Assembly (NCBI RefSeq): GCF_010747475.1
Contig: NZ_VSLZ01000006.1
Span: 1 to 64,000 of the forward strand
DNA: 64,000 nucleotides
Direction: 5' to 3'
DNA from: Halorussus sp. MSC15.2
Lineage (GTDB): Archaea; Halobacteriota; Halobacteria; Halobacteriales; Haladaptataceae
Positions 1-64,000 of the stretch are shown here, one piece after another (within the stretch, counting starts at the first letter, position 1; each line of letters begins with the position of its first letter). A program made the translations under genes and the position numbers. The notes beneath the pieces are model-generated. The model saw only the letters and a list, made by a program, of their open reading frames with translations, did no database searches and was not told the DNA's origin.

Positions 1-1293
1 TTGCTGAAGGCGGCGAGCGCAGCGAAGTCTGCGGCGCTTACCGCCGCGGAGTTCGGGCTCGCAGCCGCAAAGTGGGCGCTCGCGACGGGCGCGACGGCCG
101 CCAGCGTGGCAGTCGGTGCGCTAGGCACGGCGCTTACTGCGCTCGGAATCGGCCCGCTCCTCCTACTCATCGGCGCGCTCATCGGTGGACTCGCCATGCT
201 CGCCGACCACTTCGGGCTGATAAATCTCGACCCCATCGTCGCGGGATTCGAGTCGTTGATAGGCACGCTCGGTAGCCTCGTCCCGTCCATCGACCAGATA
301 ACTTCGCTCCTCGGCACCCTCACGGGCGTCGGCGGCAAGCCAAAGGGGATGATGGAGTGGGCGCAGATGCTCCTCGGCGTCCTGCTCCCCATCATCCCCA
401 TCACGCGGGCCGTCCTGAAGCACTTCGGCCTGCTCGACGACGTGGGCGCGATGCTCGAGAGCGCCGTCGCCGGAGCGATGGGCTTCGTGAACTCCTTGCT
501 CGGCGGCATCAAGCGCCTGATTTCGAACCCGCGGGAGACGCTCGCGGCGTTCGCCGACGCGGGCATCGACTTCGTGAAGACGATGGCTCGGAAGGTAATG
601 ATGGCCGGACCAAAGTTCCTCAGGAACGCCATCAGTTCCGCCCTCTCGTCGGTCCTGCCGTTCCTGCCGTCGAGTGACGCCAAGCGAGGTCCGCTGTCGA
701 ACCTCACCGGCGCGGGCGCGGCGCTCGTGAAGACGATAGCGAAGGGCATCCTCGGCGCGCCGGGAGCCATCGCGACCGCTATCGGGAGCGCGCTGTCGGG
801 CGCTCTCGGCGGAATCGGAAACGTCGCGCTCTCTATCGGTTCCGAAATCGCCCACGGTATCGCCGACGGTATCTCGGGTGCCGCCGGTGCCATCGGCGGT
901 GCCGTGAAGGGTGCGATGGACGCCGCGAAAGGTGTCGCGGACGCGGCTGGAGGCGCGCTCTCCGGGGCGGCGAGCGCGGTCGGCGGTACCGTCTCCGGGG
1001 CGGCGAACGCGGCCAACACCGTCGGGAACGCAGTCGGCGCGGCCGGGCAGGCCGCCGGAAACGTCATCGGGGGCGTCGGCGACACGGTCGGTGGTCTCCT
1101 CGGCGGCGGTGGCGGCGGCGCAGGCAAGACCCAGAACAACAACACCCAGATTCACTTCCACGGCGAGGTCCACGACGCACAGAAGGTCGACAAGAAAGTC
1201 CGGAAGGCCCAGCGGCAGGCCGTCCAGCAGGCGCAGGGCGGCATCGAGGACGCCCTGTCCATGGGCAAAGACGCCGCGGATTCCTTAATCTGA
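1..1293 (+). CDS. Tail tape measure protein, C-terminal part (5' end outside window)
   Basis: The reading frame is open from the first base, so the true start lies upstream; 430 residues are visible. The protein is Ala/Gly-rich, with a long hydrophobic stretch at visible residues about 27-67, a second hydrophobic block near 110-140, and low-complexity Gly/Ala repeats at about 265-375. It ends in a charged helix containing the motif IHFHGEVHD. This composition and its place directly before the baseplate genes are typical of tape measure proteins, which set tail length and are threaded inside the tail tube. The stop is one base from the next start (1295), so the genes are probably co-transcribed. 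The tape-measure call rests on composition and gene order, not on a recognised catalytic motif. Confidence 0.75.
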   Translation: MLKAASAAKSAALTAAEFGLAAAKWALATGATAASVAVGALGTALTALGIGPLLLLIGALIGGLAMLADHFGLINLDPIVAGFESLIGTLGSLVPSIDQITSLLGTLTGVGGKPKGMMEWAQMLLGVLLPIIPITRAVLKHFGLLDDVGAMLESAVAGAMGFVNSLLGGIKRLISNPRETLAAFADAGIDFVKTMARKVMMAGPKFLRNAISSALSSVLPFLPSSDAKRGPLSNLTGAGAALVKTIAKGILGAPGAIATAIGSALSGALGGIGNVALSIGSEIAHGIADGISGAAGAIGGAVKGAMDAAKGVADAAGGALSGAASAVGGTVSGAANAANTVGNAVGAAGQAAGNVIGGVGDTVGGLLGGGGGGAGKTQNNNTQIHFHGEVHDAQKVDKKVRKAQRQAVQQAQGGIEDALSMGKDAADSLI

Positions 1294-1294
1294 C

Positions 1295-1852
1295 ATGTGT
1301 GCAATGTTTCGACCCCAGTTTACGGCATCGGACGACGAGACGACGATGCTCGTCGGCGACGTCACGCTCGAAAACGTGACGAAGGTAAGCGAGCGCGGCG
1401 GCCAGCAGGCTCCGACAAAGAAGACCGAGAAGGGTTTCTCGTACGGGACCTCTGTCGGGCCCGAGCCCATCTCGGCCACGTTCGAGGCCGTCGTCGCCCC
1501 CGAGAAGTACGCGCAACTCGCTGACATCCGTAACGCCGACGAGCCGTTTCCGGTCACGGTCGGGTTCGTCTCGCTCGGCAAGTGCAAGCTAGACGACCTC
1601 CAAATAGACCAGCAGGCGTCCACGACCAGCCACTACTCGGTTCGCATCTCCGTCACCCAGATACGGGAGGCCAGAACGAGAACCACGACGCTGGTCATCG
1701 ACTCGACCGACGGAAGCGGTGACGGGTCGGTGTTCACCGGTGACTCCGGTGCCGCCGACCCGTCGCTGGCGCGCTCGAACAAGAAGTCGCTGTGGGGGGA
1801 CGTGAGCGTCACGGACACCGTCAACGACATCGCCGACGCAATTGGGTTCTAA
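1295..1852 (+). CDS. Dit-like distal tail / baseplate protein (tentative)
   Basis: 185 residues. The layout resembles Dit-like proteins of contractile-tailed phages: a short N-terminal beta segment, a VSERGG stretch, a region around 60-75 that looks like the test-of-extremes strand pattern (ISATFEAVV), and a later segment at about 95-125 ending in RISVTQIREAR. A Ser/Thr/Asp-rich tail follows. It sits between the tape measure gene and a plug-like gene, where Dit-like or LysM connector proteins are found in myovirus operons. Its stop TAA shares a base with the next ATG (1852). No enzymatic motif is visible. The alternative is an unrelated minor tail protein. Confidence 0.5.
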   Translation: MCAMFRPQFTASDDETTMLVGDVTLENVTKVSERGGQQAPTKKTEKGFSYGTSVGPEPISATFEAVVAPEKYAQLADIRNADEPFPVTVGFVSLGKCKLDDLQIDQQASTTSHYSVRISVTQIREARTRTTTLVIDSTDGSGDGSVFTGDSGAADPSLARSNKKSLWGDVSVTDTVNDIADAIGF

Positions 1853-2190
1853 TGACTGTAGAAACGATTCCGATTCCGACCGAGAAGGCGAAGCGCAAGG
1901 AGCCGATTCGGCTCGAGACGACCGAACTCGACGCGTGGCCCGGCCACCGATTCGAGATTCGGTTCGACTGGAACGGACAACTCGACCGATGGGTCCTTCG
2001 ACTCACTCACGTCGAGACCGGCCGGGAGTTCGTGCGGGCACCCGCCTGCCTCATGCGTGAGTACGCGCTCGACCCGTACGTCACCTTCGTGTTGTTCGAC
2101 CCGGCGAATCAGGCCGAACGGGTGACGCCCGAGAACCTCGGTGACGGGGTCGAACTCGGCGTCTTCCCGGGACCCGGAGGTGGTAGCTGA
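1852..2190 (+). CDS. Baseplate-plug-like small tail protein (tentative)
   Basis: 112 residues, with ATG overlapping the preceding TAA. A central beta-rich section (IRFDWNGQLDRWVLRLTHV), then a G-x-x-F/L segment and an NLGDGVELGVFPG end, resemble the small plug proteins (DUF6983 type) that close the central baseplate channel next to the hub. The stop TGA overlaps the ATG of the hub gene at 2190, which indicates translational coupling and similar stoichiometric control. The family assignment is by pattern and position only. Confidence 0.45.
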   Translation: MTVETIPIPTEKAKRKEPIRLETTELDAWPGHRFEIRFDWNGQLDRWVLRLTHVETGREFVRAPACLMREYALDPYVTFVLFDPANQAERVTPENLGDGVELGVFPGPGGGS

Positions 2191-3020
2191 TGGTCTGGAA
2201 GCAGTACCGACGAGTGGACGTCGGCGACCTCTCCATCGAGGACCTCGACACCGAGATTACTGTCGAGATGAGCAAGGACGGCGAACTCTCGTTCGACGTG
2301 AGCGTCTGGAACCTCACCGAGGACTCTTGGAGCCAGATTCAGAAGGGCGACGACTGTCGTATCGTCCTCGGCTGGAAGCAGGGGCCGACCAAGAGCGTGA
2401 TTCAGGGCGTCGTCCAGAAGCGAACCAAGGAAGTCGACGGTAACGACGTGCGGTTCCGGCTGAAAGGCACGGACGAGACCGACGAGCGGACCAAGAAGCG
2501 ACTCTCGAAGACGTGGCGGGGCAAGAGCCCGGACCGAATCGCCACGCACATCGCGGGAATGATAGGTCTCACGACCGGTGAGGTGGAGTCCGTCGGTTCG
2601 GTCATCGACAGTAACTGGGCCGTCTCGAAGGACAGGCCCGTCCGCTACTGGCTCGACCAGCTAGTCGAGGAGGCCCAGAAGCGGTCTGACACGGCGTGGG
2701 AGTGGTTCGTCGAGGCCGGGAAGCTCTACTTCGTCACCAAGGACGGTCGCAAAGAGCAGACGGTCGAACTCTCGTTCGACAACTCGCTGGTCAGCATCGG
2801 CGAGTCTGACGGCGAGTCCAACGCCGAGGGAAGCGGTCTGCAGTTCGAAGCGCTGTGCGAACCGCGCCTCCGGCGCGGAAGTACCGTCGTCGTCAACACC
2901 GACGCGTACGAGGGTGCCTACGCGCTGAAGAAGTACAAATTCGTCTCGGACACCGAGACCGGAGACCACTACGTCGAAGGCCGACTCGCGCCGCTCGACG
3001 TCGAGTACACGATACGATGA
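2190..3020 (+). CDS. Baseplate hub protein (gp27 / late-control D type)
   Basis: 276 residues. The N-terminus is a beta-barrel-like region with a conserved-looking GDDCRIVLGW segment (about 52-61), followed by a GVVQKRTKEVDGNDVRFRLKGTD section. The middle (about 120-185) resembles the helper domain in which WxVSxDRPVRYWLDQLVEEA precedes a strand reading out WEWFVEAGKLYF. The C-terminus is again beta-rich. This two-barrel layout matches hub proteins that carry the central spike in contractile tails. Its stop overlaps the start of the zinc-ribbon gene at 3017 (ATGA). The function is structural and the protein acts in the virion or tail particle. Confidence 0.65.
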   Translation: MVWKQYRRVDVGDLSIEDLDTEITVEMSKDGELSFDVSVWNLTEDSWSQIQKGDDCRIVLGWKQGPTKSVIQGVVQKRTKEVDGNDVRFRLKGTDETDERTKKRLSKTWRGKSPDRIATHIAGMIGLTTGEVESVGSVIDSNWAVSKDRPVRYWLDQLVEEAQKRSDTAWEWFVEAGKLYFVTKDGRKEQTVELSFDNSLVSIGESDGESNAEGSGLQFEALCEPRLRRGSTVVVNTDAYEGAYALKKYKFVSDTETGDHYVEGRLAPLDVEYTIR

Positions 3021-3316
3021 ACGTAGAGACACTATCCACGATACCCTGTCCGGCCTGTGACGGCGTCGCGCACGCGACGGAAGCAGACCAGTGGGGCATG
3101 ATCGAAGGCTGGCGGTGCCGTACCTGTCAGGGTCGAATCGCGAACGACGGCGGGCGCCGGACGTTCGACGTTACGACGCTGACACCGGGCACCGAGTTCT
3201 GCCTCGAATCGCTGTCCGAGCAGGTCGAGACGGTTACCGGCATCGAGTCCCCGCGCGTGGTTTCCGTGGGCGAATCGGACGGACGCTACCGCGTCGTACC
3301 CGGAGGAGGCCGATGA
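3017..3316 (+). CDS. Small zinc-ribbon protein inside the baseplate operon
   Basis: 99 residues, ATGA-coupled at both ends (start in the hub stop, stop in the spike start at 3313). Two CxxC knuckles, CPAC at about 11-14 and CRTC at about 34-37, form a probable zinc ribbon; the C-terminal half is beta-rich (TPGTEFCLESLSEQ). Zinc ribbons are not a standard part of hub-spike junctions in bacterial myoviruses, so the role is unknown. It could be a structural adaptor between hub and spike or an assembly factor. Confidence 0.6.
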   Translation: MNVETLSTIPCPACDGVAHATEADQWGMIEGWRCRTCQGRIANDGGRRTFDVTTLTPGTEFCLESLSEQVETVTGIESPRVVSVGESDGRYRVVPGGGR

Positions 3317-4032
3317 GTGACATCCCGGCGCTCGTTCGCGAGTACGTCACCGAGGAGCTTCGGGGCGTCTACACCGTCTCGATGGTCGTCGTCGAGTCGG
3401 TTCAGGAGGAGGCCCGGCGGTGTACGGTGAGCCTCAAGCGCGACGACAACGTCATCGTGGACGATGTTCCCATCGCCTCGGTGTTCGCGTCAACCCGGAA
3501 GACGCCGGACGGCGAGAAGAGCTACGGCCAGATAGTCCCCATCCAGCAGGGCGACGAGGGATTCGTCCTCCACACCAAAGAGCCGCTGGAGGACCTGCTC
3601 GTCCAGCGCGGCCATCAGGACATCGGCTACACCCAGCGGCAGTTCGCACCGGAGGACGCCGTGTTCTTCCCCTGCGTGTGGAACGAGCAGGACACCCTCC
3701 CCGACCACGATTCAGACGAGTATCTGGTCGCACACGCAGACAGCGTCCTTCGAATCAAATCCGACGGCACAGTACGGCTCGCTGACGAGAACGGCCAGCA
3801 GTTCACGATAGACCCCGCCGCAAACGAGACGACTATCTCGCATCCCGCGGGGCCGACGCTTCGAGTCGGTGCCGACGGCATCGACGTCGAGGGACAGGTC
3901 ACTATCGGCGACCCGAACTCGACCACGTCGGTCGCGGTGCAGAACCACACGCACGACGTGACGTTGAGCGACGGCACGACCACGACCACTTCATCGCCGA
4001 ACGAGACCGGTACAGACACGCAGATATCCTGA
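3313..4032 (+). CDS. Baseplate central spike (gpV / Gp138-type)
   Basis: 239 residues. The N-terminal part (about 25-125) looks like the OB-fold of spike proteins: VESVQEEARRCTVSL, then QIVPIQQGDEGFVLH, a segment where spikes interact with the hub. Residues about 140-205 form short repetitive beta turns (LRIKSDGTVRLADENG, LRVGADGIDVEGQVTIGDP) expected of a trimeric beta-helix. The C-terminus contains NHTHDV, an HxH motif of the kind that binds iron at the tip of P2 gpV and phi92 gp138 spikes. A Thr/Ser-rich tail follows. The likely role is to pierce the cell envelope on sheath contraction. Confidence 0.75.
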   Translation: MSDIPALVREYVTEELRGVYTVSMVVVESVQEEARRCTVSLKRDDNVIVDDVPIASVFASTRKTPDGEKSYGQIVPIQQGDEGFVLHTKEPLEDLLVQRGHQDIGYTQRQFAPEDAVFFPCVWNEQDTLPDHDSDEYLVAHADSVLRIKSDGTVRLADENGQQFTIDPAANETTISHPAGPTLRVGADGIDVEGQVTIGDPNSTTSVAVQNHTHDVTLSDGTTTTTSSPNETGTDTQIS

Positions 4033-4087
4033 CGGCACTGCCCGTCCGAAAACAAACATATATGGAATACAACCTTTGGTGAGTCAG

Positions 4088-4450
4088 ATGGCACAATTCG
4101 GGAAAACGCTGGCGCTCGAATCGAACGGTGACCTCGAGGTCAACGAACTGAACACGCTCAGTTGGGTTCGCGGCCCCGAAGCCGTGGTACAAGACCTGAA
4201 AGTCACGCTGGCGACGAGACAGGGCGAAGACCCGTTCGACCCGGACCACGGACTCGACACGTTCGCCGCAACCGGTACCGCCGAGTCGCGGTTGAAACTC
4301 GAGATTGTGCAGACGCTCAACCGCGACGACCGAGTCAACAAAGTCGACGAGGTGAGGATAGACCGCGACCCCGACAGCCGAAAAACGTCCGCGACAGTAC
4401 AGGTTACGCTCGTGGACGGTAGCCAGCACGTGTTCGAGGTGGCACAATGA
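4088..4450 (+). CDS. Baseplate wedge protein, gp25/gpW family
   Basis: 120 residues. The ATG at 4088 is preferred over an in-frame GTG at 4076 because homologous wedge proteins begin near this point. The family pattern is clear: an internal VVQDLKVTLATRQGEDPFDPDHGLD stretch in which the E-D-P-F-D-P-D-x-G-L-D motif contains the acidic residues typical of gp25 lysozyme-like wedge proteins, then a region reading REIVQTLN-like and an RVxKVDEVRIDRDP strand. It forms part of the inner baseplate that initiates the sheath. The stop overlaps the next start (ATGA, 4447). Confidence 0.8.
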   Translation: MAQFGKTLALESNGDLEVNELNTLSWVRGPEAVVQDLKVTLATRQGEDPFDPDHGLDTFAATGTAESRLKLEIVQTLNRDDRVNKVDEVRIDRDPDSRKTSATVQVTLVDGSQHVFEVAQ

Positions 4451-5733
4451 GTTACGGAGTCCAGAACGACGGCACGTTCGAGCGAAAGCATATTGACGAC
4501 GTACAAGATAGTCTGGTGAACAAACTGCAGCAGGAGGCGGGTGAGAACATCGACCTTGCCCAGTCCTCGCCGGTCAAACAACTACTGGACACGGTGGCGC
4601 TCGAAGTCGCCGGTCTCTGGGAGGCCGCCGAGGAGAACTACTACGCGAGTTACTACGAGGACGCGTTCGGCACGCAACTCGACAACCTGCTGTCGCTCGC
4701 CGGGATGTCGCGCATCCCGCGACGGTCGGCGACCGGCGAGGTCAAATTCTACTCGAACCCCAAGAACAGCACGGACAAGACCATCCCCAAGGGGACCGAG
4801 GTGACGACTCCGTCGACCGACCAGGCACCTCCGATTCCTTTCAAGACGGTCGAGGAGGCGACGCTTTCGGGCACGAACAAGGACACGAGCACGTCAGTTC
4901 TGGTCCCCATCGAGGCGAAGAAGCCGTGGGAGACCGAGGTAGACGAGGAGTGGCTAGGCGAGAAGACGAACGTCGCGTCCGATACCATCACCGAACTCAC
5001 GGAACCAATCTCGGGCGTCGACAGGGTGACGAATCCGGAGCCGACCGGCAAGCCCGACAAGTTCGTCGAGGGCCGGGACCGCGAGACCGACGCGGAGTTC
5101 AAACTCCGCTACGAGAACACCTTCGCTAAGTCCGGCGACGCGACGATGGACGCCGTCCGGTCGGAGATATTCAACGCGGCCTCGGACATCGAGAACGTTC
5201 ACATCGAGGAGAACGTCACGATGAACGACAACACCGACTCGGGGGGACTGCCGCCCAAGTCGTTCCGGGCGACGGTCCACGGCGGGACTGCCGACAAAAT
5301 CGCACAGGCCATCTTCGACTCGCGTCCCGCCGGTATCCGGTCGTACGGCAACGAGTCGGGGACCGCCGAGACGACCGACGGCGTGACGAAGACCGAGCAG
5401 TTCCAACGCGCCTCGCAGGTGAACGTCTACGCCGACGTCACCGTCACCACGACGGACACGTTCCCCGGCGACGGAGCGACCCGGATTCGGGACAACATCA
5501 TCCACTACGTCGGGGGTACCGACAGCAGTGACCTGGCGTTCCCCGGGACGGGTATCGGCGAGGACGTCGTCTACGATCAGGTGTTCGCCGCAATCATGAG
5601 CGTGACCGGCATCCGCGAGGTGGACCTGACGCTCGGCACCAGCGACGCTCCCACCGGCACCTCGAACGTGTCGGTCGGACAGACGAAGGTCGCGCGAACC
5701 GACGCGAACTGGCTCGACGTGACGGTGAGTTAA
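4447..5733 (+). CDS. Baseplate wedge protein J (gpJ / gp6 type)
   Basis: 428 residues. The N-terminus (about 35-85) has the typical DTVALEVAGLWEAAEENYYASYYEDAFGTQLD region, with a helix that precedes LDNLLSLAGMSRIPRRSATGEVKFY. This is the hallmark of baseplate J proteins: a Leu-rich helix, then an RxxxxxATGxVxF strand. Next come a PKGTEVTTP segment and an ETDAEFKLRYENTF motif (about 212-225). The C-terminal half carries the usual VNVYADVTVTT and GEDVVYDQVFAAIMSVTGIREVDLTLG segments. It forms the inner ring of the baseplate with the gp25-like protein encoded just upstream. Confidence 0.85.
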   Translation: MSYGVQNDGTFERKHIDDVQDSLVNKLQQEAGENIDLAQSSPVKQLLDTVALEVAGLWEAAEENYYASYYEDAFGTQLDNLLSLAGMSRIPRRSATGEVKFYSNPKNSTDKTIPKGTEVTTPSTDQAPPIPFKTVEEATLSGTNKDTSTSVLVPIEAKKPWETEVDEEWLGEKTNVASDTITELTEPISGVDRVTNPEPTGKPDKFVEGRDRETDAEFKLRYENTFAKSGDATMDAVRSEIFNAASDIENVHIEENVTMNDNTDSGGLPPKSFRATVHGGTADKIAQAIFDSRPAGIRSYGNESGTAETTDGVTKTEQFQRASQVNVYADVTVTTTDTFPGDGATRIRDNIIHYVGGTDSSDLAFPGTGIGEDVVYDQVFAAIMSVTGIREVDLTLGTSDAPTGTSNVSVGQTKVARTDANWLDVTVS

Positions 5734-5734
5734 C

Positions 5735-6349
5735 ATGGACGGGACGCCACGCGAACGTCTCGGACGCAATCTCAAGAGCCCGTACCCCCACGACGAAGGG
5801 ACCTTCTGGAACGACCTGTTCGACACCCTCGGCGCCGAACTCGAAGACCTCGAAGCGGCCAACACCGAAGTGCTAGACTCGAAGGTCATCGATATCGCCA
5901 CGGGCGAACAACTCGACAAACTCGGCGAACTGGTCAAGACCAAGCGCAAGAGCGAAGAGTCGGACGAACACTACCGCGCTCGGCTCAAGGTCCAACTTCG
6001 GCGGTTCTTGAGCGGGGCGACGCGCGACCAGATAAAGGAGACGGCCGCCATCCTGCTCAACACCGACACCGACCAGATTACCATCGAGGAGGACTTCGCG
6101 GTCGAACCCGGCCGATTCGTGGTCCGGGTCTGGCAGAGCGACCTCGACTCGTCCGGCGTGAGCGACACCGAGTTCAGGACGTTCGTCGACCAGGTTCGTA
6201 GCGCCGGCGTCCGGACCGTCGAGCAAGTCCGCGGGACGTTCGTCTGCCGGTCCGAGCAGAACTTTCTGGACGGCGTGAACGACCCGGAGAAAGGGTACAG
6301 AGACCCGGACGATAGCTACGAGAACGGTACCTACGCCGGAATCATCTGA
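5735..6349 (+). CDS. Tail protein I / DUF2313-DUF2612-like baseplate periphery protein
   Basis: 204 residues, starting one base after the J stop. The N-terminal half has the expected TGEQLDKLGELVKTKRKSEESDEHYRARLKVQL pattern (about 55-88; only its key groups LDxLG and YRxRL are diagnostic). The C-terminal half is beta-rich (EPGRFVVRVWQSDL). Proteins of this type follow gpJ in nearly all contractile tails and connect the baseplate to fibres. The last 25 residues are rich in Asp, Tyr and Asn. Confidence 0.7.
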   Translation: MDGTPRERLGRNLKSPYPHDEGTFWNDLFDTLGAELEDLEAANTEVLDSKVIDIATGEQLDKLGELVKTKRKSEESDEHYRARLKVQLRRFLSGATRDQIKETAAILLNTDTDQITIEEDFAVEPGRFVVRVWQSDLDSSGVSDTEFRTFVDQVRSAGVRTVEQVRGTFVCRSEQNFLDGVNDPEKGYRDPDDSYENGTYAGII

Positions 6350-6351
6350 AC

Positions 6352-6920
6352 ATGAGCCAGCACGAACGACGCAACACAACAGCAGACGAACCGACCGAGG
6401 CGGCTACCGACGAATCCACCCCGGTAGCGGCCGACGAACCGACCACCGACGAACCGACGGCGGACGACGCCAAGTCGTTCGACCCCGACGCCGAAGGGAA
6501 AGCCGAGGCCAAGCGCCTGCTGAAGGCGGTCGAGGCCGACACCGAGCGCGCTCGCGCCGAGGCGGCGCTCGCCCGCAAGCGCGAGGGAGTCGAACGACTG
6601 AACCGACAGCTAGCCGACGCGAAACAGCGCCGCCAGCAGACGCGCGAACGCATCGAAGCGATGGAGTACACCGTCGAACGCCTCGAAGCCGCCGACGCCG
6701 ACCAGCTAGTCGTGCAGCGTCTCGAAGGCGGCGTCTCGCTGGGCGTTCCCGCCGACGAGCGCGAGGAGGTTCGTGAGGACCTCCGCGAGCGCACCCAGCA
6801 TCTCGAACAGCAACTCGAAACCGTCGACGCCGCATCGAGGCCCTCGAACGCGGCCTGCGGAAAGACCGCATCGCACTCGACTACCTGCAGAATCACACGG
6901 ACCTGGTGACTGACCAATGA
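6352..6920 (+). pseudogene. Acidic coiled-coil (prefoldin-like) tail protein with 3' frameshift
   Basis: As read, frame 1 ends at 6909 (185 residues) with a low-complexity tail unlike the rest. Residues about 55-160 are a long Glu/Arg/Ala coiled coil preceded by an acidic Thr/Asp-rich linker. At 6829-6831 the coding sense switches frame: from base 6831 the -1 frame reads RIEALERGLRKD and continues as good coiled coil to a TGA at 6918-6920. That TGA overlaps the ATG of the next gene (ATGA), as at most junctions upstream. A one-base deletion near 6830 (mutation or sequencing error) explains this best. Ribosomal slippage is possible but no classical slippery heptamer is seen. Without the frameshift the protein would have about 188 residues. 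Confidence 0.7.
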
Positions 6921-8362
6921 CTACTAACGCGATAAATCGAGAATCGTACGTCTGGCAGGACAAAGGAACGCCGCCGGCAAAGGGAGACGAGATATACGTC
7001 GCGGGCGACCAGCCCGTCGCCGCCTACGACAACTGGGCGATGTGGGCCGTCACGACCGACATCAAGCGCCTCGACGCTAGGCTCGCTGACCACGCGCACT
7101 TCCACGAGGCCGGAGCGGAGGACCCAATCGACCTCGACGGCCTCAGCATCGGGAAAAAATCCTCCGAGACCATCGCCGAGACGTCGTCGCCCGCGTCGTT
7201 CACGTTCTCGGGGTCCGAGAAACGCGACCTCCACGTGAAGACCGTCGTGACACTGTCGAACGCCAGCGGCTCGTCGACGACCGAGGACGTCACCGTCGCG
7301 CTGTACGACGGGACCGACGCTACCGGGTCGCTCATCGCCTCCCAGACCAAGAGCGTGACCATCGCCGACGGGTCGTCGAGTACGGTGACGTTCCTCCACC
7401 AGAACGAGAAACTCGACGACGGCGACCACTACGTCGAGATTACGACGTCGGGAACCGCACTCTCGGTCGACCAGACCGTCGAGCACGTGCTCAGTTGCCA
7501 GTACGTCTTTCAGAAGTCGGCGACCGGCGACCTCCAGTTCACGGACCATCACGGCACGGTCTACGCCGAGCGAGACGGTGCCAGCGGCTACTGGACGACG
7601 TTCACGGGGTTCGACACCAACGTCGACTTCCTGTTCAATTCGCTGGAGAAAGTGGGCGACGTCAACGCCGACAACGTTCGCGGCCGGAACGAGGAACTCG
7701 GAATCCGAACTAAAGGGAGTGGCACCGCGCAGGTCACGCTCTACGACGAGAACGGCGGACAGGATATCGCACGCGCTCGCGAGGGCGGCGAGTTCGAGGT
7801 CCCCAACGGCCCGCTCTCGGTCGGCGCCGACGTTCGGACAACCGGCGGTACCACGGTCTGGGACGCCGCGAACGGCTACGTCCCACAGGGGAGTCTCGAA
7901 AACGACGCCCTGAGCGTCAGCTACGGCAGTCACCTCTCGGGTGACGGGTCGGTCGCGCTCGGCGGCACGCTGAACCTGTCGGTGGACGACGACTTCGTCC
8001 AGAACTCCGGCGACACGATGGCTGGCACCCTCGACATGGGCGGCAACGACCTCGCCGACGGCGGAACGACCGTCTGGGACGCCGCGAACGGGTACGTCCC
8101 CGAATCGTCGCTCCAGACGCTGTCGAACGCGGCGCTCTCGAACAGCGCCATCTCAACGAGCTTCGGCAGGCACCTCTCTGGCGACGGGTCGGTCGCACTC
8201 GGCGGCACGCTGAACCTGTCGGTGGACGACGACTTCGTCCAGAACTCCGGCGATGCCATGACCGGCAACCTCGACATGGGAAGCAACGCAACGCAGTACG
8301 GCGACTTCGAGGTCCGCGAGAACAGCACTACCAACGCTCTGGAGTTCAACTACACCGCCTAG
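6917..8362 (+). CDS. Tail fibre protein with tandem fibre repeats
   Basis: 481 residues. An N-terminal attachment region (about 1-75) includes VWQDKGTPPAKGDEIYV and a short LxxHAHFHE stretch. A beta-sandwich (about 85-200) follows, then fibre repeats: GGTTVWDAANGYVP occurs twice and HLSGDGSVALGGTLNLSVDDDFVQNSGD occurs twice in the last 170 residues (too long to quote as one block elsewhere; bases about 7925-8040 and 8165-8280 are nearly identical). Each repeat ends in the SGDxMxGxLDMG motif common in phage tail fibres. The start ATG overlaps the frame-restored stop of the upstream coiled-coil gene. Confidence 0.75.
   Translation: MTTNAINRESYVWQDKGTPPAKGDEIYVAGDQPVAAYDNWAMWAVTTDIKRLDARLADHAHFHEAGAEDPIDLDGLSIGKKSSETIAETSSPASFTFSGSEKRDLHVKTVVTLSNASGSSTTEDVTVALYDGTDATGSLIASQTKSVTIADGSSSTVTFLHQNEKLDDGDHYVEITTSGTALSVDQTVEHVLSCQYVFQKSATGDLQFTDHHGTVYAERDGASGYWTTFTGFDTNVDFLFNSLEKVGDVNADNVRGRNEELGIRTKGSGTAQVTLYDENGGQDIARAREGGEFEVPNGPLSVGADVRTTGGTTVWDAANGYVPQGSLENDALSVSYGSHLSGDGSVALGGTLNLSVDDDFVQNSGDTMAGTLDMGGNDLADGGTTVWDAANGYVPESSLQTLSNAALSNSAISTSFGRHLSGDGSVALGGTLNLSVDDDFVQNSGDAMTGNLDMGSNATQYGDFEVRENSTTNALEFNYTA
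7850..8285 (+). repeat. Two imperfect direct repeats inside the tail fibre gene
   Basis: A unit of about 115 bases beginning near 7929 (cacctctcgggtgacgggtc) recurs near 8169 with only scattered third-position changes. A shorter unit encoding TTVWDAANGYVP recurs at about 7850 and 8066. The repeats encode the shaft motif SGDxMxGxLDMG. Such repeats allow unequal recombination that lengthens or shortens the fibre shaft. Confidence 0.8.
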
Positions 8363-8364
8363 CA

Positions 8365-10821
8365 ATGTCTCTCGCAGCAGTCTGGTCGTTCGACGGGACG
8401 CTGGCCGACGAGAGCGGCAACGGCAACGACGGCTCCGGGTCGGTCAGCTACACTGCTGGCAAGCGCGGACAGGCGCTCGTCGGCGACGGCTCCACGGTGA
8501 CCGTTCCGGTCTCGTCGTCCATCGAGAACGTCTTCACCGGCGACGAACTCACCGTCTCGGTCTGGTGGAAGCAGACTAGCCACACCGACAGCGACGACTG
8601 GGGGGACATCCTCGAATACACCGACGTCGACGGGGCTTCCCGCCGCCTCGAACGCGGCGACGCCAACGCTAGTAGTGAAGCGGACTTCTGGTGTAACTTC
8701 GGCGAGGCCTCCAACCGGATATCCGCGACCGGACTGGGCGTGGGGAGCGGCGAGTGGTTCCACCTCGTCGTCCGGCGCACCTCGTCCGAGCGGAGCGCGT
8801 GGGTGAACGGTTCGAAGGTCGTCTCTGAGTCCGTCTCGGGGTCGGTCGTCGGCATCGACGCGAGCAACGACCTCCGCATCAATTACCACGCGTCCGGGAG
8901 CGACGTCGGCGAGACTCGACTGTACGACCGCGCGCTCTCGGAGCAGGAGATACAACAGCTCAGTCGCGCACCCGTCGGCCAGTGGAAGCTCAACGGGACG
9001 GCGACCGACAACACTGTATACGGCAACGACGGCACGGTGTACAACGGTGCCGCCCCGACGGACGACACCGTCCTCAACCGCAAGTGCTACACCTTCGACG
9101 GGAGCGACGACCACGTCGAGGTACCATACGACGACGCGTTCGACGTGACCGAGGAGCTCACGATGAGCGCGTGGGTCCGCTCGGACGTAGACCCCGACCA
9201 GACCGCCGACAACGACTGGCGGGGCATCTGTAGTCGGGTGAGTTCGCCGTACCGCCTGCTGCTGGAGGAGGGTGGAAAGTTCTCCGGGAGCGTCTACGTC
9301 GGTGGTACCCGACTAAAAATCGACGCGCCGTCGAGTTACTTCAGCGTCGGGGCGTGGCACCACGTCGTCTACACTCACGTCGCAACGACCGGCGAAGCCG
9401 AAATCTACGTCGACGGCGAACTCGCCAACTCGAAGACGTTCACCACGACGGGGACCATCGACACGAACACCAGCCACTGGCAGATTTCCGAGGACGGGAC
9501 CCACTGGAACGGCGAAATCAGCGACGTTCGCCTGTACGCGACCGCGCTCTCGAGCGAAGCGGTCCGTCAACTCTACGAAAACCGCGCGACGCTCGACGAC
9601 CGCGGGAGCCTCTACGGACACGAACTGGTAGAACGCCCGGTTCGCCGGGGAGCAGACTGCGCGAGATACGTCTCGGTCGGCAGTACCGCCGAGGTGGCCG
9701 CTCTCCGCGACGGAACCGACGTGTACGTCAACAGCGCGAAACGGACGACCCTGAACGCACAGGGCACGGCCTCGCTGTCGGTGTCCGACGGAGACATCGT
9801 CTCGGCGGACGAACCGCTCTACTCCGGGAATCAGGTTCCGGGCGTCCCCGTCGGCTGGGAGGGAACTCGGTTCGCGTGGCGGAACAACCGGCACGGACCG
9901 ATAACTGCCCACGTCTACGCGACTCGCAACGATGCGACGGTCGAAGTCTACCAGACGTCGAACGACCCGGACAACCCTGCTACGACGACGACCGTCGCGG
10001 CCCACGCTCACGTCACCGTCTCGACCGGCGACGACGACGACCAGTGGATACTCGAAAGCGACGAACCCGTGGTCGTCTTCCTCGAACCGGGCGCCGACTA
10101 CCGGCCGCTCTATCCCGCGAACACCGAGATTACCGGCGTCCCCGGCGGTGGCATGCGCGTCGTCGCCGTCGAGGACTCCACGTCGGTCACTGCCTACGCG
10201 TCGGACGGGTCCTCCAGTTCGACCACGCTGAACCGCGGCGAGTACTGGAGGCCCTACAGCAACAGCCAGTACGACGGCGTCGCGGTGAATCTGGTCGCGG
10301 ACGGACCCGTCACCTGCGGGACGCAGGCCGACGGTGACGGCAGTGACATGACGACGTTCTTCGGTCGGCGCGGATTCGCCACCGAGTACGTCCTGCCGGT
10401 CGGCGCGGAGTTCGTCACGTTCGCGGGTCTCGAAGAGAACGCGACCGTGGACGTGTACGACCCGTCTGGGTCGAGTCTCGATAGCAAGACGGTCGGCGGC
10501 GGGTCGAGTTCGAACGACGACGTGCCGACCTACCTCCAGATAGACGAGGGCAACGTCTCGTACGCGCTGGACGCCGGGACGAAGTTCGTCTGTTCAGCCC
10601 CGCAATGGGCGATGTTCGAGAACCGCACGAGTAACGACGAGACGACGTTCTTCGGGTCGTCGCCCGGCGAGAATCACTACATCGCCCCTACGCGCCTGCC
10701 GACCGCCGAGGGCGTCGTCGAGGCCGAGGCGTTCGACGAGACCCAGTTCGGCCCTTCGACGGCACTGGCCCGCGACCGCCCCGACGGCCTCGAAATCGGT
10801 GGTGAGTTGCATGAACTGTAA
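8365..10821 (+). CDS. Giant tail-associated adhesin with two LamG/concanavalin-like domains
   Basis: 818 residues. Two LamG-like sandwiches are visible: residues about 3-200 (AVWSFDGTLADESGNGNDG, later ETRLYDRALSEQEIQQL) and about 208-410 (GQWKLNGTATDNTVYGNDG, CYTFDGSDDHVEV, WHHVVYTH, DVRLYATALSSEAVRQL). The sequence W-x-F/L-D/N-G...GNDG, FDGSDDxV and RxYxxALSxxEI are hallmarks of this glycan-binding fold. Residues about 430-790 are a beta-rich region without a recognised family. No signal peptide is present, which fits a virion or tail component rather than a secreted host protein. The likely role is receptor (glycan) binding. Confidence 0.7.
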   Translation: MSLAAVWSFDGTLADESGNGNDGSGSVSYTAGKRGQALVGDGSTVTVPVSSSIENVFTGDELTVSVWWKQTSHTDSDDWGDILEYTDVDGASRRLERGDANASSEADFWCNFGEASNRISATGLGVGSGEWFHLVVRRTSSERSAWVNGSKVVSESVSGSVVGIDASNDLRINYHASGSDVGETRLYDRALSEQEIQQLSRAPVGQWKLNGTATDNTVYGNDGTVYNGAAPTDDTVLNRKCYTFDGSDDHVEVPYDDAFDVTEELTMSAWVRSDVDPDQTADNDWRGICSRVSSPYRLLLEEGGKFSGSVYVGGTRLKIDAPSSYFSVGAWHHVVYTHVATTGEAEIYVDGELANSKTFTTTGTIDTNTSHWQISEDGTHWNGEISDVRLYATALSSEAVRQLYENRATLDDRGSLYGHELVERPVRRGADCARYVSVGSTAEVAALRDGTDVYVNSAKRTTLNAQGTASLSVSDGDIVSADEPLYSGNQVPGVPVGWEGTRFAWRNNRHGPITAHVYATRNDATVEVYQTSNDPDNPATTTTVAAHAHVTVSTGDDDDQWILESDEPVVVFLEPGADYRPLYPANTEITGVPGGGMRVVAVEDSTSVTAYASDGSSSSTTLNRGEYWRPYSNSQYDGVAVNLVADGPVTCGTQADGDGSDMTTFFGRRGFATEYVLPVGAEFVTFAGLEENATVDVYDPSGSSLDSKTVGGGSSSNDDVPTYLQIDEGNVSYALDAGTKFVCSAPQWAMFENRTSNDETTFFGSSPGENHYIAPTRLPTAEGVVEAEAFDETQFGPSTALARDRPDGLEIGGELHEL

Positions 10822-10833
10822 CGGAGGTCGGCC

Positions 10834-13215
10834 GTGACGCTCGTCACCCAGTGGACGTTCGACGGCGACCTGCGGGACCGCTCGGGGTACGACCACCACC
10901 TCTCCGGGTCGGTGACGTACGCCGAGGGCAAGACCGGGCGGGCGCTCGTCAGCGCGGGCAACGCGCTCGACGTACCCATGACGAGCGAGATAGAAGGCGT
11001 CTTCTCCGGCAACGAACTGACCGTTGCGGCCCGACTGCGCATCGACGAGTCGAGCAAGCAGTGGAACGACGTCCTCCGGTACGACGACGAGACGGGACAG
11101 GAGCGCCGACTGGAACGGGGCGACGCCGACGCGAACACCGGCCGCGCCGACTACTGTAACAACGTCGGCTTCGCGGACACTACCACGAAACTGTCCGACC
11201 ACAACGTCGGCCCGGCCGGCGAGTGGTACTCGCTCGTCGTCCGCCGCCTCCCGGACCGGGTCGAGGTCTGGATAGACGGGACGAAAGTGGACGCCGGGAG
11301 CGTTTCGGGTTCGATTCCGACGATTTCCGGCGGACTGCGGATTGACGAGGAGGACAACGACACCCGCATCGACGAGATTCGGCTGTACGACCACGCCGTC
11401 TCGACCGCCGAAATTCAGCGATTCGCCCGCGGCGCGGTGGGTCGCTGGAAGTGTTCGGACCTCGTGGAACCCATCGACAACATCTACGACTCCGAGAATC
11501 TCGGCTCGCAGTGGACCATCGTGACCCACGGAAACGGGACCGCGACGCTCTCGGCCACGGACGACGACACCGCACCTAGCGCGCCCGAGAGTACGACGAA
11601 ACTCGTCGCGGAGAAAGAGACTACGGGCGACGACCCCGACACCAGCGGCGGCGACAAGGTGTGGCACGGAGACTACAAGAAGGGCGCGGACAGCGTCACC
11701 GCTTCTGCGGGTGACACGTTCACCTTCTCGGGGTGGTACCGCTTAACCGACTCCACGGGAGACCCGCGAAACCTCAGATGTGACCTCTACGCGACCGACG
11801 AGTCGTGGAACAACTACTCGACCGATGGCACGGTTCGATTGGAAGCCGACAGCACGTGGCATCGCTTCGAGAACACGGTCGAACTCACCGAAGACAAGGA
11901 GGTCACGCCGTCGTGGCAGTGGAGCTACGACTACGGCTACCAGAAACTGGAACTGTGCGGACTACAGGTCCAGTACGCCACGGCACCGTCCGACGAGTTC
12001 GTGCAGGGAAAGGGGTCCCGTCCGGGAACCGCCCCCGACAGCACCGGTCACGGCCACGACGGCGACCCGACCGGAGTCGCGCAGGCCGAGGGGAGCGCCC
12101 TCGGGCGGACCTGCGCGTCGTTCGACGGCCATGACGACGAGATTGTCCTCCCCTCGCTCGGCGTGTCGGGCGACCGGTCGCTGACGCTGACGGCGTGGCT
12201 CCGCGTAGATGCGGACGCCGGGACGAACAACAACGTCTTCGGGTTCGGCGGCCGCAACGGAGGTGACACCTTCTCTCTGCGGACCGACGGTGACGGGGCG
12301 TTCAAATTCTACTTCTGGGACGACGACCTCGTCGCGACCACGTCGAACTACTACGGGTCGTGGGTCCACGTCGCCGCCCGGTACGACGCCGACGCCGGGG
12401 AACGCACGGTGTTCGTGGACGGCCAGCAGGTCGCCTCGGACGCGCCCGCGACGCCGAACTTCGTGGACGCCGACTACAGCATCGGCGGCTTCAACGGAGA
12501 GGCGTTCGATGGAATGCTCGCGGACGTGCGCCTGTACGCGACCGCGCTGTCGACCGACGAGATACGCCACGTCCACGAGAATCGCGCGCGCCTCGACCAC
12601 AACGGAACGCTCCACGCTCACGAGTTCGTGGAGTTCGACGAGCGACTGATGGTCGAGGACGAGACGTTCACGTGCGACCAGCACGACCGCAGCGCTCTCG
12701 GCACGGTCACGCCGAGAGACACTGACGCCAGCGACTGGGAAGAGGGAGACGACACGCTCGGCAATATTGCCATCGTCGGCGAAGCCGAGATAACCGACAC
12801 CACCTACGTTCCGGCGTCGTTCGAGTACACGAAGGTGAACGACGACGAGGGGTTCACCACCTCGTGGTCCGGCGGCGTCGTCTCGCCCGAGGGCTGGCAG
12901 ACCGGCTGGAACGAGTTCTACGTCCCGGTCAGCGACGCCGACTACCTGAGTCCGGCGAGCGCGCCGTGGGAGAACATGGACCGGCTACAGCTCTACCGAA
13001 CGGGACCGAACGCGGGCGACTCGAACCAGACCATCCGGTTACGCGACCTTCGGCTGGTGAAGACCCCCGACGCCGCGGACTCGGGCGCGCTCGCAGTCGA
13101 CGCTGACGGTGTGGTGACCGCCGTCGAGTTCGACGAGACGACGGCGCTGAGTGGCTCGACGGTCGCCGAAGACGCTCCGACGCGACTCTCCGTCGGCCGA
13201 CTGGACGAGTGCTGA
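10834..13215 (+). CDS. Second giant adhesin with LamG domains
   Basis: 793 residues, GTG start at 10834 supported by a ggagg ribosome binding site about eight bases upstream. It is paralogous to the preceding gene: the first LamG domain at about 1-200 (TQWTFDGDLRDRSGYDHHLSG, IDEIRLYDHAVSTAEIQRFARG) and another at about 385-590 (SFDGHDDEIVLP, WVHVAARYDADAG, DVRLYATALSTDEIRHV). Between them (about 210-370) lies a carbohydrate-binding-module-like sandwich (DTFTFSGWYRLTD). The C-terminal 190 residues form another beta-rich region ending in a short conserved tail (FDETTALSGSTVAEDAP) that matches the end of the upstream paralogue (FDETQFGPSTALARDRP). That shared tail may be a trimerisation or attachment point. 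Confidence 0.7.
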   Translation: MTLVTQWTFDGDLRDRSGYDHHLSGSVTYAEGKTGRALVSAGNALDVPMTSEIEGVFSGNELTVAARLRIDESSKQWNDVLRYDDETGQERRLERGDADANTGRADYCNNVGFADTTTKLSDHNVGPAGEWYSLVVRRLPDRVEVWIDGTKVDAGSVSGSIPTISGGLRIDEEDNDTRIDEIRLYDHAVSTAEIQRFARGAVGRWKCSDLVEPIDNIYDSENLGSQWTIVTHGNGTATLSATDDDTAPSAPESTTKLVAEKETTGDDPDTSGGDKVWHGDYKKGADSVTASAGDTFTFSGWYRLTDSTGDPRNLRCDLYATDESWNNYSTDGTVRLEADSTWHRFENTVELTEDKEVTPSWQWSYDYGYQKLELCGLQVQYATAPSDEFVQGKGSRPGTAPDSTGHGHDGDPTGVAQAEGSALGRTCASFDGHDDEIVLPSLGVSGDRSLTLTAWLRVDADAGTNNNVFGFGGRNGGDTFSLRTDGDGAFKFYFWDDDLVATTSNYYGSWVHVAARYDADAGERTVFVDGQQVASDAPATPNFVDADYSIGGFNGEAFDGMLADVRLYATALSTDEIRHVHENRARLDHNGTLHAHEFVEFDERLMVEDETFTCDQHDRSALGTVTPRDTDASDWEEGDDTLGNIAIVGEAEITDTTYVPASFEYTKVNDDEGFTTSWSGGVVSPEGWQTGWNEFYVPVSDADYLSPASAPWENMDRLQLYRTGPNAGDSNQTIRLRDLRLVKTPDAADSGALAVDADGVVTAVEFDETTALSGSTVAEDAPTRLSVGRLDEC

Positions 13216-13246
13216 ACCGCTTTCTGACGTTTTACGAGACACGACA

Positions 13247-14557
13247 ATGACACGCAAACGACGACACGAACGCGAGGACGCCGAGCGCCGCGGGGCCCAG
13301 TCACGGCTTCGCTCCGTCGCAGACCACTTCCACGGACGAACCGGGACACTGTTCGACCGGGCAACCGCCGTGGCGGACGTGGCGGCGGCTATCGGCGTCG
13401 AGGAGGCACAGGCCAGCGAATACGTCGGCCGCGTCGCCGGCGACCGGGTAGACCCCGTGGTCGCCGTTCCGACCGAGACCGGTACCTTCGTCGGCGTCCT
13501 CGACTATCACGAGGGCGACGGCTGGTACGGCTACACCGACTATCACGACCTGCGAGGCCCGCACCGTCGCGGGGTTTGCGCCCGGTGCGTCCGCGAGGCG
13601 GTCGGTGACGCCGAACCATACGCCGTGACCATCGACGTGGACCGGCCGTGGGAGGACCTCGGACGTGACCTCGAAACCCACTTCAGGACCGCTCATCCGA
13701 GCGTCGAGACGGGGTCGGTGCCCGTCGAGACTGGTGCGGTTCTGCGCTCGCGCACGACGGTCGGCGGGAATCGGGTGTGGCACACCGGCAACGACGGTAC
13801 TGGCTCCGGCTTCGAAGCCGTGGCGGTCGATGGCCTCGACGGAGCGACGCTGAACCGTCGGCACACGAGCGACGTCGGTCGGCACCTCGACCGGAACCGT
13901 CTCGGCCTGAAGCTGTGGTACCGCTTCGACCTCGGGACGGGCGGTAGCGTCTCGGACTTCTCCCAGCACGGCGCGACTGGAAACAGGAAGGGAACGACGT
14001 GGACGTCCGGTCGCACCGGGAGCGCGCTGTCGTTCGACGGGAGCGACGACCGGGTCGCGGTCAACGACAACCTCGTGTACAATCAGTCCGGCGAACTCGA
14101 CAACTTCACCGTGATGTGCTGGATGAAGACGACCAGTAGTGCCGAGATGTCTCTCGTCGCGTGGGACCGCAGCGAGTACTACCGGTTCGGTATGGATAGC
14201 GGCGGCCCGGCACTGAAGTTGACCAACGAGGGGGACTGGACGTACGACCACACGCCCGGCGGGTCGATAAACGACGGAAGTTGGCACCACGTCGCCGCAA
14301 GGTACGACCACGAGACGGGGGACTCGACGCTGTACGTGGACGGGTCACAGTTCGCTCAGACCTCGGCGTTCGGCGACGGCACGTCTATCGGGACAGGGGC
14401 GACGCGGTACGGCATGGTCGGCGTCGGGTCGGAGGCGTCGTCGCCTGACTCCGACCGGAACAGCAACTACTTCTCCGGAACGATAGACGAGGTACGTGTC
14501 TACCATCGCGCACTCTCGGGGAACGAGATTCAGGACATCTATCGGGGGGTCGCGTGA
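13247..14557 (+). CDS. Modular fibre A: HTH-like + zinc-finger anchor fused to LamG tip
   Basis: 436 residues from ATG at 13247. Residues 1-70 look like a winged-helix-like region (VAAAIGVEEAQASEYVGRV). Residues 83-150 hold a GWYGYTDYHDLRGPHRRGV segment followed by C111-x2-C114 and H145-x4-H150, a possible zinc site. Residues 160-215 carry fibre-like motifs (ETGAVLRSRTTVGGNRVW, VDGLDGATLNRR). The C-terminus (about 223-436) is one LamG domain (FDGSDDRVAV, WHHVAARYDHETG, IDEVRVYHRALSGNEIQDI). The same anchor occurs in the next two full genes with other tips. The last A of its TGA is the first base of the next ATG. Confidence 0.7.
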   Translation: MTRKRRHEREDAERRGAQSRLRSVADHFHGRTGTLFDRATAVADVAAAIGVEEAQASEYVGRVAGDRVDPVVAVPTETGTFVGVLDYHEGDGWYGYTDYHDLRGPHRRGVCARCVREAVGDAEPYAVTIDVDRPWEDLGRDLETHFRTAHPSVETGSVPVETGAVLRSRTTVGGNRVWHTGNDGTGSGFEAVAVDGLDGATLNRRHTSDVGRHLDRNRLGLKLWYRFDLGTGGSVSDFSQHGATGNRKGTTWTSGRTGSALSFDGSDDRVAVNDNLVYNQSGELDNFTVMCWMKTTSSAEMSLVAWDRSEYYRFGMDSGGPALKLTNEGDWTYDHTPGGSINDGSWHHVAARYDHETGDSTLYVDGSQFAQTSAFGDGTSIGTGATRYGMVGVGSEASSPDSDRNSNYFSGTIDEVRVYHRALSGNEIQDIYRGVA

Positions 14558-15831
14558 TGGACGCCGACGCGCTTCGACGGGTCGCTGACTGGTTTCACGA
14601 CCGGGAAGGCACCTTTCGTCCGCGAACCGGGGCGGTGTCCGCCATCGCGCGTAAACTCGACGTGGACGCGACGAGGGCGAGCAAACTGGTCGCCGGCCTG
14701 ACTGGCGACGACGTGGACCCCGTAATAGCGGTCCGCACGCACGAAGAGACGTTCGTCGGAATCCTCGACTACCGTGAAGGCGATGGCTGGTACGGTTACA
14801 CCGACTACCACGACCTGCGAGGCCCGCACCGCCGCGGCGTCTGCGCTCAGTGCGTCCACGAGGCGACGACCGACGAGGATGTTCGCACCGTCACCACCAC
14901 GAATGAGGACTGGGACGCTCTCGAAGCGGAACTCGGCGACCACTACGAGCGGGCACATCCGGACGTCGCGCCCGAAACTGTCAACGTCGAGACGGGCGCA
15001 ATTCTGCGCTCGCGCACGACCGTCGGTGGGAACCGGGTGTGGCACACCGGAAACGACGGTGCCGGGTCGGGATTCGGCGCGGCCAGCGTCGATGGCCTCG
15101 ACGGGGCGACGCTGAACCGCCGCCACTCCAGCGACGTGGACCGCCACCTCGACCTGAACCGACTCGGACTCCGGGCGTGGTATCGATTCGACCGCGGTTC
15201 GGGCGGGACGCTGTACGACTACGTGAACGTCGGTAGCAACCGAAACGGCGAACTCCGCGGTCCTACGTGGGTCTCGGGGCGAAACGGCGGGTCAGCGCTC
15301 TCGTTCGACGGGAGCGATGATTACGTGGCTCTCCGGGACTCTTACGCGACGAGCGGCGCACTCGACGAGTTCACCGTCTGTGTGTGGTATCGGTCCAGCG
15401 CGTCGAGTCCGACCTGGTCGTTCTACGACTTCGACCGCTCGGAGTACTTCCAGTTCGGCTTCGACAGCGGGGGCGGTGGCGACATCCAATTCGCCACGAC
15501 GGACCCGGGTAACTCGCAGGACGACATGTACACGTCCGGAACCTCGTGGAACGACGGAAGCTGGCACCTCGCCTGCGCAGTGTACGACGGGACGGACAAG
15601 TACATCTACGTGGACGGGTCCGTGGAAGGGGGCAAGTCCGGCCCGCACAACGGAGCGGCTATCGGCACGGGGGTGACTCGGTACGGCTACGTCGGTGCCG
15701 GCTCCGAGTCGAACTCGTTCGACGGTAACCGGAACAACAACAACTTCGAGGGCGACATCGACGAGGTTCGGTTCTACACGCGAGCGCTCTCGGGTAGCGA
15801 AATACGGGCCATCTACGACGGCGTCGCGTGA
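14557..15831 (+). CDS. Modular fibre B: same zinc-finger anchor, LamG tip
   Basis: 424 residues from ATG 14557 (TGATG coupling with fibre A). The first ~200 residues are closely related to fibre A over the anchor (GDGWYGYTDYHDLRGPHRRGV identical; C96-x2-C99 and H129-x4-H134). At DNA level the segment 14785-14840 is nearly identical to 13520-13575. The LamG tip (about 205-424) has diverged more: FDGSDDYVAL, SWHLACAVYDGTD, IDEVRFYTRALSGSEIRAI. This pattern of a conserved root and faster-evolving tip fits receptor-binding proteins. No signal peptide or membrane segment is present. Confidence 0.7.
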   Translation: MDADALRRVADWFHDREGTFRPRTGAVSAIARKLDVDATRASKLVAGLTGDDVDPVIAVRTHEETFVGILDYREGDGWYGYTDYHDLRGPHRRGVCAQCVHEATTDEDVRTVTTTNEDWDALEAELGDHYERAHPDVAPETVNVETGAILRSRTTVGGNRVWHTGNDGAGSGFGAASVDGLDGATLNRRHSSDVDRHLDLNRLGLRAWYRFDRGSGGTLYDYVNVGSNRNGELRGPTWVSGRNGGSALSFDGSDDYVALRDSYATSGALDEFTVCVWYRSSASSPTWSFYDFDRSEYFQFGFDSGGGGDIQFATTDPGNSQDDMYTSGTSWNDGSWHLACAVYDGTDKYIYVDGSVEGGKSGPHNGAAIGTGVTRYGYVGAGSESNSFDGNRNNNNFEGDIDEVRFYTRALSGSEIRAIYDGVA

Positions 15832-15958
15832 CCCCCGACGAAAACTGGTATTATATCGACACCTCCTACGAGTGTAATGCAGGTGATACGTAAGCTCCGC
15901 CTGCGGACGGTCCTCGGCGAGTCTGCGACACCACGTTACTCACGACAGGAGCGATAGT

Positions 15959-16228
15959 ATGGACCAAACTCGACTCCGAAACGCCACCGACGCGGCCAGC
16001 GTCACTATCGACAGGTTGGTCGTCACGTCGTGGTACGACGGTCACGGCGTCGCCGGAGATTACAGTCACAACGTAACTGTCACTCTCACGAACGGGTGGC
16101 ACTCGTTCCGCGTTCGATACGAGGAAGGCAGTCGTGGCGACGGTGTTTCGGTCGCGTGGCAGACGCCGAGTGACTCCTCCTACTCGGTCATACATCACTC
16201 AGTTCAGAATCGGTCAGACGTAACATGA
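15959..16228 (+). pseudogene. PA14-like fibre tip fragment without its anchor
   Basis: 89 residues, beginning abruptly. The segment VTLTNGWHSFRVRYEEGSRGDGVSVAWQTP (only LTxGWHxFRVxYEE and VAWxxP are diagnostic) resembles the end of a PA14 glycan-binding domain. There is no anchor module like that of the flanking genes, and bases 15832-15958 contain no good coding frame. This looks like the leftover tip of a fibre gene whose 5' part was lost. Its stop still overlaps the ATG of fibre C (ATGA). It could alternatively be expressed as a free small tip protein. Confidence 0.5.
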
Positions 16229-17262
16229 CGCAACTCGACGCATCAAAAGTACTCGAACGAGCTGAATCGGAGCGCAAACACGTCCGGTCGTTGCTGCGAG
16301 ACGCGGCGACCGTATTCCACGAGCGGGAAGGCGAGCTGTTCCCCCGGTCGGACGCCGTCTCGCTACTGGCGGAGGAACTCGACGTGACCCGCGACACCGC
16401 CGACAGAGCGGTGAGCGGTCTCGTCGGCGACACCGTCGACCCGGTCGTACAGCTGTCGGCTGACGGCGAACACACCGTCGGCGTCATCGACTACCACGAA
16501 CACGAGTTCTGGTACGGCTACACCGACTATCACGACGTGTTCGGACGGCGTAAGAAGGGCGTTTGCGGCCAGTGCGTTCGGGAGGCCGCCACCGACAACG
16601 AGGTGACGTACGTCGCCGAGGGCGAAGGCCGGCTCACCGACGGCGCGAGTTGGGACGACATCGAAGCACAACTCACGACGCACTTCGAGCGCGCCCATCC
16701 CGGAGTCGAGGCCGTCGACGTCCAGACGGGCGCGACCCTCGCCTCCGGTTCGACCATCGCTGGCAACGCCATCATCCACGCTGGCAACGCCTCTTCGAAG
16801 GCGAACGCCGACATGGTGGACGGGATGCACGCCAGCGACCTCGCACCGACCCACGACGACGGCTCTACGAAGTGCCACATCGTCGCTACCGAGCGGTTCG
16901 GTGCCGAAGGGTCCTCGACCACGAACACCAGTTACGCGACCATCGCAGGCTCGGACCTGACGTTCAACCCCGACGACTACAGGGACGCCGACGGGAACCT
17001 CTACTGTCGTTTCTACGCCCACCTCAAACACGGCAACAACTCCGGGACGACGTACGCTCGAATGTACCGCCAGAACGCCGCAAGCGCGGTTTCGGGCACG
17101 CAGGTGTCCGTGAGCGCGAGCGACGGCTGGGGAAAAGGTGACTCCGGCTGGGTCAACTTCGGTGACTCTGGCTACGAGTCGTACCACGTTCAGCTCAAAT
17201 CGAGCGACGGCGAGCCCGTCTCGTACAACTCCATCATCCTCCAACTGGGGGTGCCAGCCTAA
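16225..17262 (+). CDS. Modular fibre C: zinc-finger anchor with a different beta-sandwich tip
   Basis: 345 residues. The anchor module is again present: HTH-like region about 20-70, FWYGYTDYHDVFGRRKKGV, C114-x2-C117 and H153-x4-H158, then the fibre motif QTGATLASGSTIAGN and MVDGMHASDLAPTHDDGST. The tip (about 205-345) is not LamG but an unrelated beta-rich domain ending in SYNSIILQLGVPA. The TAA stop shares a base with the next ATG (17262). This gene shows that one anchor can be fitted with unrelated binding domains. Confidence 0.7.
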   Translation: MTQLDASKVLERAESERKHVRSLLRDAATVFHEREGELFPRSDAVSLLAEELDVTRDTADRAVSGLVGDTVDPVVQLSADGEHTVGVIDYHEHEFWYGYTDYHDVFGRRKKGVCGQCVREAATDNEVTYVAEGEGRLTDGASWDDIEAQLTTHFERAHPGVEAVDVQTGATLASGSTIAGNAIIHAGNASSKANADMVDGMHASDLAPTHDDGSTKCHIVATERFGAEGSSTTNTSYATIAGSDLTFNPDDYRDADGNLYCRFYAHLKHGNNSGTTYARMYRQNAASAVSGTQVSVSASDGWGKGDSGWVNFGDSGYESYHVQLKSSDGEPVSYNSIILQLGVPA

Positions 17263-17810
17263 TGACCACAGACGTAATCATAGAAGACGCGACGCCAGAA
17301 GAAGTCGACGAACTCGCTGACGACGGCGAGTGGTACCTCTCGCCCGCGATGCCCCGAGAGGTCCAACGAGTCGCGCAGGCGATGTCCGACGCCGGCGAAG
17401 ACGACGAAAGCATCGGGCAACTGGTCCGCCACCACTTCAAGGACTACGGCGAGGACCGGGGGCTCGGCCTGTTGCTAATCCGCCACTCCGAGGAGCCCGG
17501 CATCTATGGTGCGATCGCGCTCGTTCCCAACACGGAGTACTTCACCGACCTCAACGACCACGACTTCCTCGTCGTGGACGACTACCAGTGTCACGTCCGG
17601 TCCTACGAAGTCCCCGATGCCCCAGAGTTCCTCGACGTGCTAGACGAGGAGCTCCTCAAACGCGGCTGGATGGAAATCGTCGTAAGTGAGAAGCTCACGT
17701 CGTTCGAGGATGCTATCTCCGAGCACGACCAATTCCATTCCAACGGCGTTTCCGTAGAGTGGGAGCTGGCCGAATCCAACCGTTCGACCCTGTACTACTG
17801 GAGCCAATAA
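17262..17810 (+). CDS. Unknown acidic protein in the fibre-glycan operon
   Basis: 182 residues, TAATG-coupled to fibre C. No recognised family. The N-terminus has DEWYLSPAMPREVQRV-like sequence (actual GEWYLSPAMP), then a globular middle with GLGLLLIRHSEEPGIYG and a conserved-looking LVPNTEYFTDL, and a WELAESNRSTLYYWSQ end. It contains one Cys and no membrane segment. Its position between fibres and glycosyltransferases makes a role in fibre assembly or modification plausible, but this is inference. Confidence 0.6.
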   Translation: MTTDVIIEDATPEEVDELADDGEWYLSPAMPREVQRVAQAMSDAGEDDESIGQLVRHHFKDYGEDRGLGLLLIRHSEEPGIYGAIALVPNTEYFTDLNDHDFLVVDDYQCHVRSYEVPDAPEFLDVLDEELLKRGWMEIVVSEKLTSFEDAISEHDQFHSNGVSVEWELAESNRSTLYYWSQ

Positions 17811-17811
17811 C

Positions 17812-18294
17812 ATGGAATTTTACGAAGTCATGTTCCTCGCAGACGGCTGTACCGACGCGAAAGAAATCGAAGTCCGCGCGACCGGCGCAGCCGAACGGTG
17901 CGACGACCACTTCGCCGTGGTTTCGGCCACGATTCACGCCCGACCCAACCAGTTCGACGTGGAACTGAGCCGTCACACCGCAGTCGTGATGGTCATGGTC
18001 CCCAACACGTGGGACGATCCCCGCTTCGACGAATTCGCCGGGAAGATGGCTCGCCTCTACGGCGTTCCGATGATCGGCGCAACCCACCTGCAGGACGAGA
18101 CGCTCAACTTCAAGAGCGACGAGCAGGCCATCGAGAACTTCAAGGCCGACGCGCTTGGCCGCGACGCCTCCGACGAGTTCGAAGCTCAGCCCGGCGAGAC
18201 GCGCGCCGATAGAGCTGACGAGACTAGTCTAACCGAGGAGACCTTCACTGTCGAAGTAACCCCTGATTCCGATACTGATTATGACGAAGAGTAA
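17812..18294 (+). CDS. Unknown small protein in the fibre-glycan operon
   Basis: 160 residues. The start lies one base after the upstream stop. An N-terminal EFYEVMFLADGC stretch and a hydrophobic strand AVVMVMVPNTW (about 55-68) suggest a small alpha/beta fold. The last 45 residues are acidic and disordered. The gene overlaps the start of the GT4 gene by 14 bases (18281-18294), so the fibre genes and the glycosyltransferase are in one transcript. No family is recognised. Confidence 0.6.
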   Translation: MEFYEVMFLADGCTDAKEIEVRATGAAERCDDHFAVVSATIHARPNQFDVELSRHTAVVMVMVPNTWDDPRFDEFAGKMARLYGVPMIGATHLQDETLNFKSDEQAIENFKADALGRDASDEFEAQPGETRADRADETSLTEETFTVEVTPDSDTDYDEE

Positions 18295-19504
18295 GTACTC
18301 CGACCCGTTCAGCGACACTCGCCTCGGCCTAATCTACAGCGACCTCCGAACGCAGGGCGGTCAGGAGGAGGTCATCAGAATCCTGGCCGAAGCGCTCAAC
18401 GCGCCAATCTACACCCTCGACTACGAGCCCGAGAAGTTCGACAAGAGAGCCCAAGAGGTCTTCCGCCACCGGGTTCGAAAGATTCCGCCCGAGGAAGGTG
18501 TCGGCGACAGTCCAACCGACTTCTTCGAGCCGCAGGGTGCAGAGTACAAACAGATTGCTAGCCTCTCGAATCTCCGGGAAGCAGATACCGACCGCATCGT
18601 CTGCGACGGACTAATCGCTATCTCGGTCAAGGGAGCTGTGATGGCCGAACACGCAGGCATTCCATACATCACGTTCCTCGACCACCCCGGGAAGGTCATC
18701 ACGGACTACTTCTGGGAGACGCTCGACAACAAGGACCGCTGGCGCGACAAGCTCAAGTTCCTCAAGCGGCGCTGGGTCCACTCGCGCGCTTACAAACAGG
18801 CATGTCTCGATGGTGAGGGGATGATGGCCAACAGCGAGCGCACCAAGCAACTGGTCGTCGACGACTGGGGTTTCGACCCCGACGACATCGACGTGGTGTA
18901 CCCACCTATCGACACCGAGAAGTTCACGCCGGGCGAACCCGAGCGCGACGTTCTCGACCTGAACCGGTACTTCCTCGCCCCGCAGCGAGTCGAGGCGTAC
19001 AAGAACATCCACACGCTGGTCGAAGCCGCGAAACTCGCACAGGAACACCTCGTCATAGTCGGTACCGGAACGCTCGAATCCTACGTCCGGAAGGAAGCAC
19101 AGTACTCGAAGTACGTCCACTATCTCGGGTACGTGGACGACGACGTTCTTCGGGACCTCTACCGGGATGCAACCGCGACCATGCAGGGCGTCCTTCGGGA
19201 GGACTTCGGGATGGTCCCCGTCGAGAGCATGGCTTGCGGCACGCCGTGCCTCCTCCCGGGGTCAGGCGGGTTCAACGAGACGGTGGGGCCGGGCTACGAC
19301 GGCGACGTGGCCCCGACCCAGACCACGCCTCGCGGCCGACTTGTCGATCCCGAAGAGTTCGATCATTACGAGCTCGCCGGCGAGATGCAAGCATTCGATC
19401 CCGAAGAGTTCGACGCCGAGCATCTGGTCGAGACGGCCCAGCAGTACGACGTGGACAACTTCGTCTCGGGCATCGAGCGGAACCTCGACGCGCTCGACCT
19501 CTAA
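18281..19504 (+). CDS. Glycosyltransferase, GT4-like (GT-B fold)
   Basis: 407 residues, no signal peptide, so cytoplasmic. The C-terminal donor-binding half is clear: VDVVYPPIDTEKFTPG-like linker (about 205-220), a YKNIHTLVEAAKL region, LVIVGTGTLESYV, and REDFGMVPVESMACGTPCL (about 305-324), the E-x7-E nucleotide-sugar motif of GT4 enzymes. The N-terminus begins LGLIYSDLRTQGGQEEVIRIL, as in the GT4 acceptor domain. It most likely transfers a sugar from a nucleotide donor to a glycan or protein acceptor. The overlapping upstream gene and tail-fibre operon suggest fibre glycosylation or remodelling of host surface glycans. Confidence 0.85.
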   Translation: MTKSKYSDPFSDTRLGLIYSDLRTQGGQEEVIRILAEALNAPIYTLDYEPEKFDKRAQEVFRHRVRKIPPEEGVGDSPTDFFEPQGAEYKQIASLSNLREADTDRIVCDGLIAISVKGAVMAEHAGIPYITFLDHPGKVITDYFWETLDNKDRWRDKLKFLKRRWVHSRAYKQACLDGEGMMANSERTKQLVVDDWGFDPDDIDVVYPPIDTEKFTPGEPERDVLDLNRYFLAPQRVEAYKNIHTLVEAAKLAQEHLVIVGTGTLESYVRKEAQYSKYVHYLGYVDDDVLRDLYRDATATMQGVLREDFGMVPVESMACGTPCLLPGSGGFNETVGPGYDGDVAPTQTTPRGRLVDPEEFDHYELAGEMQAFDPEEFDAEHLVETAQQYDVDNFVSGIERNLDALDL

Positions 19505-19509
19505 TCGTC

Positions 19510-20646
19510 ATGGCCATCAACGTTCCCCGCTCGGCGAACATCGACCGCGTGGTGCTGGTCTCCATCGATACGTTTCGGTGGTACTACCACCAGCCGTACC
19601 GCGAGCTGTACCCTCCGGGCGTCTGGTATCGAGGAGTTGCACAGGCGACGTTCACGCCGACGTCGCATGCCTCGATGTTCACTGGACAGAACCCACCACG
19701 TCACGGCGTACTGAACTTCGGTGATACGTATCGGGGCGACCACCTCCTGAAGGCTACCGATAGCGTCTCGTACTCGAACGCTGTGCATCCCGCAGGCCCG
19801 TTCACGCGGGGGTTCGAGCAGGGGACGGACGCGTACAAGCAGGTGGCGTTCTCGGCGTGGCATCCCGACCACGAACGGGTCCCCCACTTCCGGTACGAGC
19901 ATCACGAGGACCATCGGGCGATTCTGGACGGTATCGCCAACCGGGACCTGACGTTCATCCACGACTGGCTCCTCCATGGGATTCTCGACCACACCGGAGA
20001 CTGGTATCCCGTTCCCGAGGAGGACGACCCTGCCGATTTCCACCGCTGTTACCAGCAGCAGGTCCGAGAGAGCGTCCGCACTCACGAAGCGATTTTGGAC
20101 GCGCTCAAGGAACATGGCCTCTACGAGAACACCCTGTTCGTCGTCTGGGGCGACCACGGTTGTGGGTTCCACGAACCGCCGGACGAAACCTACGGCAACG
20201 GAATCACGGTCAGTGAACCACACGCTCGCATCCCCATCGCGTTCTGTTCGCCCCAGTTCGACGAGACCACGGTGGACACCGAAACCAACGCCCGAAGCGT
20301 GGATATCGTTCCGACGCTCCAGACGCTCATGCACGACGCTGGACTTCGATTCGGTTCCCTCGAACATCCGATAGAAGGCGTTGACCTCACCGGGTTCGAC
20401 GGCGAACTAGCGGGCTACACGACCTCCTACAAGACGCCGCTGACGGGCGAAAACGACGGCGTCCGCACGCGGGAGTTCGCGCTGATCAACGACGAGGTGA
20501 AGGAGGTTCGACAGGTCCACGGAGGACTACACGCCGACTACAGTCTCGAGCGCGCCGTAAGTGCGCCCGAAACGGAATCGTGGCTGGAAGACCTCTACCA
20601 CGAGGTTCGCCAGCAACCGAGTAAGCTCATCATTAATGGAAAATGA
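19510..20646 (+). CDS. Sulfatase-like / phosphodiesterase (alkaline phosphatase superfamily), copy 1
   Basis: 378 residues. Metal-site motifs of the superfamily are visible: VVLVSIDTFRW (Asp at 20), a TPTSHASMFTGQNPPRHGV block (about 48-66) in which a Thr/Ser replaces the Cys of formylglycine sulfatases, and VVWGDHGCGF (about 209-218). A later VDIVPTLQTLM helix is also typical. The missing CxPxR motif argues against a sulfatase and for a phosphodiesterase, phosphotransferase or other hydrolase. There is no signal peptide. It is paralogous to the next gene and overlaps it by four bases (ATGA). Confidence 0.75.
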   Translation: MAINVPRSANIDRVVLVSIDTFRWYYHQPYRELYPPGVWYRGVAQATFTPTSHASMFTGQNPPRHGVLNFGDTYRGDHLLKATDSVSYSNAVHPAGPFTRGFEQGTDAYKQVAFSAWHPDHERVPHFRYEHHEDHRAILDGIANRDLTFIHDWLLHGILDHTGDWYPVPEEDDPADFHRCYQQQVRESVRTHEAILDALKEHGLYENTLFVVWGDHGCGFHEPPDETYGNGITVSEPHARIPIAFCSPQFDETTVDTETNARSVDIVPTLQTLMHDAGLRFGSLEHPIEGVDLTGFDGELAGYTTSYKTPLTGENDGVRTREFALINDEVKEVRQVHGGLHADYSLERAVSAPETESWLEDLYHEVRQQPSKLIINGK

Positions 20647-21830
20647 CATATAATGTTCCACTCACGAAAGATATCGAGCGCGTGGTTCTCATCACCGTGG
20701 ACTGTCTGCGGTGGGACTACCACGACGCGTACCGCGAGCTGTACCCCGATGGCGTCTGGTATCGAGGGACGCCGCAAGCGACGTACACGCCGACCAGCCA
20801 TACCTCGATGTTCACCGGACTTAACCCGCCCCGTCACGGGGTGTACGAGTTCGGTGACAGGTACAGTGGTCAAGATACGATATTTACTGCTACAGATAGT
20901 CTCAGCACGTCGGGACTTACCAACGAAGAAAATAATCTTTTGTTCGGGTTCGACGTCGACCAAGACCACGTTCCGTTCTCTGATTGGTTCCCCGAGGCAC
21001 TTGCCAATACGGATGCAACGGCTCGAACTCCCGAAGGTCTCGAAGAGTCGCCAGAGCAGATCGACCAACTGGAGGACTACGAACTGGCGTTCCTCCACGA
21101 TTGGATACTGCACGGTGTCGGAGTCGACGACGAGGACCCGTGGCACTACACTGCGGACCATGACGACCCGGCAAAGAACCACGAAAAGTATCAGAGCCAA
21201 CTTCAGATGAGCATCGCCGCACACGAGACTATTCTCGAGGAACTCAAAGCAAGAGACCTCTACGAGGATACGCTATTCGTGGTGTGGGGCGATCACGGAG
21301 AAGCTCTCCACGAAGCACCGCATCACATGTATACCCACGGTCACTTTCCTGAAGAAGCGATTGCGCGCGTCCCCATCGCGTTCTGTTCACCGCAGTTCGA
21401 CGAGACCACGGTGGACGCCGAAACCAACGCCAGAGGCATCGACATCGCTCCGACGCTCCAGACGCTCATGCGCGAAGCGGGGCTCCGATTCGACTCGATA
21501 AGCCACGACTTCGAAGGAGTCGACCTGACGACGTTCCGGGGAAAGCTGGCAGGCTACACCATGTCGATGCAAACCGCGAAAAACGGTCGCGAGGACTGTA
21601 TTCGAGATTCGACTCACTGTTTGTTGCAGAAAGATGATGGGAAGTTTACGCGGACGTTCACCGAACCGGACCCAGAAGACGGACATCGACTCGAAGAGCC
21701 GTGTGAAAATCCACTCGTCGAACAACGATTCGAGTCGTTATACGAATCGGTCCGGAACGGTCCGGAGAAGCTGATACTCAACCACGAACCAGATAGAGAA
21801 CAGCTACGAAATCTCGGTTATATAGACTAA
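20643..21830 (+). CDS. Sulfatase-like / phosphodiesterase (alkaline phosphatase superfamily), copy 2
   Basis: 395 residues, ATGA-coupled to copy 1 and sharing its motifs: VVLITVDCLRWDYHDAYRELYP, TPTSHTSMFTGLNPPRHGV, VVWGDHGEALHEAP and IDIAPTLQTLM. Runs of 15-20 identical bases remain (for example around 20229 and 21373), so it arose by tandem duplication. The middle (20870-21060) is AT-richer and diverges, and probably forms the substrate-specific insert. It ends in LRNLGYID, a common end of archaeal sulfatase-like proteins. The substrate is unknown. Confidence 0.75.
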   Translation: MTYNVPLTKDIERVVLITVDCLRWDYHDAYRELYPDGVWYRGTPQATYTPTSHTSMFTGLNPPRHGVYEFGDRYSGQDTIFTATDSLSTSGLTNEENNLLFGFDVDQDHVPFSDWFPEALANTDATARTPEGLEESPEQIDQLEDYELAFLHDWILHGVGVDDEDPWHYTADHDDPAKNHEKYQSQLQMSIAAHETILEELKARDLYEDTLFVVWGDHGEALHEAPHHMYTHGHFPEEAIARVPIAFCSPQFDETTVDAETNARGIDIAPTLQTLMREAGLRFDSISHDFEGVDLTTFRGKLAGYTMSMQTAKNGREDCIRDSTHCLLQKDDGKFTRTFTEPDPEDGHRLEEPCENPLVEQRFESLYESVRNGPEKLILNHEPDREQLRNLGYID

Positions 21831-21864
21831 TTCAGAAGTCAAACCATAAACAGCGAATTCACCC

Positions 21865-22812
21865 ATGACACCACTCGACACCAACATCACGCTCTGCATG
21901 CTGACCAAAGACGAAGAAGACAACATCGTCTCGACGCTGGAATCGGCGTCACCCATCTTCGAGGAACTCGTCCTCGTAGATGCCTCGGAGGACGATACCG
22001 TGGCAGTCGCCGAGGAGTGGTGCGAAGAACACGCCGTGGACTTCGACGTGATCGAGTCCAGCGAGCGCGAATACCTCCTCGAAGGACCGGGCACGCAACG
22101 ACGTCGTGCCGAAGACCTCGCTACCCGCGAGTACACCATGCAGGTCGGCGCAGACGTGGAGGTCGAAATCCACGACGAACAGTGGTTCACTCGTGAGTTC
22201 GACCACTACGGCTACGTCCACACTCGCGTCAAGCCCTCGGGCCGAGTAGACCGCGACTATCGGCTCTACTGTCCGGACCCCGACATCGACTTCGACCACC
22301 GAAAGCCGGGGATGATTCCGCAATGGCGCGGGTTGGTCCACGAAGAGATTCGAACCGAGTACGGCCACCACATGCAGGAGGTCTACCGCGTGGCAGAAGC
22401 ACCGATGACTCATCACCAGACGCGGCACGGTGCGATGGACGTTTCGAACGTCGAGGAAGGACACCAGCGGATTCACGACGAGCGATTCGGCGGAAACACT
22501 GGTCGCGCGCTCAAGAAACAGCACTACCTGATGCATCGCCAGCTCGCGTCCGACCGCCAGCCCGCGTATCTCTCCGAGCCGTACCACGAGTACTACCGCG
22601 AGAACCGCGAACTCGTCATCCAGCACTGGGAAGAGATCCGCGAGGAGTACACACTCCCGCAGTTCGCTACTCGTGAATGGGACGTTCGGGACTTCGGACA
22701 GGGTGAGAAACGCTACGGGCCGTGGCGGCTCGACGAGGGAGAGCCGCTGTACAAGCCCCGGCGACTCTCTGCCGGAGAGTACGTCGTGCAGAAGCTTACT
22801 GGTGAGTTCTGA
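21865..22812 (+). CDS. Glycosyltransferase family 2-like protein A
   Basis: 315 residues. The N-terminus ITLCMLTKDEEDNIVSTLES, then EELVLVDASEDDTVAVAEEW and MQVGADVEVEI, match the GT-A Rossmann start, the nucleotide-binding Asp and a DxD-like acidic pair of GT2 enzymes. The C-terminal half is charged, with many His and Tyr residues (AEAPMTHHQTRHG). No membrane segment is present. It follows the two hydrolase genes after 34 bases and precedes another GT2-like gene by three bases. Confidence 0.75.
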   Translation: MTPLDTNITLCMLTKDEEDNIVSTLESASPIFEELVLVDASEDDTVAVAEEWCEEHAVDFDVIESSEREYLLEGPGTQRRRAEDLATREYTMQVGADVEVEIHDEQWFTREFDHYGYVHTRVKPSGRVDRDYRLYCPDPDIDFDHRKPGMIPQWRGLVHEEIRTEYGHHMQEVYRVAEAPMTHHQTRHGAMDVSNVEEGHQRIHDERFGGNTGRALKKQHYLMHRQLASDRQPAYLSEPYHEYYRENRELVIQHWEEIREEYTLPQFATREWDVRDFGQGEKRYGPWRLDEGEPLYKPRRLSAGEYVVQKLTGEF

Positions 22813-22815
22813 CCT

Positions 22816-23676
22816 ATGCCTAAGACTGCCGTCTGTGTGACCGCACTTAATCGCCCAGAGTATACCGAACGGGTCATCGAATCGCTCGAAGCTCAACCCG
22901 ACAAAGACGAAGTAGATTGGTGGCTGTTTCAGGGTGGTGCAGTCAACCGATACAGTGGGCTTCGTCACGCCGAAGATGAGACGATAGAGCGCAGTCTCGC
23001 GGTCCTGATGGACGCTGATTTACCGAATAAGCATCTCAGAGTGAACGACGAGAACATCGGAATCGCTCTTCAACGGGACCGCATATTCCACCTGCTGGAC
23101 GAAGAGTACGACCGGCTCATTCACCTCGAAGGCGACATCGTGGTCGGGAAGTACTGGCTTCGGCTTTCACGGAAACTGATGGACCAGTTTCCGTTCCATA
23201 TCGGTCGTATGTACCGTCTCCACGACCCGTCCGAACACGATATAAATCCGCGCGAATGCCTCGACGAGGTTTTGATTACCGATCACGGCAACCACGTCGC
23301 GGACTGTATCACGAAAACCGTCTGGGAGGAGATTCGAGATGATTGGCACGATTTCGTCGATATAATTCGAGGATACGACTTTCCCCGTACCGAGGTTCCT
23401 AGAGAGGAACTGGCAGAACGCTTCGTTCCGGGCGTTTACGGCGACGACCATGCCCTGAGTCACATCGCTCGTAAGAACGACGTCAATCGCGTCATCCCTC
23501 GAGTGAGCCGAGCCAGCGACATTGGAGCGCTTGGAATGACGCATACCCCCGAGAACCGAGCTGGAACAGCCCGCGGCAACGAAGGTGACCTCACCTACGA
23601 AGCAGATGCCGATATTGAGGAGTTTACTGTCTATGACCGTGCATTCATTCGCGATGAAGACGACTGGAGACTCTGA
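22816..23676 (+). CDS. Glycosyltransferase family 2-like protein B
   Basis: 286 residues. The start TAVCVTALNRPEYTERVIESLEAQ is typical of GT2 enzymes; RLIHLEGDIVVGKYWL supplies the acidic DxD-like site (about 95-105). The rest resembles processive or single-addition sugar transferases with an aspartate-rich loop (GVYGDDHALSHIA). It is the last gene of the long + strand operon; a hairpin followed by T residues lies about 300 bases downstream. Acceptor and donor cannot be read from sequence. Confidence 0.65.
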   Translation: MPKTAVCVTALNRPEYTERVIESLEAQPDKDEVDWWLFQGGAVNRYSGLRHAEDETIERSLAVLMDADLPNKHLRVNDENIGIALQRDRIFHLLDEEYDRLIHLEGDIVVGKYWLRLSRKLMDQFPFHIGRMYRLHDPSEHDINPRECLDEVLITDHGNHVADCITKTVWEEIRDDWHDFVDIIRGYDFPRTEVPREELAERFVPGVYGDDHALSHIARKNDVNRVIPRVSRASDIGALGMTHTPENRAGTARGNEGDLTYEADADIEEFTVYDRAFIRDEDDWRL

Positions 23677-24036
23677 CACGACGAACCCTTCTGCATCTCC
23701 TCCAAATCGAAACACTGCCTGCGGAAAACGCTGAACGGTTATTCTCGGTATAATTCTCACTCCAGTTAGGCAGATAGAGTTCAGATAACAGGATTGCGAT
23801 GCACCAATAGGCGCTGTTAGGAGCGCGTAGTCTTTGGCCAACGGACACTTGTTACCACTTTTACTACATAAAATTGTTTTCTGAAACGTAATTATTTGTT
23901 ATGCTTTCAATTAGCACGCTTACGGTCGGCCGTCCTGTGTACTTGTCTCCATGTTACGTGGGCTAAACCGAATACTCCCGAATAGGGAGACGTTATTTTG
24001 GCTTAGTAACATAGGGGAGGAGATAAATGGATACTG
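23677..24036. other. Convergent intergenic region
   Basis: 360 bases between the end of the fibre-glycan operon and the convergent glycosidase gene. The DNA is AT-richer than its surroundings and holds no convincing gene. A short stem (23975-23989) is the only structure seen. Confidence 0.5.
23975..23995. terminator. Possible bidirectional terminator hairpin
   Basis: CTCCC (23975-23979) and GGGAG (23985-23989) pair around the loop GAATA, with a TTATTTT run just after on the + strand. It lies between convergent genes. Archaeal termination depends mainly on T-runs, so the hairpin may be incidental. Confidence 0.3.
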
Positions 24037-25905
24037 TTAGTGCTGTTCTCGCCAGTACTTCGCCAACAGTGTCGCTAATCCGACAGTAGTAGCTTGGATG
24101 CCGAACCCAGGGACCGTCGAACTGGAGCGGCCTCCGTTCGCAGTTGGTGACGAAGTGGGAGAACGTGAAGTCGTTTCAGTCGTCGTAACTGCCGAGGAGG
24201 CGGTAGTCGTCGGATTTTCTGTTGTCGGCGTAGACGTCTTGGTTCGGAGTTGAACCAGGTAATCGGCCCACCCAGCGTCCCGCTGGAAATCGACGTGATC
24301 GACGACGCGTCCATCGACGAGAACGTCCGCTTCGATGTCGTCGACCACAGGGACGCCACGGATTCGTGCTGACGTCGCCACGTCGAACACCGACCGCTCG
24401 ACGTATATCGACGTCCGTGGATCGTCGGGGTTCTCTCCGACGAACCACCGCCAACTGCTCTCCTCGTTCGCCACGGGATACGAAACTCCCTCCGAGAGTA
24501 TCGGCTCGTCGTCAGGGTTACCGACGCTGTAGCGTTCGACTGATTGGCCGTCCGAATTGAGGAGTACGAGCTCTGAACACCGGAACGTGAGGGCACGACT
24601 CTTCTCCTTCGACGTCTCGGGGTTGATTTCGTATTCCTCGACCGACTTGTTGAAGTCGAAGGCGAGTTCGGCGTACGTCGGGAGTTTCTGGAGCGAGTTC
24701 TCGGTGATTATAGAGTCGATGTAGTCCCAGACGGGGGATTTCGTACCGTCAGGCCGGACGAGCCAGAATCCCTTCCCGCCCGAGGTGTCGTAGATCGCCC
24801 AGTAGAGCATGTATGGAACGCCCCACTCGAGCGACGTGTGCGTAATCATTTTCGTGATCTGTGCTGCCTTCTCGTTTCCGACTTTTTCGAACGGAAGGCC
24901 GTACTCGCCGACGAAGACGCTCTTCGAGGGGACGGGAAGCACCGACTTCACGTACTCTGATGGCTCGGGCGCGTGCTCGTTCACGAAATCGAGTATCTCG
25001 CGGAACTTCGCGGGCGCGTCGTTGGGATTCCACCGACGGAACGCTCGCCACATCTCCCGATAGGAGTTGTGCGAGACGAGATCCACGTTCGTCTCGGGGA
25101 CGACCGTGTTGATGACGCGCGTCTGTCCCTGCATCGCCCGGAGGACCATGTTGACTTCGGCGGCGTGGAGGACCGTTACGTCGCTCTCGATCTCGGACCG
25201 AGCGCGCTCGACGCCGCGTTGTCGGGCGTTTAGCCACTGAATCATCCCGTCGATGGCCGTCTGGGTCGGTTCCAGGTCGTCGGACCGCAACTCCCCCGCA
25301 GAAATCTCTTCGCGTTTCTTCCACGGAATGATCGCCCAGTCGCCTTGCCAGTGCTGGAGGACGAACTCCTTGCCGGTCCCTCGATACGTTTCGAGCAGAT
25401 GTTTCGTGAGTTCGTAGAAACTTTGTTCTTCCTGACGGAGTTGGTCGTCGGAGATGCCCCGGATGAAATAATGCTTGTAGTCATCGCCGTAACCCCCATC
25501 GACGTGCGCGTACGCTTCGAGAACGTAGGTCCGGAAATCGCGTTGGAACAGTTCGCGGAAGTAGTTCGACTCGACGACATCGACCATACTGTCGAACGAC
25601 GGGGGCCAGTCGCTATTGTAGGGATACTTGTTGTGGGGGTCGTCTCCCGCGACGTGGGTGAGCCAGACTTTGATGACGCGCGAACCGAGGTTTCGAATCT
25701 GCTTCGCGCCCTCGTTCAGAAAGTTCTCGTCGGTGAGGTGGTAATCGCCATCGACATGAGTGACCCCAACTCTGTCCTTCAGTGGCCGAGTTCCGGGCAA
25801 TTCGTTTCCGCGCGAATCGCCAAGAGCCCGTGAACTAAAGAGAGGTGTGCTGAGGGCGCTCGCGCCGACGCCTCCGAGAAACGCCCTCCTCGTGCTTCGT
25901 TTCAT
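24037..25905 (-). CDS. Secreted GH-A clan-like glycosidase with PGF-CTERM anchor (intact copy)
   Basis: 622 residues. A twin-arginine signal begins STRRAFLGGVGASAL. Residues about 40-400 look like a TIM barrel of clan GH-A: RNLGSRVIKVWL early, AAEVN at about 250 (possible acid/base Glu), VFVGEYGLPFE at about 333 (possible nucleophile Glu) and LYWAIYDTSGGKGFW. Residues about 420-575 are a beta-rich domain (FDFNKSVEEYEINP, ALTFRCSELVLL, ARIRGVPVVDDIEADVLVDG) that also occurs in the two GH99-like genes nearby. A Thr-rich linker and PGFGIQATTVGLATLLAKYW end form a PGF-CTERM sorting signal, so the protein is exported and anchored by archaeosortase. A near-identical broken copy lies at 29944-31815. 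Substrate unknown. Confidence 0.7.
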   Translation of the reverse strand: MKRSTRRAFLGGVGASALSTPLFSSRALGDSRGNELPGTRPLKDRVGVTHVDGDYHLTDENFLNEGAKQIRNLGSRVIKVWLTHVAGDDPHNKYPYNSDWPPSFDSMVDVVESNYFRELFQRDFRTYVLEAYAHVDGGYGDDYKHYFIRGISDDQLRQEEQSFYELTKHLLETYRGTGKEFVLQHWQGDWAIIPWKKREEISAGELRSDDLEPTQTAIDGMIQWLNARQRGVERARSEIESDVTVLHAAEVNMVLRAMQGQTRVINTVVPETNVDLVSHNSYREMWRAFRRWNPNDAPAKFREILDFVNEHAPEPSEYVKSVLPVPSKSVFVGEYGLPFEKVGNEKAAQITKMITHTSLEWGVPYMLYWAIYDTSGGKGFWLVRPDGTKSPVWDYIDSIITENSLQKLPTYAELAFDFNKSVEEYEINPETSKEKSRALTFRCSELVLLNSDGQSVERYSVGNPDDEPILSEGVSYPVANEESSWRWFVGENPDDPRTSIYVERSVFDVATSARIRGVPVVDDIEADVLVDGRVVDHVDFQRDAGWADYLVQLRTKTSTPTTENPTTTASSAVTTTETTSRSPTSSPTANGGRSSSTVPGFGIQATTVGLATLLAKYWREQH

Positions 25906-25988
25906 TGATTCCCGTTTCGGAGAATGGCTCTATAAATCTTGTGAGGGGATAAGTTATAAACAAATGAGTTGCAACTGCATACGTACTG
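25905..25988. promoter_or_regulatory. Divergent TATA-box pair for two surface enzymes
   Basis: A tataaa at 25931-25936, read as TTTATA on the minus strand, lies about 26-31 bases upstream of the ATG at 25905. A ttataaa at 25954-25960 lies about 29-35 bases upstream of the + strand ATG at 25989. These distances fit leaderless transcripts, which are common in haloarchaea, and no ribosome binding site precedes either start. Confidence 0.55.
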
Positions 25989-27713
25989 ATGAGAAGTCAA
26001 CCTAGCAGACGACGTTTTCTCGGAGCCACCAGCGCTACTCTTCTATTTGGGAGTGTCGATGGATTTGACTATCGAAGTAAACGGAGAGAAGAGCGTAATA
26101 GACGTGATCAAACATTAAATCCGAATTTAGATGTTGGGGCCGTATACATTCCATTTCTGGGTGATAAATGGGGTAAGTGCATTGACCACCATCCGGCAAT
26201 TGGTCAGTACAGCATCACAGAGACAGACGTTATCAATCATCACGTCAATCAAATGCTACAGAATGGCATTTCGACCGTGCTATTCAATTTTGGCGCGAAC
26301 AAACGGGATTTCGATCGGTTCCTGAAGTTCCGAAAAGCTAAACGTACTAACGACATCGCTATCGAAATTTTCTGGGTCATCCATCGTATATTCCAGCGTA
26401 ATCACGATTTCGCCCCGTTTCTCAAGTTTGTCCGAGACGAGATGGTGTCGTTACCTAACTATAAGACCGTCAACGACCGACCCGTGGTCAACTTTTGGGC
26501 GCCAGGGTATCTCGCCTTGAACGAGGATGCAACTCGTCGAATCGAAAATGAATGGGGAGGGATTGACAAATTATTCAATCACATACGAAACGAACTGACT
26601 GTAGACGGTAACGAACCGTTCCTCGTCGGTGGAATTGGTAGTTGGGCCTTTGAGGGTTTTCCAAACGCCATCGAACAGTTTGGCCGACAGTTCGACGCGA
26701 TTACCTCGTGGGTCGGCAATCCAAAAGCCGGATACAATCCATGGGAGAGGCACCGGAAGAAAGTTGGAGAGATTTTCCGGCGCTCGTTCTGGTACGCTAT
26801 CGAAAACGACCTCGAGTTCGTGCCGATGGTGTTTCCGGGATTCGATGACCGCCCCAACGACTGTTGGGGCGACGGTCGACACGTACCTCGATCGCCTAAA
26901 CATCTCGCTGAGCTCTTTAATCTTGCAAAGAAATACCGGACAGTCGATAGGACGTACGTCGCCACGTGGAACGGGTGGCCTGAGGGTCATCAAATCGAAC
27001 CCGGTACCTTCAGCGGCCAGGACTACGGCACGGCGTATCTCGATGTCGTGAAAGAGGCGGCCACGAGCGACCTGCCGCCGTTCCGAATCGAGTCGTTCGT
27101 CCCAGTCACGCTCGCGTTCAACAAAACGGTCGCAGAGCACGAAGTGAATCCGGACAAATCACCCGAGAACAGTCGTGACCTGGCGTTCAGATGCTCGGAA
27201 CTTGAACTCCTGGCCGCCGATGGAAAGAGCGTCGCTACGTATAACGTGGGTCAGCCAGCGGCAGAACCCCACTTCACGGAAGGCGTGTACAATACGAACC
27301 AGAACGACCAGCGGAGTACCCGATGGTTGGGCGGGCCGACCACACGCACCCAGATGTACTTCGAGCACGAATTAGTCGAGAAAGCGGCCGAACTCCGGGT
27401 GCGCGGAGTGCCCATCACCGACGACATCGCTGCCGACGTACTTGTCGATAGAACGGAAATGGACCATCTCGAGTTTGAACGAAACGGGTGGCAGAACTAT
27501 CTCGCCGATTTGCGAGCGACTACCACGACCGCGACAACCCCACCAACGACTTCTGAATCAGTACCGACAGCGAAGACAACCCAACAGCAAGCGATGGCTG
27601 CCGAAGCGACGACGACCACGTCGGTGGATTCACCGGGGTTCGGGCTGCTGACGGGGCTAGGCGCGTTGACCCTTGGTGCGGGTCAGTATCTTGCCAGTGA
27701 GTCGGACGACTAG
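25989..27713 (+). CDS. Secreted GH99/WbsX-like protein with shared C-terminal domain
   Basis: 574 residues. The Tat signal is SRRRFLGATSATLLFG (residues 6-21). Residues about 45-360 resemble the WbsX/GH99-like barrel: GAVYIPFLGDKWGK, a long set of alternating strands and helices, and YVATWNGWPEGHQIEPG (about 322-338) followed by DYGTAYLDVV, the strongest family signature. Residues about 363-515 are the same beta domain as in the neighbouring glycosidases (LAFNKTVAEHEVNP, LAFRCSELELL, LRVRGVPITDDIAADVLVD). A Thr-rich linker and an SPGFGLLTGLGALTLG end form a PGF-CTERM-like anchor. GH99-like enzymes act on mannosides or related glycans, but the precise activity is unknown. Confidence 0.7.
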   Translation: MRSQPSRRRFLGATSATLLFGSVDGFDYRSKRREERNRRDQTLNPNLDVGAVYIPFLGDKWGKCIDHHPAIGQYSITETDVINHHVNQMLQNGISTVLFNFGANKRDFDRFLKFRKAKRTNDIAIEIFWVIHRIFQRNHDFAPFLKFVRDEMVSLPNYKTVNDRPVVNFWAPGYLALNEDATRRIENEWGGIDKLFNHIRNELTVDGNEPFLVGGIGSWAFEGFPNAIEQFGRQFDAITSWVGNPKAGYNPWERHRKKVGEIFRRSFWYAIENDLEFVPMVFPGFDDRPNDCWGDGRHVPRSPKHLAELFNLAKKYRTVDRTYVATWNGWPEGHQIEPGTFSGQDYGTAYLDVVKEAATSDLPPFRIESFVPVTLAFNKTVAEHEVNPDKSPENSRDLAFRCSELELLAADGKSVATYNVGQPAAEPHFTEGVYNTNQNDQRSTRWLGGPTTRTQMYFEHELVEKAAELRVRGVPITDDIAADVLVDRTEMDHLEFERNGWQNYLADLRATTTTATTPPTTSESVPTAKTTQQQAMAAEATTTTSVDSPGFGLLTGLGALTLGAGQYLASESDD

Positions 27714-27957
27714 CACTTCGCCGCCGCATTACCGGAAAGTCGTGAAAGATAATGGTAGTACTATCTTAGTATTATTCTCGCCAGGCCTTCGCCACCAACG
27801 TCGCTAACCCAACTTCGCTCACCTCCAATTCCAACGTGGAGTTCTTACGGCGCTTCATAATTCACAGAAAATTGTTTGAAGTCTGGTTGTTCGGCGTTTT
27901 CACCGAGAGGTTCCAAATCCCCACTATTCAAAAAATACATATATTGAAGGAATAATT

Positions 27958-27962
27958 GGAGG
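27958..27962 (+). promoter_or_regulatory. Strong Shine-Dalgarno of the 27971 lipoprotein gene
   Basis: ggagg eight bases before ATG 27971. It supports this start and contrasts with the leaderless-looking neighbours. An AT-rich tract with tacatatatt lies just upstream (27936-27945). Confidence 0.6.
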
Positions 27963-27970
27963 ATTAGCCG

Positions 27971-29899
27971 ATGACGAATAATAGGACCTCCCAGTCACGG
28001 CGACGATTTTTAGCCTCAGTTGCGGCGACGACGATACTGAATGGGTGTCAATCAGGGAGAGAACCAGATTCGAAGCAGACGACTTCGGCGGTAACTTCTA
28101 CCCGGCCTACGCAGACGGTAGAAACGGCTTCCGACTGGACGACAACGACAGTCCAACCCGAATTCACGCTCACAACCGACACAAGCAGTAAGGCGGATAC
28201 AAAAGAACTTGACGTAGCTGGTTCACTGGCCCACGCAGACGGGATTGATACACTACAAGTTCACCTCGAAACAGGTGCCGAACGTCATCTAACGTTCTCG
28301 GGAACGGAGCGTGCCAAGTACGCAGTCTCGTTTACGGTTAACGGCGGACAACGTTACGGCGGCAAGGTCAGCTACCGCACCGAGTCTGGCAAGGAGTACG
28401 AGACCCGATTCGTTACGGAGTACGTCCCCCAAGAGGCGGTTTTCTCGAATCAATCTCCGCTCGTCGGTGCTCACTACTATCCGTGGTACGGGCCGGGCCG
28501 CCACTGGGATTCCCACATCGAAACACCGGCATTAGGGGAATACAGTGCACGAAACCCGGAAGTCATCTCTCAACACGTCGAGTGGGCGACGACCCATGGA
28601 ATCGATTTCTTTTCAATGAGTTGGTGGGGGCAAGGGTCGTGGGAAGACGTTACGATAAAAGACTACGTTCTACCGACCGTTCCAGCGACGGAAGTCGACT
28701 TTCATATTCTCTACGAGCCGTTCGGAACGCTCGATGGCGAGCCAGGGTCTATCGACCTCGATAATCCGTCGAATCGCCGTCAATTAGTCGAAGACTTCGC
28801 ATACCTAGATCGAACGTACTTCGGTCGAGAGAATTATCTTCAAATCGACGATAAGCCCGTCGTCTTTATGTATACCACGGGTAGTTTTCACGGGGATATC
28901 GAATCAGCACTGGCGGCGGTTCGAGATACCGTCTCAGAGGGCGTTTACCTAATCGCAGATTTTGTAGACTGGCGTCGCCCACCACTTCCGAGACACCGCC
29001 AACTCATGCGGTCGTTCGATGCTGTCTCCAGCTATAATATGTATAAACCCTACGAGGACATTAATCGCAATTTCGCCCAGCGGATGGCGAGATTCTATCC
29101 CTCGTGGTTGCTCGCGGCGAAGGAATCAGATGTCGATTTTCTCCCGATGGTCACTCCCGGCTTCAACAACACAGATGTTCCGGACACGGACAAACCGGTG
29201 TTAAAACGGAGTTTCTCTCAGTTTGAGACGGTCTGTGAGTTGACGAAGCAGTATCTCGACCCACGACTGGACGCAGTGTACGTGACGTCATTCAACGAGT
29301 GGCACGAGAACACCCAAATCGAACCCGGAGGCGAATACGGAACCACGTACCTCGACGTTGTCAAGAACCAGTTCGACAAGCGTCCGAACCACGCGATTGC
29401 GAACTTCGTACAGCTCGAAATCGAATTCAACAAAACGGTCGCCGAATCAGAGGTGAACTCGAACGTCTCCCCGGAGAACGCCCGCGAGCTAGCCTTTGCC
29501 TTGTTCGAAATTGAGTTATTCATCGACGGAAAGTCGATTGAGACGTACTCGGTCGGCGATGTGAAAGACGAACCGGAGTTCACGCAGGGTGCATATGACC
29601 CAGTGTCTCACGCCAATCGGACTCAGCGATGGACTGGTGGTCCTACGGGGCGACTGTCGATGTACTTCGACGAGAAACTGCTAGACGCCACTGAACTTCG
29701 CATACGTGGAGTCCCAGTCAAAGACGGTCTTTCAGGGACGGTCTTTATCGAGGGAATGCCAGTCGGGAAACTCTCATTTGGGACGCGACGATACAAAGAG
29801 TACGAAGTCTCACTGAAGATAGCGGACCAGCCATCTTCGAAGAATCAACAATCACGTTCGGCGTGGTATCCTCGGCATCAGACGGGAGCAGGTGATTGA
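27971..29899 (+). CDS. Tat-exported GH99/WbsX-like lipoprotein
   Basis: 642 residues. The signal SRRRFLASVAATTILNGC carries twin Arg and a lipobox with Cys26, so it should be lipid-anchored. A Thr/Ser linker and an Ig-like beta domain (about 75-150) precede a GH99/WbsX-like barrel: VGAHYYPWYGPG (about 165-176), IDFFSMSWWGQGSW, and VTSFNEWHENTQIEPG (about 437-452) followed by YGTTYLDVV. The shared C-terminal domain follows (IEFNKTVAESEVN, LRIRGVPVKDGLSGTVFIEG). There is no PGF-CTERM, as expected for a lipoprotein. It is paralogous to the preceding gene although anchored differently. Confidence 0.7.
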   Translation: MTNNRTSQSRRRFLASVAATTILNGCQSGREPDSKQTTSAVTSTRPTQTVETASDWTTTTVQPEFTLTTDTSSKADTKELDVAGSLAHADGIDTLQVHLETGAERHLTFSGTERAKYAVSFTVNGGQRYGGKVSYRTESGKEYETRFVTEYVPQEAVFSNQSPLVGAHYYPWYGPGRHWDSHIETPALGEYSARNPEVISQHVEWATTHGIDFFSMSWWGQGSWEDVTIKDYVLPTVPATEVDFHILYEPFGTLDGEPGSIDLDNPSNRRQLVEDFAYLDRTYFGRENYLQIDDKPVVFMYTTGSFHGDIESALAAVRDTVSEGVYLIADFVDWRRPPLPRHRQLMRSFDAVSSYNMYKPYEDINRNFAQRMARFYPSWLLAAKESDVDFLPMVTPGFNNTDVPDTDKPVLKRSFSQFETVCELTKQYLDPRLDAVYVTSFNEWHENTQIEPGGEYGTTYLDVVKNQFDKRPNHAIANFVQLEIEFNKTVAESEVNSNVSPENARELAFALFEIELFIDGKSIETYSVGDVKDEPEFTQGAYDPVSHANRTQRWTGGPTGRLSMYFDEKLLDATELRIRGVPVKDGLSGTVFIEGMPVGKLSFGTRRYKEYEVSLKIADQPSSKNQQSRSAWYPRHQTGAGD

Positions 29900-29943
29900 T
29901 TGCCATCGCCCCTGTCTCCCGAGTCGGAGCTAGGCAGGTTCGA

Positions 29944-31815
29944 TTATCGCTGTTCGTGCCAGTGTTTCGCCAATACTATCATTAACCCGGCGGTAGCGGC
30001 CGAGATACCGAATCCAGGGGCTGCCGGGCTGGGTCGACTTCCGTTCGCAGTTCGTGACGAAGTAGGGGAACGCCGAGTGGTTCCGGTCGTTGAAGTAACT
30101 GCCGAGGAGGCGGCAGTAGTCGGGTTTTCTATTGTCGACGTAGGTGTCTTGGTTTGGAGTTGAACCACGTAATCGGCCCACCCAGCGTCCCGCTGAAAAT
30201 CGACGTGGTCGACGACGCGTCCACCGACGAGTACGTCCGCCTCGATATCGTTTTTAATGGGGACGCCACGAATTCGTGCCGCCGCCACTTTATCGAACAC
30301 CGACCGCTCGACGTATATCGACGTCCGTGGATCGTCGGGGTTCTCTCCGACGAACCACCGCCAACTGCGCTTTTCGTTCGCCACGGGATACGAAACTCCC
30401 TCCGAGAGCATCGGCTCGTCGTCAGGGTTACCGACGCTGTAGCGTTCGACTGATTGGCCGTCCGAATCGAGGAGGACGAGTTCTGAACACCGGAACGTGA
30501 GGGCACGACTCCTCTCCTTCGACGTCTCGGGGTTGATTTCGTGCTCCTCGGCTGACTTGTTGAAGTCGAGGACGAGTTCGGCGTACGTCGGGAGTTTCTG
30601 GAGCGAGTTCTCGGTGATTATAGAGTCGAAGTAGTCCCAGACCGGCGATTTCGTGCCGTCAGGCCGGACGAGCCAGTATCCCTTCCCGCCCGAGGTGTCG
30701 TAGATCGCCCAGTAGAGCGTGTACGGAACGCCCCATTCGAGCGACGTGTGCGTAATCATTTTCGTGATTTGTGCCGCCTTCTCGTTCCCCACCTTCTCGA
30801 ACGGAAACCCGTACTCACCGACGAAGACGTTCTTCGAGGGCACGGGAAGCACCGATTCCACGTACTGTGATGGATTGGGGGTGTACTCGTTCACGAAATC
30901 GAGTATCTCGCGGAACTTCGCTGGCGCATCGTTGGGATTCCATCGACGGAGTGCTCGCCACATCTCCCGATAGGAGTTGTGCGAGACGAGATCCACGTTC
31001 GTCACGGGGACGACCGTGTTGATGACCCGGGTCTGTCCCTGCATCGCCCGGAGGACCATGTTGACTTCGGCGGCGTGGAGGACCGTCACGTCGCTCTCGA
31101 TCTCGGACCGGGCGCGCTCGACACCGCGTTGTCTGGCGTTCAACCACTGAATCATCCCGTCGATGGCGGTCTGGGTCGGTTCTAGGTCGTCGGACCGCAA
31201 CTTCCCCGCAGAAATCTCATTGCGTTTCTTCCACGGAATAATCGCCTAATCGCCCTGCCAATGCTGGAGGACGAACTCCTTGCCCGTTCCCCGATACGTT
31301 TCGAGAAGATGTTTCGTGAACTCGTAGAAACCTCGTTCTTCTTGCCGGAGTTGCTCGTCGGAGATGCCACGGATGAAATAATGCTTGTTCCCATCACCGT
31401 AGCCTTCCTCGATGTACACATACGCTTCGAGGACGTAGGTGCGGAAATCGCGTTGGAACAGTTCCCGGAAGTACGGCGACTCTGCTACTTCGACCATACT
31501 GTCGAACGATGCAGGCCAGTCGCTATTGTAGGGATACTTGTTGTGGGGGTCGTCCCCCGAGACATGGTGGAGCCAGACTTTGATGACGCGCGAGCCGAGG
31601 TTTCGAATCTGCTTGGCGCCCTCGTTCAGGGAGTTCTCGTCGGTCAGGTGGTAATCGCCATCGACGTGGGTAACACCAACTTTGTCCTCCAAATGGCGAG
31701 TTCCGGGCAACTCATTTCCGTGCGTATCGCCAAGAGAACGCGAACTAAATAGAGGTTTACTGAGGGCGTTCGCCCCGATACCTCCAAGAAATGCCCTCCT
31801 CGTGCTTTGTTTTAT
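29944..31815 (-). pseudogene. Inactivated duplicate of the GH-A-like glycosidase
   Basis: The minus strand matches the 24037-25905 gene nearly base for base over its whole length. The start codon is destroyed: the position of ATG is ATA (31815-31813), with an in-frame stop just upstream. The Trp codon after QGD has become TAG (31248-31246; TGG in the intact copy). The rest remains open to the PGF-CTERM end, so decay is recent. Downstream starts at internal Met codons could give a 418-residue fragment without a signal peptide. The two copies flank the two GH99-like genes in direct orientation. Confidence 0.85.
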
Positions 31816-32033
31816 TTATTCCCATATTATATAGCCCATATATATGATTTTTGATACTATACATACTCCACATCCTAACCCCCATCGACATATAGTTGGC
31901 AGAAAGCAGAAGTCCACTTGCCTTATTTGCTAAAATCGGGGGATAAACTTTCGAAAACCGATATATCTGTACAACGCGTAAGTCGAACCGTCCGATAGTC
32001 TTTACCGACATCTCAGCCTCAAGAGCGCCCATT

Positions 32034-32939
32034 ATGACAGAAACAGAATACTTCGAACACCTGCTCGACCTGCCAAACGTAATCGGCGTAGAGTACGACG
32101 TGGGTACCGTTCGAGCGTTCGTCACCGGGAAAGTTTCGGAGGTTGACTTAGACGACGCGGATATCGTCGCCAACAACGTGGACGAGGAGTCCGACGTGGA
32201 GGAAATCGGCGACCTTTCACAGTCCAATAGCCTGCCCGACGGGGAAGGTGAGCGTCACATTCGCCACCGGCCAGTAGAATCCGGCGTCTCCGAGGCCAAC
32301 ATCAACGGGGGAGTCGGAACGGCCGGTCCGTACCCCGTAACGGTCACCGACACGTCGAAAGGCGTTTGGGCAGACGGCGTCTCTGAAGGTGACACGGTTC
32401 GACTCTCCAACAACCACGTCTACGCCCGCAGTGACAAAGCGAACCTCGGTGAACCCATCGTCCAACCCTCGTCCTCCGACGGAGGCACGGCCGTGGATAG
32501 AGTGGGGGAACTCGTGGGATATGTGCCGCTCACAGACGGCGTAACCGTTGACCTTGCCGCTCGCACGGTAACAGAAGCCGACGAATCCGGAAAACCCCAC
32601 CAACTCGACAACCGCTGGCCCTCGGCCATCGTCCGCGACGGCTACGGCGACCTAAAAGGTGCGACAGTCGTCAAGACTGGTCGAACGACGGGCACGGCGC
32701 GTGCGCGTGTGAAGGCAACTTCAGCTTCTGTACGGGTCGATTACGGCAAGGGAAAGGGTCCGATTACCTTACGTGACCAGATTATCACGGGCCAACTCTC
32801 TGAGAGGGGGGACTCCGGTTCGCCAGTGTTCGTGGCCGAGACGGGGGAACTCCTCGGGGAACTCTATACCGGAACGTCGAAAGCGACCATCCTCTACAAG
32901 GCAGTCAACATGGAGCAAGAATTCGGTGTCGAACTGTAA
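32034..32939 (+). CDS. Trypsin-fold (S1-like) serine protease homologue, copy 1
   Basis: 301 residues, no signal peptide. An N-terminal region (about 1-60) begins with LLDLPNVIGVEYD and ends before a GVSEANINGGVGTAG stretch. The catalytic triad is visible: His about 128 in RLSNNHVYA, Asp about 173 in VTVDLAART, and Ser about 261 in RGDSGSPVF. The SNNHV form of the His motif is characteristic of NAL1-like / bacterial trypsin-like peptidases. It is paralogous to 34659-35900 but lacks that protein's C-terminal domain. Such proteins could process virion components or act as surface proteins; the lack of a signal favours the former. Confidence 0.75.
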   Translation: MTETEYFEHLLDLPNVIGVEYDVGTVRAFVTGKVSEVDLDDADIVANNVDEESDVEEIGDLSQSNSLPDGEGERHIRHRPVESGVSEANINGGVGTAGPYPVTVTDTSKGVWADGVSEGDTVRLSNNHVYARSDKANLGEPIVQPSSSDGGTAVDRVGELVGYVPLTDGVTVDLAARTVTEADESGKPHQLDNRWPSAIVRDGYGDLKGATVVKTGRTTGTARARVKATSASVRVDYGKGKGPITLRDQIITGQLSERGDSGSPVFVAETGELLGELYTGTSKATILYKAVNMEQEFGVEL

Positions 32940-32988
32940 ACTGTCGACCCGTGCGACAGGACCCCGTACTGAATCCCGAGAAGTTCCA

Positions 32989-33640
32989 TTATTGCTGTTT
33001 ACACCAGTATTTCGTAAGTACTGCAGCAAGTCCGGTGGTAGCGGTCGTTAGGTCGAACCCCGGGAACCGACTTCGCAGTTTGGTTTGCTCTGGTCATCCG
33101 CGATGTAGTGCGATGACCCGTGACCGTCGTCTTAGTCGTCGGTTCGGCAGCATACGGGTGGCAGTTGTCGTGCTAGTTGTCTGCGATTCGGTACCGGTAG
33201 TCGTAGATTCAATACTGGTCGTCGATGAGGTCGTGGTACTGGTCGTCGAAGTAGTCGGTAGCGTCTTCTGGAATTCCCGGATGGCCTCGAGGTACACCGT
33301 CCCGTAGTCCGGGCCATCGAAGCGGCCAGTTTCGACCTGATAGCCCTCGGTCCAGTCGTTGAACGTCGTCAGATTAATCCTGACAGTCGTTCGGTACTCC
33401 TCGGCGAGTCGGAGCAAGTCCGTCAGGTGAGACACTGAACAGGGAACGTGTCTATCGTGGCCCCAACATTCGTTGTGCCGATAATCTGGAGCGGGTCGTT
33501 CTGGACGGACGAGCACAAGGGGCAGGCCTCACGGGGGTTCGGCAGGAACGAGGATGTAACCCGAATCTTCGTGACGAAAGCGGCGTTCGACGGTGGGCGG
33601 ACGCTCCACCTCCACGGTCGGCCACGCGAAGCGGGCATCG
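32989..33640 (-). pseudogene. Remnant of a GH99-like PGF-CTERM protein
   Basis: The minus-strand frame ending near 33094 contains ECWGHDRHVPCSVSHLTDLL and TFNDWTEGYQVETGRFDGPD followed by YGTVYLEAI, which match the CWGDGRHVP and TWNGWPEGHQIEPG regions of the intact GH99-like gene. A Thr-rich linker follows. After a frameshift the minus strand reads PGFDLTTATTGLAAVLTKYW and stops at 32989, a PGF-CTERM end matching the GH-A-like copy. Upstream of about 33520 the frame is lost, so only the last third of a gene remains. Confidence 0.7.
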
Positions 33641-33985
33641 AAACGACCGTGCGCCTGAACGGTCAGCCGGTCGATTCGGTTCTCGGAAAATCGCTGGCGA
33701 GACTAGTCGGTATCTTTCGTAGACGAGACGACGACAGCAATTAATGACACGCACCGCTCGAACTCGGAGCCGACGACGGCAACCATCGAATGTGACGCGA
33801 CCGAAATGCAGCGAACGCGTCGAATACGGCGGCGGGGCAAACGTCCGGGCGGACCACGACCACGCCAGCATCGACCAACAGCGAGAACGTTCGCGGACTC
33901 GGTCCACTCGCGGCGCTCGCTGGCCTCGGTACAGTAGCGTCTTGGCGATACCAGAGTTCTCGCGACGAGTACAACTGAAGACGGC
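33500..33985 (+). pseudogene. Opposite-strand remnant of the shared C-terminal domain and anchor
   Basis: The + strand encodes VTRIFVTKAAFDGGRTLHLH then GRPREAGIETTVRLNGQPVD (about 33560-33680), which aligns with the YVERSVFD...ARIRGVPVVDDIEADVLVDGRVVD part of the intact glycosidases. After frameshifts a Thr-rich linker (33840-33870) leads to NVRGLGPLAALAGLGTVASW and a stop near 33978, resembling a C-terminal membrane anchor. It runs opposite to the remnant at 32989-33640 and partly overlaps its decayed 5' end. Confidence 0.55.
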
Positions 33986-34107
33986 CGACGTTTCTCGGCA
34001 GGCGCTCAAGGTCGTAGAAAACACATATGTAAACAAGAGCTCATATCGTCCAGTACGCTTCGTCTACTCGTATCCTCTCCGAGCGAGTAACCAACGGAAC
34101 ATGACTG

Positions 34108-34521
34108 ATGCAGTTTCATCGATGGACTCCCTTGGTGTTCGCGTTTCCCGACCACTACGTCGAACGTTCGGCGTACTGGGCCGACGTGGACCTCGTGAGG
34201 TGGTCGAAACAGACCTACGAGTGGACGCGAGACGATTGGTCCGGAGTTCGAGACTTCGCACAATCAGCGCGAAGGACCTACGAGACTGGGCGCGGCGACT
34301 GCGAGGATTACGCCCTCGTCGCGGCGAACGTGTTGGCGTCTCGGGACCGTAGCAATCTCCACTTCGCCATCGTGTCGGAGGGCTTTCTGCCGGAACACTT
34401 CGTTCTGTACGACGCGGTCGACCAGCAGGTGTACAGCAGTGGTCGTATCTACGATGCGACGTTGTCGGAGTACCTCGACGAGTCTCGATACGTGCGCCGC
34501 GTTACTCGTCGAATCGTTTAG
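34108..34521 (+). CDS. Transglutaminase-like cysteine peptidase fold protein
   Basis: 137 residues from ATG 34108. The core motif GRGDCEDYALVAANVL places a Cys in the transglutaminase-like position; a downstream EHFVLYDAVDQQVYSSG offers the His and Asp of the triad. No signal peptide or membrane segment. Small proteins of this type occur in haloarchaeal mobile regions. It sits between decayed glycosidase remnants and the second trypsin-like gene. The substrate is unknown; cross-linking, peptidase or purely structural roles are all possible. Confidence 0.65.
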   Translation: MQFHRWTPLVFAFPDHYVERSAYWADVDLVRWSKQTYEWTRDDWSGVRDFAQSARRTYETGRGDCEDYALVAANVLASRDRSNLHFAIVSEGFLPEHFVLYDAVDQQVYSSGRIYDATLSEYLDESRYVRRVTRRIV

Positions 34522-34658
34522 CGCGATACCGCCGTCGAATCTTACCAGACCTGATTCCCCGAGCATAACTGTCAAAACGATTATATTAATTGGAAGTCGT
34601 ACAACTGTCACTGGGTGTCGGTGTCAAGGAGTTCCCGATCCCAGGCAATTGCACATAT

Positions 34659-35900
34659 ATGACTCACACGCGAGATTTCGAGGACCTACTCGAGTTAGAG
34701 AACGTCATCGGCGTAGAGTACGACGAAACGAACGACCGCATCGTCGCCTTCGTGACCGAGAAGGTGCCCGAGTCGGAGCTCGACTCGAATCACGTTATCC
34801 AGCGCAACGTCGACCGCGACAGCGACGTGGAAGCAATCGGCGAAATCGGTCCCCTCGGCGGCGGACCGGTCCCCGACGCCCAAGGCGCGCGAAAGAACCG
34901 CCACCGTCCAGTCGAAGGCGGCGTGAGTGAAGCGAACGCGAACGTGAGCGCCGGAACCGCCGGAATGTATCCGGTGGAGGTCGTCGATACGTCGGTTGGC
35001 GAGTGGGCCGTGAGCGTCTCGGAGGGCGACCGCGTCCGACTGAGTAACAATCACGTCTACGCGCGGTCGAACGCGGCCGAACTCGGCGAGTCGATACTGC
35101 AACCCTCTCCGTACGACGGCGGGACCGCAGAGGACGCGGTGGGGGAAGTAGTCGGCTACGTCCCACTCGGAGACGGCGCGTCCGTGGACGTGGCGGCACG
35201 GTCCGTCGATAGTGACCGGGAGTCCGACGAGTACCACGACCTCGGCGGCCGGTATCCGACTAGCGTTCGGCGCTCGGGGCTGGGCGACCTGAAGGGCGAC
35301 ACCGTGGTCAAGACCGGCCGGACCACCGGCGTCTCGACCGGTGAGGTGAAAGCCACGTCGGCGAGCGTCAGAGTCCAGTACGGGGACGACCTCGGAGCAG
35401 TGACGCTTCGGGACCTGGTGGTCACGTCTGACATCTCGGACGGCGGCGACAGCGGGTCTCCGGTGTTTCTCAAAGCCTCGGGCGAACTCCTCGGCGAGGT
35501 GTTCGCCGGGTCCGACAGCGTCTCGGTTCTCTGCAAGGCGGCCAACGTTGAGTCGAATCTGGGCGTCAAGTTCGTGACGGGGACCGACGACGACCAGTAC
35601 GTCGAGTCGTTCGACACGACGGTCGGCGTCCAGATGGAGCAACACGACCTCTCGCTCGAAGAGCTGAGCGGCGACAAACCGAAGGCCGGCGAGACTATCG
35701 ATGCGAGCGCCACCGTCTCCGGGAACTACGACGGTAAGTGCTGGCTCGAAGTACAGGGAGACCGCTACACGTTCGAACTTACGGCCTCCGAAGGCGGTGG
35801 ACGCTACACGGCAGACGTCGCCGTGTCGGTGACGGCACCTGACGAGTATCGGGGGTCGTTCGACGTACGCATCGCCGGTGGCTACGTCGAACAGTCGTGA
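34659..35900 (+). CDS. Trypsin-fold (S1-like) protein copy 2 with extra C-terminal domain
   Basis: 413 residues. The ATG at 34659 is chosen because the paralogue at 32034 begins at the same point (LLELENVIGVEYDE versus LLDLPNVIGVEYD). Triad: His about 132 in RLSNNHVYA, Asp in VDVAARS, Ser about 265 in GGDSGSPVF. The last ~100 residues (VQMEQHDLSLEELSGDKPKA, GKCWLEVQGDRYTFEL) look like an Ig-like beta sandwich absent from copy 1. No signal peptide is present. An AT-rich ttatattaa lies 75 bases upstream, possibly a promoter. Confidence 0.75.
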   Translation: MTHTRDFEDLLELENVIGVEYDETNDRIVAFVTEKVPESELDSNHVIQRNVDRDSDVEAIGEIGPLGGGPVPDAQGARKNRHRPVEGGVSEANANVSAGTAGMYPVEVVDTSVGEWAVSVSEGDRVRLSNNHVYARSNAAELGESILQPSPYDGGTAEDAVGEVVGYVPLGDGASVDVAARSVDSDRESDEYHDLGGRYPTSVRRSGLGDLKGDTVVKTGRTTGVSTGEVKATSASVRVQYGDDLGAVTLRDLVVTSDISDGGDSGSPVFLKASGELLGEVFAGSDSVSVLCKAANVESNLGVKFVTGTDDDQYVESFDTTVGVQMEQHDLSLEELSGDKPKAGETIDASATVSGNYDGKCWLEVQGDRYTFELTASEGGGRYTADVAVSVTAPDEYRGSFDVRIAGGYVEQS

Positions 35901-35973
35901 CGGGCACGGTCGTCCCGCATCGCCGAACGTGCCAGCGCAGCGGCCGTGACCAAACGAAGAAGTGATTTAGACA

Positions 35974-36372
35974 ATGGATAACATCGGGCCAATCGGAATC
36001 ACCAAACTCCTCGGCGTCGTGGCGACCGTTCTCAGCACCATCGGCGGATTCGTCTACTGGCTCGCACGTAGCTCTGTGGGTCTGGCCACTAAGTCCTACG
36101 TCGAGAATCAGTTGACGGAGGAGATAGACCCCCTAGAACGGCGGGTCGAGAACGCGTTAGACCACGCGCGGCAGAACGAGGACGAACTCGAACAACTGAA
36201 GAGCCTCATCGAAGGGGGTAACAACCAGTTCGATCAGGGGATGATGGACTTCCTCGACGAGAACATCGAGCGGACGAACGAGATAAAAGGCGAACTCGAC
36301 GAACTTCGCCAGCGCATCACGACGCTCAAGTACGACGACCGGACCGGCAATCCCTCCAACGACGAGCGGTGA
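35974..36372 (+). CDS. Membrane-anchored coiled-coil protein (holin-like size)
   Basis: 132 residues. One hydrophobic segment at about 9-30 (TKLLGVVATVLSTIGGFVYW) is followed by a coiled coil (about 45-120, many Glu/Asp/Leu). Small one-TM coiled-coil proteins occur next to lysis or structural genes in haloarchaeal tailed viruses, but no lysis function can be shown from sequence. It is the last + strand gene before the palindrome region. Confidence 0.6.
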   Translation: MDNIGPIGITKLLGVVATVLSTIGGFVYWLARSSVGLATKSYVENQLTEEIDPLERRVENALDHARQNEDELEQLKSLIEGGNNQFDQGMMDFLDENIERTNEIKGELDELRQRITTLKYDDRTGNPSNDER

Positions 36373-36445
36373 CGCCGTGAAACTGCCTGACACCGCGTAG
36401 TTGTTGATTTTATATACTAATCCGGGCGGGACGGTGATAGCCAAC

Positions 36446-36464
36446 GCTACCACCTGTTGGTAGC
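36446..36464. promoter_or_regulatory. 19-bp palindrome, copy 1
   Basis: GCTACCACCTGTTGGTAGC. The half-sites GCTACCACC and GTTGGTAGC are reverse complements with one mismatch around a single central base. The same palindrome recurs at 36771-36789. It looks like a dimeric protein binding site. Confidence 0.6.
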
Positions 36465-36770
36465 AAATCGAACGGTGAAAACGGTGGCGCTAGCACCGAC
36501 AGGCACCGATCAGGAGAGTACACTACTAACTACTCGACCCTTCGTTCGTCCGCTACTCCACTTGTGGGTTCGAATTCACTTCGTTTCTCTGGGCTCACCT
36601 CCATCCGTAAACACGAAGTATCTCTCTCCGCCTGTAAGCTTGAGTACCGACCGCTCTATACGCAGAGAATCGACCGAGTACCGGTCGCTCCGTGGATAGA
36701 GTCCCGACTTTCTGCCGTGATTCGGCACTCTTCTCGACCGGGAGTGCTGCCAGGGGGCTGATGGTCGTGA
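36465..36770. other. Non-coding stretch between the palindromes
   Basis: About 300 bases without a convincing gene: open frames on both strands are short, poor in acidic residues and have no ribosome binding site. A motif gggttcgaattcac at 36566-36579 resembles a tRNA T-loop but has no matching arms. Confidence 0.4.
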
Positions 36771-36789
36771 GCTGCCACCAGGTGGTAGC
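36771..36789. promoter_or_regulatory. 19-bp palindrome, copy 2
   Basis: GCTGCCACCAGGTGGTAGC, half-sites pairing with one mismatch. It shares the consensus GCTACCACC-N-GGTGGTAGC with copy 1, 325 bases away, and lies 22 bases beyond the 3' end of the minus-strand gene at 36812. Confidence 0.6.
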
Positions 36790-36811
36790 AGTTTATTCGG
36801 CAGCGTCGCCA

Positions 36812-37669
36812 TCAGTTCCCCATCCTTTCGGCGGCCGATACCAGCGGGTCCGGCTTCCAGACGAGCAGGCGGTGGTAGCCCTCGCGGCACTTGTCCTTCC
36901 GAACCCGTCGCGGCGAGTCCTCGGCGAAGTCGGCCACTTTCGAGAACACCCGTTCGACCTCGCTCGTACTGAACGTCCGGTCGAAGCGCGCCTCCAGATA
37001 GGGTCTCACATCCGGGGCGAGGAAGACGAGACGGCGGCCATTACCGTCGCTGACAAGCGATCCCCAGTCAGTGGCGTAAATCAGTAGCGCTCGAGCGCGC
37101 TCGTGAACCGGATAGACCCGGTCCACGACGTTGTCCGGACCGCAGCGAACAAGCCGAATCAGTTTGTCGCCCGACACGGTGACGTCGTCTACCTCGGCGT
37201 CGAGTTCGTCTTCGAGGTGGGTCACGCGCTTCTCTATCAGGGCGTCGCTCCTGCTTCGGGTCTTCTGCTCGGCGACGAGGCTGTCACGGAGTTCCGAGAC
37301 CTCCTCGCGGAGGTCGGTCTTGGCGTTTTGGACGATTTGGGTGCGCTGTATCTGCTCGTCGCGGATGGCCGTCTCCCGGGCCTCGCGTTCGGCCGCGAGT
37401 TCGTCTTCGAGCGCGTCGATGCGTACGTCCTTCTGGGCGACTGCCGCTTCGAGTCGCTCGACTCGGTCCGCGAGGTCCGCGACTGCGGCCTCTATATCGG
37501 ACCCGGAACGGAGCGAGTTCTGCTCGGCAGTGCGTGCGTCTGATTCGATGTGCTGTACGTCCTCGTCGGAGTCGGCTACGTCGTCGGTCGTACTCATAAC
37601 TTCAACCGGCAATCGGTGTGTCGCTTGTTGTCCGCGTCGCGTACTTCTCGTGGGGGTCTCTCGACTCAT
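36812..37669 (-). CDS. Coiled-coil protein with C-terminal wHTH-like domain
   Basis: 285 residues from 37669, or 261 if translation begins at the second ATG (37597). The first ~50 residues are acidic and disordered; residues about 60-165 form a long coiled coil (ADLADRVERLEAAVAQKD and similar heptads). The C-terminal ~110 residues are globular: DKLIRLVRCGPDNVVDRVYP, a LIYATDWGSLV strand and TFSTSEVERVFSKVADF then RRVRKDKCREGYHRLLVW, compatible with a winged-helix DNA-binding domain. The matching palindromes beside its 3' end make a DNA-binding role plausible. Similar coiled-coil proteins occur on haloarchaeal plasmids and viruses, but no precise family is recognised. Confidence 0.6.
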   Translation of the reverse strand: MSRETPTRSTRRGQQATHRLPVEVMSTTDDVADSDEDVQHIESDARTAEQNSLRSGSDIEAAVADLADRVERLEAAVAQKDVRIDALEDELAAEREARETAIRDEQIQRTQIVQNAKTDLREEVSELRDSLVAEQKTRSRSDALIEKRVTHLEDELDAEVDDVTVSGDKLIRLVRCGPDNVVDRVYPVHERARALLIYATDWGSLVSDGNGRRLVFLAPDVRPYLEARFDRTFSTSEVERVFSKVADFAEDSPRRVRKDKCREGYHRLLVWKPDPLVSAAERMGN

Positions 37670-38480
37670 GCGTCGTTCCCACGGATTAGTGCGTCATCCC
37701 TTCCTAGTTCGATACGACGTCTCGGATGAAGGGAACGCGTCGTAGTGGTGGCTGATGATGCGTCCTGTCCTGCGTTGCTCGCGCCATCCACACCTTTCGG
37801 CGACACTCGTATAAGGATTAACCAACAGTGGAGTGAAAGTGAAAATGAACCCCCGAAACGGCGTTTCTTGGTTAACGGACCTGACAGAGCTACTCACGAG
37901 AGTACTATAACCTAAATTGTACAGAACGTGGTGAAAGTAAAACGTCCGTTCTCACCGAACGTATTAGGGACGACAGAATCGAACCAGACCGACGTGAGAT
38001 GCGGCAAGACTGTCGAAAATGGACCGGACGGAATCGGTCCTTGCTCCGCACCATCAGCCACCACGCTTGTGAAATACGGAGCATTTTCACGCTCAAATTC
38101 TACCAACATAATGGTGTTGGTGACCTCGAAGTACGAGACACAGGACGGAGACGAGACACCTGAAGAACTTCCCGACGAGGACTTTCCCGAACTCCCACCG
38201 GGCCGCAACGGTAACAGTGCGGTCTCTATCAACTCCGGCCCGTAGGTGCCACTCGTCATCTTCTTTCGTGTCTTGCTCCGCGGTAGGAAACGATTCTTAC
38301 GTGAGACGGTCGCCGAGATACGTTTACTGGTCACGCCCTCCTCGTGGTCTCACTCCCTTCTACCCTACTCGGGTATATCTGGAACACGTGACCTAGATTA
38401 TATAAATCAACAGTTTGAAACATAGCTCCACAATCACAGAACCGGCTACAGAGACTGGTCTCTGAACTTTTTAACACAAC
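37670..38480. other. Gene-poor stretch with an uncertain open frame on both strands
   Basis: About 800 bases. Between 37912 and 38334 both strands are open: the + strand (37928-38245) would give 105 residues ending in an acidic QDGDETPEELPDEDFPELP tail, and the minus strand (38334-37912) would give 140 Ser/Thr-rich residues. The acidic tail slightly favours the + strand. Neither has a clear ribosome binding site. Confidence 0.3.
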
Positions 38481-39374
38481 ATGCGACAGTTCACGATTCG
38501 CCACTACGGCACTGAACCCCATCGCGACGTTAGAATCGTAGCGCAGAATGTACTGCGGACGACACAGCGCGAGGTAGAAACGGTAGAGGTTATGGGAATC
38601 TACTCGCTGCTCTCTGAGTACGTCGACTCTGAGGCGGTAGACGTCCTCGTCGAGGCGGGCGCGACAGTCGACGATGATACGCTCCGAGGTGACCTCACTG
38701 CGACGCCAGCGGTGCAGAATGCTGTCGTGGCACTATTATCTGACTCGTTGTTAGTCGCGGAGTTCCGAGATAAAAAAGGGGACCCAGTATTTGCACGAGT
38801 GGACAGCGACGCCGACTCGGTATACCTCGACGTCCCGGAGTATCGACGCCTCGATGACGCAGCGTCGCCCGACCAACTCGCACGACTGTTCCCGGTCAGT
38901 AGTGAGTGCGATGCGATTCGTGCGGAGAACGGAACGAATCCGGCATCTGGGACGGACCTGACGGAATACGCTATGTATGGGGAGGAATCAAATCGGGCCT
39001 CGGCGGTCTCCTCGCTGTGGAGCGATCTCTTGCGGCTGAATCGATTGCCGTCCTCGGTCTCACTCTGTGGACTCACTGCGGTACTCCGACAGACAGCTCC
39101 TGATGCACTGGAGGCGCTACAATTAGCAGGAGCGACGCAAGACGAGATCGTCATCTCCGGAGAGGTCACTGCCTCACAGGACATACTCCAAGCGTTGCAA
39201 GCTGCGTGGGGGGACGGCATCCACTACGTCCGTTGTCGTGACGAGCGAGGTGACCCCCTGGTACTTCGGGACGGTCCTCGCTCCGATTACCTATATCTCA
39301 CAGCAGCAGAGCGAGAGCAACTCGGTGCGTGGGCCGCGGAGACAGTTCGACCTTCGAACCGTTGGCAGATGTGA
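38481..39374 (+). CDS. Unknown protein with an internal duplication
   Basis: 297 residues. Two regions align: residues about 54-125 (VEAGATVDDDTLRGDLTAT, AEFRDKKGDPVFARV, SVYLDVPEYRRL) and about 212-285 (QLAGATQDEIVISGEVTAS, VRCRDERGDPLVLRD, YLYLTAAEREQL). Each repeat has an AGAT start, a D-K/R-x-G-D-P-V/L turn and a Y-L-x-L/V end. This implies an old tandem duplication of a roughly 70-residue domain. No catalytic motif is seen. It may belong to the accessory block or the flank. Confidence 0.6.
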   Translation: MRQFTIRHYGTEPHRDVRIVAQNVLRTTQREVETVEVMGIYSLLSEYVDSEAVDVLVEAGATVDDDTLRGDLTATPAVQNAVVALLSDSLLVAEFRDKKGDPVFARVDSDADSVYLDVPEYRRLDDAASPDQLARLFPVSSECDAIRAENGTNPASGTDLTEYAMYGEESNRASAVSSLWSDLLRLNRLPSSVSLCGLTAVLRQTAPDALEALQLAGATQDEIVISGEVTASQDILQALQAAWGDGIHYVRCRDERGDPLVLRDGPRSDYLYLTAAEREQLGAWAAETVRPSNRWQM

Positions 39375-39438
39375 GAACAGCGGTACGTCGACATAGAGAG
39401 GGACATCCGGCCCTGTTGCGGTTCTCGTCTTCAGGCAC

Positions 39439-39639
39439 CTACCGTGGCACTATTAATCGCGATTCGGGTTGGACGAGACTCCTGAATCGGACAATCCGAG
39501 TCTCGACGCCGACCGCCCGCTCCCGCCTGTCGAGGTGTCCGTCGCCGTCGCTGTCGCTCTTCTTCGGAGAGGTTTCGTACAGCCACTCTTGACGGTTGGT
39601 CAGCCCATCGTCGTCAGTATCGTACTTGACTGGTTGCTA
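39439..39639 (-). pseudogene. Calcium-binding (thrombospondin type 3-like) repeat remnant
   Basis: The minus strand encodes VKYDTDDDGLTNRQEWLYET then SPKKSDSDGDGHLDRRE. These are two DxDxDG-type loops typical of extracellular calcium-binding repeats. The frame is closed by a stop just upstream and ends at 39439, leaving about 66 residues, so this is a fragment. The remaining intergenic DNA (39375-39853) shows nothing else. Confidence 0.55.
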
Positions 39640-39853
39640 CCGACCGTCTTGGTGTACAGTACGAATTTCGCGAATTCCCCCGCCCCTATTATCTATTTTA
39701 TTTTCCTCCGCTAAGCCAACTCAGTTTGTTTCAGCAACCGATTTTGACCCTTCGATTCAGAATTTCGCCAGATTCGTTTGTAGGCTTGTAAGCACGCGAA
39801 GAATGTGAGGCGGGGAAGCTGAAACGGTGCATAGGACGGATGGAAACACCCTG

Positions 39854-40804
39854 CTACGAGAACTCCGGAACCACTTCCTCTTGGAAGAACTCGATGGCCG
39901 CCTCCTGATTCGGACCGGTCTGCTGGAAGTAGACGTGGTCGAAACCGGCGTCGACGTACTTCTGCACCTTGTCGATGTATGGTTGCGGGTCAGGACCGGT
40001 GACGACCGCCTCCGCGATGTCGTCTTCGGTGACGTTCTGGACGGTGTCCTCGAAGTGTTTCGGCGTCGGGAGTTCCTGTCCGCCGCCCTTGAGACCCGCG
40101 TTCGGCCACCACTCGTGGGCGTTCGTCACGCCCTCCTCGTCAGACTCGGCGTAACTCACCATCATCCCGCCGTACTTGGGTCCCGCTCCCCCGCCCTCCT
40201 CGAACCGATTCACCAGTTCCTCCTTGGGCGAGGTGGCGACGTAGCCGTCGCCGATTCGGCCCGCCGCCTTCGCGGCCTTCGGCCCCAATCCGGACACGTG
40301 TATCGGCGGGCGTTCGTCGGGAAGCGTGAACACCTGCGCGTTCTCCACGGTGTAGTGGTCGCCGTGATGGGTGACCATCTCGCCGGACCAGAGGTCTCGA
40401 ATTACGCCGACGGCTTCTTCGAGCATCTCCAGTCGGACGCTGTGGGGCGGCCACCGGTCGCCCAGAATGTGTTCGTTAAGTCGTTCCCCGGTTCCGACGC
40501 CGAGGAAGAATCGCCCGTCCATCTGGACCTGCGCGGTGGCCGCCGCCTGCGCGACGATTGCCGGATGGACTCGCATCGTCGGACAGGTGACCGCGGTACC
40601 CAGTTCCAACTCCTCGGTCCGTTCTGATATTGCGCCGATGGTCCCCCAGACGAACGGACTGTTACCCTGCTTGCGTATCCACGGGTGGTAGTGGTCCGAG
40701 ACGACGGCGAAATCGAAACTCGCGTCCTCGGCGCGGCGGGCGTACTCGGTCAGTTCCTCCGGGCCGTGCGTCTCGCTTGCGAGGTTGATACCGAACTCGG
40801 TCAT
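39854..40804 (-). CDS. F420-dependent oxidoreductase, LLM class (TIGR03557 / FGD-like)
   Basis: 316 residues. Luciferase-like TIM barrel: FAVVSDHYHPWIRKQGNSPF near 34-53, LELGTAVTCPTMRVHPAIVAQAA, FFLGVGTGERLNEHI and PPIHVSGLGPKAAKAAGRIGD are the signatures of the F420-dependent glucose-6-phosphate dehydrogenase-like subgroup common in haloarchaea. It uses coenzyme F420 and is cytoplasmic. It starts 22 bases after the stop of the PQQ-type dehydrogenase gene, so the two are probably co-transcribed. The substrate is not readable. Confidence 0.85.
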   Translation of the reverse strand: MTEFGINLASETHGPEELTEYARRAEDASFDFAVVSDHYHPWIRKQGNSPFVWGTIGAISERTEELELGTAVTCPTMRVHPAIVAQAAATAQVQMDGRFFLGVGTGERLNEHILGDRWPPHSVRLEMLEEAVGVIRDLWSGEMVTHHGDHYTVENAQVFTLPDERPPIHVSGLGPKAAKAAGRIGDGYVATSPKEELVNRFEEGGGAGPKYGGMMVSYAESDEEGVTNAHEWWPNAGLKGGGQELPTPKHFEDTVQNVTEDDIAEAVVTGPDPQPYIDKVQKYVDAGFDHVYFQQTGPNQEAAIEFFQEEVVPEFS

Positions 40805-40826
40805 GTGGTCTCACACTCGAATTGCA

Positions 40827-43790
40827 TCACTCGCTTTGGGGAGGAGTGTATCCCTCCACTCGGGTCTGTTCCCACCGTTCGAGTCGGTCGGTGCGTCCCG
40901 GAACGCCCCGTCCGGGGAACTCCTCGCCGCCCCAGATAGAAATCCAGAGGTCCTGATTCGAGAGGTAGAGCGCGCCCGCGGTGTCGAACGAGTCGTCGGT
41001 GACCCGCCACTTGTCGGTCTCGGTGTCGTACTCTACTTCCGCGTTGTAGACCGCGGCCTGTCCGTACTCGCCCTCCGCGTCCGGGGAGAGCGGGAGCGGG
41101 TACTCACCCTCTGGTCGGTAGGCTTGCCACCGGGTCGAGCGCTGGAGTCGCCCGCGATTGAAGGTGTTGTTGAAGTGGGTCGCGAACTTTTGCTTCACGC
41201 CGTCGAGACCGAGGACGGCGTCGGCGGCGTTGAGTCCGCCGGTGATATCGCCGGCGTGTCGCGGCGTGACCGTGTACGTGGTCGCGCCTCGTTCGGTCGC
41301 GAACGTCCCGGCCGCCTCGTCCCACAACTCCTCGAGCAGGTACGACAGCGCGGACTCCGCGGCGTCGCTCCGTCCGACCCCGTCGATTTGGGACGCCCAC
41401 AGCAGGCCCTGCCCGACGACGCCCTGCGTCGCGGCCTGATGGGACGAATCAGTCTCGACACGGCCGTCCCCAGCGAGGTTCGACTCGACGACGTCGGCGA
41501 GGTCGTTCGCGTAGTCACTCGCTTTGGTCTCCATCTCCGCGTTCCCGGCGTGGGTCCCGTACCACCCGGTCGCCCCGAGCATCACCCCGAGGTCGCGCGC
41601 GGTGCCAGCGTCCAGAATCCGCTCCGGCGGATACTCCTCGAACGTCGCGTCCGCCATGCGGTCGGTCAGTCGCCGTATCTCGCCGACCTCGATTAGCGGA
41701 CTCGGATTCTCGTAGCCATACCAGCCGTTCTCCGCGTAACTCGCCATGTCAGAGAGGAACCACAGCATCGCGGCGTAGTCCTCCGGACTGGCCGTTTCGT
41801 CGACGACTTCGTCAGTCGCAGGTCGGTACGTGCCGACGAGTCGCATGTCGTCTTCGTCGTCGGGGTTCTTGCGCAGGTGTCCGTTCTGGAGCGCGTACTT
41901 GATTCCCATCTGGGTGGCGGTCCCGAGGAACTGCGGCCGGTCCTTCGACGCGACCGGGGCGAGGTTGAACTCGTGCTCGAAGCTCTTCGCCCACGTGACA
42001 CCCTTGAGGTGGGTCCATCCCAACGATGCCGGGCTTATCACCTGCGACGACTGGTCCGTATCCCACTGCGTGGTACTCGCGTCGGGCCGGTATCGGCCGC
42101 GATTCCGGATGCGGAGTGGAATCTTCGGTTCCTTCTGGAAGTGGGGGTCGCCGGTCGTGAACGGCGCGACGTTGATGTGGGGGTTCTTCGTCGGGAGTTC
42201 GTCCGCCCGAGGTGTGTTCTTCAGAATCCCTCTCTTCCGCTTCGCGAGCATCGCCCGCTGCATCATTCCCTTCATCCTCGCCTTCATCTTCTGGGGCAGC
42301 GAGTCGAACTGCGCTTCGTGCAGCGGGAACCGGATGCCGTTCCCGCTCATCTGGAAGATGCTGTTCATGTTGAACAGCGAGTACCAGTAGGCGTCGTTGG
42401 TGGCGTCGAACCAATCGTACCGCAGGCTGGACACCTCGCTCTCCTCGGGCGGCACTACTTTGTAGATAGTTCCCTCGCGTTTCTTCTGCGTATTGAGCGT
42501 GCGACTCGTGAGGACGTACAGTTCACCGTCGTGGTCGCGCCCCAGCGTGAAGAGGTAGCCGTCGAGGACGTTCGCTTCCAGTCCCTCAATATCGACCGAT
42601 TGCAGCTCCCACCGGTCGCTTCCGTCGTCCGAGGCTGTTGCGGCGAACAGTCGCGCCCGCGGCGCGTCGTACTTCTTGCTCAGGTCGCCGAAGACGTAGC
42701 TTCCCTGAAGTTCGGGGAGGTCGTCGCCCTCGTAGACGTAGCCACCGGTGACTGCCGACCCGACGAACGCACCGACCTCCGTGACACCCTCGATGTGGGG
42801 ATACTCGACGATAGGGTCGACGAGTTCCTCACCGCGGTCGTTCACGTCCGGACAGTCGTCCGCCGGACGCCACTGGTTCTCCGGGTCGAAGCAGTGGCTC
42901 CCCTCCTTGACGTTCCAGCCGTAGTTCTTGCCCTTCTCGACGAGGTTCACCCACTCGAAGAGGTGTTCACCTACGTCGGCGACGAACAGACGGCCCTCGC
43001 TGTCGAACGATAGCCGCCACGGGTTTCGCAACCCCCACGCGTACAGTTCGTCGATTCCGTCCTCGCCGACCAGCGGATTGTCGTCCGGAATCGCGTACGG
43101 ATTGGTCCCTTCTTGGCCGTCGACGTCGATGCGCATGATACTCCCCATCCCGCTCTCGGTGATGTCTTGGCCGTTCCCGCCTTCGACGTGGCCTTTGCCC
43201 GTATCTCCGGTGTTACCGCCGTCGCCCATCCCCACGTACAGATATCCGTCCGGGCCGAACGCGATTTGACCCGCGTTGTGGTGCGCGCCGGGATGGGGCA
43301 TCCGCATGACGAGTCGTTCCGACTCGGCGTCCGCGCGCTCACCGTTCTCGGTCGCTCGGAACTCCGAGAGCATCCCGGTGTGGTTCCAGCCCTCGGGCGT
43401 CCGCTCTTGGGGCGGCGCACTGTACCGGACGTAGAACTTCCGATTCTGGTCGTAGTCCGGGTGAAACGCGATGCCCAGAAGGCCCCGCTCGTCGTGCCCG
43501 TAGTACAACTCGACGACGCGGTCACGGATGTCCAAAAATGGCTCGTCCCGCAAATCGCCGTCCTTTAACACGCGGACGACACCGGGCTGGTCGAGGACGT
43601 ACTTCCGCGTCGTCTCCCCCGGTGCGACCGCGAAGTCGGTCGGTGCGAACGAGCCTTCGGCGACCTTTCGAAGCCCGATTTCGGGCGACTGTGAACTGAT
43701 AGGTCCGCTCTCGGAGTTTGATTCGTCTGTTGCCACGTTCCCCACCCTCCACGAAGTACGCCAGCATCTGACGATTAATGCTTTGGCCAC
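40827..43790 (-). CDS. PQQ-type sugar dehydrogenase fused to a large unknown C-terminal domain
   Basis: 987 residues from ATG 43790; a GTG at 43736 preceded by ggagg is an equally good start (969 residues). Residues about 40-460 form a glucose/sorbosone dehydrogenase beta-propeller: GLLGIAFHPDYDQN, MPHPGAHHNAGQIAFGPDGY, VGMGDGG, ELYAWGLRNPWRLSFD, FVADVGEHLFEWVN and NYGWNVKEGSHCF. PQQ is the usual cofactor. Residues about 462-975 are a second, mostly helical domain (AYWYSLFNMNS, SPASLGWTHLKGVTWAKSF, LWFLSDMASYAENGWYGY, DLGVMLGATGWYGTHAG, QAATQGVVGQGLLWAS, DITGGLNAADAVLG) found again in the cupredoxin protein at 48259. No signal peptide is obvious. Confidence 0.8.
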   Translation of the reverse strand: MAKALIVRCWRTSWRVGNVATDESNSESGPISSQSPEIGLRKVAEGSFAPTDFAVAPGETTRKYVLDQPGVVRVLKDGDLRDEPFLDIRDRVVELYYGHDERGLLGIAFHPDYDQNRKFYVRYSAPPQERTPEGWNHTGMLSEFRATENGERADAESERLVMRMPHPGAHHNAGQIAFGPDGYLYVGMGDGGNTGDTGKGHVEGGNGQDITESGMGSIMRIDVDGQEGTNPYAIPDDNPLVGEDGIDELYAWGLRNPWRLSFDSEGRLFVADVGEHLFEWVNLVEKGKNYGWNVKEGSHCFDPENQWRPADDCPDVNDRGEELVDPIVEYPHIEGVTEVGAFVGSAVTGGYVYEGDDLPELQGSYVFGDLSKKYDAPRARLFAATASDDGSDRWELQSVDIEGLEANVLDGYLFTLGRDHDGELYVLTSRTLNTQKKREGTIYKVVPPEESEVSSLRYDWFDATNDAYWYSLFNMNSIFQMSGNGIRFPLHEAQFDSLPQKMKARMKGMMQRAMLAKRKRGILKNTPRADELPTKNPHINVAPFTTGDPHFQKEPKIPLRIRNRGRYRPDASTTQWDTDQSSQVISPASLGWTHLKGVTWAKSFEHEFNLAPVASKDRPQFLGTATQMGIKYALQNGHLRKNPDDEDDMRLVGTYRPATDEVVDETASPEDYAAMLWFLSDMASYAENGWYGYENPSPLIEVGEIRRLTDRMADATFEEYPPERILDAGTARDLGVMLGATGWYGTHAGNAEMETKASDYANDLADVVESNLAGDGRVETDSSHQAATQGVVGQGLLWASQIDGVGRSDAAESALSYLLEELWDEAAGTFATERGATTYTVTPRHAGDITGGLNAADAVLGLDGVKQKFATHFNNTFNRGRLQRSTRWQAYRPEGEYPLPLSPDAEGEYGQAAVYNAEVEYDTETDKWRVTDDSFDTAGALYLSNQDLWISIWGGEEFPGRGVPGRTDRLERWEQTRVEGYTPPQSE

Positions 43791-43942
43791 TATCGGGAGG
43801 AATTTGGTTGGATTCTGACCGTTCTACCGACGACAGCTTCAGGAAATAATCAGACCACTAACGTTCCCAGTCGATGAGTGATACCACGGTACCGTGTCGA
43901 GTACGTGGCGAATCAGGTCGGCACCGTAGCGTCCGAACTGAT

Positions 43943-44041
43943 TCACATCTCCTTGCCGTGTTCCTCGCGTGCGTGTTCTTCGAGTTCTTCTTGGTCGTCG
44001 AACGTTGCACCGCACAAGTCGCACTCGTATTCGTCTGCCAT
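43943..44041 (-). CDS. Tiny C2H2 zinc-finger protein
   Basis: 32 residues. YECDLCGATFDDQEELEEH then AREEH gives C-x2-C-x12-H-x4-H, a classical C2H2 finger, on an acidic background. Such tiny zinc-finger proteins are common in haloarchaea and may act as regulators or in protein contacts. The stop is TGA at 43943-43945. Confidence 0.65.
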   Translation of the reverse strand: MADEYECDLCGATFDDQEELEEHAREEHGKEM

Positions 44042-44170
44042 GCGCGACCGCGTACCATACTTGAATGCTTAATAGTAGTGGCAGACGGCTTCTGAATCGA
44101 GAGTGCAAGCATTTCGAACGACCGCGGCACGTTTTTTACGAGACCCTCTCGTACCCTGTTCGGAGAGTCA

Positions 44171-44413
44171 ATGACCGACTACGACTTGCTAGTTATCGGT
44201 GGGGGAGCGGGGAGTAATCTCGCTACGGCCGCGACACGACGCGGACGGGACGTAGGTCTCGTCGAGAGGAGACCGATGAGCGGGACGTGCCTGACCCGCG
44301 GTTGCGACCAGTCGAAGACGCCGTTGCATCGGGCCGGCGTCGCGGAGACGATTCACAGCCATCCCGCACTGAGCGAAGTCGTGCAGGGAGCTATCGAAGC
44401 CGTCTCGGAGTAA
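44171..44413 (+). pseudogene. Internally deleted FAD disulfide oxidoreductase (mercuric reductase / lipoamide dehydrogenase type)
   Basis: 80 residues. The N-terminus has the FAD-binding YDLLVIGGGAGSNLATAA and the redox-active region GTCLTRGCDQSKTPLHRA, where the canonical pattern is GTCxxxGCxPSK. Immediately after, it reads IHSHPALSEVVQGAIEAVSE, which corresponds to the extreme C-terminal dimerisation motif (HPxLSEVV) of these ~460-residue enzymes. About 370 residues are therefore missing from the middle. It is in frame and could give a peptide, but it cannot be an active enzyme. Confidence 0.75.
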
Positions 44414-44417
44414 GGAG

Positions 44418-46291
44418 ATGAACGAGTATCCACCCATCGAGGACCACGGTCTCGTCGGCGACCTCAAGACGTGCGCGCTCGTCAGTCTCGACGGAACCGT
44501 CGACTGGTGTCCGTTTCCCGGCGTCGAATCGCCCTCCGTCTTCGCTGGTATTCTCGACGCCGAACGAGGCGGTCACTTCACGGTCGCCCCGGAAGAGGAG
44601 GAGTTCGACGCCGAGCAGGCCTACATCGACCGGACGAACGTCCTGCAGACGACGTTCACGACCGGGCGGGGCGAGATACGACTCACGGACTTCATGGTCC
44701 CCACGAAAGGTGATATCGGTGCAGACGGCGAGCGCGCGCTCTATCGGAAAGTGGAGGGTCGTGACGGGACGGTCCCTATCGACATGGCGTTCCGACCCCA
44801 GTTCGATTACGGTCGAGCGGAAACGACGATAACCGCCCGAGACGAGAGTGTTATCGCAACCGCTGGCGAGACGACGACCGAGTAACGCTCTCGTCGTCGC
44901 TGGATTTCGAAGTGGAGGACGCCGAAGCCACTGCAACGGCGTCTCTCACCCCGGCGGACGCTTACTGGTTCGTTACGCGGTACGACCCGGACGCGGAGGC
45001 GAGTTACGTCCCTCCCGACCAAGTACAGGAGAACACGGTCGAGTTCTGGCACGACTGGGTCCACACCTGCGACATCGCGGAGTGCATCTTCGAAGGCGCG
45101 TGGCACGACCTCGCAGTTCGGTCGGGACTGGCGCTCAAACTTCTCACTCACGAGGAGACCGGTGCCATCTGCGCCGCGCCGACGACCTCGCTTCCGGAGG
45201 ACGTCGGCGGCGTGCGAAACTGGGACTACCGGTACAATTGGATTCGAGACGCGGCGTTCACGGTACAAGCGTTGGCCAACCTCGGCCACACCTACGAAGC
45301 GATGCGCTACGTCAACTGGTTTCTGGAACGGTGTCACGCCGGCGAACCCGCCGAGATACAACCGCTGTACGGACTTCACGGCGAGACCGAACTGACCGAG
45401 GAGGAACTCGACCACCTCGACGGCTATCGGGGGTCGAAGCCGGTTCGGATAGGGAACGGGGCCGCCGACCAGCGTCAACTCGATACCTACGGCGAACTGA
45501 TTCTCGCGGTCTCCGAGACCACGCGGTTCGCAGATATCGTCTCCGAGGACGACTGGGAGGCCCTTCGCGGTATCGTCGAGTACGTCTGCGACGTCTGGGA
45601 CGAGAGAGACGCCGGTATCTGGGAGGTCCGCGACGGTCCGAAACACTTCGTCTTCTCGAAGGTGATGTGCTGGGTCGCGCTCGACCGCGGCATCGCGATG
45701 GCCGAGGAGAACGGTTTCGACGCGCCGACGGACCGGTGGAGCGACGTCCGTGACCGAATCAAATCCACAACTCTAGAGAAGGGGTACGACGAAGAGAACG
45801 GGTACTTTCTCCAAGCGTTCGGCGACGACGACACCCTCGACGCGGCCGGGCTTCTCGTCCCCGTCGTCGGATTTCTCCCGGTCGACGACGACCGGGTCCA
45901 GAATACCATCGATGCGATACAGGCTCGGTTGGCCTCCGATGACGGACTCGTCAAACGGTACGACGGTGACGATGGACTCCCGGGCGAGGAAGGTGCGTTC
46001 CTCTGGTGTTCGTTCTGGCTGGTCAACGCGCTAGCCCTTTCCGGTCGCATTCAGGAGGCCGAGGACCTGTTCACCTCGCTCTCGGGGTACGTCAACCACG
46101 TCGGACTACTCGCCGAGGAAATCGACCCCGAAAGCGGTTCACATCTCGGTAATTTCCCGCAGGGGTTCTCCCACATCGGTCTCATCAACAGCGCCCTCTA
46201 TCTGGCTCACGCGAAGGATGGCGGGGAATCGACGACGAAGCCGATGGGGATGAGATTGGGAGACGGTATCTCGCTCGGGAATACGGAGTGA
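44418..46291 (+). pseudogene. GH15 glucoamylase/trehalase family protein, frameshifted
   Basis: The first part (44418-44885) has the N-terminal domain of GH15 enzymes: IEDHGLVGDLKTCALVSLDG then WCPFPGVESPSVFAGIL, and QAYIDRTNVLQTTF. It stops with TAA at 44883-44885. The frame continues one base over from about 44870 (RVTLSSSLDFEVEDAEA) to 46291. The second part contains GVRNWDYRYNWIRDAAF, LYGLHGETELTEEEL, GYRGSKPVRIGN, QLDTYGE and EGAFLWCSFWLVNAL, the family signatures including catalytic Glu positions. A one-base change around 44868-44880 restores about 624 residues. It may be a true lesion or a sequencing error. Function if repaired: cytoplasmic hydrolysis of alpha-glucans or trehalose. Confidence 0.8.
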
Positions 46292-46482
46292 GAAAGATGA
46301 CCGTTCACCGATGTTCGGGGACGTAACTCGTTGGACGACGATGCAAGAAACACAGACTGCTCTGGGAGGCACTGATGACTGGGAGTGCCGCTAGGACCGA
46401 ACGGAGTCGAGAACGATGACCCGTCTTGCGGGTCGGCGACGATATGCGGACTCCGACCGACGCTCGCCGGAAGCCGTGGCGG

Positions 46483-47529
46483 TCAGTCGTCCGCACGAGC
46501 GCGTTCGTTGGCGTGACTTCGGAGGGCGTCAGAGAGTGCCGGAACGTCGGCCGAGTCGATTTCGCCCTCTAACTCCGACAACGACTTGGGGTACGTCCGG
46601 AGGTCCTTGTGGATGGCGAGACCCGCTCTCGCACCCTGTCCCATGGCCACCGGAATCTGGTTGTGGCCGGGCGTGATATCGCCGACTGCGTGCACGCCCT
46701 CGACGTTCGTACGCCCGTGGTCGTCGACGAGGACCGCGCCGTCGGTGTCCAGTTCGACGCCGAGACTCTCGGCCAGTTCGTTGTTGTAGTCCGCACCGTA
46801 CATGGCGAACCCGCCGGTGTACTCGCGCCGAGACCCGTCGGCGAACTCGAGGCTCTCTAACCACCCGTCACTGTCGTTGTTCACGCCGACGACCTCCGCT
46901 TCGACGATATCGACCGGGTGAGCGCGAAGTTGCCTGTCGGTCTCGTCGCTCCACTCGGGTTCGGCGTCGCGTAACAACAAATCGACGTCGTCGGTGAAAT
47001 TGAGCATTATCATCGCGACGTGGGCGGCGCTTTCGCCGTGACCCATCACGTACACCGACTCGTCGACGAACATGTAGGCGTCGCAGTGGAGGCAGTAATG
47101 GAGACCCCGGCCGGTGCGAGGGAGTGGGGGTTCGGGCCGTCCATCGGTAAGTCCAGTCGCGAGGACGACGCGGTCGGTAAACGCCGTGCCAGCGGTCGTT
47201 TCGAGGCGGAACTTTCTGGACACCTCTGCCGCATGTTCGACGGCCGTGACGAACGCTTGCCTGTACTCCGCTCCGTAGCCCTCCAACTGGTCGATTGCCG
47301 ATTCGAGGAGTTCGTTGCCGGAGACGGATTCGGGAATTCCGAGGACGTTGTGCGTGTCCTGCATCATCGCAGCGCGGCCGCCACCGCGGTCGAACACCGC
47401 CGTGTCGTGACCGAGACGGGTCGTGTACAGTGCCGAGGTCAGTCCCGCAGGCCCGCCGCCGATGACGACGACGTCGTACTCGGAGTCGGTGTCCGTGTCG
47501 TCTGCTTTAGTGGTCATCTCGTGAGTCAC
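46483..47529 (-). CDS. Thioredoxin-reductase-like NAD(P)/FAD oxidoreductase
   Basis: 348 residues. YDVVVIGGGPAGLTSALYTTRLG (FAD Rossmann; only GGGPAG is diagnostic), NVLGIPESVSGNELL, LATGLTDGRPEPP, HYCLHCDAYMF with a CxxC disulfide pair (about 155-158), VYVMGHGESAAHVA, and VHAVGDITPGHNQIPVAMGQG define the class. It probably transfers electrons from NADPH or NADH to an unidentified disulfide protein. The first 15 residues are acidic and variable. It lies near a copper/redox gene group but is not overlapping with it. Confidence 0.85.
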   Translation of the reverse strand: MTHEMTTKADDTDTDSEYDVVVIGGGPAGLTSALYTTRLGHDTAVFDRGGGRAAMMQDTHNVLGIPESVSGNELLESAIDQLEGYGAEYRQAFVTAVEHAAEVSRKFRLETTAGTAFTDRVVLATGLTDGRPEPPLPRTGRGLHYCLHCDAYMFVDESVYVMGHGESAAHVAMIMLNFTDDVDLLLRDAEPEWSDETDRQLRAHPVDIVEAEVVGVNNDSDGWLESLEFADGSRREYTGGFAMYGADYNNELAESLGVELDTDGAVLVDDHGRTNVEGVHAVGDITPGHNQIPVAMGQGARAGLAIHKDLRTYPKSLSELEGEIDSADVPALSDALRSHANERARADD

Positions 47530-47678
47530 CTTCTGTTACTACATTACCTTTGGTTACCCATAAGTATTGGCTAAGCGAGAGGTAAGCGGCTTACCAAACG
47601 GAAACGGAGTAACGACACGGCCGGACGATGGTAACGAACCGGTCAGTCGGACTAGGTGAAAGACGAGAGAGTGGAACC

Positions 47679-48188
47679 TTACGGAACCTGCCCCGGCATC
47701 GACCCCTCGGACCACTCGCCAGTCTCGGTCCCACACTCCTTGCATACCGCGACGACGATATCTCCGCTCGACGCATCGTCGTCCGAACGCCGCTCTAATT
47801 CCTGGTCTGTCGCCTCACCGCAGTCGGGGCAGTCGCGGAGTTTCACCTGTTCGCCGTACTCCAACGGAGCACCGAAGGCGAACGCTATCACCCGCTCGTC
47901 TCCGCGGTTCCATCCGCGTTGGAACTCCCCGGGCGGAAACCGAACGATTTCGCCGGAGTCGACCTCGACGTCACCGTCTTCCGTCTCGAAGGTCGCGGTA
48001 CCCGATTGGACGTAGAACACCTCCTCTTGCACCTCGTGTCGGTGATACGCGAAAGCGAAGCTATCCCCCGGTTCGAGTTCGTAGTAGTTCATCGCGAAGT
48101 CGGTCGCTCCCAGCGGTTCCGTCAGGTGGCGCATCACGGCGGCCGGTTGGACTGCGTTCTCGACGTCCTCGATGCGGACTTTCTCCAT
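47679..48188 (-). CDS. Cupin protein with zinc-knuckle tail
   Basis: 169 residues. A cupin core is clear: ELEPGDSFAFAYHRHEVQEEVFYVQSG (key residues H-x-H, E) and a second motif FPPGEFQRGWNRGDERVIAF. The C-terminal ~55 residues add CPDCG and CKECG, two CxxC knuckles for zinc. Metal-dependent dioxygenase, isomerase or purely sensory functions are all possible. The start ATG at 48188 begins EKVRIEDVENAV; upstream sequence in the same frame is Ser/Thr/Arg-rich antisense and excluded. Confidence 0.75.
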   Translation of the reverse strand: MEKVRIEDVENAVQPAAVMRHLTEPLGATDFAMNYYELEPGDSFAFAYHRHEVQEEVFYVQSGTATFETEDGDVEVDSGEIVRFPPGEFQRGWNRGDERVIAFAFGAPLEYGEQVKLRDCPDCGEATDQELERRSDDDASSGDIVVAVCKECGTETGEWSEGSMPGQVP

Positions 48189-48258
48189 ACGTCCCGTGAT
48201 TCGGGTGGGGGTAAAAGAAGAACGGGGTGACGGAACGAGACGTCTCAGTCGGACCTCG

Positions 48259-50247
48259 TTACTCGGTGGTCGTCTGTTGCTGGCCCGGCGGGGAGTCGTT
48301 CGTCCCCGGGACACCTCGGCCCTCGAAGAAGTCGCCGGCCCACTGGCCAATCCAGATGTCTTGGTTCGCCGTATAGAGCGCTTGGGCCGTGGTGAATCGG
48401 TCGTTCGACACCGACCACTCGTCGGCGGCGGTGTCGTAGGTGACCTCGGTGTTGTACACCGCGGCCTGCCCGAACTCCCCGCCGGCGTTCTGCGGGAGCG
48501 GGAGAGTGAACTCGGCGTCCTCGTTCCGGGACGGCGGGCGCTCGGCGCGCTGGAGTCGCCCGCGGTTGAACGTCTGATTGTAGAAGCTCGCGTACTTCTG
48601 CTGTGCACCCTCGATACCGAGCACGGCGTCCGCGGCGTTGACACCGCCGGTGATATCCCCTGCGTCCCGCGCGGTGATAGTGTAGGCTCCGTCACCGGTG
48701 CCGTCCGCGAACGTCCCGGCGTCGTCGTCCCAGAGGTCCTGCAGTAGGTACGTGAGGACAGAGCGAGCCGTCTCCTCGTGGGTTACGTTCGGTAGCTGTG
48801 ACGCCCAGAGCAGGCCCTGTCCGACGACGCCCTGCGTCGCGGCTTGGTTCTTCGACTCGGACCGAACCGTCCCGCTACTCGCGGTTCGCTCCTCGACCGC
48901 GCTCGCCAGCGCGTTCGCGTACTCCACCGCGCGCGACCGGAGTCGTTCACTCCCTGCGTGGGTGCCGTACCAGCCGACCGCGCCCAGCATCACGCCGAGG
49001 TCCCGAGTCGTTCCCATCTCCAGAATCTTCTCGGGCGGGAACGCCTTCATCGTCGTCTTCGCCACACCGTCCGTGAGTTGCTGGATTTTCCGTGCCGGGA
49101 TGAGGGGTTCGGGGTTGACGTAGCCGTACCAGCCGCCGTTGGCGAGACTGGTCATGTCCGAGAGGAACCACAACATCGCGGCGTGCTGGGTCGGCCGCGC
49201 CGTGTCGTCCACGACCGTCCCCTGCTTCGGATTGAACCCCGAGACGAGCAGGAGGCTGTCGTCACCTTTCGTGAGCGCACCGTTCCCGTCCGGGCCGCCG
49301 TCGACGAGCGTGGTCTTGATGGCGAGTTGTGCCACCGTCGCGAGCAGTTGCGCGCGGAACTTCGGTGCCATGTCGGACGGCAGCACGTCGAAGTGCGCCT
49401 GAAAGTTCTTCGCCCACGTCACCCCCTTGAGGTGGGTCCACGCGACCGACGCCGGACTCACGACGCCGGACATCTCCGACCGGTCCCACGCCATCGTGTC
49501 GGCGTGGATGCGCTCGACGTTCGCGCTGAACGGTGCGACCGGCTTCTGCGTGAAGTGCGGGTCGCCTTCGGTGAACGGGGCGACGTTCAGGTTCGGGTTC
49601 TTGATGGGCGGGCGGTCCACGTCCGAGTTCTTCAAGATGCCCTTCAGTCGCTTCGTGAACAGCTTCTGCTGCTGCTCGTTGTGCGGGAACAGCACCCCCA
49701 CGCCGCTCACCGCGATGGTGGTGTTCATGTTGTACAGCGAGTACCAGTAGGAGTCCCACGTCGCTTCTCGCCAATCGTACGCCGCTTGCTGTGCGGCCTG
49801 CGTGGTTTTCGTGGTCCCGCCCCCGGTTCGGATATCGCCGACCATGGTCGAAGGATGGACCGTGCAGACGTACTGGGACATCGCCTCGGACGCGGTGAAC
49901 GTGAGCGAGCGGGTCTCCCCCTGATTCGACATCGTTTCCGTGCTCACGACGTTGTTGCCGTTCTGGTCCGTGATGGTGAAGTTGTGGGGCGCGCCGTCGA
50001 GGTTCTCCCAGACGACTTCGTACTCGGTTCCCGGTTCGAGTGTCAGCGTCGGGTTGGTCTGGCCCTGTACGGCCGCCGGTTGACGGCCCTGCCATCCCGA
50101 TATCTTCGCTCCGAGTCGGTACGTCGTGGACTCTGCGGTAGCGACATTGCCGAGAACACCGGCCCCTGCGACTCCCGCCGCGAGTTTCAGCATCGCTCGC
50201 CGCCGAATAGCACTCCCCTCCCCGTCGGATGAGTGGTCGTGATTCAT
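48259..50247 (-). CDS. Tat-exported cupredoxin fused to the shared unknown domain
   Basis: 662 residues. RRRAMLKLAAGVAGAGVLGN is a Tat signal (about 15-34). Residues about 60-145 are a type 1 copper domain: His in GAPHNFTITDQNG, then YVCTVHPSTMVGDI with Cys, His and Met ligands. A short Thr/Gln linker leads into residues about 156-650, a mostly helical domain colinear with the C-terminal half of the PQQ-type dehydrogenase at 40827: SYWYSLYNMNT, SPASVAWTHLKGVTWAKNF, LWFLSDMTSLANGGWYGY, DLGVMLGAVGWYGTHAG, QAATQGVVGQGLLWAS, DITGGVNAADAVLG. The protein acts outside the membrane. The helical domain may be an enzyme that exchanges electrons with the copper site, but no catalytic residue is recognised. 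Confidence 0.8.
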   Translation of the reverse strand: MNHDHSSDGEGSAIRRRAMLKLAAGVAGAGVLGNVATAESTTYRLGAKISGWQGRQPAAVQGQTNPTLTLEPGTEYEVVWENLDGAPHNFTITDQNGNNVVSTETMSNQGETRSLTFTASEAMSQYVCTVHPSTMVGDIRTGGGTTKTTQAAQQAAYDWREATWDSYWYSLYNMNTTIAVSGVGVLFPHNEQQQKLFTKRLKGILKNSDVDRPPIKNPNLNVAPFTEGDPHFTQKPVAPFSANVERIHADTMAWDRSEMSGVVSPASVAWTHLKGVTWAKNFQAHFDVLPSDMAPKFRAQLLATVAQLAIKTTLVDGGPDGNGALTKGDDSLLLVSGFNPKQGTVVDDTARPTQHAAMLWFLSDMTSLANGGWYGYVNPEPLIPARKIQQLTDGVAKTTMKAFPPEKILEMGTTRDLGVMLGAVGWYGTHAGSERLRSRAVEYANALASAVEERTASSGTVRSESKNQAATQGVVGQGLLWASQLPNVTHEETARSVLTYLLQDLWDDDAGTFADGTGDGAYTITARDAGDITGGVNAADAVLGIEGAQQKYASFYNQTFNRGRLQRAERPPSRNEDAEFTLPLPQNAGGEFGQAAVYNTEVTYDTAADEWSVSNDRFTTAQALYTANQDIWIGQWAGDFFEGRGVPGTNDSPPGQQQTTTE

Positions 50248-50488
50248 GGTCTCTCGTGAATATAGCTGTCGCGTCGAACGGTGCGACCGCCGGCAGTACG
50301 ACCGTTCGGACAGTGTACACGGGACGACCTTCGCGCGAATAAGTCACCCCCGCCTGTGTCCCCGAGACGCACGACCGGACGTAGCCGCCATCCGGTGAAT
50401 CGGTTCTCGGGGCGTCTCGGGAGACCCTCGAAGGTAGAGTCAGCGGTGGATGGACGGATAGTGACAGAATCCCGTCGGACGGACGCTG

Positions 50489-51106
50489 CTACACCGACGA
50501 CGGGTCTATCTTCCGGCCGACCCACAGGAGGCTTCCGACGAGGAGGACCGCAGCGACGGGGAGCAAGACGTCGAACACGGTCAACAGTACTCCGGACGCC
50601 TGTACACCGAGGACGATGAGCACTACTGGGCCGCAACACGCTGCCCCGGACAGTAACGCCGGCAGTCCCGCGAGGGCACCGGTCGAAGAGGACGCGAACC
50701 CGCAGGCCTGTGGTTGCCGCCACGCGAGGTACGTGAGCGCGAGGTTCAACCCGACTAACCCCGCGAGTCCGAGACCGACGAGCGTGTTCACCGGGGAGAA
50801 CAGGAAGGTGGCGACGGGAAGTTCGAGTCGGGCGATAGGTTCGAACTGCCCGTAGCCGATGGGTTCGAAGGCCCGCGACAGGGGGTCGTCCACGACGAGC
50901 AGGTCGATTCCGCGACCGCCGAACGAGAGGTGTCCTACCGCGGTCAGATAGGCGACGAGGTAGACGACCGCCACACCCGCGAACACTGCCATCGAGTCGC
51001 GCCGCCGAAGGGCAGTTTGAACTGCGAAGCGGGTACGCGACACTGCCACTCCGATTCGACCGTGGAGACTCGTTCGGTCCTCGACCGTGGATTTCCGCCT
51101 AGTCAT
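50489..51106 (-). CDS. Polytopic membrane protein with a Cys pair
   Basis: 205 residues from ATG 51106, which overlaps the DUF3179 stop (translational coupling). About four to five hydrophobic segments are visible: SMAVFAGVAVVYLVAYLTAV, FSPVNTLVGLGLAGLVGLNL, ALAGLPALLSGAACCGPVVL, and the final LPVAAVLLVGSLLWVG. The AACCGP segment inside a membrane helix recalls metal-binding Cys pairs of MerT-like and related haloarchaeal proteins. Together with the cupredoxin downstream this hints at copper handling. The alternative is a structural role. Confidence 0.65.
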   Translation of the reverse strand: MTRRKSTVEDRTSLHGRIGVAVSRTRFAVQTALRRRDSMAVFAGVAVVYLVAYLTAVGHLSFGGRGIDLLVVDDPLSRAFEPIGYGQFEPIARLELPVATFLFSPVNTLVGLGLAGLVGLNLALTYLAWRQPQACGFASSSTGALAGLPALLSGAACCGPVVLIVLGVQASGVLLTVFDVLLPVAAVLLVGSLLWVGRKIDPSSV

Positions 51107-52160
51107 GAACTCCCGTACTCGGGTACAGTCCCACCCAAGCGAACCACATGGCATCGTACCCGTACACCCGGTCGAACGGGAGGTCCGCGGGCGAGTAGGT
51201 GGACCCGTTCACCACGACCGCTCCATTCTTTCGGTTAATCGACGCGTCGTCCGGCGTCCGGTAGATGTACGCGGTATCCAGTGCGGAGTCGTACACCGCG
51301 ACGACCGGCGAGTCGCCGAGTTCCCCTTCGACGAGACCCCGTTTTCGCAAGGCGTCTTTGACGAACGCCGTCGCGTCGGTGGGCGTTCGCGCCCCGAGGA
51401 CCACCTTCTTCAGTGGATACCGGTCGTCGTTCTGAAGCCGGTCGAATAACGTGTTACTGCTCGTGTAGTAGCCCCCGCGCGGATTGTACGTGCCGTAGGG
51501 GTCACCACCGTAATCCCGGATGTAGCCGGTGTCCTCGGAGAGGACCTTCGTCTCCGGATGGCGTCGCTTCCACTGCTCCCAAGTGGTCCAGACCAGCCGA
51601 AATTCCCGGAGCGACTCGCCTTCGTGCGTACCTTCGATGGCGGTGGCCAGCATCTGCGGCCATCGGCTATCGGTGGCCCGGTCGTACATCACGAGATTGT
51701 TGTTGAGGAGGTCCCCGGAGACGCCGAACGTCGTCTCGCCGCGTTCGAACCCCATCGCGGTTCCCGTGAGCGGGCAGTAGGTGACGCTCACGGGAGTCTC
51801 GTCGAGCGTGTCGTTCGTAATCTCGTGCCAGACGAGAATGTACTGGGGGTACGCCTTGACGTCGTCTCCCCGGGCGACGCCGAACACGATGTCGCCCGGT
51901 TGGAGTCGCTCGTCTGCGTCGGCGACGCCGGTGAACTTCGGGTCGTCTATCGACGGGATACCGTCCTTCGGCGGGCCGCCCGACACCACCTCGTTCCGGA
52001 GTCTCTTCAGCGGGTACTCGACCAGAAGTTGCTCGCTCGCGAGCGGTACCGCCCCATCGTCTCGCGGTCGTGCTGACGCAGTCCGACGACGGGTTCCGAC
52101 CGTGGCCGCGAGCGAAGTACCTGCTCCCAGCAGGAATCTCCGCCGTGAGGTGCGAACCAT
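51099..52160 (-). CDS. DUF3179 protein with Tat signal
   Basis: 353 residues. SRRRFLLGAGTSLAATVG is a Tat signal. The DUF3179 core is well marked: DDVKAYPQYILVWHEI, PVSVTYCPLTGTAMGFER, FGVSGDLLNNNLVMYDRATD then SRWPQ, and later VLGARTPTDATAFVK. The Cys in VTYCPLTG is the conserved residue of the family. The function is unknown, although members often neighbour redox and sulfatase-type genes. Its 3' end overlaps the membrane-protein gene by eight bases. Confidence 0.85.
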   Translation of the reverse strand: MVRTSRRRFLLGAGTSLAATVGTRRRTASARPRDDGAVPLASEQLLVEYPLKRLRNEVVSGGPPKDGIPSIDDPKFTGVADADERLQPGDIVFGVARGDDVKAYPQYILVWHEITNDTLDETPVSVTYCPLTGTAMGFERGETTFGVSGDLLNNNLVMYDRATDSRWPQMLATAIEGTHEGESLREFRLVWTTWEQWKRRHPETKVLSEDTGYIRDYGGDPYGTYNPRGGYYTSSNTLFDRLQNDDRYPLKKVVLGARTPTDATAFVKDALRKRGLVEGELGDSPVVAVYDSALDTAYIYRTPDDASINRKNGAVVVNGSTYSPADLPFDRVYGYDAMWFAWVGLYPSTGVHD

Positions 52161-52421
52161 ATCGGTACTCGGTCGCGAGGAGTGTTAACACTACTATGGG
52201 TGTGTCCATCTCAATCACAGCCAGATACGTGACCTCTCAGGGACGGTTTATCCACGAATCGACAGAAACGCGTTCGCGGCGTCTCGCGACTATCGAGTCG
52301 TCTGTCCGTCTGCACAGACAGAAAGCGAACCACCGCAATCGCGGGCGGTGACGATAGAGACGGCGTCGGTTGACGGGAACGGCACCCTGATGTGAACGTA
52401 CGGCGTGGTACTGCGAACAGG

Positions 52422-53702
52422 ATGACCGACAACTCCGAGCGCACCCACCTCTACCCGAATCGGGACCGACAGTCCCGAGAGACGGGCGTCTCTCGTCGTC
52501 GGCTGCTGTCCGGTTCGGTGGCCGCCGGCACCGCCGTGACCGCCGGATGTACCGGTTCGTCGTCCGGCCCGGCCGAGACGGACACCCGCGACGGAACGGT
52601 CTTCGTATTCAATACCGGTGAGAAGACGGTCAGTATCATCGACACGGAGAACAACGAAGTCGTCGCCACGCCGCACGTCGGTGTGACGGCGTCGTTCCCG
52701 TCCAACCAGTTCGCACCGACGCTGACCGACGCCCCGACCGACCCGCTGTGGCTCAACGTGGACCGCGGCGTACGGGCGGTGGAAGTCGGGTCGCTGTCGG
52801 AAGTCGCGGCCGTCGAAACCGGGTCGGGCGCGAACTGGCAGGAACTCACGCCCGACGGGAAACACCTCGTCGTGAGCGCCCGCGAACCGGCCCACACCCA
52901 GTATCGAATCGACGCCGACCCGGCATCCGAGTCGTTCGGCGAAGTCACTGGCGAACTCGACCGCACCGACGAAGGGGGCCGCGGCGACAGAGACGGTCCA
53001 GGACCCTGCGACGTCACTATCCACCCAGACGGCGAGTACGCCTACGTCCCGGACATCTTCGGGAATACCCTCTCGGTCATAGACGTCGAAGCGTTCGAAC
53101 TCGCCACGCAGATATCGGTCGCGCCGACCGGCGACGCGGACGCCGCCCGCCCGTGGATGGGGACGGCGGCGTGGAACGGCGACGTGCTGCTCGTGGAACA
53201 CGACGAAGGCGCGACCGGCACCGAGAGCATCTGGGACGTCAGCGACCCGGCATCCCCCACCGAGAAGGTGCGACTAACGAGCGACGACGGCCTCGGAGAG
53301 CGACCGCTCACGAGCGAAATCGGTCCCGACTCACAGACAGGGTACGTGTTCACCCCCGGTTCGAACGACGTCACCGTCCTCAATATCGACGCCGGAACGG
53401 TGACGAACCGCATCGACCTCGGCGGGTCGGCGTTCGTCGGGACGTGGGGACCGAACCGCGAACAGCTCTACGTGCCCGTCCAGACGAGCGACGAGGTGAA
53501 GGTCATCGACCACCCGAGCGGCGAGGTCACCGCGACGATTCCGGTCGGGTCGAAACCCTACGGTGCGACGGCCGCGACCGTTCGTCCAGAGGAAGACGCC
53601 GTCGGGAATCTCTTGGGAACGATGGCGACGCTCGGAGTCGAACTGTCGGAGGCCGGGACCACCTACTGCATCGGGAACTGCGCCTGCGGTCATCGGCTTT
53701 GA
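52422..53702 (+). CDS. YVTN-type beta-propeller Tat lipoprotein
   Basis: 426 residues from ATG 52422; a GTG at 52392 is less likely because the signal would be displaced. SRRRLLSGSVAAGTAVTAGC carries twin Arg and a lipobox Cys. Seven-bladed YVTN/SMP-30-like repeats follow: VFVFNTGEKTVSIIDTENNE, YAYVPDIFGNTLSVIDVEAF, YVFTPGSNDVTVLNID, LYVPVQTSDEVKVIDHPSGE. The last residues TYCIGNCACGHRL hold three Cys, possibly a metal or disulfide site. It is divergent to the DUF3179 operon and followed by a regulator on the same strand. Confidence 0.8.
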   Translation: MTDNSERTHLYPNRDRQSRETGVSRRRLLSGSVAAGTAVTAGCTGSSSGPAETDTRDGTVFVFNTGEKTVSIIDTENNEVVATPHVGVTASFPSNQFAPTLTDAPTDPLWLNVDRGVRAVEVGSLSEVAAVETGSGANWQELTPDGKHLVVSAREPAHTQYRIDADPASESFGEVTGELDRTDEGGRGDRDGPGPCDVTIHPDGEYAYVPDIFGNTLSVIDVEAFELATQISVAPTGDADAARPWMGTAAWNGDVLLVEHDEGATGTESIWDVSDPASPTEKVRLTSDDGLGERPLTSEIGPDSQTGYVFTPGSNDVTVLNIDAGTVTNRIDLGGSAFVGTWGPNREQLYVPVQTSDEVKVIDHPSGEVTATIPVGSKPYGATAATVRPEEDAVGNLLGTMATLGVELSEAGTTYCIGNCACGHRL

Positions 53703-53769
53703 CTATTCACGTATTGGGTTACCTCGAACTCACCAAACGAACTTGGTTCTCCGTAGCTAACGCTCATCC

Positions 53770-54291
53770 ATGGGAACAACTGACAAAGAACGAGACGTGT
53801 ACAGATGCCAGCACTGCGGGAACGTCTCGTTCGGACGCTCAGCGTCCGATTCTGGCGAGGGGGAACGACCGTCCACGGACGCATCCGCAATCGAGCGTCC
53901 GGAGTTAGCCGTCGTTCTACGGGAAGTCTTCGGCATCTCCGAGACGGGCATACGAATCTGCGTCTTCCTCATGGAGGACGGAGAATCGACCGCGGGAGAA
54001 CTCGCCGACCACCTCGAGCTAGACCGAAGCACCGTCAGCAGGCAACTGAATCAGTTGACCGACATCGGCCTGCTGGAGAAACGACAGCGCCTGCTCTCGG
54101 AGGGCGGTTACGTCCACGTCTACTCGCCGGTGGACGTCGAGGAGGTCCGCCAGCGACTGACCGTCGGCCTCCACGCGTGGATGGACGAGGCGCTCGAACT
54201 GGTCGAGGACGTCAACCGCGAGAAGGTCGCGGCGTTGGCCCGAGCCGACCACGACGAAAGTGACTCGACCGGTATCTACTGGGACGAGTAA
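53770..54291 (+). CDS. Winged-helix transcriptional regulator with N-terminal zinc knuckle
   Basis: 173 residues. YRCQHCGNVSFG is a CxxC zinc knuckle. Residues about 55-125 are a TrmB/MarR-like winged helix: ISETGIRICVFLMEDGESTA, GELADHLELDRSTVSRQLNQ, LTDIGLLEKRQRLLSEGGYV. The C-terminal helix (VEEVRQRLTVGLHAWMDEAL) is probably for dimerisation. It begins 67 bases after the propeller gene and may regulate the copper/redox group. The inducer is unknown. Confidence 0.8.
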   Translation: MGTTDKERDVYRCQHCGNVSFGRSASDSGEGERPSTDASAIERPELAVVLREVFGISETGIRICVFLMEDGESTAGELADHLELDRSTVSRQLNQLTDIGLLEKRQRLLSEGGYVHVYSPVDVEEVRQRLTVGLHAWMDEALELVEDVNREKVAALARADHDESDSTGIYWDE

Positions 54292-54470
54292 ACGTTCGGT
54301 CTCCCCTCGAACCTACCTCGACCCGTACCGGCTTGATGACCTGTGGGTGTACCCGTCTTGACGCAGGTGAACAGTCCGGCGAACGATGGCGTGTTTCCTT
54401 TTAGAATCAAGGGATAGTCCTGAATACACCCATATTCACTTCCGAGTGGTTAAAATAAAGCAAAATTCTT

Positions 54471-54770
54471 TTGTTATTTGGGGGCGAAATTGGACTTGTG
54501 GTTGTAGAATTGCTCGTCTATCTTGGGTTCTTCCTCACACCACTTCCGGGATTCATCGGTTTCCGGTTGTTGCTCCGTACAGGATGGGTTACTGAAGGAA
54601 CAGGGGAACGCGAAACTTGGTTTGCACGGGAACCCCAGACCGTTTACTCGTACAAGTCCACCTTTCACAGAATTTTTGCGTTGCTCGTCGGTTTTTTCGC
54701 TATTTGGTTCCTCACACTTATCTTATACGTGTTTTTAATCGATTCGGTCTTCTCGGTGCCGCGGGTCTGA
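54471..54770 (+). CDS. Small membrane protein, possibly N-terminally truncated
   Basis: 99 residues with a TTG start. Two hydrophobic segments, about 6-30 (IGLVVVELLVYLGFFLTPLP) and 69-92 (FALLVGFFAIWFLTLILYVF), flank a soluble part with a conserved-looking GERETWFAREPQ. The DNA is AT-richer than the neighbouring chromosome. No ribosome binding site is evident and the start is uncertain. Confidence 0.45.
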   Translation: MLFGGEIGLVVVELLVYLGFFLTPLPGFIGFRLLLRTGWVTEGTGERETWFAREPQTVYSYKSTFHRIFALLVGFFAIWFLTLILYVFLIDSVFSVPRV

Positions 54771-54789
54771 TTTCGTGCGCACTTTCGGG

Positions 54790-54981
54790 GCGCTTGAATC
54801 GGCGGCAGATGTAGGCCGAGATGTGCGGTCTTGTCAGGCTGTCAAGTACGTAGTCGTAGACGACGCGAAATCGTCTCCGGAGTGGGTGGCGCTCACTGAT
54901 GAGGCCAAGTGATACGGCGCGGAGGACTACGCCAAGAAAGTGATTCGAGCAGCCGAGAGCATCCTGTCGCCGCTCGGGTGA
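54790..54981 (+). pseudogene. C-terminal remnant of a family B DNA polymerase
   Basis: The + strand reads FGALESAADVGRDVRSCQAV, KYVVVDDAKSSPEWVALTDE then AK-stop-YGAEDYAKKVIRAAESILSP and LG-stop. RDV...YVVVDD...K and RAAESILSPLG match the end of haloarchaeal PolB proteins, where the last visible residue is normally followed by Trp. Both stops are TGA where TGG (Trp) is plausible. Only about 64 residues survive. The source was probably a virus or plasmid with its own PolB, or a copied chromosomal gene. Confidence 0.5.
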
Positions 54982-55061
54982 CAAGTGAGTGAATTTCAGG
55001 AGTATCTGGCCGATTGAGTGGATGCGAATCTAAGTCGATACTATTGGGTGGAATAGAATTG

Positions 55062-55187
55062 CTAAACCTGTTCGACCTCTAGCTCTTCTGCTCGTATATC
55101 TCCAGAAAGGACTCTCCGTCCTTTCTCAGACACTCTGTAATAGGATTCATTTGTTTCTTCGATTAATCCTACACATGTTATCCTATG
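55062..55187 (-). pseudogene. Remnant of a PhiH1-repressor-like winged-helix protein
   Basis: The minus strand encodes CVGLIEETNESYYRVSEKG then RRVLSGDIRAEELEVEQV and a stop. The pattern GLIE...YYRVSEKGRRVLSGDI is the wing and end of PhiH1-type repressor wHTH proteins. A stop precedes it, so the recognition helix is lost. About 41 residues survive. Confidence 0.5.
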
Positions 55188-55301
55188 TTAACTACTGTTC
55201 TGACAAGTTCTATCCTTAATGTCGACCGTGTAGGAGGTGTTGAGTAAGCAGAGGGTGAGAGTCAGGGAAGCAGATGTCGTCTCATCTCGTCACGTATCGG
55301 T

Positions 55302-57356
55302 TTACGAACCATCGAGGACTTCGCTACACCAGATAGGCCCACAAGCCTCGTAGAATCCGATATCTTCAGGAGTTCGAACATCGTCAAGGTCACTGATTTT
55401 CCGTGCTTTGAACCCTAGTTTGTCGTCGTAGCCCTCGTCCGGTCCCGCCATCAAAACAGGCGTGAACGCTCCATCAGCGGTGACTGCGTCACCAGCATCC
55501 CTTGCGAAAACTTCCCCTCGCTCTACTCGTTCAAAGTTCTCTCCTTCGAACGAGTAGTCTGGCTCTTCAACCGATGAACAGATGATGTGCCAATCTGGGT
55601 CGGCTAATGATGCAGTTCCTTCCTCGAAGACTCCATTTGTAATGAGAAAGTTCCGAAGGGCCACGTACGCATTCTCAGTTGCTTCTTGGGTCCCTTTCTC
55701 TCCACATTCGATGGACACGCCTGTTACCTCCGAGATGAGTCCGCCTTCTACGATGCTAATGTCCGCGGCGTTAGATACGAGTCCTGTTTTTTCGACGAGG
55801 TCGATTAGTTCTGATTGGTCTTCTCTGGGAGTGATGGTTTGTCCCGCGTCGGTAATTTCGAAGCTCTGAACGAGAGCGAAGGGTTCCTCCGTCGTTTCGG
55901 TCGAGTGGAGGTCAAGTACTTTGCAATCTGCAAGTTCTTCACGGAGTGGTTCAGCGAGACCTACTTCGTAGTCGTCGGGGTCAACGTCACTATCGTCACT
56001 GAAGATACGGTTCAAATTAGCATCGATTTTGCGCGTGTCTTGCTTGACTGCTCTTGGGTTTGCTAGAACGAATTTGACTGGTTTCCTAAAGCCGAGATTT
56101 TCCCCGACGGAGAGTAACTTCTCGATTGCTTCTTTCCCGCATTTTTCGTCGCCGTGTTGGCAACAAACTACCGCTATGTCACATTCTTCCGATGTATCTT
56201 CCGGGAATACCTCAACAATCGGTTCGTTATCGTTAACCTCGAATATTGGGAACGTGTATCCCACAGTATCTTCGAAATCGATACGCAACTCCTTATACAT
56301 ACGGAAGGGAAGTCGCGGCGGGTCGATTACGACGCTGAGACGGTGTTCGTAATCATCCGTGCTGGCTTTGGGATGGCTACTATCGTCGAGAGTCCATCGC
56401 GGATACTTCTCTGGATGGTCTGGAGTATGAATCCAGAGGGGAATGAAAATATTGTGCCCAGCGGTATACCGGGGGAGTTCGCCGCGCATCGTTCCCTGAC
56501 GAAGTTTGAAGAACTGTTTGTTTACTATCGGTGGATACGCTATCTTCACCTGTTGGTCCGATTCGCCGACTTTTTGCTGCGTAACGAAGGGATTGAGACA
56601 GCTTGCCAGATTAGATACCAAACTTTCCTCTCGCCTATCCGATTCTTCGTTCCCATCAATCACTAACGGGTCGTGAGTGTGTAGTGACGTTTCTGATGGT
56701 AGTGGTGGTTGAGTATCCCGTCCCTCCGATTCTGGAAGGCGAATATTGTACTTTTCTGGCGGCCACAAGTGCACCCACCAAATAAACGAATCGAATTCGA
56801 CGTTTCCCAAAATAGCAGTGTAATCCCCGATACCCGGGATTTTCTGTCCACCAAACTCGGAATAGCGGTTGTATCGTATGGCAAGCAAAATCAACTCCTC
56901 TTCACCTCTTTCGAGTGTGACTTCCGGTGCTGTTTCCGTCTCTTCACCTCCGACGAGGACTCGCAGATAATAACGGAGCTGGTCCACTATCCACGGAGAA
57001 CGATTCGGCGGACTTTCCAAATAATCGAATCGTATACCTCGCGATTTTTCGAATTCATCTTCCCAACCTGCCGTCCCGATATCGACGTGTGGGTCGCGTG
57101 TCTGTAGATGCACGACGTGAATGTCCCTCCCGAGTAACCGAAATTGAAGAAGAGAACGTAACCAGTTCCGTTCAAAGTATCCGATAATGATACCAAGTAC
57201 AGTCAGAATTAGTATCACTATTTCGTAGCTACTGAACCGAATTTGGAGCGGAGCCAAAACATTTGAAGTTACCATACCTGAAGACACGCTGTATCGAGAA
57301 TTAAAACTAGTACGTAGTCCAGAGTGTATCTCCCGTAAAAATTTACTATCCTTCAC
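55302..57356 (-). CDS. Membrane-anchored protein with C-terminal M14/aspartoacylase-like metallohydrolase domain
   Basis: 684 residues. One membrane helix lies at about 44-62 (EIVILILTVLGIIIGYF). Residues about 75-390 form a large domain of unknown family with Trp-rich patches (FDSFIWWVHLWPPEKYN) and an FIPLWIHTPDHPEKYP segment. Residues about 400-610 are succinylglutamate desuccinylase/aspartoacylase-like: VVCCQHGDEKCGKEA (His and Glu zinc ligands), KFVLANPRAVKQDTRKIDAN then LNRIF (substrate-binding Arg and Asn-Arg), and VLDLHSTETTEEPFAL (second zinc His). The overall length is about twice that of the free enzyme. Its codon use and AT content differ from the flanks, consistent with transfer. 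Substrate unknown. Confidence 0.65.
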   Translation of the reverse strand: MKDSKFLREIHSGLRTSFNSRYSVSSGMVTSNVLAPLQIRFSSYEIVILILTVLGIIIGYFERNWLRSLLQFRLLGRDIHVVHLQTRDPHVDIGTAGWEDEFEKSRGIRFDYLESPPNRSPWIVDQLRYYLRVLVGGEETETAPEVTLERGEEELILLAIRYNRYSEFGGQKIPGIGDYTAILGNVEFDSFIWWVHLWPPEKYNIRLPESEGRDTQPPLPSETSLHTHDPLVIDGNEESDRREESLVSNLASCLNPFVTQQKVGESDQQVKIAYPPIVNKQFFKLRQGTMRGELPRYTAGHNIFIPLWIHTPDHPEKYPRWTLDDSSHPKASTDDYEHRLSVVIDPPRLPFRMYKELRIDFEDTVGYTFPIFEVNDNEPIVEVFPEDTSEECDIAVVCCQHGDEKCGKEAIEKLLSVGENLGFRKPVKFVLANPRAVKQDTRKIDANLNRIFSDDSDVDPDDYEVGLAEPLREELADCKVLDLHSTETTEEPFALVQSFEITDAGQTITPREDQSELIDLVEKTGLVSNAADISIVEGGLISEVTGVSIECGEKGTQEATENAYVALRNFLITNGVFEEGTASLADPDWHIICSSVEEPDYSFEGENFERVERGEVFARDAGDAVTADGAFTPVLMAGPDEGYDDKLGFKARKISDLDDVRTPEDIGFYEACGPIWCSEVLDGS

Positions 57357-57506
57357 TAGTGGTTTTCTGTTGCGCGTCTCTACGACAGTATCGCTACTAC
57401 CTCAATCGGGGGAGAGTAGAGACTCACGGTCACCGCCAACTCGAAGTGAGCACGTGGTGGTCAGCAGAAATAGAGCGAAATCGGAGACGCCCGAACGGTC
57501 GGTCCG

Positions 57507-57863
57507 TCAGAACGTGATAATCTCGTAGTCGTCGTCGACGAGCGACCGGATGCTGGGGTGGCCCTCGTGCTCGTCCAGCGTCACGACGCCGGCGTCCTGT
57601 ATCGCGTCGTCGACGCCGAACGCGCCGGCGCAGTAATCACAAGCGGACGCGCTCTCGCTGACCGACGCGTAGAGGTCGTGGTAGTCGTGGTCCTCGTCTT
57701 CGAGTTCGGGAATCCACTGGGTTCCTGCGCCGTCGAAGATGAGTTCGAGTTCGTCGCCGTCGTTCTCGGCGAACTCTTTCGCGGCTTCGAGACCGTTGAC
57801 GACGCGACCGTTGTCGGCGTGCGATTCGGTACCGGCCAGAATCACGATAGCTGCTTTCGCCAT
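57507..57863 (-). CDS. DsrE-like protein
   Basis: 118 residues. KAAIVILAGTESHADNGRVV, AKEFAENDGDELELIFDGAG, and SACDYCAGAFGVDDAI with a CxxC-like pair fit the small DsrE/DsrF-like fold used in sulfur relay and redox chemistry. Haloarchaea have many such proteins of unknown substrate. It is acidic and cytoplasmic. Confidence 0.75.
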   Translation of the reverse strand: MAKAAIVILAGTESHADNGRVVNGLEAAKEFAENDGDELELIFDGAGTQWIPELEDEDHDYHDLYASVSESASACDYCAGAFGVDDAIQDAGVVTLDEHEGHPSIRSLVDDDYEIITF

Positions 57864-58198
57864 AACGACCTACGGTTGGGCCGTGATACGTAAGTACCGG
57901 ATGACGACGGCCATTCCGGCCGCGACCGAGAGATTTCCCCTTCAAAACCGACCTAGCACAACAGAACAGGGTTACGTACCTCGGCAGGCGAGGTATTTTC
58001 GGCGCGGAACTGTGTCACCGATAACCCGTCATCGAGGAGGACCGATGTCGCCCGAATCTCCGAGGTGTCGTCTGTGGTGTTATCTGGTACACTTTAGAGA
58101 GGCAAATACCCGATTCTCCATCGAGGACACGTGCCTGTCTTTCCGGCCAGTGCGGTGGCAATAGTACTCAACTGTGGCGAGATGGAAACGCTAGGCGG

Positions 58199-58387
58199 AT
58201 GGTCGGGACACTAACGCAGGCGCTCTCGTACACGAAGCTGGCGGTCGTGGCCGGACTCGTCGGAGGGTTAATCGCCGTCTTCCGACCGCCCGGCCCGTAC
58301 ATGGAGAGTAACGTCCAGCACTTAGCCGCGGGCGTGCTGTTCTTCGCGGGCTTCCTCCTGATTTTCCTCATCGATATAGTACACTGA
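58199..58387 (+). CDS. Very small membrane protein (ZIP-like fragment?)
   Basis: 62 residues, two hydrophobic segments (KLAVVAGLVGGLIAVF and LAAGVLFFAGFLLIFLIDIV). The ESNVQHLAAGVLF segment resembles the QHFAAGVVF helix of ZIP metal transporters, but six further helices are missing. It is either a stand-alone small protein or the stub of a transporter gene. The ATG follows a short AT-poor leader. Confidence 0.4.
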   Translation: MVGTLTQALSYTKLAVVAGLVGGLIAVFRPPGPYMESNVQHLAAGVLFFAGFLLIFLIDIVH

Positions 58388-58415
58388 CGGCGGACAGGAC
58401 GGAGAACCACCGAAC

Positions 58416-59657
58416 TCACCACTCCGCGAGCGCGCGGCGACCGTGAGTCGACGAGAGGACGAGGAAGAAGGTCACGACGCCGCTCAACGCGGTGGCCCCG
58501 CCGAGGAAGAACACCCACTCCATCCCGACCGCGCTCATCAGATACCCGCCGACCATCGGCGCGATAATCGCGCCCGGACGCCAGACGATGGACCGAATCC
58601 CGAAGCTACTCGCTATCCCTTCGCCCTCGCCCTCGTCGGCGAACAACGCCATGCTCGCTGGTTCGCGTAAACTGTCGGCGACGCCGAGGAGACCGTTCAA
58701 CAGCACGACAACCAGATACGCCGGAGAAACGTCGCCGAGTGCGGGGATGGACGTTGGGAAACCGAGCGTCGAACCGATGGGTTCGGCGAAGGGGATGACG
58801 AGTGCCACGAGTCCGTACGCGCCACCGCCGACGAACACGAACAGGGCGCGACCGTATCGGTCGGAGAGTCGCCCAGTGTACGGTTGACACAGCATGTTCG
58901 TGAACTTCTCGGCGGCGATGACCGTGCCGACGACGAACGCACCGAGTCCGAGACCGCCGCGGACGGCCGAGACGCCGACGTATATCGGCACCCACTTCCG
59001 GACGAGGGTGACCGCGACCGCGTACTGCGCGCGGAAACTCGTGAGCGTGAGAATCCGCCGATTCACCGCGAGGTCGAACAGCGCGAACCCCGACATCGAG
59101 GTCTCGTCCGGGTTGATGAAGACCCAGACGCCGAGGAACGCGACTGCGAGCAGTAGGGCGAGAACGGAGAAGACCGGCGTGAACCCGAACTGCTGGTAGA
59201 GCAGACCCGCTCCGAGCGTCCCGATGATTCCGGCGGCCATCCGCCACGAGTTGTACTTGCCGATGACGTTGGCTCGCTCCCCGTCCGGGGCGAGTTCGCT
59301 GACGAGGGCGAGACTGATGAGACCGGTCCCGACGATGCCGAGACCCTGCAACGTTCTGGCGGCGATGAAGCCGAGACTCGACGAGATTAACCCGAACAGG
59401 ACGTAGGCGCTGATACTGGTCGCGAGGGCGATTAACAAAATCGTTCGCTTATCGTAGCGGTCGCCCGCCCAACTGAGCGGGACGATGGCGATGGCGCGAC
59501 CGACCGACAGCGCGGTGATGAACAGTCCCACGGCGACGCCCGACGGGTCGAGGACGTCGATATACGTCGGAAGTAAGGTGAGGATGGTGATGAAGCCGAG
59601 ACTGCCGGCGAACCGAGTCACGTAGAGCGAGTAGAATTCGGCCTGCTCGGAGCCCAT
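58416..59657 (-). CDS. Major facilitator superfamily transporter
   Basis: 413 residues from ATG 59657 (GSEQAEFYSLYVTRFAG); an earlier ATG at 59726 would add a hydrophilic extension. Twelve hydrophobic segments are visible. The loop 2-3 motif WAGDRYDKRTILL and the second-half GRLSDRYGRALFVF are the MFS signature repeats, and FIAARTLQGLGIVG and AGIIGTLGAGLLYQQFG fit transmembrane 4 and 5. The substrate is unknown; the general form suits drug or sugar efflux. Confidence 0.85.
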   Translation of the reverse strand: MGSEQAEFYSLYVTRFAGSLGFITILTLLPTYIDVLDPSGVAVGLFITALSVGRAIAIVPLSWAGDRYDKRTILLIALATSISAYVLFGLISSSLGFIAARTLQGLGIVGTGLISLALVSELAPDGERANVIGKYNSWRMAAGIIGTLGAGLLYQQFGFTPVFSVLALLLAVAFLGVWVFINPDETSMSGFALFDLAVNRRILTLTSFRAQYAVAVTLVRKWVPIYVGVSAVRGGLGLGAFVVGTVIAAEKFTNMLCQPYTGRLSDRYGRALFVFVGGGAYGLVALVIPFAEPIGSTLGFPTSIPALGDVSPAYLVVVLLNGLLGVADSLREPASMALFADEGEGEGIASSFGIRSIVWRPGAIIAPMVGGYLMSAVGMEWVFFLGGATALSGVVTFFLVLSSTHGRRALAEW

Positions 59658-59987
59658 GTGTCGGCCCCGTTTTCCGTAGAGTGGAAAGTGACTTCTGGTT
59701 TCTCTGTCTGGGACGTCCGTCGGCATTACGAAGTTGGTGGTGATTCAATTTGGTCTTCCTGCCACCGTCGGGAAGTCGGACCATCGGGGGCATATCGGTG
59801 TTCGAGTAGTGGCGTCTCAGCGCCCGTTCGAGAGGTGGACTGCTCGACAAACTCGGTGTGAGGGATGGCCCGAGGATTTTTCGGGGTATCCGTTATTCTT
59901 GCCAACGGTAGAACAGTATGTGTACGAGCGTAGCCAATTCGTCAGCAACACAGTCACCGTCTCGTGGCAAATCTGAGGTGAGCGCGA

Positions 59988-60287
59988 GTGGCTCGGGATA
60001 GCGGAACACTCTCGACGCTGGTCTCTTGGGTGCGAACGACCGACTGGTTGTGGATGATTATCGGTGGCTTCTACCTGCTCGCCTATCTCTTCTGGTACAT
60101 CCCGGCACTGGCGAAACTGCCTCGAAGCGTGCGGAATCCGCCCGAACAGTTCCCCTGGCACTGGCCGCTCGACTTCGTCAGTACCGGACTCTCCGGCGGA
60201 GTACTCGTCGGATTGGGCTTCCGGCGAGCGACAGCGTTCACCGACGAAACGAGAGACGGCGAACCGGGACGTCGAGAGTCGGAGTAA
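59988..60287 (+). CDS. Small membrane protein
   Basis: 99 residues, GTG start preceded by gaggtg about ten bases upstream. Two hydrophobic segments (LWMIIGGFYLLAYLFWYIPA and FVSTGLSGGVLVGLGF) and a polar acidic C-terminus. No family recognised. Confidence 0.55.
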   Translation: MARDSGTLSTLVSWVRTTDWLWMIIGGFYLLAYLFWYIPALAKLPRSVRNPPEQFPWHWPLDFVSTGLSGGVLVGLGFRRATAFTDETRDGEPGRRESE

Positions 60288-60292
60288 GCCCC

Positions 60293-60436
60293 TCAGCGCG
60301 GTGCAATCCGCGAGGTGAGTCCCGTGTCCCCCTGTTCTTCCTGTCGGAGCTTCGCCCGTAGGTAGAGTGTCGTCATCGTCAGTCCGGCGACGACCAGTGC
60401 AACCACGCCCAGTAGGAATTCGAGCCGTGCAGTCAT
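60293..60436 (-). CDS. Tiny single-pass membrane protein
   Basis: 47 residues: TARLEFLLGVVALVVAGLTM then TTLYLRAKLRQEEQGDTGL. One membrane helix with a basic, then polar cytoplasmic tail. It is too short for a family call, but such proteins are frequent in haloarchaea. Confidence 0.5.
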   Translation of the reverse strand: MTARLEFLLGVVALVVAGLTMTTLYLRAKLRQEEQGDTGLTSRIAPR

Positions 60437-60578
60437 GACCTCACCAACCTACGAGACGGATTACAAAAAAGGCCGGCCCTAGGTACGAATATCGGAGTCC
60501 GTTCTGTACGATTCTCCTCGGGCCAGATAGCAGGAACCGGCCGACGCGTCCGTCCAAATAGAATCGACCCCGGATAGT

Positions 60579-60944
60579 TCATCTCGCCGCATCGACTATC
60601 CACCCGACCGTTCCAACCAGAACTAGGAAAAGTCCCACCACCGACGTCCCCGGTTCGGGGAAGACGAACAGTATCACACCGACGACGAGGAACAGCGTAA
60701 CGAGTCCCTCGTCTACCCGGCTCTCGTCTCTGTCGTCGCCCCTCCCCGCTCTGGCGTCGCCGCTCTCGTCGCCGACCTCCGCGTCGTCGTCGCCTCGACC
60801 GAACCGGTAGGGCCATTCCAGTCCCCATCCTCCCCACGCGGCCCACTCGTACGGGGATACGTGCTCGTCGTATCGGTCTTTGGGTCCGGTATCGTCGGGG
60901 ATTTCAGTTCGGTCTCCGCGAGGAGTATTGTCATTCGTCCTCAT
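60579..60944 (-). CDS. Small acidic protein with two C-terminal membrane segments
   Basis: 121 residues. The first ~75 residues are charged and Asp/Arg/Gly-rich with a YEWAAWGGWGLEWPYRFG patch; residues about 80-118 hold two short hydrophobic segments (GLVTLFLVVGVILFVF, VGLFLVLVGTVGWIV). No family recognised. Confidence 0.55.
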   Translation of the reverse strand: MRTNDNTPRGDRTEIPDDTGPKDRYDEHVSPYEWAAWGGWGLEWPYRFGRGDDDAEVGDESGDARAGRGDDRDESRVDEGLVTLFLVVGVILFVFPEPGTSVVGLFLVLVGTVGWIVDAAR

Positions 60945-61081
60945 ACTGCACAGTACCTCCGTGAGACGGTTAGGATTGCTGGCACGCGTATCCGAAATCA
61001 GTGGTCCGAGCGTGTCCCGTCGGTCGACGGAGGTCGTTCGTTCGGCCCGAGTGGGACCGTCCGCCGCGAGTCACCGGCGCG

Positions 61082-61333
61082 TCAGGGGAGGTACTTCCGC
61101 TCGCAGGTCCGACAGACGCGCATACCGTACTCCATGCTGGTGGTCGTATTCGACTGGCACAACTCGCACTCGGTGTGACGGCTATCGCTATCGCCGGACG
61201 CCCACGGCCAGTCGTTGGTCTCGGTGCTCCGAGGTCCGAACGTGCCACTAGCGGAGTTTGGTCCGTTCACGGCATCGGGAGTAGGCGATGGAGACGGAAG
61301 AATCGCGTGGCCATCGTCGATAGATGACGGCAC
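61082..61333 (-). CDS. Small zinc-ribbon protein
   Basis: 83 residues at most; the start is uncertain. The end has CELCQSNTTTSMEYGMRVCR then TCERKYLP, giving C-x2-C and C-x2-C knuckles separated by 15 residues. The first ~50 residues are low-complexity and may not be translated. Confidence 0.45.
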   Translation of the reverse strand: MPSSIDDGHAILPSPSPTPDAVNGPNSASGTFGPRSTETNDWPWASGDSDSRHTECELCQSNTTTSMEYGMRVCRTCERKYLP

Positions 61334-61334
61334 G

Positions 61335-61384
61335 TCCTCCGCTACGATTCCGGTGTATCTCCTCCGCTACGATTCCGGTGTATC
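61335..61384. repeat. 25-bp perfect tandem duplication at the 3' end of the GlpA-like gene
   Basis: tcctccgctacgattccggt followed by gtatc occurs twice, head to tail (61335-61359 and 61360-61384). The gene-proximal copy contains the stop codon of the dehydrogenase gene. It is probably a slippage duplication. Confidence 0.85.
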
Positions 61385-62593
61385 GACCACGTCGGCGTCG
61401 GTCACGCCGCGTCCGTCGAACTCCGTGACCAACGCGTCGAGTCGGTCCGGGTCGTCCGCGCCGGGAAGGCGGCGGTCCGCGGTCAGGCAGTCGGCGTCGA
61501 GGTTCAAGCGGTCGCAAACGCTGTCGGCGGTCGATTCCGCCATCCGGCGGTACGTCGTCAGTTTCCCGCCGACGACGCTCGCGAAGTTCTCGACGCCGTC
61601 GGCCGCGTGGTCCAACTCGAAGAACCCGCGGGAGATACCGCGGCCCTCGCGTGCGTCCTCGTCGGGAGCGTACAGCGGACGAACGCCCCACCACGTTCGG
61701 CGCGTCGGCGCGTCGGCGACCGGCGGAAGCATGGCCGCGCACTCCGCAACCGTGTCCGAGACCTCCCACGCTTCGGTCGAGTAGTCGTCGGGGTCCGCCA
61801 CGCTGACGCTGGTGGTTCCGAGGACCACCTCCGAGTCGTGTGGCACGATGATGTCTCCGTCGTCTGGTTTCCGACAGCGGTTCAACACCGGACCGAGGCG
61901 GTCGTACTCGACCGAAACCATCACGCCCCGAGTCGGCCGCATCTCGACGGTGACGCCGGCCATCGCAGCGATTCGTTCGGCCCACGCCCCGGTCGCGTTG
62001 ACGACGTAGTCCGGTTCGATTCGTTCGTCCACGGACCCGCCGACGTCGACCGCAGTGATGCGCCCGTCGGCGACGGTCATTCCTTCGACCGGGGCGTGAG
62101 GGTGAATCGTCGCCCCGTGGTCGCGGGCGTCGGCCGCGTTGGCGGCGACCAGTCGCGACGGGTAGACCACGGCGTCGGGCACTCGCATCGCCCGCTCGAC
62201 GTCGGGCGACAGGTCCGGGACGACCTCTCTGGCGTCGTCGCCGTCCAGAACAGTCGTCGGGATACCGACCGCCTGGCAGGCATCTCGTTTGGTCTCGAAG
62301 TACTCGGGGTCGTCGCCGGCGAGTTGCACGAACAACCCGCCCGTGTCGCGGAGACAGTCTCCCGCGATTCGCTTGAGAACGCGGTTCTCCCGGATACACT
62401 CCTCGGCACCGACAGGGTCGGATTCGGCGTAGCGTGCCCCGCTGTGTAACAGACCGTGCGAACGACCGGACGTCCCGCTGGCGAGTCCGCCGCGGTCGAC
62501 GAGCGTGACGGTTACGCCACGTAGCGCGAGGTCGCGGGCGATTCCGGCCCCGGTTGCACCGCCACCGATGACGAGGACAGTCGTCGACTCCAT
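61367..62593 (-). CDS. GlpA-like FAD-dependent glycerol-3-phosphate dehydrogenase (short form)
   Basis: 408 residues. VLVIGGGATGAGIARDLALRG is the FAD motif (GGGATGxG), TSGRSHGLLHSGARYAESDP fits the conserved G3P dehydrogenase active-site region, and ASVVGGKLTTYRRMAESTAD closes the DAO fold. Haloarchaeal GlpA usually carries a further ~150-residue C-terminal BFD-like [2Fe-2S] region; here the protein stops with DVVDTPES. It either represents a naturally short paralogue or has lost its tail. No GlpB/C genes follow on this strand within view. Confidence 0.8.
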   Translation of the reverse strand: MESTTVLVIGGGATGAGIARDLALRGVTVTLVDRGGLASGTSGRSHGLLHSGARYAESDPVGAEECIRENRVLKRIAGDCLRDTGGLFVQLAGDDPEYFETKRDACQAVGIPTTVLDGDDAREVVPDLSPDVERAMRVPDAVVYPSRLVAANAADARDHGATIHPHAPVEGMTVADGRITAVDVGGSVDERIEPDYVVNATGAWAERIAAMAGVTVEMRPTRGVMVSVEYDRLGPVLNRCRKPDDGDIIVPHDSEVVLGTTSVSVADPDDYSTEAWEVSDTVAECAAMLPPVADAPTRRTWWGVRPLYAPDEDAREGRGISRGFFELDHAADGVENFASVVGGKLTTYRRMAESTADSVCDRLNLDADCLTADRRLPGADDPDRLDALVTEFDGRGVTDADVVDTPES

Positions 62594-63149
62594 ACGTTCG
62601 GTTCGGGTACGCAGGTAAGTTCTTGACGGCGAACTCGACGGCTACCGCCGACCGTCGGTGGAATCGTGTCTTTCCAAGGAGGGCGTCTCCGAACGAATAG
62701 TCGCCGTCCGTTCACCGCCACGCTCATTACGTCGAGACTCGAACGCGAGTAAACGACGAAAAAGTCGAACTCCTCTACTTTCACCCACGAGACGTGGGGA
62801 GTGATGAAAGCTGTCGCCGCGTCCGTCCTCCCCGACACTGCAGGGTGGCGTTCGAAGAGTCTGATAAAACGGTACGAACGACGGAGGGTGATGGCCGAAA
62901 GTGGCAGATACCGACGCGTGAATCTGGCGAACTACTGCCGAGAGATTACTATCGGAGGAGGGATTAACCGGCTTTTGAGCGGTTTACGCCCGGAAGCCTC
63001 ACAGTCGTGGTTCGTGTGGTGCCTTCACTCTTGTAGCTATCCGGAGTGACAGTACCTTTTTCGTCGTCGGGACGCTTTGTTCTGTATAATGAGACGACCG
63101 AACCTGTGGGCCGAGGGACCGCGGAGTTACGGTAGCAGGAGGGAGTTCC
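62594..63149. other. Divergent intergenic region
   Basis: About 555 bases between the GlpA-like gene and the sensor gene. Short open frames are present but basic and Ser/Arg-rich, unlike haloarchaeal proteins. No palindrome or RNA gene was recognised. Confidence 0.5.
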
Positions 63150-64000
63150 ATGAGTGAGCGCACCTCCCCGCCCGCAGCGGTTGGCGAGCCGGTGTCCATC
63201 GAGACCGGACTCGAAGCGCTCCAGTCGGGGGCGGAGTTCACCGGTCCCGTCGAGAAACTCGGCGGCCACCATTGCAACGACCACTTCGCACAGGTATACG
63301 AGACCGACGCCGAACGGTTCGCGGCCGCCGTTCCGTTCGTCCGGCACGGACTCGAACGGGACGAGCGCGTCATGTACGTCGTCGACAAGAGCAGTGAGGC
63401 GGCGGTGACAGCGGCGCTCCTCGACGCGGGTATCGACGCCGATACCGCGCTCGACACCGGTCAGCTGTCGTTCCACACCGTACAGGACACTTATCTGCGG
63501 AACGGGTCGTTCGACCCCGACGAGATGGTCGATTTCTACGCCGAGACCGTCGGGGAAGCCACCGAGGAGTACGAGGCGTTGCGAATCGTCGCCGAGACGA
63601 CGTGGCTTCAAGACGACGCCACGACCGTCGAGCAGTTCATGGAGTACGAGGCGAAGGTGAACGACCTGTTCGCCGACGAGGACTGTCTCGCGCTCTGCCA
63701 GTACGACCGGACCGGATTCTCACCGGAAACCGTCCGAAACATCATTCAGACCCACCCGCATCTCATCTACGACGGTGCAGCGTGCCACAACTTCTACTAC
63801 ACGCCTCCCTCGGAGTTCTTCGGTCCCGACGAACCCGCTCGCGAGAACGAGCGGATGCTCCGGACGCTCCGGGACCGGACCGTGGCGAAGAGCAAACACC
63901 GACGGCGCGAGCGGTTCCTCGAAGAACTCTACGAGATTACGGCCGCCACCGACCGCGAGTTCGACGACAAGTTGCAGGCCGTCTTCGAACTCGGGTGTGA
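63150..64000 (+). CDS. MEDS-domain sensor with GAF/Bat-like continuation (3' end outside window)
   Basis: ATG 63150 with aggaggga about eight bases upstream. 283 residues are visible, and the frame runs off the window. Residues about 38-215 are a MEDS (DcmR-type sensory) domain: HHCNDHFAQVYETDAERFAA, RHGLERDERVMYVVDKSSEA, LSFHTVQDTYLRNGSFDPDE and LCQYDRTGFSPETVRNII with THPHLI. The visible end RERFLEELYEITAATDREFD begins the linker typical of haloarchaeal GAF/bacterio-opsin-activator regulators. It is probably a cytoplasmic signal-transduction protein. Confidence 0.8.
   Translation, partial: MSERTSPPAAVGEPVSIETGLEALQSGAEFTGPVEKLGGHHCNDHFAQVYETDAERFAAAVPFVRHGLERDERVMYVVDKSSEAAVTAALLDAGIDADTALDTGQLSFHTVQDTYLRNGSFDPDEMVDFYAETVGEATEEYEALRIVAETTWLQDDATTVEQFMEYEAKVNDLFADEDCLALCQYDRTGFSPETVRNIIQTHPHLIYDGAACHNFYYTPPSEFFGPDEPARENERMLRTLRDRTVAKSKHRRRERFLEELYEITAATDREFDDKLQAVFELGC

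Follow-up and report, generated by a model that had tools for sequence, protein, structure and literature searches.

Among the protein weapons of bacteria, tailocins are some of the best known. In the R-type tailocins (R-pyocin, carotovoricin), the genes of a contractile tail without a head are accompanied by variable fibre loci, which are swapped or replaced between relatives, and in Pectobacterium it is recombination that exchanges the fibre loci (PMC13195805). Haloarchaea are infected by the Vertoviridae myohaloviruses ChaoS9, phiH1 and phiCh1, and phiCh1-type viruses switch their tail fibres by inversion of a fibre module (PMC6471424). A haloarchaeal contractile injection system (CIS) with a type VI secretion system (T6SS) mode of action and a putative membrane anchor is also known; in Halogeometricum borinquense it is encoded by the cluster cis1-16, reported to be nearest to systems of Bacillota (PMC11566945). 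This haloarchaeal T6SS was the only archaeal contractile weapon of shown function found in the open-access literature searched, and no paper on an archaeal tailocin was found there, preprints and subscription journals lying outside the coverage. Here, we describe a tail locus of Halorussus sp. MSC15.2, located in the first 64,000 nucleotides of contig NZ_VSLZ01000006.1 (the window). We consider it likely that three of its genes, together with the remnant of a fourth, supply the receptor-binding fibres of a contractile tail that lacks a head and is a candidate R-type tailocin of archaea. It resembles the bacterial R-type tailocins in its headless tail genes and variable fibre locus, and differs from them in its archaeal host, its phiCh1/ChaoS9-type tail, its row of three or four paralogous fibres and the lack of any inversion system that we could find; its genes suggest that the tail may be a killing weapon.

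The tail block is carried by three of 28 genomes of the family, namely that of the strain itself (G000), a congener (G016) and a member of another genus (G010). In contrast to the Pectobacterium tailocins, it has no single fixed location, and its flanks differ. In each of the three loci the block runs intact from tail completion to baseplate, with genes for tail completion, sheath, tube, tape measure, hub, W-like protein, baseplate J and, 3′ of the baseplate, fibres, and without head, portal, packaging or neck genes. In our strain the locus is split over two contigs: the sheath gene lies near the end of contig C11 (C11:1918-3279), and the assembly breaks inside the tape-measure gene, whose 3′ part opens the window on contig C6 (1..1293, + strand) and whose 5′ part would be on C11 if, as we assume, the contigs join here. 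In the congener, the operon (tail completion, sheath, tube, tape measure and baseplate genes) starts at about C1:3.060 Mb; ordinary chromosomal genes precede it, including a leucyl-tRNA synthetase-like gene. The flanking gene, looked for in our strain as an empty-site test, was not found there. Between tail completion and a 204-aa baseplate protein, the identity of the G010 block is mostly 60-91%, with lower values in the tape measure.

Compared with the Vertoviridae myohaloviruses, the block keeps the viral gene order from tail completion to baseplate at about 27-55% identity, in the case of ChaoS9 as far as protein 145. The baseplate part (1295..6349, + strand) follows ChaoS9 105/110/115 (hub)/125/135 (W-like)/bpj/145 and includes the baseplate J protein (4447..5733, + strand; PF04865, E 7e-13; 48% identical to ChaoS9 Bpj). 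In contrast to these viruses, the whole head, packaging and neck block and the int1 invertase are absent, and the fibres are unrelated. ChaoS9 portal, protease, capsid, head closure, neck and Int1 had no match in the tail loci, nor had TerL, for which there was no informative control. The closest virus-like contig (L047; sheath 59% identical) and a provirus-like locus (G332; sheath 62%) both have head or connector genes upstream, as have the other sheath carriers examined. The L047 head and connector proteins match those of G332, which served as positive control, at 56-86%, and match nothing in our three loci beyond the tail-completion protein. A 315-aa L047 protein, named putative major capsid protein from its position and conservation and without a family match, is found in G332 and is absent genome-wide from G000, G016 and G010. 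The head and DNA-packaging genes that mark a Vertoviridae virus are thus missing. As three genomes carry the tail without head genes, we are probably not dealing with a virus here, and the 'host range' of the original prediction would mean target range.

A phiCh1/ChaoS9-like provirus that has lost its head genes, and whose tail genes have yet to erode, would leave a similar picture, and both a fourth fibre gene reduced to a remnant (see below) and a 7-kb stretch of other genes that interrupts the tail locus (24037-31155) fit such decay. We consider this unlikely, as the same boundary, from tail completion onward, recurs in three genomes of two genera, all core tail genes are open and the tail proteins of G000 and G016 are intact despite differing by 10-36%. 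Between these two genomes dN/dS of the core tail genes is 0.09-0.46, a range whose upper end belongs to the fibre gene at 6917 and which points to purifying selection on these genes. On the question of retention in the host lineage, these ratios stand against the presence of the tail in only three of 28 family genomes and its differing flanks.

Beyond the baseplate block, G000 and G016 share a variable end. It comprises, after a fibre- or baseplate-associated protein (6917..8362, + strand) homologous to the gene preceding the anchor gene in viral contig L043, two proteins with two LamG stretches each (818 aa, 8365..10821, + strand, 73% identical in G016, dN/dS 0.27; and 793 aa, 10834..13215, + strand, 75%, dN/dS 0.26), an array of genes with a common N-terminal anchor, a pair of small acidic proteins, a glycosyltransferase and members of the sulfatase superfamily. 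In G010 their place is taken by a 206-aa protein rich in D and H, a radical-SAM protein and others, followed by the same terminal membrane-protein gene, and so the targeting end differs as a block between the tails.

The anchor array forms one operon-like run on the + strand. Fibre protein A (436 aa, 13247..14557) is composed of an anchor (about 13247-13860) and a LamG tip (about 14036-14533); fibre protein B (424 aa, 14557..15831, with an alternative GTG start at 14554) likewise consists of an anchor and a LamG tip, and fibre protein C (345 aa, 16225..17262) of an anchor and a tip without a Pfam match. A shared N-terminus of about 200 residues, as originally described, was borne out, with protein identities of 61% (A/B) and 44% (A/C). 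The motif GWYGYTDYHD ascribed to all three is found in A and B, and C reads FWYGYTDYHD. In A the anchor contains a winged helix, the pairs C111/C114 (about 13577-13588) and H145/H150 (about 13679-13696) and the tail-fibre-type linker VETGAxLRSRTTVGGNRVWHTGNDG. Of the predicted C-x2-C...H-x4-H ligands, both cysteines and the first histidine are invariant in 11 aligned homologues and the second histidine is present in ten, the viral contig L043 having H-x3-H in place of H-x4-H. The anchor thus has the conserved C-x2-C and H-x3-5-H ligands of a C2H2-type site and is predicted to bind zinc. Of the three kinds of tip proposed, LamG holds for A and B (Pfam Laminin_G_3, PF13385, E 7e-23 and 6e-23, respectively), and the tip of C is simply a domain outside Pfam.

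No Pfam family matched the anchor at a credible score, and no sequence match was found in the PDB. An AlphaFold model of the C anchor alone (mean pLDDT 78.5) consists of a long N-terminal helix, a winged helix (residues about 18-89) and a hairpin-helix unit bearing the Cys/His set; structure comparison with the PDB supports the winged helix only (Z 5-7), and Foldseek against viral structures gave no match with E < 0.001. The model of the C tip has pLDDT < 40 and its fold is not interpretable. The predicted order is winged helix, C2H2-type zinc site and tail-fibre-type linker. Since the winged-helix matches are mostly DNA-binding proteins, one could suppose that the anchor is a regulator, whose winged helix and zinc finger bind DNA and whose surface domains are incidental. 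This is hardly credible, as the same polypeptide runs into fibre-type repeats and lectin domains both in the window and in viruses, and the anchor genes always lie within a tail gene block. Many winged helices bind proteins.

Among the 28 family genomes the anchor is present in G000 and G016 only. The G016 array consists of four consecutive anchor genes, R13 (LamG), R14 (another LamG), R15 (PA14) and R16 (C type). No further anchors of substance came from 391 genomes sampled evenly across the class; the one extra match there (G059) is a different protein. First scans of genome and viral contigs with three anchor sequences gave no homologues, a second genome-contig scan matched the fibre linker only, always in bacteria, and phage and plasmid records gave one linker-only match. 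Two other matches, L004 (E 7e-4) and L015 (E 5e-4), were rejected as relatives, L015 reading as a sugar nucleotidyltransferase-like ORF by its sequence. Profiles of seven and then eleven anchor sequences recovered five independent IMG/VR contigs (L043-L046 and L064), and, in keeping with a tail-fibre role, the anchor lies 3′ of baseplate and/or fibre genes in each. The continuations, as read from sequence, differ: a short beta-type domain in L043, fibre repeats in L044 and L064, a repeat-rich domain of about 300 residues in L046 and almost nothing in L045, where a separate next gene may be the binding domain. As the viral anchors sit at fibre positions with different continuations, the anchor appears to be a tail-fibre base whose tips have been interchangeable over a long time scale, and it would represent an unrecognised attachment module that is also present in free viruses.

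How the tips vary over shorter times can be judged from one species pair, the two genomes with an anchor array, in which A, B, the remnant and C correspond in order to R13, R14, R15 and R16. The original prediction was a viral host-range cassette whose near-identical anchors recombine and so exchange tips. Its premise of near-identical anchor DNA did not survive, aligned identity being 69% (A/B), 58% (A/C) and 56% (B/C). The longest exact runs are 23 bp (A/B), 28 bp (A/C) and 11 bp (B/C), of which only the 28-bp A/C run over WYGYTDYHD was longer than in every shuffle, and we rejected the anchors as a recombination substrate. The anchor tree places A with R13 (86/85), followed by B, pairs R14 with R15 and unites C with R16 (100/100). 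The LamG tip tree likewise places A with R13 (83/91), followed by B, and leaves R14 outside. The two trees thus agree, at moderate support, so that the two species show no sign of a recent exchange of tips. C and R16 are collinear from end to end (anchor 83%, tip 76% identical). The pair A/R13 differs more in its anchor (57% identical) than in its tip (80%), which is explained by a fast-evolving A anchor; a swap was rejected here, as both trees group the two, and anchor and tip show similar synonymous divergence.

The orphan PA14-like tip noted between B and C is the C-terminal end of a PA14 domain, as proposed, and is not a stored spare. It comprises 89 open codons without an anchor (15959-16225), closed off upstream by stops, and is 64% identical to intact R15 (L012:17563-18642), which matches PF07691 at E 2e-6, with a score above the cut-off. 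The DNA at 15802-15891 matches that upstream of R15 (79%), and 15988-16240 matches the 3′ end of R15 together with the beginning of the gene that follows (75%). Between these two conserved stretches, the anchor and half of the tip have been deleted. Because the flanking DNA matches on both sides, the piece is a decayed fourth anchor gene (15828..16228, + strand), which has kept its upstream DNA to about 15891, undergone a large internal deletion and retained its PA14 tip end.

The absence of a visible invertase, already noted, was confirmed: ChaoS9 int1/int2 had no convincing match in the window or the loci searched (best E 0.22). The locus shares with the phiCh1/phiH1 module variability of fibres at the same map position; in contrast to that module, it has no tyrosine recombinase between inverted fibre genes, all fibre genes lie on one strand, and variation takes the form of duplication, loss and replacement of whole genes. 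One base with different tips, both within the array and across viruses, speaks for the recombining cassette, as do the different slot 2 genes of the two species (B and R14 are not sisters; AU p 0.052). With divergent anchors, concordant trees, a decayed orphan tip and neither recombinase nor head genes, we nevertheless regard it as very unlikely. What stands of the host-range reading is a set of tail-fibre proteins that combine one conserved base with various tips. Slot 2 appears to have changed through whole-gene turnover and slot 3 to have decayed, and in the simplest history whole fibre genes were duplicated and lost, with domain replacement lying deeper in time.

A headless tail with three (G000) or four (G016) fibre genes on a common zinc-finger base looks like a multi-target protein weapon. 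We give about even chances to the fuller proposal of a new archaeal R-type tailocin lineage, in which a myohalovirus tail with paralogous winged-helix/zinc-base fibres and different lectin tips allows one particle type to recognise several kinds of target haloarchaea. In the proposed model, lysis releases the particles, the shared N-terminus docks each fibre onto the baseplate or an adjacent fibre, and each kind of tip (LamG, PA14-like or other) recognises different glycans or proteins on the surface of rival haloarchaea, so that several anchors with different tips would widen the target range; binding would trigger sheath contraction and puncture of the target. If so, archaea have domesticated virus tails independently, and the conserved headless myohalovirus tail offers a concrete, testable system for haloarchaeal warfare. 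With a possible bearing on lysis or release, the tail locus has only a halovirus-type protease (phrog_20754; 34659..35900, + strand; syntenic in G016, with a second copy at 32034-32939) and a membrane/coiled-coil protein; no clear holin or endolysin was recognised there.

The last gene of the locus encodes a protein with a membrane-like segment (35974..36372, + strand), conserved in all three genomes, which could tether the tail as a cell-attached, T6SS-like injection system, with the haloarchaeal CISs as precedent. The H. borinquense system is indeed a haloarchaeal contractile sheath system and a candidate for antagonism, but the tail described here is halovirus-derived, being of Vertoviridae type with a tape measure, unlike the Bacillota-related clusters, and its lectin-tipped fibres suit a diffusible particle better. 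We regard a tethered system as quite unlikely and favour a released particle. No AAA domain was detected among the genes scanned, which bears only indirectly on the ATPase of the cis1-16 set.

Two glycosyltransferases flank two phosphodiesterase/sulfatase-superfamily genes at 18281..22812 (+ strand), and G016 likewise keeps the sulfatase-like genes and the first of the glycosyltransferases 3′ of its fibres; these genes may change the surface glycans of the producer and thereby provide self-protection. Adjoining fibre C are a 182-aa acidic protein (17262..17810, + strand; 35% identical to the syntenic G016 gene, no family match) and a 160-aa acidic protein (17812..18294, + strand; 41%), whose position suggests that both are fibre-assembly chaperones.

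In L045, one of the five viral contigs with an anchor gene, the anchor protein is just 226 aa long and ends after the linker, and it is followed by a separate gene of 271 aa (both within L045:7986-9482), as if base and tip were divided between two genes. In G010, which belongs to another genus of the same family, the fibre position of the headless tail (L023:10765-13922, corresponding to ~40.8-43.9 kb of contig C3) holds a 206-aa protein rich in D, H and Y, with repeats of the SIWVEGSDLHFVDGSG type, and, after it, a radical-SAM protein (PF04055) whose C-terminus is rich in Cys and Gly. Together they are possibly a cassette for a modified peptide or for fibre modification.

Behind the fibres, the window encodes glycosyltransferases and two phosphodiesterase/sulfatase-superfamily proteins (18281-22812); most of these genes are kept in the congener G016, and their products could serve to modify either the fibres or the glycans on the producer's surface. 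The tail locus is split by a block of protein genes of lower GC (24037-31155), with the glycosyltransferase genes on one side and a protease on the other; several of the encoded proteins carry twin-arginine-like signals, and G016 lacks the block at the corresponding place. The halovirus-type protease gene (phrog_20754) is present in two copies in the window (32034-32939 and 34659-35900), versus one in G016. The Halorussus sp. MSC15.2 assembly is interrupted within the tape-measure gene, between the end of contig C11 and the start of the window's contig, C6, and the part at the C11 end contains near-identical repeats, each >50 bp.

Follow-up and report, generated by a model that had tools for sequence, protein, structure and literature searches.

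Three proteins encoded in the window (the whole 64,000-nucleotide stretch of Halorussus sp. MSC15.2 DNA analysed here) share a C-terminal domain of ~150 residues, which is carried on barrels from unrelated families. The copies in these proteins, GHA1, WbsX1 and WbsX2, are homologous (BLASTP E 1e-26 to 1e-46, 36-46% identity); the domain was confined to Halobacteriales in everything searched and is attached to several architectures that bear extracytoplasmic signals. The carrier proteins are probably exported and act, or probably act, on glycans. We give an even chance to the reading that the shared C-terminus is a mobile, haloarchaea-specific, extracellular accessory module resembling carbohydrate-binding modules (CBMs). 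We infer that such a module would work in CBM-like fashion by binding glycans, and it is plausible that the carriers share a ligand, for which the original prediction put forward a surface glycan. Accessory modules show where a glycan-active enzyme works, and a haloarchaea-only module on unrelated barrels would provide a handle on the recognition and remodelling of surface or environmental polysaccharides, which are poorly mapped in haloarchaea.

GHA1 (24037..25905, minus strand) and WbsX1 (25989..27713, plus strand) form a divergently oriented gene pair. GHA1 is a Tat-exported protein with a clan GH-A-type barrel (residues ~34-406), followed by the shared domain (residues 407-556; 24238..24687, minus strand), a Thr-rich stalk and a PGF-CTERM-like tail. 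WbsX1, likewise Tat-exported, has a GH99/GH71-superfamily barrel, the shared domain (residues 363-512; 27075..27524, plus strand), and the same type of stalk and tail. WbsX2 (27971..29899, plus strand) is a lipoprotein (lipobox NGC) with a small N-terminal domain, a GH99 barrel and the shared domain near the protein end (residues 472-619; 29384..29827, plus strand). By sequence inspection, GHA1 and WbsX1 end in a Thr/Ser-rich stretch, a PGF motif, a hydrophobic segment and a polar end; none of the dedicated PGF-CTERM profiles gave a score, and the only matches, weak and below cut-off, were to the tail regions of S-layer glycoprotein and PGF-CTERM-anchored protein models.

When the domains alone were compared pairwise by BLASTP, GHA1 and WbsX1 were 46% identical over 148 residues (E 8e-46), WbsX1 and WbsX2 44% identical (E 3e-43), and GHA1 and WbsX2 36% identical (E 9e-27). 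The similarity between the GH-A-like and GH99-like C-termini on which the original prediction hinged is therefore significant, and in a shuffled-sequence control the domains scored 35 to 64 standard deviations over the mean of 1000 shuffles. Together, these tests rule out a chance likeness of motifs. BLASTP found no sequence similarity between the GHA1 and WbsX barrels (best E 1.1), so that the likeness of these proteins is limited to the C-terminus. The motifs quoted earlier are exact in WbsX1 only: GHA1 reads FNKSVEEYEINP and LTFRCSELVL, and WbsX2 reads LAFALFEIEL and LRIRGVPVKDGLSGTVFIE. The strongest landmark, R.LAF ... Y(D/N)(I/V)G ... EP ... G.Y ... (W/T)RW(F/L)GG ... T, had not been listed there. 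Similarly, the description of two different glycosidase folds holds for the two families, which are unrelated, but not for the folds, since family assignment or modelling makes each a (beta/alpha)8 barrel.

That the domain was undescribed is borne out by the searches. No credible match at the C-terminus was found in Pfam at E <= 1 (window proteins and 40 domain members) or in NCBIfam (window proteins), and profile searches of the PDB returned no credible solved relative, which rules out a known domain that had been overlooked. An AlphaFold2 model of the WbsX1 domain (m2459d84c5b6f, 27060-27530) is an all-beta sandwich with pLDDT 94.8. Its best Foldseek match in the PDB has E 0.028, with none at E <= 0.001, and its top VIA rows reach Z 4.2-4.8, where Z < 5 is the background level for beta-sandwiches. 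Most of these rows are PLAT/LH2 and C2-like domains (of lipoxygenases, lipoprotein lipase and bacterial phospholipase C), which show no sequence similarity to the haloarchaeal domain; given Z < 5, a PLAT/C2-like fold was not accepted. Haloarchaeal lipids are ether lipids, which makes lipid binding of the PLAT/C2 type doubtful.

The domain resembles CBMs of the CBM60/CBM36 and CBM22 types in its size, its modelled all-beta sandwich and its attachment to unrelated glycan-active enzymes. The top VIA rows include a CBM22 tandem (Z 4.8, rmsd 3.4, 102 aligned), which ties with the unrelated PLAT/C2-like rows. Scans of the 40 domain members gave no Pfam CBM family above cut-off, and weak profile similarity to CBM60 in three of them, with a best E of 0.0012 that is scarcely better than expectation over 40 scans and covers ~40 residues where placed; in whole genomes, CBM60 scored about 17 bits against a cut-off of 28.2. 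CBM60 was accordingly rejected as an identity and stays a lead. The haloarchaeal domain differs from CBMs in that none of its matches passes a curated cut-off, and in lacking both a recognised ligand site and a flexible linker. The searches pointed to neither a CBM family nor a fold nor a ligand (Foldseek E 0.028, VIA Z 4.8), and this weakens the CBM-like reading.

Among the 392 Halobacteriales genomes surveyed, the domain turned up in 33 (~8%). All matches in a phylum-wide sample fell inside Halobacteriales, all plasmid matches were haloarchaeal, and phage records gave no domain match. A viral origin was rejected on the latter result, together with the lack of any IMG/VR relative of WbsX1 or GHA1 and of any BFVD match at E <= 0.001. 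The hosts of the domain comprise GH99-like barrels of two clades, the clan GH-A-type barrel family, right-handed beta-helix proteins (Pfam Beta_helix, E 1e-13 to 1e-14) and lipoproteins with no other domain. In one scan of the GHA barrel family, the domain was present in 0/77 non-haloarchaeal versus 3/3 haloarchaeal members, and in the survey of the order it was found in six of eight GHA barrels.

The main rival explanation, which we regard as possible if somewhat unlikely, is that the domain is a stabilising beta-sandwich packed on the barrel and itself binds nothing, which is what has been proposed for the GH71 C-terminal sandwich. The fungal GH71 alpha-1,3-glucanase AnGH71C has a conserved C-terminal beta-sandwich of unknown role that is intimately packed, for which polysaccharide binding was not observed and without which production of the protein was not possible (PMC12394665). 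Set beside the haloarchaeal domain by its published description, it too is a beta-sandwich on a GH99-related (beta/alpha)8 barrel (PMC12394665); the haloarchaeal domain differs in being found only in haloarchaea and also on unrelated barrels, on beta-helices and alone. In a confident model of GHA1 (pLDDT 92.8, pTM 0.92), which implies a defined arrangement of the two domains, no flexible linker separates barrel from domain, and the tight packing predicted there also fits a purely structural role. By coordinate comparison, 25/25 high-scoring GH99-like barrels in the 392 Halobacteriales genomes adjoin the domain, a count biased by a barrel profile made from domain-bearing proteins. However, the barrel to be stabilised varies from host to host, the beta-helix carriers and the lipoproteins consisting of the domain alone have no barrel, and all bacterial and two haloarchaeal GHA barrels manage without the domain. 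Compatible with a structural role is the idea, in our judgement unlikely, that a few old fusions were followed by inheritance of the domain along with its barrel, in which case the domain would not be modular and its sharing would carry no functional message. The domain tree favours this, in that the architecture labels need 7 changes compared with 15.6 in shuffles, its starred branches forcing only one per group. Nevertheless, at least four architectures carry the domain, and in the barrel tree the WbsX1 clade groups with domain-less barrels at 100/100 support, apart from the WbsX2 clade, as fits an independent attachment of the domain. Moreover, a gene-conversion-like tract has copied the domain and the barrel end from one of two loci to the other.

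The domain might instead bind an S-layer or other envelope protein and fix the enzymes in the pseudo-periplasmic space, as an attachment or spacer and not a sugar binder, which we consider improbable. Carriers do appear to be exported and anchored, with a Tat-type RR motif in nearly all of those with a complete N-terminus and a lipobox or PGF-CTERM in many, and the domain family is confined to organisms with an S-layer envelope. These signals also uphold the common location suggested in the original prediction insofar as it is outside the cell, but a set position with respect to the membrane is contradicted: the domain is the last folded unit whether anchoring is N-terminal (lipobox) or C-terminal (PGF-CTERM), and hence lies far from the membrane in lipoproteins but close to it in PGF-CTERM proteins. 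No single spacer role fits both, and a membrane spacer is thus disfavoured. In addition, the carriers already have an anchor of their own, and their presence in only about 8% of the sampled Halobacteriales indicates that the domain is not tied to a universal part of the envelope.

Under the CBM-like reading, an all-beta sandwich of ~150 residues would have been fused repeatedly to exported proteins, besides standing alone in lipoproteins, and would pack straight onto the last barrel helix, as in the one confident rigid two-domain model. Conserved positions in the domain (WbsX1 domain numbering) are R39, G64, G75, R88 and W89, together with D/N62 and E69. A candidate polar/aromatic patch formed by Arg39, Asp/Asn62, Glu69, Arg88 and Trp89 may hold a polymer of the surface or environment, an arrangement that would retain the barrel at its substrate with an N-terminal lipid and a C-terminal PGF-CTERM stalk alike.

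The work on the domain also reveals a clan GH-A barrel family without Pfam, NCBIfam or PDB sequence match, which occurs widely in Planctomycetota, Verrucomicrobiota and Bacteroidota. The GHA1 model has the eight strands of the clan's (beta/alpha)8 fold and resembles clan GH-A hydrolases (GH1, GH5, GH39 PslG, GH53, GH164) at VIA Z scores between 22.9 and 20 across ~300 residues, with Z 22.9 for GH1 and 20.8 for both GH39 PslG and GH164. In clan GH-A, the Glu ending beta-7 is the nucleophile and the Glu ending beta-4 the acid/base. The beta-7 Glu (E301 of the GHA1 model) is invariant in 76/76 sequences, its nucleophile role being assigned by position only, and the beta-4 position is Glu in 73 of the 76. 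Unlike the hydrolases, GHA1 has Gln there (HWQGDW), as do L006 and L012.

In GH99, E-x-x-E is the catalytic dyad (PMC12394665). WbsX2 passes the Pfam Glyco_hydro_99 gathering score (54.7 bits against 33), its barrel matches the endo-alpha-mannosidases/mannanases BtGH99, BxGH99 and OpGH99A in the PDB at E 1e-12, and its dyad is intact (NEWHE), with SFNEWHENTQIEP aligning to SFNEWHEGTQIEP of solved GH99 chains. WbsX2 is accordingly predicted to be a competent GH99-type alpha-glycan hydrolase; a haloarchaeon that degrades glycosaminoglycans carries an annotated extracellular GH99 (PMC13260240). WbsX1, on the other hand, falls below the gathering score (23.1 bits against 33) and lacks the first dyad glutamate, reading TWNGWPEGHQIEP, with Gly for the first acid (G-x-x-E) in 3/3 members of its clade. 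It was unexpected that both GHA1 and WbsX1 should each miss one canonical catalytic glutamate. Despite this, the two appear to be under purifying selection (dN/dS about 0.1 for barrel and for domain), and they may mainly bind, or cleave by a modified mechanism. We tentatively suggest, as a possibility that is more doubtful than not, that they form a conserved pseudo-glycosidase pair on PGF-CTERM stalks with one common glycan-recognition domain, making up a two-part surface lectin or receptor and not hydrolases. This surface protein pair is directly testable.

Beside the window locus lie glycosyltransferase, epimerase and sulfatase genes, as at some other carrier loci; overall, carrier neighbourhoods, many of them without glycan genes, were too mixed to be used as a clue to function. 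The three carriers described originally are all real, but they are not the only copies. GHA2 (29944..31815, minus strand) is a broken paralogue of GHA1 that also has Gln at the beta-4 position, a pseudogene with an in-frame TAG in HWQGD* and without a start codon at the start position of GHA1; its shared domain (30148..30597, minus strand) is 87% identical to the GHA1 copy. Further along are the remnant 3' end of a WbsX-like barrel (33094..33516, minus strand), with an NDWTE dyad and then a Thr/Ser-rich tail, and a degenerate remnant of the shared domain (33478..33681, plus strand; E 2.3e-9). Finally, a second GHA/WbsX pair is found ~200 kb from the window set, at C6:229.8-233.1 kb.

The original prediction held that the clan GH-A-type barrel protein GHA1 (24037-25905, minus strand), the GH99/GH71-superfamily barrel protein WbsX1 (25989-27713, plus strand) and the GH99 lipoprotein WbsX2 (27971-29899, plus strand) end in one undescribed domain of ~150 residues, and all three proteins lie where it had placed them. 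A comparison of the GH-A-like and GH99-like C-termini alone revealed clear homology (E 9e-27 to 8e-46). With the C-terminal ~150 residues excised, GHA1 and WbsX1 are 46% identical (E 8e-46), WbsX1 and WbsX2 44% (E 3e-43), and GHA1 and WbsX2 36% (E 9e-27), with pairwise scores exceeding shuffled sequence by 35-64 standard deviations. The GHA barrel shows no significant similarity to the WbsX barrels (best E 1.1), which are related to one another (28%, E 1e-19). The sharing is thus genuine and restricted to the C-terminus. The motifs first described for the domain are exact in WbsX1 alone and degraded in GHA1 and WbsX2.

AlphaFold2 modelled the shared domain as an all-beta sandwich (pLDDT 94.8). 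Foldseek searches with this model returned nothing at E <= 0.001 from the PDB (best 0.028) or BFVD (best 0.0048), and the top VIA-align rows (Z 4.8), PLAT/C2-like domains mixed with a CBM22 tandem, are at background level for a sandwich; for this predicted structure, the absence of a match does not show a new fold. The domain is probably a new family among the accessory modules of carbohydrate-active enzymes, and no description of it was found within a limited body of open literature. Haloarchaeal GH99 proteins had already been annotated, both in PGAP product names and in earlier work (PMC13260240).

The domain is present in 33/392 Halobacteriales genomes (19/95 genera), and every match in a phylum-wide sample (393 genomes; number outside Halobacteriales not listed) fell within this order. 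Plasmid matches were confined to haloarchaea (Halobaculum rubrum, Natribaculum luteum, Halorubrum salinarum and Halovenus salina), and the phage records searched gave none. The domain is found in four architectures: on GH99-like barrels, on GHA barrels, on right-handed beta-helices (Pfam match E 1e-13 to 1e-14), and in short lipoproteins lacking any catalytic domain, where it is sometimes tandem. On the H. rubrum plasmid NZ_CP082285, a GHA carrier and a GH99-like carrier are separated by 2.3 kb, and the pairing is thus seen again in another family.

Simple pattern matching found a Tat-type RR motif in nearly all carriers with a complete N-terminus, followed in many by a lipobox. In lipoproteins the domain forms the extreme protein end, far from the membrane, whereas PGF-CTERM proteins continue past it into a 65-89-residue Thr-rich stalk and anchor, which places the domain close to the membrane; a role dependent on membrane distance therefore seems unlikely.

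A scan of 84,980 species for the GHA barrel yielded 104 relatives, of which 80 were kept, mostly from Planctomycetota, with others from Verrucomicrobiota, Bacteroidota, Hydrogenedentes, further groups and one Asgard archaeon. Among these 80, the domain occurs on 3/3 haloarchaeal and 0/77 other members, most of which terminate right after the barrel, and it was therefore most likely joined to the GHA barrel within haloarchaea. In the order survey, six of eight GHA barrels bear it and two haloarchaeal members do not. This clan GH-A-type barrel family, widespread in public genomes of Planctomycetota, Verrucomicrobiota, Bacteroidota and others, has no Pfam or NCBIfam model and is a candidate new glycoside hydrolase family. 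A PDB search by sequence detected no relative of the GHA1 barrel; its model matches clan GH-A enzymes (Z 20-23). The high pTM of the barrel-plus-domain model (0.92; pLDDT 92.8), which agrees with the absent linker, leads us to read the two parts as held in a defined mutual arrangement.

By coordinate comparison, the domain adjoins each of the 25 GH99-like barrels that scored >240 bits in 392 genomes, a count biased because the profile derives from carriers. In the barrel tree, two clades separate with 100/100 support. Nearly every member of the WbsX2 clade, with the E-x-x-E dyad of GH99, bears the domain; the other, a small clade, comprises domain-less proteins, with the nested WbsX1 type (G-x-x-E at the dyad position) as sole carriers. 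Independent attachment in the two clades would be the simplest reading of this tree, ahead of repeated loss. Four domain-less haloarchaeal relatives of WbsX1 (one at 5672-6835 of L191, the stretch with a second GHA/WbsX pair) carry D-x-x-E as their dyad, which has been reported as the typical GH71 form (PMC12394665).

Across 76 GHA barrels, the Glu residues after beta-7 and beta-5 are invariant. Glu occupies the position after beta-4 in 73 of them; the only three exceptions, with Gln, are GHA1, its second-locus copy and a Halobaculum member. Since the acid/base of clan GH-A is located on beta-4, GHA1 would, by position, be without it. In WbsX1, the GH99/GH71 dyad is without its first acid; in GH71, replacing either dyad acid lowered activity 200- to 15,000-fold (PMC12394665). 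Purifying selection nevertheless acts on barrels and domains (dN/dS about 0.1, with dS partly saturated). The apparent lack of one catalytic acid in each of the conserved GHA1 and WbsX1 goes beyond the original prediction and is perhaps its most testable extension.

What computation shows is a beta-sandwich, homologous among its carriers, that is confined to haloarchaea, lies outside the cytoplasm and is attached to several glycan-active architectures. We give roughly even weight to its being a CBM-like module, which would bind glycan via a conserved Arg/Trp/Asp/Glu patch; WbsX2 would be an active GH99-type hydrolase, and the GHA1/WbsX1 pair would bind, or act through a modified mechanism. The strongest rival would be a stabilising C-terminal sandwich by analogy with GH71, which has such a sandwich on a GH99-related barrel, and for which polysaccharide binding was not observable and a stabilising role was proposed (PMC12394665); the beta-helix and stand-alone carriers speak against such a role here.

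The source genome holds seven matches to the domain, every one on a single contig: GHA1, WbsX1, WbsX2, the GHA1 paralogue GHA2 (29944-31815, minus strand), a remnant (33478-33681) and a second divergent GHA/WbsX pair (229.8-233.1 kb), which adjoins a WbsX-like gene without the domain. GHA2 is a pseudogene, with a single in-frame TAG nonsense codon (HWQGD*) and no start codon at GHA1's start position; apart from these defects it matches GHA1 at 77-96% identity throughout. The two WbsX1-type genes (25989-27713; L191 9533-11272), ~200 kb apart, are 60-79% identical in the barrel middle and 96-100% over ~600 nt, about nt 900 to 1500, domain included, a gene-conversion-like tract. Adjoining the second pair, fused fragments at L191 7036-7596 resemble, by eye, the window's sulfatase (20643-21830) and glycosyltransferase (21865-22812); the duplicated block therefore extended beyond the glycosidases.

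The stretch 4447-8362, upstream of the glycan genes, encodes baseplate J-like and further baseplate proteins (PHROG 6 E 6e-51, PHROG 1160 E 3e-35), putatively the tail module of either a head-tail provirus or a contractile particle. Four successive proteins with Laminin_G_3 (concanavalin-like) domains follow (8365-15831), possibly tail-fibre- or adhesin-like. Glycosyltransferases and two sulfatase/phosphodiesterase-like proteins (18281-23676) immediately precede the glycosidases, and two related protease-like proteins that match phage family PHROG_20754 (32034-32939 and 34590-35900) lie either side of degenerate glycosidase remnants.
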